This document shows, piece after piece, positions 1 to 49,527 of a stretch of 49,527 nucleotides of DNA. The stretch lies in NCBI GenBank assembly GCA_024224155.1, contig JAAENP010000284.1, forward strand, positions 1-49,527, written 5' to 3'. A program made the translations under genes and the position numbers. A model generated the notes under the pieces. That model ran no database searches, was not told where the DNA came from, and saw only the letters and a program-made list of their open reading frames with translations. Source of the DNA: a bacterium. GTDB taxonomy: Bacteria > Acidobacteriota > Thermoanaerobaculia > Multivoradales > JAHEKO01. Within the stretch, counting starts at the first letter, position 1; each line of letters begins with the position of its first letter.

Positions 1-190
1 CACCTCGCATTGCCCCTTCTTGCCCCACGGCCCCTGGGCCCCTTTGGCCCTGCCGGCGCTGAAACCCCCGGCGCCGGCAGCAGCCACAGCCCATCGAGCC
101 CTCACCGGGCCCTGTATCGATACGTCCTGGACCTCGGCCGGGCGAGGTTCCCTAAGCGGTGCCGCCGCTCTCCCTGCCAGAGCAGCCGGA
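1..190. other. Left-edge stretch with no convincing gene
   Basis: Short open frames on both strands here are proline- and arginine-rich and look like GC-rich noise; I see no domain. The only structure is an inverted repeat, GCCGGCGC at 52-59 and GCGCCGGC at 71-78, without a following T run, so it is not an obvious terminator. Confidence 0.4.
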
Positions 191-230
191 TAAGAAAATG
201 AAGGGTGACCCCCGGTAAGGAGCCACCCTT
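191..230 (-). terminator. Rho-independent terminator after the barrel remnant
   Basis: On the minus strand, AAGGGTG (230-224) pairs perfectly with CACCCTT (207-201), followed by the T-rich tail CATTTTCTT (200-192). It lies about 35 bases beyond the stop of the outer-membrane barrel frame, the expected place for its terminator. Confidence 0.6.
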
Positions 231-264
231 CGATCGCGCTGAACACGTGGGCGAGCGGTGATGA

Positions 265-1272
265 TTAGAACAGCCAGCCGATTCCCAGGCTGTAGAAGTC
301 GACCGAGCCCGAGGTGTCGTAGAGATACGGGGCATCGTCCTCGTAGTCGAGGTAGCGATAGCCGCCGGTAAGGTAAGTGCGTTCGTTGACGCGGTACTTG
401 GCTTTCAGCGCGACCTCCTGGAACGTAGTGTCCAGGTCCGAGAAGGTGTGGGTGCGGGTGAAGTCGTACCACTGGTTGGGCCGACTCGCCGCAAAGGCCT
501 CACCTTCGGGGAAACTGAATGGATCGAGAGACGCCTCGGCCGTATTCAATGCGGCGTCGAGCGACAGCTCGAAGTCTTCGTTGGGCTTGAAGCGGATACC
601 TCCCAGAATCGTGTTGAGCGTGGTTTCGTATTCGAGCAGGGCACGATCGGAGCCAAACTGGCCCGACAGAATCGTGCCCGCTCAGCCATCAAAGAGCGGA
701 ATACTCGCAGGAGTACCTAGCTCTGTGCTGTTCCAGGCGTAGGCCGTATGCCATTCCCACTTTGGCGCCGGAGCTCCCCAGAGAGTCAAGGTGAGCGCCT
801 GCACGGTGCGCGACCAGTCGGTCAGGTCGCCGTCGTCGTTGTCACCGTCCCAGTAGCGATAGGAACTGGTGAAGCTCGTGCTGCCGGCCAGGCAGTTCGC
901 TCGCAGCTTGACTTCGTCCCACGAGGCCGGAGAGGCCGTGGTGTCGGCGATTCGAGCATCGTGAAATTCGTAGTACTGAGCTCCGTTTGGATCGAAGGGA
1001 TTGGGCACGGCCGGTGAAGTGAGTGTCGAGAAGGCGCCATCGACCAGGGCGAAGGCGTTGTCGGTTTCGCCGTGCTCGACCGAGACATAGGTCTTGAGAC
1101 CCTTCTTCGGACGGGCTCTCCAAGAGGCCCCCAGAATGTTGGTGGTCGAGGCCATCTCTCCGGGGGCAACTTCGAGGTGGTCGCGGTCTACCTCCTCGTA
1201 TTCCCAGAAGAGCCGGACGCTGCCCTTTTTCTTCCCCAATCGGCGGTTGAAGTCGAGCTTGGACTCGGTCAC
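265..1272 (-). pseudogene. MtrB/PioB-type outer-membrane beta-barrel remnant with in-frame UGA
   Basis: The frame encodes alternating aromatic/polar strands ending in GIGWLF, a typical beta-barrel terminus. Spacing and wording (EYEEVDRD, GGYRYLDYEDD) resemble MtrB/PioB/DmsF-type porins, which sheathe decahaem cytochromes in extracellular electron transfer. The first 196 codons (1272-685) and the C-terminal part are in the same frame, separated only by a UGA at 684-682; after it the reading resumes as barrel sequence (AGTILSGQFGSDRALLEYE). The family is usually 600-700 residues, but only about 335 are here. No convincing start exists: GTG at 1272 is the first candidate, while barrel-like sequence appears to begin earlier, near 1330. 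I read it as a 5'-truncated gene. The UGA may be a Trp-to-stop change or, less likely, a selenocysteine codon, since a hairpin follows it (see findings). No MtrA-type partner adjoins it. Confidence 0.65.
639..679 (-). other. Hairpin directly after the in-frame UGA of the barrel gene
   Basis: Two bases after the UGA, GGGCACGAT (679-671) pairs perfectly with ATCGTGCCC (647-639), with one more T-G pair inside. An upper stem GGGCC (664-660) pairs with GGCTC (654-650) through one wobble, closing the five-base loop AGUUU. Loop size, a G among the first two loop bases and about 22 bases from UGA to loop match the published pattern of bacterial SECIS elements. Chance pairing in GC-rich coding DNA is the alternative. 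Confidence 0.4.
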
Positions 1273-1299
1273 CTGGCGGTCCAGACTCGACAGCCGCGT

Positions 1300-1319
1300 C
1301 TTGTGAAAATCTTCACAAG
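1300..1319. promoter_or_regulatory. CRP/FNR-family-like operator palindrome
   Basis: CTTGTGAA-AATC-TTCACAAG is a perfect 8+4+8 inverted repeat. Read as TTGTGA-N6-TCACAA it is the classic half-site arrangement of CRP/FNR superfamily regulators, some of which control anaerobic respiration. It lies between the end of selD and the first possible start of the barrel frame. No regulator gene is in the window, so the binding protein is unknown. Confidence 0.45.
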
Positions 1320-1393
1320 TTCGACGCGGTGCGGCAACACCCCGTGAGGTGGCCGGCTGGCCCGCCTCGAAGGGCGGGAGTGCCAGGATGACG

Positions 1394-2446
1394 CTAGGCC
1401 AGGATTCGAAGTCCTGGTTGTGCTAGCACTCGGCCGATCTCGTGCACTGAAACACCTAGCCTCTCGGCTGATTCGACAGCCGACTGCGCCTTTTCCGGGG
1501 ACAGGGTCATGAGCAGGCCGCCGGAAGTTTCGGGGCTGAAACAGAGCGTCCGGCGCCAGCCCTCGAGCGAGTCGTCGAAGCTCACCGCGTCCCCGAAGTG
1601 CGTTTGGTTGTCATGGGCCCCTCCGGGAAAGATCTCGGCCCGGGCTAACTCCTCCGCGCCCGGCAGCCACGGCAGTCTGGAATAGGCGAGCTCGAAGCCG
1701 ACGCTCCCGGACTTGGCCATTTCGCTCAGATGTCCGAGCAGGCCGAAACCCGTGACGTCGGTGAGAGCGGTGGCGCCCAGCTCTTGGGCCAGCTCGGCCG
1801 CGGCTCGGTTGAGTTCCAGCATGCTCCGGGTCGCAGCCTCGACCTCGACCTCGCCGGCTCGATTCTGCATGAGAGCCGTCGTCACCACGCCCGTGCCCAG
1901 CGGCTTGCTCAAGAAAAGGCGATCGCTTGCTTTCGCGCCGCCCTTGGTTTTGAGCCGACTCGGGTGAATCGTACCCAACACAACCAGGCCGTACTTAGGC
2001 TCTTCATCGCGGACGGTGTGGCCGCCGGCGACCGCGATTCCCGCTTCCTGTGCCTTCTCGGCGCCGCCTCGGAAGATCTCGTTGACGATGTCGAGCGGCA
2101 GACTCTTGGGCATGGCGGCGACGTTCAGCGCCAGCACCGGCCGGGCTCCCATCGCGTAGATATCGCTCAGGCTGTTGGCTGCGGCGATCGCTCCGTAGGC
2201 ATAGGGGTCATCCACGATTGGGGTGAAGAAATCGAGTGTCAAAACGACCGCCAGATCGTCACTTACTTGATAGGCGGCGGCGTCGTCCGCGAGTTCGAGG
2301 CCCACGAGTACCTTGTCGGAAGCGGCTGCCTCCGCAAGTTCCTGCAGTGGGCGCAGAACCTGCGCCAGGGCCCCGGCGCCCAGTTTGCTGGCTCAGCCGG
2401 CGCAGGACGTCAGGCTGGTGAGTCGAATGCGGTTGCGGTCGTTCAT
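1394..2446 (-). CDS. selD: Selenophosphate synthase, itself a selenoprotein (UGA at residue 18)
   Basis: SelD uses ATP and selenide to make selenophosphate, the selenium donor for selenocysteine and selenouridine. A conventional open frame begins only at 2305, but the same frame runs upstream through a UGA (2395-2393) to ATG 2446, adding an N-terminus that fits the family: IRLTSLTSCAG-U-ASKLG. E. coli SelD has GAGCGCK here, so the UGA falls on catalytic Cys17 and the essential Lys follows three residues later (U18, K21). Downstream are family motifs DDAAAY, TLDFFTPIVDDPYAYG and DIYAMGA. With Sec the protein is 350 residues, the normal length. GAGGAG ends two bases before ATG 2446, close for a ribosome site; an in-frame ATG at 2467 is the alternative. 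Annotating from 2305 would lose the active site. Selenocysteine at this position is known in many bacterial SelD proteins. Confidence 0.93.
2364..2392 (-). other. Putative SECIS hairpin of selD
   Basis: Directly after the selD UGA, GCCA (2392-2389) pairs with UGGC (2367-2364), and GGGC (2381-2378) with GCCC (2371-2368), closing the loop GCCGGG. Seven unpaired bases sit on the 5' side. The loop starts 15 bases after the UGA and begins with G, close to the bacterial SECIS pattern. The fold was worked out by eye. Confidence 0.5.
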
Positions 2447-2676
2447 TGCTCCTCGGCAGGAGATCATAGACCATGGGGTCTCAAGCCGGAGGTCGGGCAG
2501 CCTCCGCCCTCCCAGGGCCGGATCTCACCGCCCCCTGGCAGGGTAGGCGCGACTCCCACCTTGGCGGACGTTCCGCTCTCGACGCGGTAGAGTACGCTGA
2601 GTTTGGCCAGTGCCTGTAGCACTCGCAGCGATCGGCTTCGAGGCCCGACATTGGCCAAGAACGTGGAGGACGAGAT

Positions 2677-3144
2677 ATGAAACGGTTTCCTTTCTTGATC
2701 GGTGCGGTGCTTCCTCTGGCGCTGGTCTTTTCATTCGCATCGACGGCGGCATCGGAAGAGGTCGAGATCCGGCAGGCGCCGGTGACCTGGACCCAGGCGG
2801 CGTTGAGCGACGGCGAGGAGCTCTATGGGCAGCTCTGCGCGAGTTGTCACGGTATGGATGCGACCGGCAACGGTCCGGCCGCGCCGGCGTTGGCGATGCC
2901 GGTTCCGGACCTGACCCGACTTGCGCTCGACAATGACGGTGAGTTTCCGACCGAGGGTGTCGAAAAGAGCATCCAGGGCGGCGGCAAGATCGTGGCTCAC
3001 GGCAGCGTCGAGATGCCGGTCTGGGGCAGGGTGTTGGGCGATGTTCGCCCCGACTTCAAGCCCTACCGTCGTGAGGCCTTCGCGAAGCAGCAGATCTTCA
3101 ATCTGACCGAGTATTTGAAGTCGATTCAGGTCGAAGAGGACTAA
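2677..3144 (+). CDS. Exported monohaem cytochrome c
   Basis: A 155-residue class I-type cytochrome c, probably a soluble periplasmic electron carrier. The first 25 residues form a signal peptide (KRFPFLIGAVLPLALVFSF, then ASTAASEE). One haem motif, CASCH, follows in the context ELYGQLCASCHG; an SVEMPVWGR segment could supply the distal Met ligand. The C-terminus is a helix, LTEYLKS, as usual in this fold. GGAGGA lies upstream of the ATG at good spacing. It is divergent from selD and is the first of nine cytochrome genes in the window. The partner is unknown; the Rieske/cytochrome b modules are candidates. Confidence 0.85.
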   Translation: MKRFPFLIGAVLPLALVFSFASTAASEEVEIRQAPVTWTQAALSDGEELYGQLCASCHGMDATGNGPAAPALAMPVPDLTRLALDNDGEFPTEGVEKSIQGGGKIVAHGSVEMPVWGRVLGDVRPDFKPYRREAFAKQQIFNLTEYLKSIQVEED

Positions 3145-3172
3145 CGGAGACGCCTTCGACTGGAACAACCCA

Positions 3173-3205
3173 GGGCTGCGGCGCTTCGAGCGTCGCAGCC
3201 CTTTT
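3173..3205 (+). terminator. Rho-independent terminator of the cytochrome c gene
   Basis: GGGCTGCG (3173-3180) pairs with CGCAGCCC (3194-3201); inside, CGCT and AGCG pair around TCG. TTTT follows. It lies 28 bases after the cytochrome c stop. Confidence 0.85.
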
Positions 3206-3255
3206 CAAAGATCCGAGCGCGTTCTCCGGGGACGGCCGGCCCGGAGCCGTGCTCT

Positions 3256-3284
3256 TTGGTGTCTTCCGGCAGGTCACCTAGACT
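3256..3284 (+). promoter_or_regulatory. Sigma-70-like promoter of the peptidase gene
   Basis: TTGGTG (3256-3261), a 17-base spacer and TAGACT (3279-3284), placed between the preceding terminator and the pepF start about 70 bases downstream. Confidence 0.45.
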
Positions 3285-3352
3285 CGGCTGCGAAACACCT
3301 GCTCGCTCCCGGGCCGCTGCCCAGGGGCGCCCTCCGAACGAAGGAAGACAGA

Positions 3353-5143
3353 TTGAGTGACGTGCTGAAGAGCCAGAGCTACGCGCAGAGATCCTGGGAT
3401 TTGAGCGAGTTGCTGCCGGATGCAGCCCAAGGAACGATCTCGGCGCGGCTTGCGGAGATGGAGAGTCTCGTCGAATCGATTGGTGAGGCCCGTGTCGAGC
3501 TCGAAAGAGAACCTTCACGAGAGCGCGTTCTCAAAGTGCTCGAGACCTTCGAGAAGCTGACCGAAGCGTCTTATCCGCCCTCGGCCTACGGGTCTCTTTG
3601 GTTCTCGGAGGACACCCAATCCGAGGCAGCACTCACCTTCAAGAACCGCATCGATCGGGCGCTGGTCGACTTTCACAACCGGGTGCTTTTCTTCCTCCTG
3701 TGGTGGAAAGGGCTCGACGAGGTGACCGCGCGAGAGCTTCAGCCGGGACAGTTGGAGCACGCGGATTTTCGCCACTTCCTCGAAGACCTGCGCCGGACCA
3801 AGCCCTTCATGCTCGAAGAACGCTCCGAGCAGATCGTCAACCTCAAGGACACCAACGGCATCTCGGCCGTGCTCACGATCTACTCGATGCTCACCAACCG
3901 GCTGGCCTTCGAGCTCGAAGTCGATGGCGAGGCGAGATCGCTTACTCGCGATGAGCTACAGGCCTATGTCTACTCCCCGGCTGCCGACCTTCGGGCGGCG
4001 GCCTACCGCGAGATGCTCCGAGTCTTCGAAGGCGAGGCCAAGGTGCTCGGGCAAATCTACGTCAGTCGAGTGCTCGACTGGCATGCCGAGAATGTGAGTC
4101 TGCGGGGCTTTTCGACTCCGATCTCGGTTCGCAACGTCGACAACGACGTGCCGGATGAGGCAGTTGAAGCCCTCCTCGACACCTGCGCTCGCAACGCGCC
4201 GCTCTTTCAGCGTTATTTCCGCTGGAAAGCTCGGGAGCTGGGACAAGAGCGTCTGTCCCGGTTTGATCTTTATGCGCCGCTGATCGGCACCGACAAATCG
4301 ACCCCCTATTCGGAAGCCGTCGAGCTGGTGCTGTCCACCTTTGAAGAGTTCGAGCCCCGGCTCGCGGCTCTTGCGCGTCGGGTCTTCGACGACGATCACA
4401 TTGACAGCGAGATCCGCAAAGGCAAGAAGGGCGGCGCCTTCTGTGCGACCGTACTGCCGACACAGACACCCTGGGTGCAGCTCAATTACACCGGCAAGGT
4501 CCGCGATGTAGCGACGCTGGCGCACGAGCTTGGACATGCGGTGCACTCGATGCTCGCCGAGGACCACTCGGTTCTCACCCAGCATCCCTCGCTGCCGCTC
4601 GCGGAGACCGCGTCGGTGTTCGCGGAGCGGCTGCTTGTCGACCGGCTGCTGGCGAGCGAGACTGCTCAAGGCGTTCGCCGCGAGCTCCTGGCCTTGTCGC
4701 TGGACGACATCTACGCCACCGTGATGCGCCAGGCCTATTTCGTCCGTTTCGAACAGCGCGCGCATGCGGCGATCCTGGCAGGGGAGCCTCCGGAGAAGCT
4801 CAATGAGATCTACCTAGGACTGCTCGAAGAGCAGTTCGGCGACGCCGTCGAGGTGCCACAGGAATTCTCGCGCGAGTGGGTTTCGATTCCGCACATCTAC
4901 CACACGCCGTTCTACTGTTATGCCTACAGCTTCGGGCAGCTCCTGGTGCTGGCTCTCTATCGGAGGTTTCGCGAGCAAGGCGCTTCCTTCGTGCCTGGCT
5001 ACTTGCGGCTCCTGGCCTGGGGTGGCGCCTCCCGGCCCGCCGAAATCCTGGCCGAAGCCGGGGTCGAAATGACCGATCCGAGCTTTTGGCAGGGCGGTTT
5101 CGATGTGGTCGAGGGCCTGGTCGACGAGCTCGAGGCGCTTTAG
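3353..5143 (+). CDS. pepF: Oligoendopeptidase F family zinc metallopeptidase (M3)
   Basis: A 596-residue cytosolic M3-family peptidase that would degrade short peptides. The zinc site is visible as HELGH at residues 391-395 within LAHELGHAVHSML, followed by the third-ligand segment LAETASVFAE near residue 420. The helical N-terminal half and the C-terminal HTPFYCYAYSFGQLLVLALY segment match PepF-type members. There is no signal peptide. The start is TTG at 3353, chosen because AAGGAAG lies six bases upstream and nothing better is in frame. The gene stands alone between its own promoter and terminator. Confidence 0.92.
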   Translation: MSDVLKSQSYAQRSWDLSELLPDAAQGTISARLAEMESLVESIGEARVELEREPSRERVLKVLETFEKLTEASYPPSAYGSLWFSEDTQSEAALTFKNRIDRALVDFHNRVLFFLLWWKGLDEVTARELQPGQLEHADFRHFLEDLRRTKPFMLEERSEQIVNLKDTNGISAVLTIYSMLTNRLAFELEVDGEARSLTRDELQAYVYSPAADLRAAAYREMLRVFEGEAKVLGQIYVSRVLDWHAENVSLRGFSTPISVRNVDNDVPDEAVEALLDTCARNAPLFQRYFRWKARELGQERLSRFDLYAPLIGTDKSTPYSEAVELVLSTFEEFEPRLAALARRVFDDDHIDSEIRKGKKGGAFCATVLPTQTPWVQLNYTGKVRDVATLAHELGHAVHSMLAEDHSVLTQHPSLPLAETASVFAERLLVDRLLASETAQGVRRELLALSLDDIYATVMRQAYFVRFEQRAHAAILAGEPPEKLNEIYLGLLEEQFGDAVEVPQEFSREWVSIPHIYHTPFYCYAYSFGQLLVLALYRRFREQGASFVPGYLRLLAWGGASRPAEILAEAGVEMTDPSFWQGGFDVVEGLVDELEAL

Positions 5144-5212
5144 CCTGCCGTGTCCTCTAGTCCGGATGCCTTGACACGCTTCCGGTCAAGAACGTATCTG
5201 CTGTAGTCGCAG

Positions 5213-5240
5213 GGCCGGGCCTCCAGGGCCCGGCCTTTTT
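5213..5240 (+). terminator. Rho-independent terminator of pepF
   Basis: GGCCGGGCC (5213-5221) pairs perfectly with GGCCCGGCC (5227-5235) across a five-base loop, followed by TTTTT. Confidence 0.9.
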
Positions 5241-5261
5241 CTTGAGGCTAGAATCCACCGG

Positions 5262-5363
5262 ATGAGACCGACAGTCCGTTATCTCGTGTCTTTCCTCGCG
5301 ACCGCGGCCGTGGTGTTCTCGTTTCTGGCTCAGCTCGCCCGTGGTGAGTGTCCGGTGCCGTGA
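5262..5363 (+). CDS. Small ORF resembling a signal peptide, overlapping the DUF1223 start
   Basis: Thirty-three codons from ATG 5262 encode a basic start, a hydrophobic stretch (YLVSFLATAAVVFSFLAQL) and ARGE, like a signal peptide with almost no mature part. It ends at a TGA 16 bases inside the next gene, in another frame. A TAGAAT hexamer at 5249-5254 could be a -10 box, giving an almost leaderless message. It may be a small membrane peptide, a leader, or the true N-terminus of the DUF1223 protein with a frameshift. I recognise no family. Confidence 0.3.
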   Translation: MRPTVRYLVSFLATAAVVFSFLAQLARGECPVP

Positions 5364-6193
5364 CCAGGACGGTGAGAACTGTGCGAGCGATACGGGCGGT
5401 GCGAGTGCCGGCAACCGGCCTGCTGCTCGTCGGCACCCTCTTGGTCATCGCGCCGGGTTCCGGCGGCGCTTTGCCCGACCCGCCGGCGTTGCAGAACGGC
5501 GCCATCGTCGTAGAGCTCTTCACTTCCCAGGGCTGTTCGAGCTGTCCATCCGCGGATCGCTACCTGAGCGAGCTAGCCGCGCGAGAGGACCTCGAGATCA
5601 TCCCGCTGTCGTTCCACGTCGACTACTGGAACTATATCGGTTGGACGGATCCTCTCTCATCCGACGTCTGGTCGAGTCGGCAGCGACGCTACGCGAGGGT
5701 TTTCGGAGGCAGCCGCGTCTACACACCGCAGATGGTGGTCAACGGCCGCTGGGAAGGCGTCGGCTCTGACCGGCGCGACATTTCGCGCCTGCTCGAGATG
5801 GCCCGCAACGAGCGATCGGCTGCGACGATCGGCGTTTCGGCAGAGCTGATTTCGAAGAGCCGTCTTCGAGTTTCCGTCACCACCGCTCAGGTCGACGGCG
5901 AAGTCGTCTCTGAGAGCCTTGCAGCCTGGATCGCGGTCGTCGAAAGCGATCTCGTGACGGAAGTCGGCCGGGGTGAGAACGCCTCCAAGACGCTGCACAA
6001 TGATCGGGTCGTCCGGCGACTGGAGGCAGTTCCTGAGCTCGAGCTGATCGGGACGGGAGCAGAGGGTTCGGTCGAGATCGCACTCGACGAAGGATGGCGC
6101 CGGAAGAAACTGAGCGTAGTGGCCTTTCTACAGGATGCCGAGGCATTCCGGATTCAGGCCGCGGCCGAGTACGGCCTTGCAGACGTGCTGTAA
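5348..6193 (+). CDS. DUF1223 family secreted thioredoxin-like protein
   Basis: A 281-residue protein with an N-terminal export signal (hydrophobic LLLVGTLLVIAPG) and the DUF1223 signature VELFTSQGCSSCPSADRYL, a thioredoxin-like fold start with a CSSC motif. SFHVDYWNYIGWTDP and YTPQMVVNGR are further family hallmarks. It probably acts in the periplasm; the biochemical role of DUF1223 is not established and I do not assign one. A cysteine pair exported next to a cytochrome c region would suit thiol handling for haem attachment, which is inference. The start is GTG 5348; the small upstream ORF leaves the true N-terminus uncertain. Confidence 0.85.
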   Translation: MSGAVTRTVRTVRAIRAVRVPATGLLLVGTLLVIAPGSGGALPDPPALQNGAIVVELFTSQGCSSCPSADRYLSELAAREDLEIIPLSFHVDYWNYIGWTDPLSSDVWSSRQRRYARVFGGSRVYTPQMVVNGRWEGVGSDRRDISRLLEMARNERSAATIGVSAELISKSRLRVSVTTAQVDGEVVSESLAAWIAVVESDLVTEVGRGENASKTLHNDRVVRRLEAVPELELIGTGAEGSVEIALDEGWRRKKLSVVAFLQDAEAFRIQAAAEYGLADVL

Positions 6194-6238
6194 CCGGGCT
6201 CGCCGAGCTGGCGCACGGGGCGCAGGAGCTGCCCCTGA

Positions 6239-6267
6239 TTGGGTCGGCTGAGCACGACGGTTATACT
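6239..6267 (+). promoter_or_regulatory. Sigma-70-like promoter of module A
   Basis: TTGGGT (6239-6244), a 17-base spacer and TATACT (6262-6267). A start near 6274 would give a leader of about 135 bases before the Rieske gene, containing a 42-codon ORF. Confidence 0.55.
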
Positions 6268-6279
6268 TGCGCATCCATC

Positions 6280-6408
6280 ATGAAGGCTCGGCTACCCTTT
6301 TGGACGGTGTTGTGGCTCGGAGCCTTTCTGGAGAATGCACCCGCAGTCTCACTGATCACGTCCGAGAGCGTCGCGCCCCGGGTCACGAAAGAGCTAGGGA
6401 GACACTGA
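6280..6408 (+). CDS. Small leader-like ORF before the Rieske gene
   Basis: Forty-two codons from ATG 6280 begin like a signal or anchor peptide (MKARLPFWTVLWLGAFL) and end in a short polar tail. The TGA directly abuts the Rieske ATG, an arrangement often giving translational coupling. It begins only about six bases after the predicted transcription start and has no ribosome site of its own, so translation is uncertain. No family recognised; it could be a leader peptide or a small subunit. Confidence 0.35.
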   Translation: MKARLPFWTVLWLGAFLENAPAVSLITSESVAPRVTKELGRH

Positions 6409-6897
6409 ATGGGAACAAGCCAAGTGCCGCACGGCGACTCACCAGCCGACCCGGGACGCAGAGGCTTCATCAACTGGTTTCTGGGCACGTCGATAGGTGC
6501 TCTGTTCGCCTCCGTGGCCTATCCGGTGCTGCGCTTTGTCAGCCCCCCGGAGATCCCCGAAGCCTCGATGAACCAAGTCGAGGCGGGTCCTATCAACGAC
6601 CCGGAATTGCTCGAGATTGGCTACAAGATTCTTCGCTTTGGGGCAGAGCCGGTGATCTTGATCCGTGGTGGGGAGGGTGATTTTCGCGCTTTCGCGGCCA
6701 CCTGTACGCACCTCGATTGCATCGTCGAGTACCACAAGGACAAGAAGCGAATCTGGTGCAACTGCCACAACGGCGAGTACAACCTGAGCGGCCAGCAGGT
6801 GGCCGGCCCACCGCCGAGGCCGCTCGAATCCTTCAAGGTCGATCTCGTGGTCAAAGCCGTTGGCGAGCCCGAGCACATCGTGGTTTCGAGGGCATGA
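6409..6897 (+). CDS. Rieske [2Fe-2S] protein, module A
   Basis: The Rieske subunit takes one electron from quinol at the Qo site of cytochrome b and passes it to c-type haem. This 162-residue protein has an N-terminal transmembrane anchor (FINWFLGTSIGALFASVAYPVL) after a basic GRRGF stretch, as in Tat-inserted Rieske proteins. The cluster ligands are complete: CTHLDC and CNCHNGEY, with the PPPRPLESF proline loop. AGGGAG precedes the ATG. It is followed after three bases by cytochrome b, the usual Rieske/cytochrome b order. Confidence 0.95.
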   Translation: MGTSQVPHGDSPADPGRRGFINWFLGTSIGALFASVAYPVLRFVSPPEIPEASMNQVEAGPINDPELLEIGYKILRFGAEPVILIRGGEGDFRAFAATCTHLDCIVEYHKDKKRIWCNCHNGEYNLSGQQVAGPPPRPLESFKVDLVVKAVGEPEHIVVSRA

Positions 6898-6900
6898 TCG

Positions 6901-8070
6901 GTGAGTAACCTCGTCGGCAAGGTGCGTACCTGGATCGAGAATCGGGTACCCGTCTCGACGGCGACCGAGTTTGCCTCGCACAAGACGGTGCCGATGCACC
7001 GTTATTCGGTCATCTACTACTTCGGCGGCATGACCCTGTTCTTCCTGATCGTTCAGCTTCTAACCGGCATCATGTTGATGCTCTACTACCGGCCGTCGGC
7101 CGCGGAGGCTTTCGAGTCGGTCGAGTTCATCATGACGGTCGTACCGTTCGGTTGGCTGATCCGCTCGCTTCACTCCTGGTCAGCCAATCTGATGGTCTTC
7201 TTCGCCTTTCTCCATCTGGTCACCGTCTATTTCTCCAAGGGCTATCGCAAACCACGCGAGATCACCTGGATCACCGGCTGCATCCTGCTTTTCCTGGCTC
7301 TGGCGTTCGGCTTCTCGGGTTATCTCCTACCTTGGAACAAGCTCGCCTTCTTCGCCACCAAGGTGGGCACCGACATCGCGGGAGCGGTGCCGGTCGTGGG
7401 GGAATGGACGTTACGATTCTTGCGCGGCGGCGATCGGGTCACGGGCGGGACGCTGTCGCGCTTCTACGGCTGGCATGTCGCGATCCTGCCCGCTTTCCTG
7501 ACGATACTCCTGGGTGTGCACCTTCTGCTGGTCCAGATTCAAGGCATGAGCGTGCCGCCGCGGGCCGAGGAAGAAGCCTCACGCCGCCGTCCGATGAAGT
7601 TCTTTCCGAACTTTGCGCTCCGCGATCTTTTTGGCTGGATTCTCGCGCTCGGGGTCCTGGTCGCGATCGCAGCCCTGTTTCCGTGGGAATTGGGCGAGAA
7701 GGCCGACCCCTTCGCGCCCGCCTATAAGGACATCCGCCCCGAGTGGTACTTCATGTTCATGTTCGAGACCCTGAAGTTCGTTCCGGGCGGCGAGATCTTC
7801 GGAGTCGAGTACGAGGCAATCCCGATCCTTCTCTTCTCGCTGGGTGGACTGCTGATGGTGCTGGTACCGTTTCTCGACAGGGGAATCGAGCGCACCGGGC
7901 ACAGTCGGGCATTCACCGTCGTCGGGGTTGTGGCGGTGACCTACATGGTGGGCATGACCGCGTGGGGCTACCGGTCGTGGGCGCCGATTCTGGTGGTCGC
8001 TGCGACCGTGGCCCTGGTCTACGTCCTGCGCTGGGGCACCCAGCGTGCCAAGAGGGAGCCCGAATCATGA
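6901..8070 (+). CDS. Cytochrome b, fused b6/subunit IV form, module A
   Basis: Membrane core of a bc-type complex: it binds two haems b and oxidises quinol at Qo. The 389-residue protein carries both N- and C-terminal domains. All four haem ligands are present: H91 and H105 (spacing 13) in helix B, H192 and H207 (spacing 14, as in b6f-type proteins) in helix D. The Qo motif PEWY is at 280-283. It starts at GTG 6901, close behind the Rieske gene, and its stop overlaps the next start as ATGA. Everything needed for a working Q cycle is visible. No cytochrome c1 gene follows; a multihaem protein takes that place. Confidence 0.95.
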
Positions 8071-9848
8071 GGTGCTTTCGGGCTTCGGTACGCCCTGGAC
8101 TACTGGTTGCGGCGATCGCTTTTATTGGTTCCGCGCCGGTCAACGGCGTTGAGATACGCGCCACATCGTGCACGACCTGCCACGGCGACGCAGACTTGTT
8201 CGAGGCCGAGACCCTCGCGATCCTGGAGAGCTTCCGCAACGACGTTCACGCCAAAGTCGGTCTTTCGTGTCACGACTGCCACGGAGGCAATCCGGCGATG
8301 TCGGTTGCCGACGACATGTTCGAGGCCAAGGACGAGGAGTTCGGTCTGAACCCGTATCGTGGCAAGCCGGACCGGATGGAGGCACCCGACTTCTGTGGCA
8401 GTTGCCACTCGAGCCCTTCCTACATGAAGCGGTTCATCTGGCTGGATGCTCAAGTCGGCCAGGTTGGGGAGTACCGGACAAGCAGACACGGACAGAGGCT
8501 GGCGGAGGGGGACGTCAACGTCGCGATCTGCACCGATTGCCACGGCGTTCACGGCATCGTCCGCGTCGGAGATCCGGAGTCACCGGTCTATCCGACCAAC
8601 GTTGCCGACACCTGCGCCTCGTGCCACGCGGATGCGGAGAAAATGAGCGGCTACTTGCTCCCCGACGGTCGCCCACTTCCGATCGACCAGAGTGCCCGCT
8701 GGCAGCAAAGCGTCCACGCGAAAGCGATGTTGGAACGGGAGGATCTGTCCGCGCCGACCTGCAACGACTGCCACGGCAACCACGGCGCCGTGCCCCCGGG
8801 TCTCGACTCAGTGGCCGTCGTCTGTGGTCAGTGTCACGGCCGCGAGGCCGATCTCTTCCGCAGCAGCTCGAAGCACGATGGCTTCGCGCTCCATAACGAA
8901 TACCTGGCCGAGGCCGGCGAGGAAGGCTGTCCGGCGTGCCACGAGCCGCCCGAGCCACAGGCCTGGGTCACCGGCATTCGACACTTCGGCGAGTGCACGT
9001 CCTGCCACGAAAACCACGGTACCGTACGGCCCACGGTCGCTATGTTCGGAGAGCTACCGGAGACACCCTGTGTATTCTGCCATGAGGGTTCGGTTGACCT
9101 GGGAGACGAGGCCGCGGAGCCGGAAGTGTCGGCGCGAAACTACTCGGAGGTTCTTGAAGAGCTCTTTAGCGAAGCGACGGCGGCGAATCTCGAGGGCGAA
9201 GCCCGTTTTGACTGGCTGGTCGACCGAGCTCGCGGTCTCGAGCCGCACTCCGTGTCCGGCGAGGTAGACGAGGAAGGCCGTCCGCTGCTACGGCCTGAGT
9301 TCAGTCGTCTGTTCGACAAATTCCGAATCGGCAAGACCTACTACACCCATGACGATCCGAATACCGGAGAAGAAGTTCGGACACCGATTACACGCTGTAG
9401 CACTTGCCACGTCACCGGCGCCTTGGTCAGCGACGCAACGCCGGGAGCGGTTACCGGCATCGACCTGCTGGATCGGATGAGCGAGCTTACGGCGATGATT
9501 GGAAGAGCCGAGCGAGTCGTGCTGCGAGCCCATCGAGGTGGTGTCGAGGTGCGCGACGCCCAGCTCGAGGTGGATCAGGCAGTCGACTCCGAGATCGGCC
9601 TCGAGGTCCAGGTTCACGGTTTCACCGCGGCCGAAGGTAGCGACTTTCTCTCGACTCACGCAAAGGGTCTGGAGCACGCGCGTACGGCGATCGACTTGGG
9701 CCTCGAAGCTCAGGAGGAGATCCAAGCAAGGCGACACTGGCTAGCCCTTTCCCTGGTCGCGATCGTCGCAACCCTCATAGCTCTGGGCCTCAAGATCCGA
9801 GAGCTCTCGAGGCGCGAAAGAGCCTCGTTCGAGACGTCGGAAGCCTAG
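8067..9848 (+). CDS. 11-haem cytochrome c with C-terminal membrane anchor, module A
   Basis: A 593-residue exported protein with an N-terminal signal ([16 protein letters not shown]) and eleven CXXCH motifs: CTTCH, CHDCH, CGSCH, CTDCH, CASCH, CNDCH, CGQCH, CPACH, CTSCH and CVFCH, then CSTCH isolated after an insert of roughly 100 residues. A helical region and one transmembrane helix ([18 protein letters not shown]) end the protein, placing the haem part in the periplasm like a cytochrome c1. The ATG overlaps the cytochrome b stop (ATGA); the frame is open further upstream, but that lies inside cytochrome b. It probably accepts electrons from the Rieske protein. A shorter 9-haem relative sits at the same place in module B. 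Confidence 0.9.
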
Positions 9849-9909
9849 GTCGGCCGTCTCAGAGGAGGCTCTCCCGGGAGCGAACCGCCGCCTGATTGGG
9901 CATGAAATC

Positions 9910-9990
9910 GTACGCAAGGCGTACTGCGTCGTGCAGCAGTGACGCGGGAAACTACCCGATCGGGTAGTCCGAAAGGCCTTTCGGTCCCGC
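9910..9990. repeat. Array of palindromes in the module A intergenic gap
   Basis: The 226-base gap between the 11-haem and 8-haem genes holds consecutive inverted repeats: GTACGC-AAG-GCGTAC (9910-9924), GCGTC-N10-GACGC (9926-9945), the perfect 18-base palindrome ACTACCCGATCGGGTAGT (9951-9968), then abutting it the perfect 16-base palindrome CCGAAAGGCCTTTCGG (9969-9984). GCGGGA (9944-9949) and TCCCGC (9985-9990) could close the last two in a three-way junction. No T run follows. It may be a structured leader, processing site or REP-type element. Confidence 0.6.
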
Positions 9991-10074
9991 CCTCTCGGTT
10001 GTTGGCGGCGGACTTTGCTACGGCGCATGATGCAGGCGACATCGCGCAGTTCGGTCTGAGTCTGGGGACTTGCA

Positions 10075-10818
10075 TTGAAGATCTGGCGCATTCCTGATCA
10101 GGTTATTCGTTTAGCCGTTGTGCTCGTGGCGGCGGTGGCGGTGTTGGTGGTGGTGAGGGGCCGCTTCGTGCCGGCGTCGTTCGGCGAGACGGGACACTAC
10201 CGGGCCGACGCGGTCGACGTGGTTGCCGCGCAGCCGATTCGATATGCGGGCTCACAGATTTGCGTCGAGTGCCACGACGGCGAAGGTGAAGCCAAGAGCG
10301 GATCCTTCCACCGGACCGTTTCGTGCGAAGTGTGCCACGGCCCCGCGGCCGCGCACGCCGAGGATTTCGAATCCCAGACACCGCTGATCCCCCGCGAGCG
10401 CGGCGCCGAGTGTCTTTCATGTCACGAATACCTATCGCCGCGTCCCACCGGTTTTCCGCAGATCATCGAACGCCTACACAACCCTCTCCAGCCCTGCATC
10501 GGCTGTCACGACCCGCACGATCCCACGCCGCCAGAGGTGCCGGAATCGTGCTCGGCGTGCCACGCCCAGATCGCCAGGACCAAGGCGGTGTCTCATCACT
10601 TGACGCTCGAGTGCGAGACCTGCCACGACGCACAGGCCGAGCACCGCGAGGAGCCGCGCTCCTTTCTGCCCAGGAAGCCGACGGCGAGGGAGTTCTGCGG
10701 CAGTTGTCATTCGGAGAGCGCCGACAGCCCGGCCGACATTCCACGCGTCGATCTGCGCGATCACGGCGAGCGCTACCTGTGTTGGCAGTGCCACTACCCC
10801 CATCACCCGGAGAGCTAA
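10075..10818 (+). CDS. Membrane-anchored 8-haem cytochrome c, module A
   Basis: A 247-residue protein with an uncleaved-looking N-terminal anchor (VIRLAVVLVAAVAVLVVV) and eight haem motifs: CVECH, CEVCH, CLSCH, CIGCH, CSACH, CETCH, CGSCH and CWQCH. Several HxxH-like contexts (CHDPHDP, CHYPHHP) suggest bis-His ligation of the multihaem type. It is followed after two bases by a ferredoxin subunit and then NrfD, so it likely carries electrons between them and the 11-haem protein, in the position ActA or QrcA holds in their complexes. TTG at 10075 is taken as start because no ATG or GTG precedes the anchor. Confidence 0.85.
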   Translation: MKIWRIPDQVIRLAVVLVAAVAVLVVVRGRFVPASFGETGHYRADAVDVVAAQPIRYAGSQICVECHDGEGEAKSGSFHRTVSCEVCHGPAAAHAEDFESQTPLIPRERGAECLSCHEYLSPRPTGFPQIIERLHNPLQPCIGCHDPHDPTPPEVPESCSACHAQIARTKAVSHHLTLECETCHDAQAEHREEPRSFLPRKPTAREFCGSCHSESADSPADIPRVDLRDHGERYLCWQCHYPHHPES

Positions 10819-10820
10819 GG

Positions 10821-11606
10821 ATGGCCGGACAAAACGACGAGCGAAAGTTTCCGCGGCGAGAGTTCCTGGTCAGAACGCTTCAACTTCCGTGCTCGGCGGC
10901 GGTGGTCACCGTTTTGGGACCGCTGGCCCTTGGCTCCGATGCCGCCGCAGCCAGTCAGAGCGGCTCGGAAACCTCGGAGCACTACTTCGGCATGGGGATC
11001 CAGGTCGACAAATGCATCGGTTGCGGCAAGTGCGTCGAAGCCTGCAAGGCCGAGAACGACGTCCCCCGGGAGCCCTATTACTTTCGCACCTGGGTGGAGC
11101 GCTACGTCATCCACAACGACGGTGACGTGTCGGTAGACAGCCCCGAGGGAGGCATTCGGGGCTTTCCCCTGCACGAGGGAGAGAGTGACGTGTTGCGCTC
11201 TTTCTTCGTTCCCAAGCTCTGTAATCAGTGCGACAACCCGCCATGCGTACAGGTATGTCCGGTGGGGGCGACATTCAAGACCGACGACGGGGTCGTGCTG
11301 GTGGACAGCGACTACTGCATCGGCTGCCGCTACTGTATCCAGGCCTGTCCCTACGGCGCCCGCTACCTCGATCCACGGACCAACACCGCGGACAAGTGCA
11401 CCTTCTGCTATCACCGCATCACGCAGGGACTGTTGCCGGCCTGTGTCGAGGTCTGCCCGACGGGGGCCAGGATTTTCGGCGAGCTCAACGCGTTGGCCAG
11501 CCCGCTGCGGCGGTTGATGAGGATGAGCTCGCTTCAGGTTCTGAAGCCCGCTCTCAATACCGAGCCCAAGGTCTTCTATTCGAAGTTGGACGGAGAGGTG
11601 AGGTAG
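10821..11606 (+). CDS. Tat-exported ferredoxin-type subunit with four [4Fe-4S] clusters, module A
   Basis: A 261-residue DmsB/NrfC/HybA-like protein that wires electrons between haems and an NrfD membrane partner. The Tat motif PRREFLVRT near residue 11 is followed by a hydrophobic stretch and an alanine-rich cleavage area. Sixteen cysteines fall into four groups: CIGCGKCVEAC, CNQCDNPPCVQVC, CIGCRYCIQAC, and CTFC with ACVEVC. The start is ATG 10821, directly after AAGG. An NrfD gene follows at once, the usual pair. No molybdopterin subunit accompanies it, unlike module B, so the partner is presumably the 8-haem cytochrome. Confidence 0.93.
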   Translation: MAGQNDERKFPRREFLVRTLQLPCSAAVVTVLGPLALGSDAAAASQSGSETSEHYFGMGIQVDKCIGCGKCVEACKAENDVPREPYYFRTWVERYVIHNDGDVSVDSPEGGIRGFPLHEGESDVLRSFFVPKLCNQCDNPPCVQVCPVGATFKTDDGVVLVDSDYCIGCRYCIQACPYGARYLDPRTNTADKCTFCYHRITQGLLPACVEVCPTGARIFGELNALASPLRRLMRMSSLQVLKPALNTEPKVFYSKLDGEVR

Positions 11607-11610
11607 TCGC

Positions 11611-12843
11611 GTGGAGCAGCATCTGGAGCGCCTGGAGTCGGCCGTCGAGCAGATCTCGGGGTTCATCTATCCCAACGAGATCGAGCTCCATTGGGGGCTG
11701 CTGGTGGTGCTCTATCCGTACATTACCGGCTTGGTGGCGGGGGCCTTCATCCTGGCTTCGCTGGAGAAGGTCTTCAAGGTGAAGGAGCTCGAGCCTACCT
11801 ACCGGCTGGCGTTGCTTACGGCCCTGGCCTTCCTACTGGTGGCGCCGTTGCCTCTCCTCGCCCATCTCGGTCACCCGGAGCGCTCGTTCGAGATCTTCCT
11901 CACCCCGCACTTCAAGTCGGCAATGGCCATGTTCGGGTTCGTGTATGCCTGGTATCTGATGCTCGTTTTGTTGTTGGAGATCTGGTTCGACTACCGAGCC
12001 GATCTGGTCAAGTGGGGGCGGAAGGCGGGAAGGTTCAAGAAGTTCCTCTACTGGGTGATCACGCTGGGCTCGCGGGATCTGTCGCCGGAGGCCGTCGAGT
12101 TCGACAAGAAGGCCGTGCACACGATCACCTTGATCGGCATCCCGTCTGCCTTCTTGCTGCACGGCTATGTCGGTTTCATCTTCGGATCGGTCAAGGCGAA
12201 TCCGTGGTGGAGCAGCGTGCTGATGCCCATCGTGTTTCTGTTCTCGGCCATCGTGTCGGGGATTTCGTTGGTTCTCCTGATCTATTACGTGACGACGCTG
12301 TTTCGCCGCAAGCAGCCGGAGATGGCCTGTCTCGACAAACTGGCCTCCTTCCTGCTGTACGCGCTGATCGTGGATTTCTCGTTGGAGATCTTGGACTTTA
12401 TTCATCGGCTGTACGAGTCGGAAGAGTCGATCGGGATCCTCTCGGAATTGATCGTCAGCAAGCTCTACCTCAGCTTGACAATCGTTCAGATTCTCATCGG
12501 TACTATCGCTCCGCTGCTCATCCTCGCCTATTCTCGTTTTTCACGGCTTCCGACCGAGCTCAAGCGGGTCGCCTACTTTATTGGCGCGTTGCTGGTGCAG
12601 GTCGGAATCTTCGGCACGCGCTGGAACGTAGTGATCGGAGGACAGCTCTTCTCGAAGAGCCTCCGCGGGTTGACCGTCTACAAGCTCGAGCTGGGGGGCA
12701 TTGAGGGCCTGTTCACTTGCATCGGTCTTCTCATTCTGCCGTTCGTCATTCTCTACATCTTGATCAAGGTGCTGCCGCCGTGGGAGGAGGCTTCGCTCGC
12801 GCTCTCGGAAGACGCTGCGGTCTCGACCGCTAGCGCGGATTGA
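11611..12843 (+). CDS. NrfD/PsrC-type integral membrane subunit, module A
   Basis: A 410-residue polytopic membrane protein with about eight to ten hydrophobic helices (for example LHGYVGFIFGS, FLLYALIVDFSLEILDF). The family binds quinone and exchanges electrons with a ferredoxin-type partner on the periplasmic side, as in PsrC, ActC and QrcD. It starts at GTG 11611, four bases after the ferredoxin gene, with GGAGG upstream. It closes module A, so this operon contains two separate quinone-reactive membrane proteins, cytochrome b and NrfD. The C-terminus is a short polar tail. Confidence 0.92.
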   Translation: MEQHLERLESAVEQISGFIYPNEIELHWGLLVVLYPYITGLVAGAFILASLEKVFKVKELEPTYRLALLTALAFLLVAPLPLLAHLGHPERSFEIFLTPHFKSAMAMFGFVYAWYLMLVLLLEIWFDYRADLVKWGRKAGRFKKFLYWVITLGSRDLSPEAVEFDKKAVHTITLIGIPSAFLLHGYVGFIFGSVKANPWWSSVLMPIVFLFSAIVSGISLVLLIYYVTTLFRRKQPEMACLDKLASFLLYALIVDFSLEILDFIHRLYESEESIGILSELIVSKLYLSLTIVQILIGTIAPLLILAYSRFSRLPTELKRVAYFIGALLVQVGIFGTRWNVVIGGQLFSKSLRGLTVYKLELGGIEGLFTCIGLLILPFVILYILIKVLPPWEEASLALSEDAAVSTASAD

Positions 12844-12931
12844 CCTTGCGGACGTCAAGCTCCCGGAGCGAGAGCCCCAGCCGCTAGAGCATGCCCCGCC
12901 ACGGGAAAGCGAGGGTTTCGAAAGCGGTCCT

Positions 12932-14146
12932 TCAGGGGCTTCGTTGCTCGGATTCGGCCTCTCGGGTTCGCTGAAGATACGCCAGCAGGTTGCGCAGATC
13001 CTCACCTGAGAGCTCGGGCCAGAGCTTGCCCTCGCCGAGGATCGCTTCCTTCATCACCGGCGCATGACTCCACAGGGCCGCGATGAAGGCGGCCGGCGAC
13101 CGGCTCGCCGCGGTACCGGCGAGATCGGATCCTTGGTGCGCCGAGGCCGCGCCGCCGCCGTGACATTCGGCGCACGACCTGGCGGAAAAAGCATCTTCGC
13201 CGCGCACGGGGTCACCGGGCCGGTCGGCGAACGGCAGGAAGTAAAGGTACGCGATCAGGTCGGCCAGTTCGGCTGTCGAAAAACTCGGCCAGCCGACGCC
13301 ACGGCTGAGCATCATCTCGCTCATCACCGAAGCGTGATTCCACATCAAGCCCGCGATCGTCTCCGCCGAGCGATGTAGGTCCGCGCGCGTCAGGTCAGGT
13401 CCGTCGCCGCCTCCAGTCGCATTCCTGCCGTGGCAAAGCGCGCAGCCTCTGCTTCGGAACAGTTCTCTGCCGTGATTTGGATTGCCCGGAGCCAGCAAGG
13501 TACGCTCCGCAGGCCCCTCGGCCGTGGCCTGGCGAAAGTAAGCGCTCAAATCAGCCAGATCCCCCTCACCGAAGCTTGGCACGGCCATGCCTGCCGTGCG
13601 GATGGTCTCGAACATCTCCGGGCCGTGGTTCCAGATCGCCTGGGCGACAAAGAGCGGGGAGGCGAAGCTCTCGAGCCCGTCCAAGTCTGGGCCCAAACCG
13701 CCTCGGCCGCCGAAGCCCGAGAGCTCGTGACATTCCTGGCAGCCTTGTACCCTGAAGGTGGCCCTTCCCGCTGTGGCATCGCCGGGCTGGCCCAGATACT
13801 CGATGAAGTAGAGGAAAGAGGTCAGTTCGACCACTTCCGTTTGCGACAGTTCGGGCCACGGGAGCTTGGCGTCCTCGAAGCTGACGCTCATCCCGGGAAC
13901 GTGGTTCCACAGCGCCGCTCCGAGATCGAGAAGGCTGCCGCCGAAGGCCTCATGCCCGAGATCGGGCCCCACCCCAGGAGTGTTGCCGGCGATGCCGTGG
14001 CATTGAACGCAGTTCCGGTTTTCGAAGAGCAGCCGCCCTTCGAGTGGATCGTCAGGGAGCGCAGCACCGGAATCTGAAGGACTTGCTCCGACGAGTGCGA
14101 GAGCGCACAGCAGAACGAGCCAACCATCGGCACTCAGAAGCCTCAT
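12932..14146 (-). CDS. Tetrahaem cytochrome c made of four tandem monohaem domains, module B
   Basis: A 404-residue exported cytochrome (signal LLCALALVGASPSDSGA) with four haem motifs, CVQCH, CQECH, CALCH and CAECH, about 95 residues apart. Each is followed by a near-repeat of W-N/S-H-x-P/S-x-M (LWNHVPGM, IWNHGPEM, MWNHASVM, LWSHAPVM) and a closing helix (ELTSFLYF, DLSAYFRQ, DLIAYLYF, NLLAYLQR). This is four copies of one class I-type domain, with Met probably the distal ligand, unlike the bis-His cytochromes around it. It is last in module B and overlaps the preceding gene by ATGA. ActE of Alternative Complex III occupies a comparable place but is monohaem. Confidence 0.9.
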   Translation of the reverse strand: MRLLSADGWLVLLCALALVGASPSDSGAALPDDPLEGRLLFENRNCVQCHGIAGNTPGVGPDLGHEAFGGSLLDLGAALWNHVPGMSVSFEDAKLPWPELSQTEVVELTSFLYFIEYLGQPGDATAGRATFRVQGCQECHELSGFGGRGGLGPDLDGLESFASPLFVAQAIWNHGPEMFETIRTAGMAVPSFGEGDLADLSAYFRQATAEGPAERTLLAPGNPNHGRELFRSRGCALCHGRNATGGGDGPDLTRADLHRSAETIAGLMWNHASVMSEMMLSRGVGWPSFSTAELADLIAYLYFLPFADRPGDPVRGEDAFSARSCAECHGGGAASAHQGSDLAGTAASRSPAAFIAALWSHAPVMKEAILGEGKLWPELSGEDLRNLLAYLQRTREAESEQRSP

Positions 14147-14439
14147 TCCGGGCCAGGTCCTTTTTCTTTCCTGTCGGTGCTATCGGCCGCCGAGGAGGCA
14201 CCACGGCGCAATCCAACGAAGACATAGGTCAAGACCGACGCGCCAGTCAGAAACACGGGGATGGCGACGATCGAAATGCCGACCGACGCCGACGGTACGT
14301 CGTGCAAGGCTTGGGAGAGACGCATCAAATGGATGATCCAGACGCTGATCCCAACGACAAAGATCCAGATCGCGGCGACCGACGCGACTTGACACGCGAC
14401 GATCCAGGGCGGTGTCTGCCGAAATTTGGTTTCGGTCAC
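14143..14439 (-). CDS. Small two-helix membrane protein, module B
   Basis: A 98-residue protein with two transmembrane helices (VACQVASVAAIWIFVVGISVW and VGISIVAIPVFLTGASVLTYVF) and a charged C-terminal tail. It is locked between the NrfD and tetrahaem genes by ATGA overlaps at both ends, so it is very probably a structural subunit of the same complex. The place corresponds to ActD or ActF-like accessory subunits, but I see no sequence signature for either and leave the family open. Confidence 0.75.
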   Translation of the reverse strand: MTETKFRQTPPWIVACQVASVAAIWIFVVGISVWIIHLMRLSQALHDVPSASVGISIVAIPVFLTGASVLTYVFVGLRRGASSAADSTDRKEKGPGPE

Positions 14440-15812
14440 GCCGTCTCTCCTTTCGGCACCGGGTCCGGCAGGTAGCTCTCGACGCGCTCAGCGGTCTCAG
14501 CTACCGCTATCTCCTGGCCTTCTCGCAGCTCCCAGACCGAGATGAGCGGAAACAGCCGAGCGAAAAGGACGAACCCGAGGGCAAAGGTCGCGAGCCCGCC
14601 CACGAACATGGCCCACTCGACAAGACTGGGAACATAGAAGCCACTGGGGTAGGCCAGCCGGGGATTGGCCAGCGACGGCACCACGATATTGAGCCGCTCG
14701 AGCCACATGCCGATCACGATAGCAATCGACGCCACCATGATTCCGGGAATGGTTCGTGTGCGCCGGAAGCTCAGCAGAACCACAGGAATCAAGAAATTGC
14801 ACACCACCATGCCCCAGAAGAGAGTGGCGTACGGTCCGGTGAACTTGTAGAAGAAGACTCGCATTTCGGCCGGCTCATTCCCGAAGAACGCGGTCAAGTA
14901 CTCAGAAAAGGTGAAGTAGAACCAGAGCAGCGACATGACCAGCAGCAGCTTAGACAGGTGGGAGAAGTGAATCTCCTTCAAGTACCGTTCAAGGTGGAAG
15001 ACCCTTCTCAGAACGATCATCAGGACCATCAAGGCGGCAATGCCGGAGAAGATCGCGCCGACCACGAAATAGGGACCAAAGATGGTCGAATGCCATCCCG
15101 GTTGCAGAGTCATGGCGAAAATGTAGGAGATGACCGTGTGCACCGAGACCGCGATCGGAATCACCAGGATCATCATGATGTTGACTGCGCGCTCCAACAC
15201 TTCCCGCTGGCGCGGCGTGTTCTGCCAGTTCCAGGCCAGGAAGGAATAGAGCCAGCGCGGCCTCGCGCCGCGGTCGCGCAGCAAGGCGATGTCGGGAATC
15301 ATGGGCATATAGAGATAAACGGTCGATGCCATGAAATAGGCGGAGATCGAGCTCACGTCCCAAAGCAGCGGGGATTGCAGGCGGCCTGCCGTGAAGATGT
15401 TGAGCATGCGATCCGGGCGACCGAGGTCCAGAACCGGGTGGAAGGCACCGATCGCGAGCACCACGACGGTAATCACTTCGGCCATACGTGTGATGGGGCG
15501 GCGCCACTCGGCGTTCGAGAGCCTCAGAATCGCCGAGATCAGCGTACCGGCGTGGCTGATGCCGATGAAGAACACGAAATTGACGATATAGAAACCCCAT
15601 CCCACAGGCTGGTTAAGACCAGTCACGCCCAGGCCGCGCAGAATCTGGCGGCTGAAGAGAACCCAGCAGCCCAAGATGATCAGAATGAGCAAAGTCGTTA
15701 CCACCCGAAAAGCGCTACCGGGCTGCTCGACCGAACGCAGCAGGGCGTCGATGTCTTGCTCGGAAAGATCGTGTGAGGTGCTTGGCCGTACTTTGGCGCG
15801 CTCGGAGCTCAT
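14436..15812 (-). CDS. NrfD/ActC/QrcD-type quinone-binding membrane subunit, module B
   Basis: A 458-residue polytopic protein resembling ActC of Alternative Complex III: NQPVGWGFYIVNFVFFIGIS, SHAGTLISAILRL, HPVLDLGRPDR and WNWQNTPRQREVLERAVN are characteristic. It would exchange electrons between menaquinone and the periplasmic ferredoxin subunit, possibly with proton movement. The true start is ATG 15812, which overlaps the ferredoxin stop (ATGA); the open frame continues upstream only inside that gene. The stop overlaps the two-helix protein gene. It is distinct from the NrfD of module A, which lacks these ActC-like motifs. Confidence 0.94.
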   Translation of the reverse strand: MSSERAKVRPSTSHDLSEQDIDALLRSVEQPGSAFRVVTTLLILIILGCWVLFSRQILRGLGVTGLNQPVGWGFYIVNFVFFIGISHAGTLISAILRLSNAEWRRPITRMAEVITVVVLAIGAFHPVLDLGRPDRMLNIFTAGRLQSPLLWDVSSISAYFMASTVYLYMPMIPDIALLRDRGARPRWLYSFLAWNWQNTPRQREVLERAVNIMMILVIPIAVSVHTVISYIFAMTLQPGWHSTIFGPYFVVGAIFSGIAALMVLMIVLRRVFHLERYLKEIHFSHLSKLLLVMSLLWFYFTFSEYLTAFFGNEPAEMRVFFYKFTGPYATLFWGMVVCNFLIPVVLLSFRRTRTIPGIMVASIAIVIGMWLERLNIVVPSLANPRLAYPSGFYVPSLVEWAMFVGGLATFALGFVLFARLFPLISVWELREGQEIAVAETAERVESYLPDPVPKGETA

Positions 15813-16492
15813 TCCTGCTCCTCGAGGTAGAAGACCTTGGGCCTCGTGCCGAGGTCCTCGTGGGGCCGAAATGCGCGCGGACTGCGCGCCAAGGTGCTGA
15901 CAGTGCTCTCGGGATCGTCCAGGTTTCCAAGCACGATGGCCCGCGCCGGGCAGCTCTCCGCGCAGGCGGGAACGACCTCGCCGTCGCGAAGCTCGCGGTC
16001 CTCGGCGCGAGCCTGCTCGCGGGCGTGATTCACGCGATGGTGACAGAAGGTGCATTTCTCGACCACGCCGTGCGAGCGAAACGAGACATCGGGGTTGGCC
16101 TTCCGCTTCAACTCGCCCGGCCATTCAGGCTCGTACCAATTGAAGACCTTGGCGTTGTAGGGACAGGCCGCCATGCAATAGCGGCAACCGATACAGCGGC
16201 TGTAGATCTGGCCGACGATACCCTCCTCGCTCAGATAGGTCGCGTGCACCGGACAGACCTTGACGCAAGGAGGATCGTCACACTGCACGCAGAGTGCGGG
16301 CTTGTAGCGCACCGCGGCGTGAGCCTCCGACCCCGAGACTTCGCGCAGTAAGCGAATCCAATGAAAGGCTCGACTCTGATCCGTCTCTTCGGGCCCGACA
16401 GCCGTCAGGTTGTTCTCCTGGTGGCACGCGGCCATGCAGTTTCCGCAACCGGTGCAACGGTCGAGGTCGATTGCCATGCCCCAGCGAGCCAT
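15809..16492 (-). CDS. Ferredoxin-type subunit with four clusters (ActB2/QrcC-like), module B
   Basis: A 227-residue iron-sulfur protein without its own signal peptide, starting MARWGMAIDLDRCTGCG. Four cysteine groups are visible: CTGCGNCMAAC, CVQCDDPPCVKVC, CIGCRYCMAAC, and CTFC with ACAESC. It is presumably exported attached to the Tat-bearing molybdopterin-family subunit encoded just upstream (TGATG overlap). In Alternative Complex III the two are fused as ActB; here they are separate, as in the Qrc complex. It relays electrons between the haem proteins and the NrfD subunit. Confidence 0.93.
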   Translation of the reverse strand: MARWGMAIDLDRCTGCGNCMAACHQENNLTAVGPEETDQSRAFHWIRLLREVSGSEAHAAVRYKPALCVQCDDPPCVKVCPVHATYLSEEGIVGQIYSRCIGCRYCMAACPYNAKVFNWYEPEWPGELKRKANPDVSFRSHGVVEKCTFCHHRVNHAREQARAEDRELRDGEVVPACAESCPARAIVLGNLDDPESTVSTLARSPRAFRPHEDLGTRPKVFYLEEQE

Positions 16493-18984
16493 CAGCCGTG
16501 ACCTCCGGTGAGCGGCCGCACACCGCCACGCCCGCGCTTCTTGACCAGAGTCGCCCGCACCCGTGTCGAGACCGTGGCCAGCGCGCCGGAAACCGGATCG
16601 GGGACCGCCGCCAGGATCTCTGTCGGGTTGGCGCCGACATCGTCCGCCAAGCCGCCGAGGCCCCGCCTGCCCAGGCCGGAGGGCACATGAGCAACGCCCG
16701 CCACGGCACCCGGCTCGATCTTGACGACTGCTTCGACTGGCGGCTCGGGAGCAGCGGTCTCGGCTTGAAGCGTCACCCGATCGCCTTCTTCGAGATGGAG
16801 CTCATGCGCCGTTTCGGGTGCCAGCTCGACCCAGGTCTGCCATCCCGAGAGCACCGGATAGCCGTACATCTCGAGCAGCATCGGCGAAGCCACGCCCATG
16901 TCGCCGCGGCCGGTCATCGGTCGAAATGGCACCAACGTCAAGGCGTCGCTCGAACTGCCCGCGGCGGCAAACCTGGGCGGCTCGAAATGCGGCAGGCACG
17001 CTTCGTCGGCGCTGGCCTCGACCTCCAGGCCGAGGGCCTCGACACCCCGGCGCAGTGCTTGCTCGGGTGAGGACTCGCCCGCCAACCGCCCGATCTCATC
17101 CAGATGGCGCTCGAACGCCAGCGAAAAGAACTCATAGCGCCCGGTAGAGGTGCGAAACATCCGATTCCAGTCGCCCCGCGCCAGGACCGGATTCCACCAG
17201 CCGCCCTTGCGCGCCAAGCTCTGCCAAAATGCCTCCCGATCGCCGCTTTCCAGAAAACGCCAGCCCCGTTCTTCCAGAAAGTGGACCCAGGACTCCTCGA
17301 ACGAGCCGGAGATGACCGAGCCCTGTCCGGAGGTTCGAAGTCCTTCGAGGCGCTTCTTGAGATAGACCTCGTAATTGGACCAGGGCAGTGTCGTTGCGAG
17401 TCTGCCTCCTACACGACGCGCCAGTTCGAGCAAGGCGTCACCCGGGTGGCGGCTGTCAAACAGCGGCGGCGTAACAGGCTGACTGACTCCTAGAACGCTG
17501 AACCCCACGCCTTCGGGCGTGATCGACTCCCGCCAGGTTTCGAGAGACAGGCTCGCAGGCAGCACGACATCGGCTGCTGCCGCGGTTTCGTCCCTGAATG
17601 AGGAGAATGCAACCACCAACGGGATGCGTTCGAGCGCCTTTCTCAGCTCGCCGCCGGCCGGGCTGTCGTAGACGGGGTTGGTGCCGGACACGAACAGCAC
17701 CTCCAGATCTTCAGAACCGACCAGAGCTTCGACCGGATCGATGCCAAGACTGGTGGAGTCTGCGGCGGGGGTGAAGATGCCGGCGCGCTCTTCGCCTCCG
17801 TCTCCATTGATCGGTTCGGTCGGTGCGAGGGGCGCGAGCGGAACCGGCGACGGCAGTACGACTCCTCCCGGTCGGTCGAAAGCGCCGAGCAGCGCGTTGA
17901 GCGAATGGGCCGCCAGAGCGGTCGAAGTGGCATTGGTGCCCGAGACAGACTCGCCGCCACAGACCACTACTGGCCGCTCGGCGCGAGCGAGGCGTCTGGC
18001 AACACGGATGATGCCGCGCGGATCTGAGCTACTCAGTTGTGCCGCGCGATCCGGATAGTACTGCTCGAGCAAGAGCCGGCGGAACCCGAGCCGTCTCTTG
18101 CCGCGATCGTCGGTCCAGTCGTTGAAACCGAACGTATGCTCGTCGACGAACCGTCCATCGTAGCGCCCTTCGCGCACCAGAACGTGCGCGATGCCCAGGA
18201 CCGCCGCGGCGTGAGTTCCGGGGGCGACAGCCAACCGCTCCTCCGCCTTGGTAGCGCTCGGTGAGAGCCGCGAGCCGATGTGAATCGAGCTCGCCCGGTT
18301 CGTCGGTTCTCGAGAGCCCACCATTGCGTTGATGGTGTGAAGCGGAGCCGCGCCGCCCTCGAACAAATCCAGCCCAACCGCCAGCACCAGATCGGAGTTG
18401 GCGAGATCGAATCCGGGAATTTGGTCTATTCCCTGGGCCAGCTTGTACACCAACGCCGCGTCGCCCGATCGGTGAGTGATGTTCGACGAGCCCAGCGCCC
18501 GGGTGAAGCGCCGAGCGAGATCCTGAAACAGTTGGCCCGGATCGCCGTTCAGAAAAGCGACCTTGTGCCCGTCGCCAGAGCTCTCGAGCTTGCCCAGGCG
18601 AGCGGCGATCTCGCTCAGCGCTTCGTCCCAGCCGGTCGGCTGGAAACTCCCGTCGGGTTGGCGGCGGAGCGGTCCCTGCAGCCGGTCGGGCGCGTAGAGA
18701 ACTTCGAGGCCGGCCTGCCCGACCGGGCACAGACCACCGCGGTTGAGCGGATGCCTGCGATTGCCCTTGATTCCCACAGGCAGATCGTCCACCAGTCGGA
18801 CGGTGATTCCGCACCCGCCCTCACAGAGGCCGCAGATCGTGTTGAGCTGGCGTTCGATTCCGGGCCCCCGAAGAGCCAGTTCGACCATCCGGTCAGGGAC
18901 CAGAAAGCGCCCGCAGGAGCCCAGGGATACGGTGCCCACCGAACCGCCCAGAAGCTTCAGGAATTCGCGCCGCTCGAGAATCAT
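16492..18984 (-). CDS. Molybdopterin-oxidoreductase-family subunit (ActB1/QrcB-like), module B
   Basis: An 830-residue member of the DMSO-reductase superfamily. It begins with a Tat motif (LERREFLKLLGG) and a lipobox-like LGSC, and keeps the N-terminal cluster site CGLCEGGC plus GGLCPVG. A C-terminal MGD-binding-type domain ends the protein (GWQTWVELAP, LEEGDRVTL). In Act and Qrc complexes this subunit is structural and binds no molybdenum; I see no obvious catalytic ligand, though I could not align it. Together with the downstream ferredoxin and NrfD genes it defines an Act/Qrc-type quinone:periplasm oxidoreductase. An interval of 33 bases separates it from the pentahaem gene. Confidence 0.9.
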   Translation of the reverse strand: MILERREFLKLLGGSVGTVSLGSCGRFLVPDRMVELALRGPGIERQLNTICGLCEGGCGITVRLVDDLPVGIKGNRRHPLNRGGLCPVGQAGLEVLYAPDRLQGPLRRQPDGSFQPTGWDEALSEIAARLGKLESSGDGHKVAFLNGDPGQLFQDLARRFTRALGSSNITHRSGDAALVYKLAQGIDQIPGFDLANSDLVLAVGLDLFEGGAAPLHTINAMVGSREPTNRASSIHIGSRLSPSATKAEERLAVAPGTHAAAVLGIAHVLVREGRYDGRFVDEHTFGFNDWTDDRGKRRLGFRRLLLEQYYPDRAAQLSSSDPRGIIRVARRLARAERPVVVCGGESVSGTNATSTALAAHSLNALLGAFDRPGGVVLPSPVPLAPLAPTEPINGDGGEERAGIFTPAADSTSLGIDPVEALVGSEDLEVLFVSGTNPVYDSPAGGELRKALERIPLVVAFSSFRDETAAAADVVLPASLSLETWRESITPEGVGFSVLGVSQPVTPPLFDSRHPGDALLELARRVGGRLATTLPWSNYEVYLKKRLEGLRTSGQGSVISGSFEESWVHFLEERGWRFLESGDREAFWQSLARKGGWWNPVLARGDWNRMFRTSTGRYEFFSLAFERHLDEIGRLAGESSPEQALRRGVEALGLEVEASADEACLPHFEPPRFAAAGSSSDALTLVPFRPMTGRGDMGVASPMLLEMYGYPVLSGWQTWVELAPETAHELHLEEGDRVTLQAETAAPEPPVEAVVKIEPGAVAGVAHVPSGLGRRGLGGLADDVGANPTEILAAVPDPVSGALATVSTRVRATLVKKRGRGGVRPLTGGHG

Positions 18985-19017
18985 CCCTTGTGATCTAGGT
19001 CGGTCGATGCCGGCCGC

Positions 19018-19542
19018 TCAATAGTGACAGTGGACACAGTCGTTCGATGCACCCGATTCCTCGTGACATTCGATGCAGTTGTCCATCGTCGGCCGCCAAT
19101 GCGGCCGGCGAATGGGTTTCACCTGCTCGTTTACCGGCCCATGACAGACCTCGCACTCGATCGCGGCGATCGCGGCGTGCCGCCGGTGAGAAAAATAAAC
19201 GTGCTCTGGAACGCGGTACACCTTGCGCCACGGAACCCGCTCGCCGGCCGCGATGTACTCCACCAGCTTCGCTTCTTCGGGAGATTCGGTCTGCGCCTCT
19301 TCGTGACAGTCGGCGCAGTTCTCTATGTTGGGTATGGTGGCGCGCTCGGAGGTCATCGCATAGAGATGGCAGTCCAAACACTCGAATCCGAGCTCCTCGA
19401 CGTGGACGTTGTGATTGAAAGCGAGCGGTTGTCGAACGGGCAAACCGCCGTAAAGCGGCGACCTTGGAGACAGAGCTAACAGTCCCCCCGCTGCGACCAG
19501 CACGACGATCCCTGCAAGGGCGACTGTCCTCCGATTCACCAT
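19018..19542 (-). CDS. Membrane-anchored pentahaem cytochrome c (ActA/QrcA-like), module B
   Basis: A 174-residue protein with an N-terminal anchor (VALAGIVVLVAAGGLLAL) and five haem motifs: CLDCH, CADCH, CEVCH, CIECH and, at the very end, CVHCHY. FNHNVH and YFSHRRH precede the first and third motifs and probably give distal His ligands, as in class III and c7-type domains. It sits directly before the molybdopterin-family, ferredoxin and NrfD genes, the place of ActA or QrcA, which pass electrons between the complex and soluble or multihaem partners. ATG 19542 is the start. Confidence 0.9.
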   Translation of the reverse strand: MVNRRTVALAGIVVLVAAGGLLALSPRSPLYGGLPVRQPLAFNHNVHVEELGFECLDCHLYAMTSERATIPNIENCADCHEEAQTESPEEAKLVEYIAAGERVPWRKVYRVPEHVYFSHRRHAAIAAIECEVCHGPVNEQVKPIRRPHWRPTMDNCIECHEESGASNDCVHCHY

Positions 19543-19858
19543 CGGTTGAAGGCAACCTTGTCACCGGTACCAGCGCAGGGCCTGGTCGCTACCGGTCGTG
19601 TTGTCATGCTCGGGTCTTACCCGCTACGGCGGGTCTTCGGAACCTTCAGTTTCTGATGCCACTTGGGCTGGCAAGAGGCTAGTCAAAATGCCTTTCGGTG
19701 GAAAATACCCGAGGGCACGGCCCCACTGGGCCGTTTGTAGGTGGTGCGACCCGCCTCTTTGGGTAGTGAACGGTCTGACTCCCAGAACCTGCCTGTAGCG
19801 GTTTCGGCCGTTGCTTGGGGCCCCGGTGATCGAGGGTGGCGCCCCTGTCAGAGGAGGG
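19543..19858. other. 316-base gap inside module B with short inverted repeats
   Basis: No credible gene. Inverted repeats include ACCCGC-TACG-GCGGGT (19619-19634) and ACGGCCC-CACT-GGGCCGT (about 19717-19734), and the self-complementary GGGGCCCC near 19820. None is followed by a clear T run on the minus strand, so read-through from the 18-haem gene is possible. It may hold a promoter or structured leader for the Act-like half, or be a decayed insertion; I cannot decide. Confidence 0.45.
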
Positions 19859-21550
19859 CTAGTGACAGTCGGCGCAAAGTGTGCGGTCGGCTTTGGCCGA
19901 GATCCGCGGCGCCGTGCCGTGGCAATCGCTGCAGCCGATCTCCATGTCGTCGACATGGGCGGCATGGCTGAAATCGCCGAACTCGACGGCGAAGGTCCGG
20001 TCGCGAACCGCGCTATGGCAGCTCATACAATCGCGGGCGTCGTCGCCGTGATGGCAGCTCATACAGTCGGACTGGTTCAGCCGGAGATGTTGTTCGCCGG
20101 TGGATTCACGTTCATCGTGGCTGCGGTGGCAGGTCTCGCAGTCCAGGCCCTGGCGCATGACGTGCCGCGTATGCGAGAACGACTTGCCCCAGACGTTGCG
20201 AGTCCGGGTTTCCGCCCCAGCGTGGCACTCCATGCACGGTGTCTCATAGGGCGGCGCAGGCCAGGGCGGCGAGAGCTCACTCCGTCCGATCAGTCCCCTG
20301 GCCTCGTTTTGCTGGCGGTGCACCGCCTGGAGAAGCGCGAGGCTGTACTTCACGTTGTGAATACCGCTGCCACGCTCGACGAGCTCGAGATTGTGTCTGG
20401 CGTCGGCGAGGACTGTCGACGTCTGCTTCCCCAGCAGCCTTGACGTAGCCTCCAGTTGGCGCCGGGCCGCTGCAGCTCTCTCGCGCACCGTGACCTTCCA
20501 GTCTTCGAAGAGCGTTCGGTAACGGGGTCCGTGACAACTCATGCAGGCTACATCCCCTGCGGTGCGCGTCCCGCCTTCGTGCTGCAGGTGGCAGCCCTCA
20601 CAGCGCACTCCGGCCTGATACATCACGTCGGGCATGGGCGGCACACCCTTGCCGCCGATACCGGCATAGAGGCTGCGCTGGGGGGAGTGGCCGCCGCCGT
20701 GGCAGGCTTCGCACTCGGTCCGGACCGCCTCCATATGGCGAGGAGCCACGTGCTCGATCTCGAGGTGGCAGTTGGTGCACTCGACTTTGTGGTCCGTGAC
20801 GTGAGTCTGGTGGAGCAGATCGCCCTCTTCGTAGCGTTCGAGTCGCTCGGGATCGTTGTGACAGGTGAGACATCGTTCGCGTGGAACACCGCCGGAGCTC
20901 GCCGCTGCCGGTGTATGACAGGACTCGCAGGCCATGCCGAAGCGGGCTACGTCTCCGTGATCGAATTGGAGACCGTTCGCGTCGACGGTGTGGTCCGGGG
21001 TCTGATGGCAGAGTGTGCACTCGGCCGTTCCGGTCCCGGGCTCCTGATTCTTGAAGTGGCAGAGGATGCAGGAGGTGCCGGTGACCGTGATGTGGCTTCC
21101 CTGGACGATCTGGGAATGACAGGAAGTGCAGCGCAGCCGCTTGCCGCGGCGAAGCTCGGTCAGGTGTGGTCCGTGGTCGAAGATCACGCTGCCGTAGAGC
21201 TCGCGCCCGACCAGCAGCCGTCGCTCATGGCACTCGAGACATGCGGCGTCATCGACTTCGGTCCAGGGATTGGTGCCGTAGGTACCGGTGAAGTAGCGAG
21301 TCACCATCGACAGAGCCTCGTACTTCTTGCGCAGCTCGGCGGTGATGCCGGGGGAGATGTGGCAATCCACGCAGGCGATGTCGGCGTGTGACGATGTCTT
21401 CCAGGACTGATAGTAGGGGTCCATGACGTGGCAGGAGCCGCAGAAGGCGGGCGTTCCGCTCGCCTCCATCGCGCCGTAGCTTGCGACCACAACGAGTCCG
21501 ATGGTGAGTCCCACCACGTAGGCGGTGGCTCCGAACGCTCGGATCTTCAT
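19859..21550 (-). CDS. 18-haem cytochrome c with NapC/NirT-type N-terminus, module B
   Basis: A 563-residue protein with an N-terminal anchor (YVVGLTIGLVVVASYG), the NapC/NirT entry segment FCGSCHVMDPYYQSWKTSSH, and eighteen CXXCH motifs. The last, CADCH, is followed directly by the stop codon. Motifs come in two blocks (12 and 6) divided by a roughly 100-residue helical linker (RAAAARRQLEATSRLL). NapC/NirT proteins oxidise menaquinol and feed periplasmic partners; here such a head seems fused to a long wire. The ATG overlaps the preceding 9-haem gene (ATGA). It could carry electrons between the Rieske/cytochrome b unit and the Act-like complex. Confidence 0.9.
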   Translation of the reverse strand: MKIRAFGATAYVVGLTIGLVVVASYGAMEASGTPAFCGSCHVMDPYYQSWKTSSHADIACVDCHISPGITAELRKKYEALSMVTRYFTGTYGTNPWTEVDDAACLECHERRLLVGRELYGSVIFDHGPHLTELRRGKRLRCTSCHSQIVQGSHITVTGTSCILCHFKNQEPGTGTAECTLCHQTPDHTVDANGLQFDHGDVARFGMACESCHTPAAASSGGVPRERCLTCHNDPERLERYEEGDLLHQTHVTDHKVECTNCHLEIEHVAPRHMEAVRTECEACHGGGHSPQRSLYAGIGGKGVPPMPDVMYQAGVRCEGCHLQHEGGTRTAGDVACMSCHGPRYRTLFEDWKVTVRERAAAARRQLEATSRLLGKQTSTVLADARHNLELVERGSGIHNVKYSLALLQAVHRQQNEARGLIGRSELSPPWPAPPYETPCMECHAGAETRTRNVWGKSFSHTRHVMRQGLDCETCHRSHDERESTGEQHLRLNQSDCMSCHHGDDARDCMSCHSAVRDRTFAVEFGDFSHAAHVDDMEIGCSDCHGTAPRISAKADRTLCADCH

Positions 21551-22758
21551 TCGTTCTCTTCGTCGTCGACGGCCACGAGCTTTCGCCGGTAACGCCAGAG
21601 AATGGCGACCGTCATCAGAAGATAGAACCAGAACACTGCCAGTGTGGCATGGGCTACCCGCCGATCGAGCCGCTTGTAGAGCTCGTGCTGGACTTCGCTG
21701 CCGAGACTCCGCGCCCGGCGCGTGACGCGCTCGACCGCGTCCAGAGAAACCGAATGAATCTGCGGAAAGGCTTCTGTCAGGAAGGTCTGTCCCTCCTCGA
21801 TTCGGCCCAGGTGGTCCTCGACCGGCAAAGGAACGCGCTGTGCCCTCGCGACCAGGGCTTCGGCTTTGGCCAGCTCTTCTCTGGTGGTCTGGATCAGGCT
21901 ACTGAATTTTCGGCCCAGAATCGCCTCGTCGGAACCTTCACCATGGCAATCGGCGCAGAGGGTCTCGATCTCGGCAACCTCGAACTGGCGAATAGCATGA
22001 TTGGAGTGACAGGACGCGCACTCGGGCAGATCGGCGTCGAACATGGCCTGGTCATGCGGTCCGTCCAGGAAGGCCAGCCGGGTCTCCACGTGGCACGAGC
22101 CGCAGATCTTGTCGATGTCACCGACGCCGGGCGGCGCCGGTCCATGAGATCCGTGACAGCTCGTGCAGTCCGGCGCCGCCAGATTGCGATCCTCGAGCAG
22201 CACTCGGGCGTGGATGCTCGAGCGGTACTCTTCCACCACGCCGTGATCGATCCCGTATCGGGACATCAGGCTCTCGTCCGCATGACACCGAGAGCAGGTT
22301 GCGGTGACATTGGCCGCGCTGACCGGGCTCAAGGGGTCGGTCGCCTTGCGTACGTCGTGGAAACCGTGACAGTCGCTGCACACCGCGGCGCGCGCGTCAC
22401 CGGCGGCGACCGCCTTGCCGTGCGGCGAGGTCAGATAGACGGCGTACTGGTCTATCGGCAGGTTGTATGGGCGCATCTGGGCGAGATCCGAGTGGCATTT
22501 CGCACAACTGGCCGGAGACTCGAGACGGTCGGTCAAGGGCCGAAAGCCGCTTCGATGCGCGGGTCCGACGTCCAACGACTCAGCGTTGCCACCGTGACAT
22601 CTCGTGCAGGTGACGCCTTCGGCGCGATGCACGCTGGGGGCGAGCTCGACTCGACTTTCGGGATGACAGATGCCGCATTTCTCGTCGGCACCCTCGGCCG
22701 GCGCGGATGCCGCGGTCCACACAGCGAGGATTAAGACCGGGGCAAAGCTCGACTTCAT
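21547..22758 (-). CDS. 9-haem cytochrome c with C-terminal membrane anchor, module B
   Basis: A 403-residue exported protein: signal peptide (SSFAPVLILAVWTAASAPAEG), nine haem motifs (CGICH, CTRCH, CAKCH, CSDCH, CSRCH, CTSCH, CGSCH, CASCH, CADCH), a helical stretch, then one transmembrane helix (LAVFWFYLLMTVAILWRY). Organisation and placement directly after cytochrome b match the 11-haem protein of module A, so the two are probably paralogues standing in for cytochrome c1. The start ATG 22758 overlaps the cytochrome b stop; the open frame extends upstream only through cytochrome b. It lacks the isolated eleventh-type haem and its insert. Confidence 0.9.
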   Translation of the reverse strand: MKSSFAPVLILAVWTAASAPAEGADEKCGICHPESRVELAPSVHRAEGVTCTRCHGGNAESLDVGPAHRSGFRPLTDRLESPASCAKCHSDLAQMRPYNLPIDQYAVYLTSPHGKAVAAGDARAAVCSDCHGFHDVRKATDPLSPVSAANVTATCSRCHADESLMSRYGIDHGVVEEYRSSIHARVLLEDRNLAAPDCTSCHGSHGPAPPGVGDIDKICGSCHVETRLAFLDGPHDQAMFDADLPECASCHSNHAIRQFEVAEIETLCADCHGEGSDEAILGRKFSSLIQTTREELAKAEALVARAQRVPLPVEDHLGRIEEGQTFLTEAFPQIHSVSLDAVERVTRRARSLGSEVQHELYKRLDRRVAHATLAVFWFYLLMTVAILWRYRRKLVAVDDEENE

Positions 22759-23882
22759 GCCACACTCGCTCCATACAGGGTCAGCAGTACCCATGAGACC
22801 ACAATGATCGCGGCCGCCGCCCAAACCAGCGGCCTCCGGCCTCCGGCTTCTTCGGGCCGCGGGCGGTGCAGGAACGGAAGGGCGACCGCGGCCACGGTCG
22901 CCATCAGCATGGCCAAGCCGACGATCCATCGGGGCAGGAATCCGGCGGTCATCTCGAGCAGGCCGAACGGGGCGAGTAGATACCAGGGGGGACCGATACC
23001 TGAAGGCGTCGAAAAGGGGTCCGCTTTGCTCTCGAACGGGAGCGGCGCGAGCACGGCGAAAGTCATCAGGACCCCGAGCAAGAGCACGAAGATGATCGCC
23101 AAGCTGGCGAGATGAGCACGAACGGCTCGCCGGCCGGGTATACTGGTCGTCTTCTCCTCACCGCTGAGTCCGATGCGCCTCACGGTCGAGAAATGGAAGT
23201 AGACGAGGGCGAGGGCCAGTAGGGGCAGCACCGCGATGTGAAGGATGTAGCTGCGTATAAGTGCTACATCAGAGATGAAAGAGCCTCCCGTGCCGATGAA
23301 GAAAAGCATCCCGTTGCTGATCACGGGCACCGTCGCCAGAACTTCGATCGCTCTCACCGTGGACCAGTAGGAGGAGGTCGTCCAAGGTAGGAACCTGCCG
23401 GTCAAGTCGGCGTGCAGAGAAACCAAGAGCAGGAGCACGCCGAAGACCCAGACCAGCTCTCGCGGCCGGCGATAGACCCGTTGAAGAAAGAAACGGACCA
23501 GTCGCAGGATCAAGACCGCGATCAACATCTGGGCGCCCCAGAAATGTGTCTGGTAGATCAAGGCTCCGAAATCGACGTCCCGGAGGATGGTCGCCACGCT
23601 GGCGTGCGCGCTTTGTGGAGTCGGCAGGTAGTACAGCGCGAGCAGGCCGCCGGTGAGGATCTCGACCGCCAGCAGAACCAGGACGACCAAACCGAGTACC
23701 CTGGGCCATCGACTGTAAGAAGGAACCGGCTTTTCCAGGGCCTCCTCGAGCGCTTCTGCGAGCGGCTTCCTCGGATCGAGCTCCGTGTAAAACAAACCGT
23801 AACTGGTGAGGAGAGAAAAGACCTCGGTCAGGTTGAGTCGGGTCGAGAGCCACCCGAGTAGCTTTTGTGTGGTCTGGCTCAT
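22755..23882 (-). CDS. Divergent cytochrome b with one haem ligand and the Qo Glu replaced, module B
   Basis: A 375-residue cytochrome b with N- and C-terminal domains. Aligned by eye on the module A protein through the shared HxW and YRRPRE segments, helix B has H113, but the second ligand position is R127 (codon CGA), while helix D keeps H215 and H230. By the b6f pairing H113-H215 can hold the p-side haem; the n-side haem would have only H230. The Qo motif is PPWY (298-301) instead of PEWY. The start ATG 23882 overlaps the Rieske stop. The surrounding helices are well preserved, so it looks like a functional variant rather than a decaying copy. Confidence 0.92.
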   Translation of the reverse strand: MSQTTQKLLGWLSTRLNLTEVFSLLTSYGLFYTELDPRKPLAEALEEALEKPVPSYSRWPRVLGLVVLVLLAVEILTGGLLALYYLPTPQSAHASVATILRDVDFGALIYQTHFWGAQMLIAVLILRLVRFFLQRVYRRPRELVWVFGVLLLLVSLHADLTGRFLPWTTSSYWSTVRAIEVLATVPVISNGMLFFIGTGGSFISDVALIRSYILHIAVLPLLALALVYFHFSTVRRIGLSGEEKTTSIPGRRAVRAHLASLAIIFVLLLGVLMTFAVLAPLPFESKADPFSTPSGIGPPWYLLAPFGLLEMTAGFLPRWIVGLAMLMATVAAVALPFLHRPRPEEAGGRRPLVWAAAAIIVVSWVLLTLYGASVA

Positions 23883-24343
23883 GTCCGGTGCAGGTTGACG
23901 ACCAGACGGCCCATCCTGGTCTCGACCACGTAGCGCTCGAGCGGTACCGGCGCCGGACCGGAGAGGACATTGCCATTCAGGTCGAAGGAGCCCGCGTGGC
24001 AAGGACAGTCCATGACGCGTCTTTCCGGATCCCAGTCGAGGACGCAGTGAAGATGAGTACAAACGGCCGACATACCCACATAGGCGTCTTCACCGGTACG
24101 AACGACCCATACCGGCTGACGGCCGTGCCGCACAAGACGGCCTTGGCCTATTGTCAGTGAGTCGGTCGTGCCCGCATCGAGGGTCGTCTCCCCCAGCCCC
24201 CGTCCACCCTTTGGCGGTTGGACGAAAGCCGCCGCGACCCAGGCGGCTCCGAGCGCCCAAAGAGACCCGAAACCTCTTACCAGCCAGACAAGGAATCGGC
24301 GCCTTTCCGGGGACTGACTACCTGAGGGCTGATTACTAGACAT
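23879..24343 (-). CDS. Rieske [2Fe-2S] protein, module B
   Basis: A 154-residue Rieske protein with a Tat-like SPERRRFLVW and one N-terminal helix (GSLWALGAAWVAAAFV). All cluster ligands are present, CTHLHC and CPCHAGSFD, with the loop GPAPVPLERY. I prefer ATG 24343 because GGAGGA lies about ten bases upstream of it; ATG 24352 is in frame but only two bases from that site. Its intact cluster beside a cytochrome b that has lost two key residues suggests one-electron transfer still occurs here. Confidence 0.93.
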   Translation of the reverse strand: MSSNQPSGSQSPERRRFLVWLVRGFGSLWALGAAWVAAAFVQPPKGGRGLGETTLDAGTTDSLTIGQGRLVRHGRQPVWVVRTGEDAYVGMSAVCTHLHCVLDWDPERRVMDCPCHAGSFDLNGNVLSGPAPVPLERYVVETRMGRLVVNLHRT

Positions 24344-24432
24344 CCTCTGCATTCCTCCGATCGAAGCTTCCCGGAAGTGCCTCGATCATCACCGGTTCAT
24401 CAGCGTTTGGCAAGCTCTCGACAGGGCAAACG

Positions 24433-24452
24433 AAAACCACCCGTTTGGGTGG
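24433..24452 (-). terminator. Terminator-like hairpin in the leader of module B
   Basis: On the minus strand CCACCC-AAAC-GGGTGG (24452-24437) is followed by TTTT (24436-24433). It lies about 90 bases before the Rieske start, so it could attenuate module B transcription or block antisense reading from the cytochrome region. The T run is short. Confidence 0.4.
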
Positions 24453-24479
24453 GGAGAGCCGGAGTCTAGGGGCGGCGAC

Positions 24480-24507
24480 TTGAGCGGAGTGTGGATCGTA
24501 GGATAAT
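24480..24507 (+). promoter_or_regulatory. Sigma-70-like promoter of the tetrahaem cytochrome gene
   Basis: TTGAGC (24480-24485), a 16-base spacer and GATAAT (24502-24507), about 49 bases upstream of the GTG start. Confidence 0.45.
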
Positions 24508-24555
24508 GCCGGTGAACGACGCATTCCCGCGTAAATGGATCGAAAGGAGTTGCCC

Positions 24556-25143
24556 GTGCGGAAGTTCGTTCTTGTCCTCGTGATGCTCGTCGGGATGGTG
24601 GGGCTTCTCGTCTCGGTCCCCGCTTCGGCCGAAGACGGCGAACACGCCTATATCGGCAGCAAGGGCTGCAAGAAGTGCCATCTGAAGCAGTACAAGTCCT
24701 GGGAACAGACGACGATGGCAACGACCTTCGAGGCGCTCAAGCCGGGTGAAAGGGCCGAGGCCAAGGCGGCGTCTGGATTCGAAGTCGACAAGGACTACAC
24801 GACAGACCCCGAGTGCGTGAGGTGCCATGTGACGGGTTACGGGAAAGAGGGTGGCTTTGTCGATATCGAGACGACCCCCGAGCTCGCCGGCGTCGGCTGC
24901 GAGTCGTGCCACGGTCCGGGTGCGACCTACACTCAGGATCACCTGATGAGCCTAAAGAACAAGGAGTACAAAAAGGCCGAGGTCGTGGCGGCCGGAATGG
25001 TCGACACGATCTCTGCGGACCAGTGCGTGGGCTGTCACAGCGCCGAGAATCCGGCGGTTGGCGACGACTTCGTCTTCGATTTCGAAGCCAACAAGGACTC
25101 CGGAATCCACGAGCACTTCCCGCTCAAGTACTCGCACGAGTAG
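24556..25143 (+). CDS. Exported tetrahaem cytochrome c (cytochrome c554-like)
   Basis: A 195-residue protein with a clear signal peptide (RKFVLVLVMLVGMVGLLVSVPASA) and four haem motifs: CKKCH, CVRCH, CESCH and CVGCH. YIGSKGCKKCHLKQYKSWEQT and VGCESCHGPG are typical of the cytochrome c554/c-prime-type multihaem family, soluble periplasmic carriers. I choose GTG 24556 because AAGGAG sits seven bases upstream; an upstream in-frame ATG at 24535 has no ribosome site. It diverges from module B and may be its mobile electron carrier. Confidence 0.88.
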   Translation: MRKFVLVLVMLVGMVGLLVSVPASAEDGEHAYIGSKGCKKCHLKQYKSWEQTTMATTFEALKPGERAEAKAASGFEVDKDYTTDPECVRCHVTGYGKEGGFVDIETTPELAGVGCESCHGPGATYTQDHLMSLKNKEYKKAEVVAAGMVDTISADQCVGCHSAENPAVGDDFVFDFEANKDSGIHEHFPLKYSHE

Positions 25144-25145
25144 TT

Positions 25146-25886
25146 TTAGAAACCGATTCGCCGCATCACGGTGCGCGGCAAGTGCCGGATCACCAACATG
25201 ATCCAGCGCCAGGCTCCGGGTGCATAGACCACGGGAGTGCCCCGGTCGATCGCCCGTAGCACACGGCGCGCTACGGCATTCGGCTCGCCGGCGAAAGGCG
25301 GCGGCTTGTGACCTGCGGTCATGCCGGTCTTGACGAAACCGGGCTTGACGCAGACGGTCACCAGGCCTTGGCGCCTGAACTTGTGGTCGAGTCCCTCGAG
25401 GTAAGTGCTGAGCCCGGCCTTGGCCGCGCCATAGAGGATCACGGGCTTTCTGCCGCGCTCGCCGGCGACCGAGCTGAAGACGCAGAGCGTACCGCCACCC
25501 CCTGTCAGCAGCCGGCGCCGGGCTTCTTCGCAAAACTCGATCGTGCGCACGAAATCGACCTCGAGAATCCGGCGCGTGGCTTCGGGGTCGTTCTCGAGCT
25601 CAGCCTGGGAGGCGAAGATGCCGGCCGTGACGACCACACAGTCGAAGCCTCCGAGCGTAGCGTCCGCTTCGGCGAGTGCCGGCCCCAGGCTCTGCGGTTG
25701 TTCGAGGTCGCAGATTCCGATTCCTATCTGAAGGCCCGAACCGGCGCGCACCTCGAGATCGCGGGCGGTCTTCGCCAGAACTTCCGAGTCGCGTCCGAGC
25801 AGGAAAAGACGATCACCACGCTCGGCCATCAGGCGGGCAAGAGCTCGCCCCATGCCTCGGGTGGAGCCCAGGATTACGACTCTCAC
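25146..25886 (-). CDS. Short-chain dehydrogenase, DprE2-like
   Basis: A 246-residue SDR protein. The nucleotide-binding glycine motif is VVILGSTRGMGRALA and the catalytic pair is Y-x3-K in LYGAAKAG, preceded by the Ser-containing VFSSVAG. Its gene overlaps a DprE1-like flavoprotein gene by GTGA, and in mycobacteria that pair epimerises decaprenylphosphoryl ribose to arabinose, DprE2 being the NADH-dependent keto reductase. A similar polyprenyl-sugar epimerisation is likely here, but the substrate is not known. GTG 25886 puts the glycine motif at the N-terminus as usual. Confidence 0.85.
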   Translation of the reverse strand: MRVVILGSTRGMGRALARLMAERGDRLFLLGRDSEVLAKTARDLEVRAGSGLQIGIGICDLEQPQSLGPALAEADATLGGFDCVVVTAGIFASQAELENDPEATRRILEVDFVRTIEFCEEARRRLLTGGGGTLCVFSSVAGERGRKPVILYGAAKAGLSTYLEGLDHKFRRQGLVTVCVKPGFVKTGMTAGHKPPPFAGEPNAVARRVLRAIDRGTPVVYAPGAWRWIMLVIRHLPRTVMRRIGF

Positions 25887-27211
25887 GCGGGATCTCCCAG
25901 CAGTCGCACCGACTGCGCGCTGCGCAGACGCCCTTCCGGGTCCCACCTGCGGCGCACCGCTTGGAACTCTTCGAGCCGGCTCTCCATGGCTTGAAAGTGC
26001 TCGGCGCTCGAAAGCGCGTCTTTGGCCAGATAGATGCGACCACCGGCCTCGAGGACACGTTCGTTGAGCTCATTGACGATCTCTTGCGTACGGGCGCGCA
26101 TCGGAAGATCGACCGCGATCGAGATCCCGGGCCGCGGGAAGGACAGCAAGCCCTCGCCTTCGGAACCGCAGTCCTTGATCACGCATAGAAACGAACCGAG
26201 GCCCCCGGCGGTCAGCGCCTCCAGATAGCGTTTGGTGGCGCCCGGGCGTTCCTTCTCGGGCAGCACGCACTGGTGCTGAGTGAATCCCCGTCTGCCGTAA
26301 ATGAGATTCCAGCGCCGGACGACGTCGAGCGGGTGGAAGAAGCTCTCCGGGTGAGCGATGCCCCGTTTCGCGCGCCGGGGATGTTTGTGGAAGTAGAAGT
26401 TGTTGAACGCCCGCACGGAGAGTGAGTTCAGGACCCAGCCGGGGAAAGTGAAAGGCACCGACAGGCGACGCTTGGGTCGCGGCGGCCTGGCAGGCGCCTC
26501 GCTCGCCCCCGCCCAGCGACCACGTATCAGGATGCCACGGCCGAGATTGTCGCCCCGGACCAGCGCGTCCATCCAGCCCGCCGTGTAGGGCCAGCTCCGG
26601 GCGGCGTCCGCCAGGGCTTCGATGAAGGCGTCGATTCCGGTCACGCGCTCGCTCTCCGCCCAGATCCAGGGCGACGGAATTCGCTTCAGGGTGACCTCGA
26701 CCTCCAGGATATGTCCGGTCAGACCCATGCCTCCCAGCGTCGCTCGGAAGAGGTCGTCGTTCTCCTTACGCGAGCAGCGAATCAGCGAATCGTCCGCCAG
26801 ACGAAGCAGCATTTCGTTGATGTGGTTCCCTATGGTTCCGTCGATGTGATGGTTCTTGCCGTGAATATCGGCGCCGACGGCGCCTCCGAGTGTCACGAAC
26901 TGAGTACCGGGGAGAACCGGGAAGCTCCAGTTGCGGGGCAAGAAGACGCGCTGGATCTCTTCGATCGATAGACCGGCCTCGGCGCGAAGCACGCCGGTGC
27001 TCGAGTCGAAGGACAGGATACGGTCCGCCAGAGCGCAGCCCGGAATTTGATGAGTGCCGGGAGGCGGTAGCGCGGAGTCACCGTAGGATCTTCCGAGGCC
27101 TCGCGTCAGCACGGCACCGCGAGTGATTGAGGGTAGGTCGTCGCTGCGTATCTCGATCCCCGCAGCCCGAGTGCCACCCCACCCCTGTAAGGTCTCGTCG
27201 CTCGTTTGCAT
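25883..27211 (-). CDS. FAD-dependent oxidoreductase, DprE1-like
   Basis: A 442-residue flavoprotein of the vanillyl-alcohol-oxidase/DprE1 type. FAD-binding segments are RGLGRSYGDSAL near residue 40 and GTQFVTLGGAVGADIHGKNHH near 105-125; the latter, with GTIGNH, is the DprE1 hallmark. The C-terminal half carries PEKERPGATKRYLEAL and the family-like ending. With the downstream DprE2-like gene it would oxidise then reduce C2 of a polyprenylphosphate sugar for cell-envelope polysaccharide. No lipid-sugar transferase is nearby. Confidence 0.87.
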   Translation of the reverse strand: MQTSDETLQGWGGTRAAGIEIRSDDLPSITRGAVLTRGLGRSYGDSALPPPGTHQIPGCALADRILSFDSSTGVLRAEAGLSIEEIQRVFLPRNWSFPVLPGTQFVTLGGAVGADIHGKNHHIDGTIGNHINEMLLRLADDSLIRCSRKENDDLFRATLGGMGLTGHILEVEVTLKRIPSPWIWAESERVTGIDAFIEALADAARSWPYTAGWMDALVRGDNLGRGILIRGRWAGASEAPARPPRPKRRLSVPFTFPGWVLNSLSVRAFNNFYFHKHPRRAKRGIAHPESFFHPLDVVRRWNLIYGRRGFTQHQCVLPEKERPGATKRYLEALTAGGLGSFLCVIKDCGSEGEGLLSFPRPGISIAVDLPMRARTQEIVNELNERVLEAGGRIYLAKDALSSAEHFQAMESRLEEFQAVRRRWDPEGRLRSAQSVRLLGDPA

Positions 27212-27224
27212 TGCGTTTGGCGTC

Positions 27225-27563
27225 TCAGCAGCTCGAGCAGGCCTGGTGCCGAAAGTCCTGTTGGAGAGCTCTGAGCTCGCTCTGGAGTGCCTTGAAGACC
27301 TTCTTGAGCCGTTTCAGTTGGGCGCGTTTGACGATCCATGCCTCGCTGCCCGACTCGAGCGCCTTGAGTGCTTTTCGTGTTTTCTTCACCTGCCGCTTGG
27401 CCGCTTTGAAGTCCGGCTGAAGCCGGGCGACCTCGGCCTTGATCTCGCTGCAGGCGGTTCGGTCCAGGCACTGCGCCGCGGCCGGGGTCGGGTTCGCGAG
27501 CAGCATGCCGGCGGTAGCGAGTGTTGCGGCAACCGCGAGTGCGGCAAGCGAGCGTCGACTCAT
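27225..27563 (-). CDS. Small secreted helical protein ending in CSSC
   Basis: A 112-residue protein: signal peptide (SRRSLAALAVAATLATAGMLL, then PTPAAAQ), then a lysine-rich helical region (FKAAKRQVKKTRKALKALE, KRAQLKRLKKVFKALQSE) likely to form a coiled coil, with cysteines near both ends (CLDRTAC and the terminal CSSC). The start ATG 27563 has GGGGAG at good spacing. Thirteen bases separate it from the DprE1-like gene. No family recognised; a small periplasmic or cell-surface structural protein is plausible. Confidence 0.7.
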   Translation of the reverse strand: MSRRSLAALAVAATLATAGMLLANPTPAAAQCLDRTACSEIKAEVARLQPDFKAAKRQVKKTRKALKALESGSEAWIVKRAQLKRLKKVFKALQSELRALQQDFRHQACSSC

Positions 27564-27624
27564 TAAAGCTCCCCTTCCAGGACTGCTTTGAATCCTACCG
27601 GACCGGTGTGACAATGGGCAACCG

Positions 27625-27643
27625 CCGGGCGGCGGCCGCCCGG
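27625..27643. repeat. Strong GC hairpin between two minus-strand genes
   Basis: CCGGGCGG (27625-27632) and CCGCCCGG (27636-27643) pair perfectly across CGG. It lies 18 bases beyond the stop of the M14 peptidase gene. No T run follows, so it may stabilise a 3' end rather than terminate intrinsically. Confidence 0.4.
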
Positions 27644-27660
27644 TTCGCGGGAACGCCGAC

Positions 27661-30261
27661 TCAACCGCCCAGGCTCGTGTCCTCGAGGCCCCCGAACAGC
27701 AGCGCATTGAAGAGCAGCTTGAAGGTCCGGTGCGGTTGAGCTCGATGCTGGGCTCGGAATCCGATCAGCACCACTCGCCCCCGTCCGACCGTGTACTCGA
27801 CGACGGCAGCCTTGCGCTCGAGGTGCTCGGCGCCCCTTATGTACCCGGAGATCGGGATGTCGTCACGGTGGTCGGGATAGCGTGCAACCACGCGGCGGTC
27901 GAAGCGGGCGTCCGGCACCGAGGTGCTGAAAGCCGGCGAGTCCGCGAAATAGGCCGCTTCTCGCCGGCGCATGCCGTATCCGATCGGATGCAGCACATCA
28001 ACGTGAATGCTCAGGTGGGCTCCGGGCGCCGAAACTGCGGTTTTCTCGAGGGCGCTTCGCACCGGCAGATCGAACAGATCAATGGCAAACTCGGTCGACG
28101 AGTCGAGGGCGACAAGAGTGCCGCCACCTTGGACCCATTCCTTGATCTTGTCCTTGCCTTCGCTTTCGATGCCGCCGGCGTAATCGCCGGGGAGCGGAGA
28201 GAAGAAGCCGCGAGCGTTCGTGGAGGCCGGCTCGCCTTTCTCCAGGATCGACTTGCTGATGTCCGGAAGGAGCAGGACGTCGGTCCTCTTCGTGAATCCG
28301 CCGCTCTTGATGTCCTGGTTGGAGAGCGTCATATGGGGAAACTCGTAGCGCTCGAGGAGAAAGCGCGTCCAGCCCTCGTCCATCGACGCGATCCAGGGTT
28401 TGAACAGACCGACGCGCTGGCGACCGACGCGGTAGGCGGACCCCCTGGGGACGGCTTCAACGGTGCCCACCGGCAAGTGGAGGTCGCGCGCCAGGTTGGC
28501 CAGGTCTTCGTGTGCAACCCCGTCCGCGGGTATGAAGATATCCCCGACCACGCCGCCGGCGGGTAGAGACGCACCCTCCCGCAGCCAGTAGAGAGATCTG
28601 TTGTCTTCGAGCAGCCGATTCATGGCTGTGAAAGCCGAGTCGGCCGCGTGAGAGATCAAATAGCCGCCCGACTCCGATGCCGGCTCGACCCTGGAATCGG
28701 GCCATCTCGGCTCAGTGAGTCCAACGAAGCTTCCCGACACCGGCTCGTCGCTCTCGATGACGTTGACGCCCATCGAGATCGGCAGCGACCAGGAGGTGAC
28801 GTCGTAGGGCGGCAGAATCGGTCCGTCGAGGTAGGGACGAATCTCGGGGTAACGCTGCGCTCGGAGCATCGAGAGAAGAAACGCCCGGTAGGCCTGCGCC
28901 GCGGGGATTACCTGAGTGCCTGCCGGGTAGGTTGTCCTGCCAACGGTGAAGTCCGTTTCTGCCACCTGCACCCGGACGCCGTGTCGCAGCAGCAAATCGA
29001 CCAGAAGCGACGCCGCCACCGGGTCGTGCTGCTCGGGCCCGACAATCCAGGCGTACGGCGGACGTTCGATTCCGGCCTCGACCGCTTCGCGAGCCATGCG
29101 ATGGAAATTGCGCAGGATCTCTTCGCGGTACTGCGAACAGGACTCGACCAAGGCCCAGGTCGCGATCAATTCGTACTCGACGATGTCGCGCAGCCGCCAC
29201 CAACCACCGGGCCATGGCGACGGGAAGTTGGCCCGGCGCTTGTACTCGGGCAGACCCTTGCTGCCGCCGCGGAGCTCTCCCGGGTCTATGTAGATGGGCG
29301 TTGCGATGCGCGCGCTGGCCACTTCGGTCAGGAGCCCCGTGACGTTTTTCCACCAAGCCGTGTTCCGGGTTCCTCCCGGCCAGTAGCTGTCGTAGATCAT
29401 GTTGTGACCGACGCCGAGCTTTCCGGCCTCCTCGAGGCGATACGACATGTTGGTTCCGATCAGATCCGCCTGCCGAAAGATCAATGAGTGGATCTCTTCA
29501 GCGAGGGGGTCGGTCTGTGGCGGCACGAACATGCGCACACTGGTCGAGCCCATCTGGTGCTCATCGACGAAGACCTGTGGAAACCAACGGTGGTACAGGA
29601 CATCGTTGACGACCTGGGTCTCCTTCTGGGTCAGCATGTAGAAATCGCGGTTGTTGTCGTGGCCGACGTAGTGTTGGTAGAGCCAGGGCATCCGGCCGCC
29701 TTCGTACTCCGTCCCCAGGTTCTTTTCGTACCAATCGACGATCATTACCTGGCCGTCGGGATTGATCGAAGGCATGAGCAGGAGGATGACGTCCTCCATC
29801 CAGCCGACTCGGTCGGGATCTCGAGTGGTGGCGAAATCGTGGACGAACTCCATCGCCATCTGAGTACAGCCGACCTCGGTCGAATGAATCGTGCAGGTAA
29901 CGAGTGCCAGCACCTTGCCGTCCTCAAGAAGCTGCCCGGCTTCTCCGGATTCGAGCGGATCGCCCAACGCGAGCCGGCGAGAGATAGCGCGATGATGCTC
30001 GAGCTGCTCCTGGTTCGAGGGCGAGGTCAGCACGACGGCCCACATTTCGTTGCCCAGCGTGGATTCGCCCAGCTTGTCGATCGACACCCGGTCCGAGTCG
30101 GTGGCTAGCTTCTCGAGGTACTCGAGCACCTTGGGGTAGGGTGCGAGCTCGCGATCGGCGCCCACTCGATGTCCCAGGAACTCTTCCGGGGACGCGATCT
30201 CGGAGACGGCGACCTGTGAGAATGCAAGAGATGCGAAGACAAGGCACAGCCAGCGAAGCAT
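27661..30261 (-). CDS. Secreted M14-family zinc carboxypeptidase-like protein
   Basis: An 866-residue protein with a signal peptide (LRWLCLVFASLAFSQVAVS). The M14 zinc ligands are visible: H126 and E129 in HSTE, and H235 in VDEHQMG, with MPSINPDGQ between. The long C-terminal half (RTDVLLLPDIS, LVALDSSTEFAIDL, VVLIGFRAQHRAQPHRTFKLLFNALL) resembles the class I glutamine-amidotransferase-like domain often attached to this large subfamily. It probably acts on peptides or peptidoglycan outside the cytoplasm. ATG 30261 has AGAGGA five bases upstream; the open frame extends another 19 codons without export features. Confidence 0.88.
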   Translation of the reverse strand: MLRWLCLVFASLAFSQVAVSEIASPEEFLGHRVGADRELAPYPKVLEYLEKLATDSDRVSIDKLGESTLGNEMWAVVLTSPSNQEQLEHHRAISRRLALGDPLESGEAGQLLEDGKVLALVTCTIHSTEVGCTQMAMEFVHDFATTRDPDRVGWMEDVILLLMPSINPDGQVMIVDWYEKNLGTEYEGGRMPWLYQHYVGHDNNRDFYMLTQKETQVVNDVLYHRWFPQVFVDEHQMGSTSVRMFVPPQTDPLAEEIHSLIFRQADLIGTNMSYRLEEAGKLGVGHNMIYDSYWPGGTRNTAWWKNVTGLLTEVASARIATPIYIDPGELRGGSKGLPEYKRRANFPSPWPGGWWRLRDIVEYELIATWALVESCSQYREEILRNFHRMAREAVEAGIERPPYAWIVGPEQHDPVAASLLVDLLLRHGVRVQVAETDFTVGRTTYPAGTQVIPAAQAYRAFLLSMLRAQRYPEIRPYLDGPILPPYDVTSWSLPISMGVNVIESDEPVSGSFVGLTEPRWPDSRVEPASESGGYLISHAADSAFTAMNRLLEDNRSLYWLREGASLPAGGVVGDIFIPADGVAHEDLANLARDLHLPVGTVEAVPRGSAYRVGRQRVGLFKPWIASMDEGWTRFLLERYEFPHMTLSNQDIKSGGFTKRTDVLLLPDISKSILEKGEPASTNARGFFSPLPGDYAGGIESEGKDKIKEWVQGGGTLVALDSSTEFAIDLFDLPVRSALEKTAVSAPGAHLSIHVDVLHPIGYGMRRREAAYFADSPAFSTSVPDARFDRRVVARYPDHRDDIPISGYIRGAEHLERKAAVVEYTVGRGRVVLIGFRAQHRAQPHRTFKLLFNALLFGGLEDTSLGG

Positions 30262-30371
30262 GTCGATCCTCTGAAAGAGGTTGCGAGAGCCTGATTTCGG
30301 GCCGCGAAAGGCTACCATGGACTGCTGGCGCTGCTCGGAGGTGGCCGGCTTCTTGCTTAGTCCGAGGTTCG

Positions 30372-31073
30372 ATGGGAAACCGGGCCGCGACCCTCCTCAT
30401 GTCCCTCTTTTTGTGCCTCGGTGCGGTCAGCGTACGGGCGGAGAGCCGAGACTCTTCGTTTCCTGAGCAATTCGACTACCGGTGGACCCTCGCCGGCTTC
30501 AAGGGTGTGGTGGCTCGTCTGTTCATCCCCGGTCAGGGTCAAGGACGTCTCACGACCGATCTGGCAAGCGCGGATGGATCGCTGGATCACCTGATAACCG
30601 AGCTTCATATCTCGTCGCGCGACGGCCAGCGGGATGAGTTCTGGCTCTATGGCGCCGAGATCGACGCTGCTGAGAAGCGCACGGTCCGGGCCTGGTCCGC
30701 GCAACGCTTCCGCGGTAAGTCCAAGCGCAGGGAGCGAGAGGCCGAGGGCATCGACGCCCTCGATCTGGCGTCTTCGATCTACTACCTCCGGCGCGAACTT
30801 CCAGACCGGCCGCGCGAAGAGACGATTTGGTCCAGCGGACGGCTCAACCCGGTCATCATACGGCCCGGTCCTCGAGGTAGGGCGGAATGGAACGGCCGGC
30901 AGATCTCCACACGTTCCTATGCGATTCGTGGCCTGCGCAAGCCGGGTCGGCCGGCCTGGGGCGGCAAGCTGGATCTGGTTCTGACCGACGACGAAAGGGC
31001 CGTGCCGCTCGAGATCACGGTTGTTCGCAAGGGGATGCGGGTGCGTCTCGAGCTGGTTGACCCGGCCCGGTAA
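30372..31073 (+). CDS. DUF3108 family exported protein
   Basis: A 233-residue protein with a signal peptide (GNRAATLLMSLFLCLGAVSVRAES). The body has DUF3108 features: an early FDYRWTLAGF strand, a central DALDLASSIYYLRR segment and a C-terminal VPLEITVVRKGMRVRLELV. Members are periplasmic and of unknown function. ATG 30372 is chosen because the signal peptide begins there; the frame is open further upstream over the divergent M14 gene. It is divergent from that gene with little room for promoters. Confidence 0.75.
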   Translation: MGNRAATLLMSLFLCLGAVSVRAESRDSSFPEQFDYRWTLAGFKGVVARLFIPGQGQGRLTTDLASADGSLDHLITELHISSRDGQRDEFWLYGAEIDAAEKRTVRAWSAQRFRGKSKRREREAEGIDALDLASSIYYLRRELPDRPREETIWSSGRLNPVIIRPGPRGRAEWNGRQISTRSYAIRGLRKPGRPAWGGKLDLVLTDDERAVPLEITVVRKGMRVRLELVDPAR

Positions 31074-31128
31074 GCGGCGGCGCGAGCCGTGTAGACTAGC
31101 GCTTCGTTTGCGAAGGAGGTCGATTGCG

Positions 31129-31722
31129 ATGATGAAGACGAGCTGGAGACAACTGGTTTTAGGTATGGCGGTGCTCTCGGTTGTGGCCGTTGGCTGCGCG
31201 AAGAAGCAAGAGGCGCCGGCGCAGGAACCCGCCGCGGCGACGATGGAAGAGCCCGTTGCCGTCGAATCCATGACGGCTCTCGCGAGGCTCGAACCGCGGT
31301 CCGATACGACGGCGTCGGGAATGGTGATGTTCTCGCAAGACGGAGATACCGTCGCGATCACCGCGCATATCGAGGGCGCGCCTCCCGGAACGCATGGTCT
31401 CCACATTCACGAGGTCGGCGACTGCAGTTCGGACAACTTCAAGTCCGCCGGGGGCCACTTCAATCCGACCGATGCGCCCCACGGGGGTCCCGGTGACGCC
31501 GAGCGGCATGCCGGCGATCTCGGTAACATCGAGATCGGCGAGGACGGATCCGGCCATCTCGAGTTGACATCGGACCTGATTACCCTCGGCGAGGGCGAGA
31601 ACTCCATTGTCGGTCGGGGCGTGATTCTGCATGAGAAGGCCGACGATCTCGTGTCGCAGCCGACCGGAGCGGCGGGTTCGCGGCTCGCGTGCGGTGTCGT
31701 TGCCCTTGGTGGAGAGGGCTGA
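31129..31722 (+). CDS. sodC: Cu/Zn superoxide dismutase lipoprotein
   Basis: A 197-residue SodC-type enzyme that would convert periplasmic superoxide to oxygen and peroxide. A lipoprotein signal ends at VVAVGC (Cys23). Metal ligands sit in HGLHIHEVGDC and GGHFNP, with HAGDLGNI and the C-terminal RLACGVV also present; the two cysteines can make the structural disulfide. GAAGGAGG precedes ATG 31129. TAGACT at 31092-31097 could be its -10 box. An exported dismutase suits a cell with a very haem-rich periplasm. Confidence 0.95.
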   Translation: MMKTSWRQLVLGMAVLSVVAVGCAKKQEAPAQEPAAATMEEPVAVESMTALARLEPRSDTTASGMVMFSQDGDTVAITAHIEGAPPGTHGLHIHEVGDCSSDNFKSAGGHFNPTDAPHGGPGDAERHAGDLGNIEIGEDGSGHLELTSDLITLGEGENSIVGRGVILHEKADDLVSQPTGAAGSRLACGVVALGGEG

Positions 31723-31763
31723 TCCGGGTCAGCCGGGTCGACTCCCCGAGCCGCAGGTCTCGT

Positions 31764-33005
31764 GTGACGGGCAGGTGGGCCCTCGCCTCCCTGGCCGCTC
31801 TGTATCTCGCGCTCGCTTCGTGCGCACCGACGCCCGGCTCCGAGGATTCGTCGGACCGGGCGCCAGGAGTTGTGATCTCCGAGTCCGAGAGCGCGGCGAT
31901 CGATCCGCCCGCGGAGCCGGGCGCACTCGCGCCCAACCTGGCGTCGGTTGGGGGCCGGCTCGCGGCAACCTGGCTCGAACCGGTGAGCGGGTCCAATTCC
32001 GCTGGCCACAGGCTTCGTTTCGCGCTTCTCGGAGAAGCGGGTTGGTCCGATCCGGTATCGATCGCCGCGGGCTCCGACTTCTTTGCCAACTGGGCCGACA
32101 TCCCGTCTCTCGTGCAAGCCGGTGATCGAAGGCTCTACGCCCACTGGCTGGCCAAGACCGCCGAAGACACCTACGCCTACTCGGTCTTTGTGGCGCGGTC
32201 GGACGATCGGGGTTCAAGCTGGCAACCGGTCGGCAAGCTCAACAGCGACTCCACGCCGACAGAGCACGGCTTCGTGGCGATGGTGCCCGAAGGCGACGGA
32301 GCTCGCGCGTTCTGGCTGGACGGGCGCGAGATGATTCACCGTGCCCCGATGACGGTGCGGAGCGCGCGAATCGAGGATCCCGACGGCGTCGAACGGGTGC
32401 TCGATGCTCGGGTCTGCGAATGTTGTGGAACCGATGCGGTGGTAACGCGTGAGGGTCCTCTGGTCGTCTACAGAGATCGCTCCGAGGACGAGGTGCGCGA
32501 CGTTTTTTCGGTGCGAAGAACCGCGGCCGGCTGGACCGAGCCCCAGGCGGTTCATCACGACGGTTGGCGAATCGATGGTTGTCCGGTGAACGGGCCGGCG
32601 GTCGACGCGATCGAGAACCGCGTCGCGGTGGCCTGGTTCACGGCGGCTGCAGACAACTCGCGAGTCCAGATCGCTTTTTCCGACGATTCGGGAGCGAGCT
32701 TCGACGCGCCCATCGTTGTCGATGACGGCCAGGTTCTGGGTAGGGTCGACACCGCTCTCGACGCCCAGGGCGTCGCCTGGGTGAGCTGGGTCTCGAGACG
32801 GAACCAGAACGTCGAGATTCTGATCCAGCCGTTTGGCTCCGGGGGCGCCGTCGGAGAGCCTCGGACCGTGGCGCACACCACCGCGGCCCGGGCCAGCGGC
32901 TTCCCGGTTCTCCGGAAGGTCCAGAGCAAGCTGTTCATAGCCTGGGTCGATGTCGGCGAGGATCCGAGCACTTCCAGGATTCGGGTCCGAGAGCTCCGAG
33001 GGTAA
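31764..33005 (+). CDS. Lipoprotein with BNR/sialidase-like repeats
   Basis: A 413-residue exported lipoprotein (signal ending LALASC, Cys20). The body shows repeated Asp-box-like motifs, ARSDDRGSSWQPV and FSDDSGASFDAP, of beta-propellers of the sialidase/exo-alpha type, with an unusual VCECCG cysteine cluster in the middle. No catalytic residues for sialidase activity can be confirmed, so a binding role is equally possible. GTG 31764 is chosen because the lipoprotein signal starts there. It follows sodC by 41 bases and may share its transcript. Confidence 0.75.
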   Translation: MTGRWALASLAALYLALASCAPTPGSEDSSDRAPGVVISESESAAIDPPAEPGALAPNLASVGGRLAATWLEPVSGSNSAGHRLRFALLGEAGWSDPVSIAAGSDFFANWADIPSLVQAGDRRLYAHWLAKTAEDTYAYSVFVARSDDRGSSWQPVGKLNSDSTPTEHGFVAMVPEGDGARAFWLDGREMIHRAPMTVRSARIEDPDGVERVLDARVCECCGTDAVVTREGPLVVYRDRSEDEVRDVFSVRRTAAGWTEPQAVHHDGWRIDGCPVNGPAVDAIENRVAVAWFTAAADNSRVQIAFSDDSGASFDAPIVVDDGQVLGRVDTALDAQGVAWVSWVSRRNQNVEILIQPFGSGGAVGEPRTVAHTTAARASGFPVLRKVQSKLFIAWVDVGEDPSTSRIRVRELRG

Positions 33006-33070
33006 TCGGGGGTATCAGGGATTACGGGAAGCCTCTAAATAGAACGAGCGATCGGTTATCTATCTTTCGG

Positions 33071-33076
33071 TACAAT
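33071..33076 (+). promoter_or_regulatory. Possible -10 box of the pyruvate dehydrogenase operon
   Basis: TACAAT lies eight bases before ATG 33085, so transcription would begin almost at that ATG. This favours ATG 33118, which has AAGGAA upstream, as the translated start of aceE. No clear -35 box is seen. Confidence 0.35.
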
Positions 33077-33117
33077 GCGTCGCCATGGCCCCCAAGGAAC
33101 CGCCTAAGGAATCGCAT

Positions 33118-35829
33118 ATGGAAGCGAACGACAAAGTCGTGACCCTTGATTCTTCATTCCCCCCGAGCGATATCGATCCCCAGGAAACCCGCGAATGGAA
33201 GGACGCCCTCGCCGAGGTCATCGAGCGTGACGGGCCGGCGCGAGCGCACTTCTTGATCGAGGCGCTGGTCGAGAAGGCACGCCGCACCGGGGCCTACCTA
33301 CCCTTCAACGCCACCACCGCCTACATCAACACGATTCCACCGCACCAGGAAGCCAGACGCGCCGGCGACCCATCGCTCGAGCGGCGGATCAAGTCGATCA
33401 TTCGCTGGAACGCAATGGCCATGGTGGTCAAGGCAAATCGCAAGGGCGGCGGATTGGGCGGCCACATTGCCAGCTACCAATCGGTAGCCAACCTCTTCGA
33501 AGTCGGGTTCAATCACTTCTTTCACGCGCCCAGCGACGAGCACGGTGGCGATCTCGTCATGTTCCAGGGGCACAGCTCACCGGGCGTCTATGCCCGGGCC
33601 TTTCTGGAGGGGCGGATCACAGAGGAGCAGCTCAACCACTTCCGCGAGGAGGTGGGCGGCAACGGCCTCTCGTCGTACCCCCATCCGTGGCTGATGCCGG
33701 GCTTCTGGCAGTTCCCGACGGTGTCAATGGGACTGACTTCGATCTCGGCCATCTATCAGGCCCGCTTCATGAAGTACCTGCACAACCGTGGTCTCGTCGA
33801 CACCGAGGGTCGCAAAGTCTGGGCGTTTCTGGGCGATGGCGAAATGGACGAGCCGGAATCGCTGGGTGCGATCTCGCTGGCCACCCGCGAGAAGCTCGAC
33901 AATCTGATCTTTGTCATCAACTGCAACCTCCAGCGCCTCGACGGACCGGTACGCGGCAACGGCAAGATCATTCAGGAGCTGGAAGCCGTGTTTCGGGGCG
34001 CCGGCTGGAACGTGATCAAGGTCGTGTGGGGCTCGAACTGGGACCCGCTGATCGCGCGAGACCAGTCGGGCCTCCTGCGCCGGCGAATGGAAGAGGTCGT
34101 CGACGGTGAGTACCAGGCCTTCGCCGCCAACGACGGTGCCTTCGTGCGTGAGAACTTCTTCGGCAAATACCCGGAGCTCAAAGAAATGGTCGCCGACATG
34201 TCGGACGAGGACCTCTGGCGCTTGAAGCGCGGTGGCCACGATCCGCAAAAGGTCTACGCCGCCTACGCGGCGGCCGTAAAGCACGAAGGTCGGCCGACGG
34301 TGATCCTGGCGAAGACCATCAAAGGCTACGGCATGGGCGAAGCCGGCGAAGGCCAGAACATCACGCACCAGCAGAAGAAGATCGGAGAGGAAGCGCTCCG
34401 GCACTTCCGGGACCGCTTCAACATTCCGATCACCGAAGAACAGCTCGATGATCTTCCGTTCTACAAGCCCGCCGAGGACAGCGCCCCGATCCGCTATCTG
34501 CGCGAGCGCCGGGAGGCCCTCGGCGGGTACCTTCCGGCGAGAAACATCCGCGCTTCAAGGCTCGAAGTTCCGGAGCTCTCGAGCCTGAGCGTCCTTCTCG
34601 AGGGCAGCGGCGAACGGGAGCTCTCAACCACCATGGCCTTTGTCCGCATCCTGATGACGCTGACGCGGGACAAGCAGATCAAGGATCGCGTGGTACCGAT
34701 CGTGGCCGACGAGGCACGCACGTTCGGCATGGAGGGAATGTTCAGGCAGGTCGGTATTTACGCGTCCACGGGCCAGCTCTACACCCCCGAGGACCGCGAC
34801 CAGCTTGCCTACTACCGAGAAGAGAAGCACGGCCAGATGCTCCAAGAAGGTATCAACGAAGCCGGAGCCCTGTGCTCGTGGATCGCCGCCGGTACTTCCT
34901 ACGCCAACCACGGCCTTCACATGATTCCCTTTTTCATCTTCTATTCGATGTTCGGATTTCAGCGGGTCGGGGACCTCATTTGGCAGGCGGGCGACATGCG
35001 CGCCCGCGGATTCCTCATGGGGGCGACTTCCGGGCGAACCACTTTGAACGGCGAGGGACTTCAGCACCAGGACGGACACAGCCATCTCGTCGCCGCCACG
35101 GTTCCGACATGCCGGGCCTATGACCCGACCTACGGCTACGAGCTCGCCGTGATCATCCAGGACGGTTTGCGCCGGATGTATTCGGAAGACGAAGACACCT
35201 TCTACTACATCACGTTGTTGAATGAGAACTATCCGCACGGGACCCTGCCCGAAGGTTCTGTCGAGGGCATCTGCAAGGGGATGTACAGGTTGCGGGAAGC
35301 CGAGGGCGGTCATGCCGGCACTGGCGCCGATACGCCGTGGGCGCAGCTGCTCGGTTCCGGGGCCATTCTGCGCGAGGTCGAAGCCGCGGCCGAGTTGCTG
35401 CGCAACGACTTCGGGGTCGCGGCCGACGTTTGGAGCGTGCCCAGCTTCAACCAGCTGCGGCGAGACGGCGTCGAGGTAGAGCGCTGGAATCGGCTGCACC
35501 CGGAGGACGAGCCGAGGCGGAGTTATGTCGACACGCTGCTCGGCCCGACCGAAGGACCGGTGATCGCGGCTACCGACTACGTTCGTTCATTTGCCGAACA
35601 GATCAGGCCATTCGTGCCGCGCCGGTACGTCACCCTGGGTACCGACGGATTCGGACGGAGCGACACCCGGGAGCGGTTGCGGGCGTTTTTCGAAGTCGAT
35701 CGGCGCCACGTCGCGGTTGCTGCTCTCAAGGCGCTTGCCGACGAAGGAGCCGTGCCGCCGGCGAAGGTCGCGGAGGCCATCGGTCGGTACGAGATCGAGA
35801 CACGGGGTCCGGAGCCCTGGAAGGTCTAG
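33118..35829 (+). CDS. aceE: Pyruvate dehydrogenase E1, homodimeric type
   Basis: A 903-residue thiamine-diphosphate enzyme that decarboxylates pyruvate and acetylates the E2 lipoyl group. The diphosphate motif GDGEMDEPESLGAISLATRE and the following NCNLQRLDGPVRGNGK are nearly identical to the E. coli E1. The transketolase-like central and C-terminal domains follow (FFIFYSMFGFQRVGDLIWQAGD, YVTLGTDGFGRSDTR). The start is ATG 33118; ATG 33085 is in frame. It heads an E1-E2-E3 operon with a ten-base gap to aceF. Confidence 0.97.
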   Translation: MEANDKVVTLDSSFPPSDIDPQETREWKDALAEVIERDGPARAHFLIEALVEKARRTGAYLPFNATTAYINTIPPHQEARRAGDPSLERRIKSIIRWNAMAMVVKANRKGGGLGGHIASYQSVANLFEVGFNHFFHAPSDEHGGDLVMFQGHSSPGVYARAFLEGRITEEQLNHFREEVGGNGLSSYPHPWLMPGFWQFPTVSMGLTSISAIYQARFMKYLHNRGLVDTEGRKVWAFLGDGEMDEPESLGAISLATREKLDNLIFVINCNLQRLDGPVRGNGKIIQELEAVFRGAGWNVIKVVWGSNWDPLIARDQSGLLRRRMEEVVDGEYQAFAANDGAFVRENFFGKYPELKEMVADMSDEDLWRLKRGGHDPQKVYAAYAAAVKHEGRPTVILAKTIKGYGMGEAGEGQNITHQQKKIGEEALRHFRDRFNIPITEEQLDDLPFYKPAEDSAPIRYLRERREALGGYLPARNIRASRLEVPELSSLSVLLEGSGERELSTTMAFVRILMTLTRDKQIKDRVVPIVADEARTFGMEGMFRQVGIYASTGQLYTPEDRDQLAYYREEKHGQMLQEGINEAGALCSWIAAGTSYANHGLHMIPFFIFYSMFGFQRVGDLIWQAGDMRARGFLMGATSGRTTLNGEGLQHQDGHSHLVAATVPTCRAYDPTYGYELAVIIQDGLRRMYSEDEDTFYYITLLNENYPHGTLPEGSVEGICKGMYRLREAEGGHAGTGADTPWAQLLGSGAILREVEAAAELLRNDFGVAADVWSVPSFNQLRRDGVEVERWNRLHPEDEPRRSYVDTLLGPTEGPVIAATDYVRSFAEQIRPFVPRRYVTLGTDGFGRSDTRERLRAFFEVDRRHVAVAALKALADEGAVPPAKVAEAIGRYEIETRGPEPWKV

Positions 35830-35839
35830 CGGCGAGGGC

Positions 35840-37177
35840 ATGCCGGAACTACGAGAAGTCACCATCCCTGACATTGGAGACATCGACGAGGTCGATGTCG
35901 TCGAGGTGTTGGTTGCCAGCGGAGACCAGGTCAAACAAGACGACTCGCTGATCTCACTCGAGAGCGACAAGGCGACCATGGACGTACCGGCGCCGTTTGC
36001 AGGTACCGTGCGCGAGGTCAAGGTGAAGGCGGGTGACAAGGTGCGCGAGGGGAGTACCATTCTGATGCTCGAGGTAGCGGCGGGCGAGAGCGAGGAGCCG
36101 GCTGCCGAGGCCGCGGCCCCGCCGGCTCCGGCGCCTCCGAAGGCCGCGCCGGCGCCCGAGCTAGAGAGCTCTCAAGAGCGGCCTAAGCCGATCGAGCAGA
36201 CGACTCCGAGCCCGGTACCGGGTCCGGCCACAGCGCCACCCCCGCCGTCGCCCGAGCCGATGTCCCCGCCGAACGACTTCTCCAAGGTCTACGCCTCGCC
36301 GGCGGTGCGTCGGTTCGCGCGCGAGCTGGGCGTTGATCTCAGCCGCGTTCGCGGTACCGGCCGCAAGGCGAGAATTCTCAAGGAGGATGTGGAGAGGTTC
36401 GTCAAGGAATCGCTGTCCAAGCCGACGGCTCGGGCCGGAGCTGTCGCGGTCGAGCTTCCGGTGATCGATTTTTCGACCTTCGGGGAGATCGAGCGCCAGC
36501 CTCTCACGCGCATCCAGAAGATCTCGGGGCCGAGCCTGACCCGGAGCTGGCTGACGATTCCGCATGTCACCCAGCACGATGAGAGCGACATCACCGAGCT
36601 CGAGGCCTTTCGACAGGAGCACAAGACCCGGGCCAAAGAACAGGGCTTCAGCCTGACGCCGCTGGCTTTCGTCATGAAAGCGGTGGTGGCGGCGCTCAAG
36701 GAGTTTCCCCGCGTCAATGCGTCACTCGATGCCGACGGTGAACAACTCGTGGTCAAGAAGTACTACCACCTGGGTGTCGCGGTGGACACACCCGAAGGGC
36801 TGGTAGTTCCGGTGATTCGTGACGTCGATCGGAAGAGCGTGTTCGATCTCGCACGCGAGTTGGCCGAGGTCAGCGCCCAGGCGCGCGAGCGCAAGCTCAA
36901 ACCCGACCAGGTCCGAGGCGCGAGTTTCACGGTGTCGAGCCTGGGCGGTATCGGTGGAACCTTTTTTACGCCAATCGTCAACTGGCCCGAGGTGGCGATT
37001 CTCGGTGTTTCCAGATCGCGCCAACAAGCGGTCTGGAACGGCGAGTCCTTCGAGCCGCGATTGATTCTGCCGCTCTCGCTTTCCTACGACCACCGGGTGA
37101 TCGATGGCGCCATGGCCGTGCGCTTTACGACCTATCTGAGCCAGGTGCTCTCCGACATCCGTAGATTGATTCTGTGA
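35840..37177 (+). CDS. aceF: Pyruvate dehydrogenase E2, dihydrolipoyl acetyltransferase
   Basis: A 445-residue E2. One lipoyl domain (residues 1-80) carries the lipoylated Lys in LESDKATMDVP. A long Ala/Pro linker follows, then the E1/E3-binding domain (YASPAVRRFARELGVDLSRVRGTGRKARILKEDV), and the catalytic core ending in SYDHRVIDGA, where the His is catalytic. Proteobacterial AceF often has two or three lipoyl domains; here the E3 subunit supplies another. The stop overlaps the next start (TGATG). Confidence 0.96.
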   Translation: MPELREVTIPDIGDIDEVDVVEVLVASGDQVKQDDSLISLESDKATMDVPAPFAGTVREVKVKAGDKVREGSTILMLEVAAGESEEPAAEAAAPPAPAPPKAAPAPELESSQERPKPIEQTTPSPVPGPATAPPPPSPEPMSPPNDFSKVYASPAVRRFARELGVDLSRVRGTGRKARILKEDVERFVKESLSKPTARAGAVAVELPVIDFSTFGEIERQPLTRIQKISGPSLTRSWLTIPHVTQHDESDITELEAFRQEHKTRAKEQGFSLTPLAFVMKAVVAALKEFPRVNASLDADGEQLVVKKYYHLGVAVDTPEGLVVPVIRDVDRKSVFDLARELAEVSAQARERKLKPDQVRGASFTVSSLGGIGGTFFTPIVNWPEVAILGVSRSRQQAVWNGESFEPRLILPLSLSYDHRVIDGAMAVRFTTYLSQVLSDIRRLIL

Positions 37178-38985
37178 TGGACCACCTGAGCGAAGTCCGG
37201 GTTCCCGATCTGGGCACCGACGACTCCGTCGACGTTGTCGAAGTCCTGGTCGCCGCCGGCGACCAGATTGCTCTCGAAGACAGCCTGATCACGCTCGAAA
37301 GCGACAAGGCCTCGATGGACGTGCCGTCGCCGGTGGCCGGCAAAGTGCGCGAGCTCAAGGTCAAGCGGGGCGACACGATCACGCAGGGCTCCTTGATCCT
37401 GCTCATGGAGGTCACAGAGGAGGCGGCGTCCGAGTTTCTGGAGATGCCCTCCGAGAGCGCCGGGTCGGCGACGCGGGACGAGTCCTCGGCGCACTTCTCG
37501 GCAGAGCCATCCGCTGCCGAACGGATCGATCCGGCGGCGTCGGTTTCCCCGGCTTCCGCCACCGCAGCCGAGACCTACGACACCGATCTGGTGGTCATCG
37601 GTGCCGGTGTCGGCGGCTACACGGCCGCCTTCCGAGCCGCCGATCTGGGGCTGCGAGTCACGCTGATCGAGCGCTATCCGGTGCTCGGCGGCGTATGCCT
37701 CAACGTAGGCTGCATTCCTTCCAAAGCCCTGCTTCATGTGGCGGAGGTCGTGCACGAGGCGGGGGCTCTTGCCGAGCACGGCGTGTCGTTCGGCCCTCCC
37801 GAAGTTGACTTGGATCGTCTGCGCTCGTGGAAAACCGAGGTGGTCGGCCGATTGACCGGTGGGTTGAGAGCGCTCGCCAAAAGGCGAAACGTGCGGGTGG
37901 TAGAGGGCACCGCCCAGTTCGCAGGCCCGCACGAGATCGAGATCGACGGCTCTGACGAACTGCAGAAACTGAGCTTCGCCCAGGCGACCATCGCTGCCGG
38001 CTCCAGGGTCGTGAAGATCCCCGGCGTGCCCTACGATGATCCCCGAGTCATGGACTCGACCGACGCGCTCGAGTTGGCCGAGACACCCGAGAGCCTGTTG
38101 CTCGTGGGTGGCGGAATCATCGGACTCGAGATGGCCATGGTCTACGGCGCTTTGGGGACCAAGCTGACGGTTGTCGAGCTGTTGGATGGACTGATCCCGG
38201 GTTGCGATCGCGATCTGGTGAAGCCACTCGAGAAGCGCCTGCGTAAGGATCTCGACGCCGAGATCCACCTCGGCACCAAGGTAGCGGCTATAGAGAGCTC
38301 CGAGGCCGGGCTCATCGCCACTCTGGTTGGACCGGACTCATCGAAGTCCTCGACTTTCGACCGGGCCCTGATCGCGGTGGGCCGGCGCCCGAACGGTGAT
38401 TTGCTGAACGCCGGGGCAGCGGGCGTCGCGGTGGACGAGCGAGGCTTCATCGCCGTGGACCGATCGCAGCGCACGAACCAGCCGCACATCTACGCCATTG
38501 GCGACATTGTTGGGGAGCCGATGCTCGCTCACAAAGCGGCCCATCAGGCCAAGGTCGCTGCGGAGAACGCGGCGGGTGAGAAGAGTGCTTTCGACGCGCG
38601 CGCGATTCCGTCCGTCGCCTACACCGATCCCGAAATCGCCTGGGTGGGTCTCAGCGAGCTCGAGGCCAGAGAAACCGGGACCTCGTACGAGAAGGCTGTT
38701 TTCCCATGGTCGGCGAGTGGCCGGTCTCTCGGCATGGGTAGGACGGACGGCCGGACCAAGCTACTGTTCGACCCCGAGACGAAGCGGCTGCTCGGCGCCG
38801 GGATCGTGGGCCCGGGCGCCGGAGACTTGATCTCGGAGATTGCCCTGGCGATCGAAATGGATTGCGAGGCGACGGACCTGGCACTCACAATCCATCCGCA
38901 TCCGACCGTGTCCGAGACCATCGGCTTCGCCGCCGAGGCGTTCGAGGGTACGATCACCGACCTCTATTTGCCCAAGCGAAGATAG
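37177..38985 (+). CDS. lpd: Dihydrolipoyl dehydrogenase E3 with N-terminal lipoyl domain
   Basis: A 602-residue E3, about 125 residues longer than a plain lipoamide dehydrogenase because it begins with a lipoyl domain ([11 protein letters not shown], near-identical to that of E2) and a linker. The FAD motif [14 protein letters not shown], the redox disulfide [16 protein letters not shown], an NAD-binding glycine motif ([13 protein letters not shown]) and the catalytic HPHPTVSET are all present. It reoxidises dihydrolipoamide and reduces NAD+. Lipoyl-bearing E3 proteins are known in several bacteria. The start overlaps the aceF stop. Confidence 0.96.
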
Positions 38986-39001
38986 ACCAGAGGAGAAGAC
39001 G

Positions 39002-39475
39002 ATGACTGCTACTGCAACGTTCGGAGCCGGATGCTTCTGGGGCGTGGAGGCGGCTTTTCGCCAAATCGAAGGAGTGGAAGATGCCGTCTCCGGCTACATG
39101 GGTGGCCATCTGGATAATCCGAGCTACGAGGACGTCTGTACGGACACGACCGGCCATGCGGAGGTCGTTCAGGTCGACTATGACCCCGACAAGACCTCCT
39201 ACGAAGAGTTGCTCGATGTCTTCTGGAGCAACCACGACCCGACCACATTGAACCGGCAGGGCCCGGATGTCGGCAAGCAGTATCGATCGGCGATCTTTTT
39301 TCACGACGAGGAGCAGCGCGAGAGGGCCGAACGCGCGATTGCAGAGCTCGACGCCAGTGACCGCTTTTCCGATCCGATCGTGACCGAGATCGCCCCGGCT
39401 CAGAAGTTTTGGCGCGCCGAGGAGTACCATCAGCGCTATCTCGAGAAGCGCGGCCTGAACACTTGCCGTCTGTGA
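39002..39475 (+). CDS. msrA: Peptide methionine (S)-S-oxide reductase
   Basis: A 157-residue MsrA that repairs oxidised methionine. The signature [12 protein letters not shown] has catalytic Cys11; Cys155 close to the C-terminus (NTCRL) is a likely resolving residue. SGYMGGH, VQVDYDP and [12 protein letters not shown] are family segments. AGGAG precedes ATG 39002. It follows the pyruvate dehydrogenase operon by 16 bases and may be co-transcribed. It has no signal peptide, so it works in the cytoplasm. Confidence 0.96.
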
Positions 39476-39503
39476 ACGGACTTTGGTTGCGAGAAACCGG
39501 CTG

Positions 39504-40214
39504 ATGGGCTCGGAGGCTCTCGCCGGACGGCCGATCGCGCCGGGCAAGAGCGCCCGCGCGACGTTTGTCACGCGCGTCTATCTGCATCTGTTGGGCGCCA
39601 TCCTGGTGTTCGTGGCGTTCGAGGTGGCGCTCTTCAAATCGGGCGTTGCGGACAAGCTCGCGGGCGCGATGGCCGGAGTTCCGTGGGGCCTGATCCTGGC
39701 CGCGTTTTTGATGATCGCCTGGTTCGCGAGCCGGATGGCCTGGCGCCTCAGCTCACCTCTGGGCCAGTACGTTGGCCTGGGTCTCTACATCGTTGGCAAG
39801 GGGCTGATCTTCGTGCCCCTCCTCTACCGCGCCAACCATTGGGCGCCAGGCACGATCGAGCAGGCGGCGCAGGTGACGGTGATGGGTGCCGTTGGGTTGA
39901 CTCTGGTCGCCTGGACGTCCCGCAACGACTTCTCGTCTCTGAGATCGTTTCTCTACTGGGGTGGCATCATCGCGCTGATCCTAATCGTCGCTTCACTGGT
40001 CTTCGGTTGGCGGCTGGGGACCTGGTTCAGCGTCGCGATGATTGCTTTCTCGGGAGCGTCGATCCTCTACGACACCGCCGGTATCGCGCGTCGCTATCGG
40101 CGGCATCGCCGGCTTCGGACGCCGCGCCACGTGGGGGCGGCGCTGTCGCTGTTCGCCTCGGTCGGCATGATGTTCTGGTACGTGCTGCGGCTGACGACGC
40201 GGCTGCAGCGGTAG
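39504..40214 (+). CDS. Bax inhibitor-1-like multi-pass membrane protein
   Basis: A 236-residue inner-membrane protein with six to seven hydrophobic helices and a short basic tail. FVTRVYLHLLGAILVFVAFEVALF at the start and the IAFSGASILYDTAGIARRY segment, with its conserved acidic residue near the end, are typical of the BI-1/YccA family. The molecular role of bacterial members is poorly defined (membrane protease modulation or ion leak). ATG 39504 is preferred over TTG 39483; neither has a strong ribosome site. Confidence 0.8.
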   Translation: MGSEALAGRPIAPGKSARATFVTRVYLHLLGAILVFVAFEVALFKSGVADKLAGAMAGVPWGLILAAFLMIAWFASRMAWRLSSPLGQYVGLGLYIVGKGLIFVPLLYRANHWAPGTIEQAAQVTVMGAVGLTLVAWTSRNDFSSLRSFLYWGGIIALILIVASLVFGWRLGTWFSVAMIAFSGASILYDTAGIARRYRRHRRLRTPRHVGAALSLFASVGMMFWYVLRLTTRLQR

Positions 40215-40217
40215 ACC

Positions 40218-40257
40218 GGGGACACCATTCCGATGGTGTCCCCTCCCGACTGGTTTT
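40218..40257. repeat. Palindromic repeat copy 1, acting as a shared terminator
   Basis: GGGGACACCAT (40218-40228) pairs with ATGGTGTCCCC (40233-40243) across TCCG, followed by TCCCGACTGGTTTT. It lies between two convergent genes, where it can end transcription. The same sequence with a changed loop recurs at 47323-47361, including the 14-base 3' flank, so it is a dispersed repeat of REP type. Confidence 0.75.
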
Positions 40258-40268
40258 GCGCGCGGGTT

Positions 40269-40928
40269 CTACCGCGGAAGGGGATCCAGCAGACCGCCAT
40301 CCTCATCGAGCCTCGGGTAGCCGACGCCGCGGCGGCGGCAAAGATCCGCGAGCTCGGGGTACGCCCACTCGAACAGCTTGCGCGCGAACAGGTCCGAGTC
40401 CATGCGGCTCTTTGCGTAGAGCCCGGCGGCGGCTCGCTGGCGCATGGCTTCGAACAGGACCACGGCGGCGGCCACCGAGACGTTGAGGGAGGTTACGAAG
40501 CCAACCATAGGTATGCTGATTGTCGAATCGGCGACGGTCAGGGCCTCGGCGCTCAGACCGTCTTTCTCCTGGCCGAAGAGCACCGCCGTCGGCCGCGTGA
40601 AGTCGACGGTTCGGTAGTCGAGGGCGTCGGGGGCGGGGTGCGCGGCCAGAATCCTCAGACCCCTTCGCCCGAGGTCGTCGAGTCCCTCGGCGGTGGTTCC
40701 GTGAAGCTCGACTTCGACCCATTTGTCCGCGCCGCTCGCCGAGACCAGCGCGGTTCTGAGATCTCGATCGGGCACCACGGCGTGGGCTTGGTAGAGGCCG
40801 ACGGCATCGGCGGTCCTGAGCACCGCGGCGAAATTGTGGGGTTTGTGGACGTTCTCCAAGAGCACGGTCAAGTCGAGCTGGCGTCGTTCGAGAACCGCGC
40901 GAATTCGGTGAAACCGCTCGGGAGTCAT
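40269..40928 (-). CDS. trmH: TrmH-like SpoU-family tRNA 2'-O-methyltransferase
   Basis: A 219-residue knotted SAM-dependent methyltransferase, probably modifying G18 of tRNA. Family motifs are ENVHKPHNFAAVLRTADAVG, AVLFGQEKDGLS and SIPMVGFVTSLNVSVAAAV. The N-terminal MTPERFHRIRAVLERRQLDLTV is the usual TrmH start, so ATG 40928 is chosen although the frame is open for 41 more codons. It is convergent with the membrane-protein gene across the repeat-borne terminator and divergent from the TPR gene. Confidence 0.9.
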   Translation of the reverse strand: MTPERFHRIRAVLERRQLDLTVLLENVHKPHNFAAVLRTADAVGLYQAHAVVPDRDLRTALVSASGADKWVEVELHGTTAEGLDDLGRRGLRILAAHPAPDALDYRTVDFTRPTAVLFGQEKDGLSAEALTVADSTISIPMVGFVTSLNVSVAAAVVLFEAMRQRAAAGLYAKSRMDSDLFARKLFEWAYPELADLCRRRGVGYPRLDEDGGLLDPLPR

Positions 40929-41044
40929 GTTTCGTATGTTGTCAAAGTGGCTCGATCGAGCCGCCTCGGCGAGGCCGGGCGGACTAAGCGCGCTATGATT
41001 CGCGTCCAAGCGTGAAACCGATTGCCTGCAAGGAGCGTCAAGCC

Positions 41045-41764
41045 ATGCCAAGTAGCCTCAGCAAGCCCGCCCGGTTGGTCGATTTCTCCGGAAGACTCCT
41101 GATCGCGGCACTGTGTCTCGGCCTCGTTCTGCCGGCGACCGGCTGGGCCAGCGGGGGCTCTTCCAGCTTTCCCTCGACCCCCTCGGCTCCGGAAAGCCCG
41201 GAAACGAACGCCCAGAAGCACTACGAGCAGGGCCTCGCGCATCGCGACAAGGCCTGGGAGCTCGAGAAGAAGGCCGCCGAGGCGGAAGGAGCCGCGGCCG
41301 ACAAGCTCCTCAACAAGGCGACGAAGGAATACGGCAAAGCCGTGAAATTGCAGCGCAATGCCGTGACCGCGAATCCCCGCATGCATCAGGCATACAGCAG
41401 CCTCGGATACGCACTGCGCAAGACCGGCGAGTTCGACGAGTCCATCGAGGCCTACGACCGGGCTCTGACCCTGGCTCCGGGGTACACGGAGGCGATCGAG
41501 TATCGCGCCGAGGCCTATCTGGCGTTGAATCGACTGGAAAAGGCAAAGAGTGCCTACTTGACCTTGATGCGTGTCGATCAGGCCAGGGCCGATGAGCTCA
41601 TGACTGCCATGAAGAGATGGCTAGCGCAGAACGCGCAGAGCGAAAGCGGCTCGGCCGGGGTCTCCGAGGCCGACCTGGAAGAGTTCTCGAGTTGGGTGGA
41701 AGAGCGCGCCGACGTCGCCGGCCACGCGGCGATGCTCGGGCCCGCCCAGGCTCGCGACTGGTAG
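41045..41764 (+). CDS. Exported TPR-repeat protein
   Basis: A 239-residue protein with a signal peptide (LLIAALCLGLVLPATGWAS), a helical Ala/Glu/Lys region (DKAWELEKKAAEAEGAAADK) and about two to three TPR units, the clearest being AYSSLGYALRKTGEFDESIEAYDRALTLAPG. TPRs bind other proteins, so it is probably a periplasmic scaffold. AAGGAG precedes ATG 41045, and TATGAT at 40994-40999 could be a -10 box. The dihaem peroxidase gene follows closely and may be its partner. Confidence 0.8.
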   Translation: MPSSLSKPARLVDFSGRLLIAALCLGLVLPATGWASGGSSSFPSTPSAPESPETNAQKHYEQGLAHRDKAWELEKKAAEAEGAAADKLLNKATKEYGKAVKLQRNAVTANPRMHQAYSSLGYALRKTGEFDESIEAYDRALTLAPGYTEAIEYRAEAYLALNRLEKAKSAYLTLMRVDQARADELMTAMKRWLAQNAQSESGSAGVSEADLEEFSSWVEERADVAGHAAMLGPAQARDW

Positions 41765-41846
41765 GAGAGCAGCTATCCGTGCGCCGAGCCAGAGGGCCGG
41801 TTGGCGGAGTGTCGGCGGCCGGGCGCTGCTGAGACTCGCTCCAGCT

Positions 41847-42959
41847 GTGGCCTTGATCGCCTGCGGCACGATCGGACGGTCCGAGTTCGTGTCGCTCCCC
41901 TCTTCGGCTGTCGCGTTTTCCTGGCAATTGCCGGCGGGGTTTCCCGAGCCCCAAGTGCCGGGAGACAATCCCATGTCCGCCGCCAAGGTGCGGCTCGGAC
42001 GTCGGCTCTTCTACGATTCGCGGCTCTCGGGTTCCGGTGACTTTTCTTGCGCCGATTGCCACCGCCAGGAGCTGGCGTTTACCGACGGCCGCGGCAGGGC
42101 GCTTGGCGCAACCGGACAGACCCATCCCCGCAGCGCGATGAGTCTCACCAACGTCGCCTACAACGCGACCTACAACTGGGCGGATCCGAGTCTGGCGCGG
42201 CTCGAGCAGCAAGCGCTCAACCCCATGCTCAATCGGGATCCGGTCGAGCTCGGAATCGCCGGCCGGGAAGAAGAGGTCCTCGAGCGGCTCAGAAACGACG
42301 ACGTGACAAAGGCTCTGTTTCGAGAGGCCTTTCCGGAAGAGCAGATCTCGATCGATACCGTGACCCGGGCAATTGCCGCCTTCGAGCGCACGTTGATCTC
42401 GGGCAACTCGCCCTACGACCGCTACCTATTCTGGGACGAGCCGTTGGGCGACGCGGAAAAGCGCGGCATGGAGCTGTTCTCCTCCGAGCGGATGCGTTGT
42501 TCCGAGTGCCACTCGGGCTTGAACTTCTCGGGCCCGGTGCGAGCCGCCGTGGCTCCAGGCGCCGGCGGACCCGAGATCGGCAAGGTCGAGTCGGAGTTTC
42601 ACAACACCGGACTCTTCGATGAGGACGGCGCCGGCGCCTACCCGGCGCCCAATCGGGGGGTCTTCGAGATCACCAAGCTAGCCGAGGACATGGGGCGGTT
42701 TCGAGCGCCGACTCTGCGCAATATCGAGGTGACCGCGCCTTATATGCACGACGGCAGCCTCGCGACCCTCGGCGAGGTAGCTCTTTTCTACGCCAGCGGA
42801 GGCCGGGGGGCGGGCCGTACGAGCCCGCTCAAAAGCAAACTCCTGAGCGGTTTTGCTCTGACCGCTCAGGAGCAAGATGACTTGATTGCCTTCTTGGGGT
42901 CCTTGACCGATCGCGAGTTCCTGACCGACTCGCGGTTCGCGGCCCCCGAAGAGCCTTAG
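41847..42959 (+). CDS. Dihaem cytochrome c peroxidase/MauG-family protein
   Basis: A 370-residue (from GTG 41847) exported enzyme of the CcpA/MauG family with two haem sites, CADCH in SGDFSCADCHRQ and CSECH in MRCSECHSG, and family segments SLTNVAYNATYNW, RAIAAFERTL and PYMHDGSLATLGEV. It would reduce peroxide or oxidise a protein substrate in the periplasm. The N-terminus is uncertain: in-frame sequence before 41847 (ALLRLAPAVALIACG) looks like a lipoprotein signal without a start codon, whereas GTG 41779 behind AGGAG is in another frame that stops at 41832. A frameshift near 41815 would join them. Confidence 0.85.
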   Translation: MALIACGTIGRSEFVSLPSSAVAFSWQLPAGFPEPQVPGDNPMSAAKVRLGRRLFYDSRLSGSGDFSCADCHRQELAFTDGRGRALGATGQTHPRSAMSLTNVAYNATYNWADPSLARLEQQALNPMLNRDPVELGIAGREEEVLERLRNDDVTKALFREAFPEEQISIDTVTRAIAAFERTLISGNSPYDRYLFWDEPLGDAEKRGMELFSSERMRCSECHSGLNFSGPVRAAVAPGAGGPEIGKVESEFHNTGLFDEDGAGAYPAPNRGVFEITKLAEDMGRFRAPTLRNIEVTAPYMHDGSLATLGEVALFYASGGRGAGRTSPLKSKLLSGFALTAQEQDDLIAFLGSLTDREFLTDSRFAAPEEP

Positions 42960-43669
42960 AAGCTCCAGCTGATACCGGCGGAGTAACTCCTCCCGGAGAG
43001 GTCCATCTCGCCCAGGCCCTGGAAGTCGCCGGCCAGGTCGGCTTCGGCGCTGTCCCAGCGGGCTTCCGCGAAGAGCGCCCAGGTGTCGGCCAGCGGCACC
43101 TCGAGGCCGGCGGTGAAGTAAACGCCCAGCTCCTCATCTTCGTCTTCGAAGAAGGCGTCGAAGATTTCGAGGTCTGGGTCGTCGAAGTCGATGAAGTCGC
43201 CGAACTCGGTCAAACTCCAGGCATAGAGGCCGCCACCGGCTCCGACATAGGGAACCAGCGCCGCGTCCGGCCCAGTGAACTTGTAGATCAGACCGGCCGT
43301 GACGGCGGCAAGCTCGACCTCGGTGGTGTGCAGGATGTCGTTACCGGCCTGATCCTCGAACCTCCGGTAGGCGAGATCTTCGGCGGCCTCGTAGAAGAAG
43401 CCGGAGATCTGCAGGGCCAGCTTCGGGCCCAGCGGACGGATGTACGAGAGACCCAGGGTGGCGTCTTCGAAATCGCTGGCGTCGCGATCGAAATCGAAAG
43501 CGGAATCGTCCCAATAGCTGGAGTTGCCGTCGGGCTCGAACTCGCCCAGTTGAATCCTGAACGAGGGTTCGTTGTAGCGTTTGGCGGGACGGTACTGCGC
43601 CTCCGAGGCGGTGGTGAAAAGCACGCCTGCAACCAGGCAAACCGTTGTGGCGATCAGTGGTTTTCTCAT
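42956..43669 (-). CDS. Outer-membrane beta-barrel protein
   Basis: A 237-residue protein with a signal peptide (RKPLIATTVCLVAGVLFTTASEA) and alternating strands ending in YSAGISWSF, the terminal-Phe signal of outer-membrane barrels. Length and the glycine-rich YVGAGGGLYAW strand fit an eight-stranded OmpW/OmpA-like barrel, here with very acidic loops (DDPDLEIFDAFFEDEDEE). GGAGG precedes ATG 43669. Its stop overlaps that of the convergent peroxidase gene by four bases. Function unknown. Confidence 0.8.
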   Translation of the reverse strand: MRKPLIATTVCLVAGVLFTTASEAQYRPAKRYNEPSFRIQLGEFEPDGNSSYWDDSAFDFDRDASDFEDATLGLSYIRPLGPKLALQISGFFYEAAEDLAYRRFEDQAGNDILHTTEVELAAVTAGLIYKFTGPDAALVPYVGAGGGLYAWSLTEFGDFIDFDDPDLEIFDAFFEDEDEELGVYFTAGLEVPLADTWALFAEARWDSAEADLAGDFQGLGEMDLSGRSYSAGISWSF

Positions 43670-43880
43670 GACGTTTCCTCCATTCCTTCTGGGTCTTCGA
43701 GAGAGCAATCGTGATGCCAGGGCCGGTCGAGGTCAGAAACTCCAGTGACTTCGGTGCCATTTGCGCTTGCGCGCCTCATTCTGAGGACGGTGGTCCGGCG
43801 CCTGAGAGACACTCTCAGCTGGTACCATCCATCCAACACGTTTCGGCCGCCAGCCGCGGCCTAGAAAAATCAGAGGAGCC

Positions 43881-45149
43881 ATGCGAGTACTGGTAGTCGG
43901 TGGAGGTGGAAGAGAGCACGCGATCTGCTGGAAGCTGCGCCAAAGCAGTGAGCTTAAGGAGTTGTTCTGCGCTCCGGGCAACCCCGGCATCGCCGAAATC
44001 GCCGACCGTGTGCCGATTGCCGTCGATGAGATCGGCAAGCTCGCCGATTTCGCTTCCGATCTCAAGATCGACCTAACCGTAGTCGGTCCGGAGCTGCCGC
44101 TGACGCTGGGTATCGTGGACGAGTTCGAGCGTCAGGGGCTGGCGATCTTCGGTCCGCGCCAGGGCGCCGCCGAGCTCGAAGGGAGCAAGGTCTTCGCGAA
44201 GGAGTTCATGGAGCGCCATTCGATTCCGACGGCCGAGTTCGAAGTTGCCCATACGGCGGCCGAGGCCCGCAAAGCGATCAAGAGCCTGGGTCTGCCAATC
44301 GTGCTCAAGGCGGAGGGTCTGGCGGCGGGCAAGGGAGTGTTGATCGCCGAGAACCGAAAACAGACCGCGATCGCCCTCGACACGTTCTTCGAAGAGAGAC
44401 GATTCGGGTCGAGCGGTGATCGGATTGTCGTCGAGCGCTGCCTGGAGGGCGAGGAGGTTTCGCTGATCGCCGTGTGCGACGGCAAGCGCGTGCTGCCGCT
44501 GGCCACCAGCAAGGACTACAAGCGGATCGGGGACGGCGATCAGGGTCCCAATACTGGTGGTATGGGAGCCCACAGCCCGTCCGGGGTCTTGTCGGCGCAA
44601 GAAGCGGCCGAGGTCATCGAAAAGGTTCTGCGGCCGGTGGTCGATGGTATGGCCGAAGAGAGCCGGATTTTCCGAGGGTTCCTGTACGTCGGACTCATGC
44701 TCACCGCCGAGGGGCCCAAGGTCTTGGAGTTCAACGTGCGTCTGGGCGATCCCGAGGCCCAGCCTTTGCTCATGCGCATGACCGACGATCTGCTGCCGGT
44801 ACTCAGCCAAGGGGCGGCCGGTCGATTCGAGATGACCAGGCTCGAGTTTCGGCGCGAGGCCGCCGCTTGTGTCGTTTTGGCCGCGCCAGGCTACCCGGAC
44901 GCCCCGATTTTCGGCGATCAGATCTTCGGCCTGGCTGAAGCAGCGGCAAGGCCCGGAACCGTGATCTTCCACGCTGGCACCAAGCTTGAAGGCGAGAATC
45001 TCGTGACCGCAGGGGGCCGAGTTCTGAATATTTGCGCCTCCGGCGCGTCTCTCCGAGAGGCTCTCCGGGCCGCCTACCAGGCAGCCGGTGAGATTCGTTG
45101 GAATGGACTGACTTATCGCAGCGATATCGGCCGGCGAGTTCTCGTATAA
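43881..45149 (+). CDS. purD: Phosphoribosylamine-glycine ligase
   Basis: A 422-residue GARS of the ATP-grasp fold, ligating glycine to phosphoribosylamine in purine synthesis. The N-terminal VLVVGGGGREHAICWKL, the central ILKAEGLAAGKGVLIAEN-type ATP segment and GDGDQGPNTGGMGAHSP are family signatures. It starts at ATG 43881 with AGAGGAG upstream. The stop codon lies inside the TATAAT that probably serves ricT. Confidence 0.97.
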   Translation: MRVLVVGGGGREHAICWKLRQSSELKELFCAPGNPGIAEIADRVPIAVDEIGKLADFASDLKIDLTVVGPELPLTLGIVDEFERQGLAIFGPRQGAAELEGSKVFAKEFMERHSIPTAEFEVAHTAAEARKAIKSLGLPIVLKAEGLAAGKGVLIAENRKQTAIALDTFFEERRFGSSGDRIVVERCLEGEEVSLIAVCDGKRVLPLATSKDYKRIGDGDQGPNTGGMGAHSPSGVLSAQEAAEVIEKVLRPVVDGMAEESRIFRGFLYVGLMLTAEGPKVLEFNVRLGDPEAQPLLMRMTDDLLPVLSQGAAGRFEMTRLEFRREAAACVVLAAPGYPDAPIFGDQIFGLAEAAARPGTVIFHAGTKLEGENLVTAGGRVLNICASGASLREALRAAYQAAGEIRWNGLTYRSDIGRRVLV

Positions 45150-45150
45150 T
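45145..45150 (+). promoter_or_regulatory. Likely -10 box of the ricT-hfq-pdxA genes
   Basis: TATAAT matches the -10 consensus exactly and contains the purD stop codon. No good -35 box is seen at 16-18 bases; an extended or activated promoter is possible. It lies 85 bases before ricT. Confidence 0.4.
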
Positions 45151-45234
45151 GTTTCAAAGCCCGTCAAACGTGCGGACCGACTCAGGCCGTTGAGGGTCGG
45201 GAGTTCACTTGGTCCGAGTTGTTAGAGGAAGTGC

Positions 45235-45966
45235 ATGAGTGGTTGCCAGGCTTGTTCATTCAAGGGGATGTCTACCGCGGTCGAAAACAACTTCATCGGC
45301 GTACGGTTCCGCGAGGAAACCAACCTGACGTTGTGCTCCACAGGGGAACATTTGTTTGCCAAAGGTGATCCGGTTGTGGTCGAGCTCGAGACTGGGCACG
45401 CCGTCGGTCGCGTCGAGCAGTCGCCGATGCCGGTCTTCAAGCCCTGTCAGAAATCGAGCGCGATTCGGATTATTCGTGCCGCGTCCGAGTCCGATCGGCG
45501 GTCCCACGAACGTCAGTTGATCAACGAGGACACGGGAAAGCGGTTCGGACGCGAGCGTGTTCGTACTTTGGGGCTGGACATGAAGATCTCGAAGGTGGAC
45601 TTCTCGCTCGATGGCCAATCGGCGCAGTTCTACTTCACCTCTGAAAGCCGAGTCGATTTCAGGGGGCTGGTTCGCGACCTCGCGAAGCGGTTTTCGACCA
45701 AGGTGCGCATGGTGCAGGTCGGGTCCCGCGACGAAGCCGGCTTGATCGGCGGGGTCGGTGTTTGCGGAAGAACGCTGTGTTGCTCGTCCTGGCTCAAGGA
45801 CTTCCGCCCGATCTCGATCCAGATGGCCAAGCGGCAGAACTTGAGCCTCAATCCATCGAAGATCTCCGGTCAGTGCGGGCGTCTGCTCTGCTGCCTTGCC
45901 TACGAAGACGATCAGTATAAACAGCCTCCGGCCAAGAAGCCGAAGGCGCAACAACAAGCGAGCTGA
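45235..45966 (+). CDS. ricT: PSP1/RicT (YaaT) family regulator
   Basis: A 243-residue PSP1-domain protein. In Bacillus, RicT (YaaT) works with RicA and RicF to control RNase Y and binds an Fe-S cluster. The conserved [27 protein letters not shown] core is followed by the cysteine motifs [12 protein letters not shown] and QCGRLLCC. A lysine/proline tail ([11 protein letters not shown]) ends it. AGAGGAAG precedes ATG 45235. One base after its stop begins an Hfq-like gene, linking two RNA-related proteins. Confidence 0.92.
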
Positions 45967-45967
45967 G

Positions 45968-46297
45968 ATGCCCAATCGAAAGCTAATCCGGCCTGATCTT
46001 TCCGATCAAAAAGGAGGGGCCAGGTCCGTCCGGCGCAAGCACGCGCCGCCCGAACAGACCAACGCCGAGGAGTTCTACTACCTGAAGCAGATGGCCGCCA
46101 AGACCTCGATGATCGTCGTTTTGACGGACGGCACCGAGCTCAAGGGTTGGATCGAGTGGTACGACAAGGGCGCCATCAAACTGAATCGGCACCGCGAGCC
46201 GAACCTGCTGATACCGAAGCACAACATCCGCTACATGTTCAAGGAAGAAGAACTGAAGCGGCGCAAGCGACGCGGTTCCGGGCCGACTTCTTCCTGA
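45968..46297 (+). CDS. Hfq-like Sm-fold RNA chaperone
   Basis: A 109-residue protein with a basic N-terminal extension of about 45 residues, then an Sm core: [34 protein letters not shown] corresponds to Sm1, and [12 protein letters not shown] to Sm2, with KHN in place of the usual YKHA motif. Such Hfq-like proteins form rings that bind small RNAs. The basic tail (RRKRRGSG) is unusual. It lies in an apparent operon between ricT and pdxA. Confidence 0.8.
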
Positions 46298-46298
46298 G

Positions 46299-47339
46299 TT
46301 GACGGCAGGAGGCCACATTCCGGCCCTGGCTATCACCCAGGGCGATCCGGCCGGGGTGGGACCGGAGATCCTCTTGAAGTGGGCGTCGACCCGGCCAGGG
46401 GGCTTCTTGCCGCTCCTCGTGGCTGAGAGGTCGGCTCTGGAGCAGGTGCGCGAAACGGTGACCGGCGAAACCGGGATCGTTTTCGAGTACCTGACCTCAC
46501 TCGAGAGCCGTGAGCAGCTGCTCGATCGCGAAGAGAAGGACGGCATCGCCGTACTGGATCCGATGGCGGTGGCACGCAGTATCCGCTATGGAGATTCCGG
46601 GCCGAAAGACGCCGCAGCCGCGATCGGTTGCCTTGAAACCGGCGTCCAGCTGGCGCTCTCCGGCCTGGTCGACGCGGTGGTCACCGCGCCGGTCAGCAAA
46701 TACTCGATCGCCAAGCATCACCTTCCGAGCTTCCGAGGACAGACCGACTTCGTCGCGGAGATCTGTGGCAAGGGCACGTACGGGCGCGATTTCTTGATGA
46801 CCTTCCTTACTTCCGATCTTCAAGTCGCATTGCTCACTACTCACATTGCGCTGGCCGAGGCCGTGAGCTCTCTGAACGCTGACTCGATTGTCCAGGCGGT
46901 GAAGTGTCTGCAAGAAAACGCCGGTGGCCGCATCCTGGTTGCGGGTTTGAATCCCCATGCCGGGGAAGGTGGCCTCATGGGCCGGGAGGATCTCGACATC
47001 CTCGAGCCGGCGATTGCAAGGTGCCGTGAGGCGGGCATTGATGTCGGCGGTCCCGAAAGCGCCGACTCCCTTTTCGCCCGCGCGCGCCGGGGCGAGTGCG
47101 ACTGGGTGCTGGCTCTCTACCATGATCAGGGCCTCATCCCGGTCAAGACCGTCGCCTTCGGCACCGCCACGAACTGGACACTCGGTTTGCCGATCATCCG
47201 CACTTCCGTGGATCACGGCACGGCCTTCGATCTGGCGGGTCAGGGCCGGGCCGATGCCCGCCCGCTCGAGCGCGTGGTCGAAGCGACCCTGGACCTGATC
47301 GCCGGCCGGCTGCCGCGACCTCGGGGACACCTTTCCTAG
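46299..47339 (+). CDS. pdxA: 4-hydroxythreonine-4-phosphate dehydrogenase
   Basis: A 346-residue PdxA of pyridoxal-phosphate synthesis. Signatures: ITQGDPAGVGPEI at the N-terminus, TAPVSKYSI, FLMTFLTSDLQVALLTTHI, ALYHDQGLIPVKT and IRTSVDHGTAFDLAGQG, where the metal-binding histidines lie. The start is TTG 46299, two bases after the hfq-like gene. The last codons and the stop lie inside the palindromic repeat at 47323-47361, so the natural C-terminus may have been altered by insertion of that element. Confidence 0.95.
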   Translation: MTAGGHIPALAITQGDPAGVGPEILLKWASTRPGGFLPLLVAERSALEQVRETVTGETGIVFEYLTSLESREQLLDREEKDGIAVLDPMAVARSIRYGDSGPKDAAAAIGCLETGVQLALSGLVDAVVTAPVSKYSIAKHHLPSFRGQTDFVAEICGKGTYGRDFLMTFLTSDLQVALLTTHIALAEAVSSLNADSIVQAVKCLQENAGGRILVAGLNPHAGEGGLMGREDLDILEPAIARCREAGIDVGGPESADSLFARARRGECDWVLALYHDQGLIPVKTVAFGTATNWTLGLPIIRTSVDHGTAFDLAGQGRADARPLERVVEATLDLIAGRLPRPRGHLS

Positions 47340-47361
47340 GTGTCCCCTCCCGACTGGTTTT
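47323..47361. repeat. Palindromic repeat copy 2, overlapping the pdxA stop
   Basis: GGGGACACCT (47323-47332) pairs with AGGTGTCCCC (47338-47347) across TTCCT, then TCCCGACTGGTTTT. It matches copy 1 at 40218-40257 in both arms and in the 3' flank; the pair next to the loop differs but still pairs. It supplies the pdxA stop and a likely terminator. Confidence 0.75.
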
Positions 47362-47380
47362 CGGAGCCGTGCGCGTTCGC

Positions 47381-47386
47381 TAGACT
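47381..47386 (+). promoter_or_regulatory. -10 box of serS, implying a leaderless transcript
   Basis: TAGACT lies six bases before the serS ATG, so transcription should start at or next to the start codon. No ribosome site precedes that ATG, which agrees with leaderless translation. The -35 region is weak. Confidence 0.4.
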
Positions 47387-47392
47387 GCGTTC

Positions 47393-48676
47393 ATGTTGTC
47401 CCGCGACTACCTGCGCTCCGAAACCGAATCCGCGCGCGAGCGTCTGACGCTCCGAGGAGTGGACCCCGGCCTACTCGATCGGTGGATTGACCTCGACCGG
47501 AAACGCCGCTCGATTCTCGGCGAGGTCGAGCAGCTCAAGCAGAAGAGAAACGAGCGCTCGAAGCAGATCGGCGCGATCAAGCGCGAGGGTGGTGACGCCG
47601 AGGCGATCTTGGCCGAGGTCGGAGAGCTCAAGGGCAAGATCTCCGAGCTCGGAGTCGGGCTCGAGAAGTCCGAGGCCGAGCTCGGAGAGCTCGACTTCTC
47701 CTTCCCGAACCTCACCCACGATAGCGTTCCTTCCGGCGCCGACGAGAAGTCCAATCGCGTCGAGCGTGTGGTCGGCGAGCCTGCCTCCTTTGGCTTCGAG
47801 GCCAAGGCGCATTGGGATTTGGGGCCCGAGCTCGGCATTCTGGACTTCGAGCGGGGCGCCAAGATCGCCGGTGCTCGTTTCACCGCCTACTTCGGAGACG
47901 GGGCGCGGCTCGAGCGAGCTCTGATCAACTTCATGCTCGATCTCCACACCGGCGAGCATGGCTACCGTGAGGTTCTGCCTCCTTTCATCGTAAATGCCGA
48001 TGCTCTGGTCGGGACCGGACAGTTGCCCAAGTTCGAAGAAGACCTGTTCAAGCTTCGCGGCCACGAGTACTACCTGATTCCGACGGCCGAGGTGCCGGTG
48101 ACCAATCTCCACCGAGGCGAGATCCTCGAAGAGGCCGAGCTGCCACTCAAGTACGCCGCCTACACGCCCTGCTTTCGGGCCGAAGCCGGCTCCTACGGCA
48201 AGGACGTAAGGGGCCTGATTCGCCAGCACCAGTTTCAGAAAGTCGAGCTGGTCCACCTGACCACGCCCGAGACCAGCTACGAGGCGCTCGAGGAGCTCAC
48301 CGGCCATGCCGAGCGAGTGCTCCAGGCCCTCGAGCTCCCCTATCGCGTGGTTACCCTGTCGACCGGCGACACCGGCTTCTCGGCGGCCAAGACCTACGAT
48401 CTCGAAGTGTGGCTGCCGGGACAAAACGCCTATCGAGAGATTTCCTCGTGCTCGAACTGCGAGGCCTTTCAAGCTCGCCGCGCCGGGTTGCGCTATCGAC
48501 CGGCCGGCGGCGGCAAGCCTCGCTACCTGCACACGCTGAACGGCTCGGGCCTGGCCGTCGGGCGCACGCTGGTCGCGATTTTCGAGAACTTCCAGCAAGC
48601 CGACGGCTCGATCCGGATTCCCGCGGCGTTGCAGCCCTATTTCGGAAACCGCGAGCGCATCGTCAAGGCGGTCTGA
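47393..48676 (+). CDS. serS: Seryl-tRNA synthetase
   Basis: A 427-residue class II synthetase that charges tRNA-Ser and also serylates tRNA-Sec, the first step to selenocysteine. The N-terminal coiled-coil arm ([20 protein letters not shown]) binds tRNA. Motif 2 is [25 protein letters not shown] and motif 3 is [20 protein letters not shown]. The length is normal. ATG 47393 sits just after the repeat-borne terminator and its own -10 box. Confidence 0.98.
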
Positions 48677-48697
48677 TCTTCCGGTTCAGGAGAGCTC

Positions 48698-49527
48698 GTG
48701 CAAGGGACACTCGATTCTCTGGTCAGGTTTCTCGACCTATCCGCCGTTCCTCACTACCGGAGCGGAGACGAAGAGCAGCTGCAACGAGCAAGGCTGTTGG
48801 TCGCGGTGACGTTGTTCGTGGGGATCTCGGCCCTGGCCTTTGCGCTTGCGAACCTGGTCTCGGGCCGGTCGGTGCCGCGCACCAGCATCGTCATTCCCGC
48901 CGTTGGCGGCCTGGCTTTTCTCGTGGTGCCGGTTCTCTTGCGACTGGCCGGCCGGCTGCGGGCGCTCAGCTGGGCTCTGACCGTCGCCACCTTGGCCGCG
49001 ATCGTAGCCTCGGCATGGAATGCCTACGGTCTCTACAGTCCCGGTCTGCTGACGCTTCCGATTCCTGTACTCATGGGACTGGTGCTGGGAGGGCACCGCC
49101 TCGGGGGTACGGCGGCGGTCCTGGGGCTGGCCGCGGTGATCGGCTTCTACGTCCTGGATCGGCAGACCGATCGGTTCGCGTCGCCGCCTCTGGACCCTGC
49201 CAACGCGTTCTTACTGCTCAGCGTGTTCGTCCTCGGAATCCTGTTGATTGCAGGTATCGGGTGGTTCTACGAGAGTCTTCGGCGCCACGCCCTCAGGCAG
49301 ACGCGTGACGCGCTCCGCCAGGCCGAGGCCGCGAACGCCGCCAAGGGCGAGTTCCTGGCATCGATGAGCCATGAGCTGCGCACGCCTCTGAACTCCGTGA
49401 TCGGCTTTTCGCAGATCGTTCGAAAGAAGGAAGAGCTCTCGTCTTCGGGCGACGACATGCTCGAGCGAGTGCACTCGAGCGGGCTCCATCTGTTGCGCCT
49501 GGTGAACCAGATACTCGACGTCTCGAA
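48698..49527 (+). CDS. Membrane sensor histidine kinase, cut by the right edge
   Basis: The frame runs from GTG 48698 (CAGGAGAG upstream) to the window end without a stop, giving 276 residues. About six transmembrane helices (for example LLVAVTLFVGISALAFALANL and AFLLLSVFVLGILLIAGIGWFY) are followed by a short coiled coil (RQAEAANAAKGEFLASM) and the HisKA box SHELRTPLNSVIGF, with the phosphorylated His near residue 225. The ATPase domain and any receiver would lie beyond the edge. The ligand is unknown. Confidence 0.9.
   Translation, partial: MQGTLDSLVRFLDLSAVPHYRSGDEEQLQRARLLVAVTLFVGISALAFALANLVSGRSVPRTSIVIPAVGGLAFLVVPVLLRLAGRLRALSWALTVATLAAIVASAWNAYGLYSPGLLTLPIPVLMGLVLGGHRLGGTAAVLGLAAVIGFYVLDRQTDRFASPPLDPANAFLLLSVFVLGILLIAGIGWFYESLRRHALRQTRDALRQAEAANAAKGEFLASMSHELRTPLNSVIGFSQIVRKKEELSSSGDDMLERVHSSGLHLLRLVNQILDVS

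Follow-up and report, generated by a model that had tools for sequence, protein, structure and literature searches.

An acidobacterial clade of Rieske-linked cytochromes b with Arg at a haem bH ligand position and multihaem cytochrome partners

The stretch of DNA analysed here, called the window, comprises 49,527 nucleotides of a Thermoanaerobaculia genome (Acidobacteriota) and carries two Rieske/cytochrome b gene modules, A and B (Table 1). In the module B cassette, the gene order Rieske, cytochrome b, 9-haem c, and multihaem c was observed in every fully readable member of the group of relatives described below. The first-pass annotation had proposed a c-haem wire in the neighbourhood of the module B cytochrome b, and large multihaem c genes do adjoin every fully readable member. 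Gly replaces Ser in the Rieske proteins of both modules, which we take to denote the low-potential type. The multihaem c protein harbors 18 CXXCH motifs in the window and in all of the relatives with a complete copy (9/9), and its first haem has the CXXCHxM form in the window and in the 13 relatives covering that part of the gene. The NrfH-like start of the protein matches 2j7a and scored 54 bits against NrfH (TIGR03153), missing the cut-off of 134; this first domain is classed here as NrfH-like, not as NrfH. In L044 the match to the multihaem gene ends after 12 haems (13440-13594) and unrelated DNA follows to the end of the contig, a break that is perhaps an insertion element or an assembly join.

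A CbcL-like fusion of a multihaem c cytochrome with cytochrome b561 lies directly 5' of the cassette, upstream of the Rieske gene, in seven of the 13 members whose upstream DNA is readable (L037, L042, L043, L067, where it was identified by eye, L068, L069, and L070), and is absent from the window. In L046 and L069 a decahaem cytochrome of the GSU2203 type and an outer-membrane protein of the GSU2204 type are encoded beside the cassette (the porin match in L069 is weak), a pointer to extracellular electron transfer. In the window itself, a gene for a GSU2204-type outer-membrane (seleno)protein is open over its C-terminal third only, and the adjacent selenophosphate-synthase-like gene leaves no space for the rest; the gene is possibly truncated. 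Divergently to the Rieske gene of module B lies a gene for a tetrahaem protein of the cytochrome c554 family, and four tandem mono-haem class I cytochrome c domains are encoded between the two modules. Downstream of the cassette lies a hybrid operon whose QrcA-, QrcB-, and QrcC-like subunits all missed their cut-offs (100, 310, and 280 bits against 180, 440, and 400) and whose membrane subunit is nearest ActC of alternative complex III, not QrcD (38 bits against 570). QrcA/B-like genes are also found downstream of the cassette in the window's sister genome, L066, and since they occur just in these two, the QrcABC-like genes were rejected as members of the conserved cassette. Two futalosine-pathway menaquinone genes are present in the genome.

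Table 1. Features of the window, with residues numbered as in the module B cytochrome b.
Feature	Position	Strand	Remark
GSU2204-type protein, C-terminal third	682..1272	-	
Selenophosphate-synthase-like gene	1394..2305	-	
Module A	6409..12843	+	Rieske, canonical cytochrome b, 11-haem c, 8-haem c, FeS, NrfD
Module A cytochrome b	6901..8070	+	His at all four ligand positions, PEWY
Four mono-haem class I cytochrome c domains	12932..14146	-	
QrcA-, QrcB-, QrcC-like and ActC-like NrfD genes	14436..19542	-	
18-haem c-type cytochrome	19859..21550	-	N-terminal TM and NrfH/NapC-like quinol dehydrogenase domain (CXXCHxM)
9-haem c-type cytochrome	21547..22758	-	C-terminal membrane anchor
Module B cytochrome b (putative bH-less clade)	22755..23882	-	375 aa; Pfam Cytochrome_B 1.9e-35
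PPWY Qo motif	22980..22991	-	residues 298-301; without acidic residue
L261	23100..23102	-	in place of Qi-site Asp
H230	23193..23195	-	helix-D haem bH ligand position
H215	23238..23240	-	helix-D haem bL ligand, retained; H 15/15
R163	23394..23396	-	in place of Tyr of GY(L)LPW segment
G148	23439..23441	-	n-side helix-C Gly
R127	23502..23504	-	codon CGA; helix-B haem bH ligand position (bovine H97)
H113	23544..23546	-	helix-B haem bL ligand, retained; H 15/15
Residue 110	23553..23555	-	3 before bL His
Module B Rieske protein	23879..24352	-	Cys/His ligands all present, Gly at Ser position
Cytochrome c554-family tetrahaem protein	24535..25143	+	

The module B cytochrome b exceeds the cut-offs of Pfam PF00033 and PF00032, the profiles of the cytochrome b family, and its AF2 model (pLDDT 87.9; best VIA match 6kls_B, Z 31.5, 332 residues) predicts the fold of an ordinary cytochrome b. 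Minus-strand translation placed R127, H113, H215, H230, and the PPWY motif where the first-pass annotation had put them, with R127 at the position of a His in module A. By phmmer, R127 aligned gap-free to the bH His of cytochrome b6 (2zt9) and of the P. aeruginosa cytochrome b (8smr). A shifted alignment was searched for and none was found, in line with ligand spacings of 14 and 15 and with the concurrence of several alignments made separately. A haem c(n) as in b6f was rejected, as the helix-A site is without a nearby Cys in the sequence.

When 396 genomes of the phylum were searched, seven close relatives scored above every other cytochrome b. Seven further members, from the window's own family, came from a profile search of the order to which the window belongs; one of these seven and L037 are the same contig. 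Profile scores were 356-573 bits in the clade, the lowest being that of a partly masked member, and did not exceed 217 bits in other cytochromes b. In the tree, the 15 divergent cytochromes b, the window counted in, form one clade with a support of 100/100, whose sister group is large and consists of ordinary cytochromes b, module A among them. The named records of the clade are Acidobacteriota throughout, one of them a Thermoanaerobaculia MAG of the window's family (genome G508). A single-query scan of genome contigs gave no match for the module B cytochrome b, and a profile scan of them, working through one 9-residue pattern, gave five records, every one from Acidobacteriota; with respect to other phyla this is a weak test. 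The Arg-type cytochrome b occurs in scattered Acidobacteriota.

Residues were counted in the 15 clade members and in 33 ordinary cytochromes b, the tree row A_L085 (wrong reading frame) being excluded. At the helix-B bH ligand position, Arg is found in 15/15 members and His in 33/33 others, so that no relative with His at R127 emerged from the clade. A private mutation was rejected because the Arg is shared by a clade with full support, and a sequencing error or pseudogene because these are 15 separate genes that use all six Arg codons (CGA, CGC, CGG, CGT, AGA, and AGG) with a low dN/dS. The acidic Qo residue is P, A, or G in 15/15 members versus E or D in 33/33 others, and the pairing of Arg with a non-acidic Qo motif, for which the first-pass annotation had asked whether it defines a clade, does mark this one. 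The n-side haem site is compromised as it had claimed, and the Rieske 2Fe-2S ligands are complete in the operons of 15/15 members, again as claimed.

The same annotation regarded the rest of the protein as preserved, which proved wrong: the Qi Asp, the Qo Tyr, the n-side Gly, and several charges are altered across the clade, and the protein is a deeply remodelled paralogue rather than a preserved one with two substitutions. The Qi Asp position holds L, I, or Q in 15/15 members (D in 32/33 others), the Tyr after the p-side Gly is replaced by R, N, or K (Y in 31/33 others), and the conservation of LPW in the GY(L)LPW segment is gone. The n-side helix-C Gly, G in 33/33 others, is G in five members including the window and A, S, or T in 10/15 (A 8, S 1, T 1). 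The helix-D bH His is retained in 11 of the 14 readable members, the window included, and is Asn in three (one is masked); on the tree, H230N would have arisen three times independently, barring a regain of His. H113, H215, and the p-side Gly78 and Gly162 are invariant in the clade. Residue 110 is Arg in 32/33 ordinary cytochromes b and H, Y, N, Q, or S in 13/15 clade members, so the potential of bL may be shifted. Pairwise dN/dS of the clade cytochromes b was 0.13 and 0.08, values that indicate maintenance by purifying selection. By motif spacing and general knowledge, we take G148 to be bovine G116, the clade glycines to be bovine G34, G48, G116, and G130, and Qi Asp position 261 to be bovine D228 and Rhodobacter D252. 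The role of the Qi Asp has been described (PMC9162462, PMC5001787). Since n-side residues are lost or relaxed and p-side residues kept, the n-side haem and quinone sites seem to have decayed together while the p-side half stayed constrained, and haem bH and Qi, which make up the n-side half, appear to be dismantled in the clade. Beyond what the first-pass annotation had proposed, the residues indicate that the Qi quinone site is also lost and that the clade can dispense with the second bH ligand as well.

Judged from its sequence, module B is homologous to the Q-cycle complexes but fails two of their defining features, a bis-His bH and the Qi Asp. Quinol dehydrogenases of the CbcL and NrfH/NapC types pass quinol electrons to c haems on the periplasmic side without a Q cycle. 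Unlike module B they are without a Rieske/cytochrome b core, and both recur at the cassette, the CbcL type as its neighbouring multihaem-b561 fusion and the NrfH/NapC type as the domain with which the 18-haem protein begins. The precedents nearest to module B are one natural complex and laboratory mutants without bH. Natural loss of the bH ligands is shared with the "deranged" bc1 of the acidophilic Acetobacteraceae Acidiphilium and Acidocella, in which the Rieske protein is absent or without ligands and which was judged non-functional (Degli Esposti et al. 2023, PMC10715153); the present clade differs in its intact Rieske and bL, its fixed Arg, and its multihaem cytochrome partners. The R. 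capsulatus mutant H212N, a haem bH knock-out in which electron transfer through bH/Qi is impaired (PMC4807273), and the bH-less b6f mutant of Chlamydomonas (Malnoe et al. 2011, cited in PMC10715153) likewise keep the p-side Rieske/bL and have a broken n-side haem, but they are single engineered changes with Qi and Qo otherwise normal, and not a conserved clade. ExtO/ExtP of the Geobacter ext cluster also combine a Rieske protein and cytochrome b with several multihaem c cytochromes (PMC2825233, PMC5877670), although, on size, neighbouring cytochromes, and profile score, ExtP is unlike module B, being a short b6-type protein (23 kDa) with different cytochrome partners, and the module B protein reached 149 bits against ExtP (NF040969, selenite/tellurite operon b-type cytochrome), missing the cut-off of 290. 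The Rieske/cytochrome b complexes of the anammox organism Kuenenia resemble module B in their extra c haems and the unusual low-potential electron routing proposed for them, but they are b6f-like with haem bN in the proposed route (PMC12954380). A literature search covering few subscription papers found no paper describing an Arg-type cytochrome b or a conserved clade with an intact Rieske but without bH and Qi.

The Q cycle requires haem bH and Qi. In module B, haem bH would be lost, or at best without bis-His ligation, and the Qi quinone site would be gone, which would leave no Q cycle and oblige the low-potential electron to exit by another route. Haem bL and the Rieske cluster would be retained on the periplasmic side. 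One quinol electron would then pass via the Rieske cluster into the 9-haem cytochrome, which would substitute for cytochrome c1/f, and the other via haem bL to periplasmic c haems, probably at the NrfH-like start of the 18-haem wire, a route favoured by the constant cassette partners, including the membrane-anchored NrfH-like domain. The purifying selection and the adjoining multihaem wire proteins suggest that module B probably sends electrons outwards without cycling. The absence of haem bH, the electron paths, their direction, and the redox activity of the clade are what we infer from the genes. Our favoured reading, with the balance tipping just to its side, is that module B is a non-Q-cycle menaquinol:multihaem-cytochrome c oxidoreductase, the n-side half being dismantled and Rieske and bL working on the periplasmic side. 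That it is a selected natural non-bifurcating Rieske/cytochrome b enzyme whose Rieske and bL electrons both enter a 27-haem periplasmic wire is proposed more tentatively, the chances leaning somewhat against it. Quinol oxidation at Qo is not assured, because the Qo region is remodelled (Tyr163 to Arg, LPW unconserved).

The low-potential electron could also leave through module A, in a hetero-dimer or supercomplex where it would pass from bL of B to bL of A, then to bH and Qi of A. An A-type cytochrome b is present in 14 of the 15 genomes carrying clade B and in 90 of the 396 sampled genomes (7/8 of the sampled B carriers versus 83/388 of the others; one-sided Fisher 1.7e-4, kinship ignored), the two cassettes are in tandem in L044 and near each other in the window and L067, and bL-bL transfer was seen to be catalytically relevant in Rhodobacter fusions (PMC4330944). 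The co-occurrence and the tandem cassettes keep the bL-bL route in consideration, but such a partnership is unlikely: the A and B cytochromes b are about 30% identical and differ in an N-terminal extension and many charges, B supplies its own Rieske and c subunits, and a complete A cassette may just serve an anaerobe as its main bc complex. It is rather unlikely too that haem bH is still bound in a high-spin state by H230, or by Asn via water, with Arg as a non-ligand in a modified Q cycle. A five-coordinate haem could persist given the H230 of most members, position 230 shows H or N only and is thus still constrained, and a Rhodobacter bL site that had lost one ligand through a His-to-Asn change still held a high-spin haem (PMC8138165); the three members in which neither His is left speak against the idea, as do the relaxed n-side Gly and the loss of the Qi Asp in all members.

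The flow might instead be reversed, with an extracellular donor feeding the c-haem wire and the Rieske/bL site reducing menaquinone on the periplasmic side. The outer-membrane conduit genes adjoining the L046 and L069 cassettes would suit this scheme, as would the QrcABC-like genes downstream in the window, Qrc being known to reduce menaquinone with c-haem electrons (PMC6303296), but NrfH-family domains usually oxidise quinol and nothing in the data directly signals direction, and we consider it improbable. By analogy with the acidophilic Acetobacteraceae, for which the lost bH ligands give a precedent (PMC10715153), module B could be a degenerate complex serving as a structural partner only, and its Qo segment is indeed remodelled. 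This is very improbable, given that Rieske ligands, bL ligands, and haem counts are fully conserved across great divergence and that dN/dS is about 0.1.

Rieske/cytochrome b complexes are the textbook machine of the Q cycle. If, as in our favoured reading, the n-side half was dropped and the p-side half selected, bifurcation can be abandoned with the enzyme retained, and the core of complex III would be reusable as a linear quinol dehydrogenase. The clade offers a natural test of how haem bL and Qo behave without bH and Qi, such as short circuits and the fate of the semiquinone, and it suggests a route by which menaquinol electrons may enter the outer-membrane conduits of Acidobacteriota.
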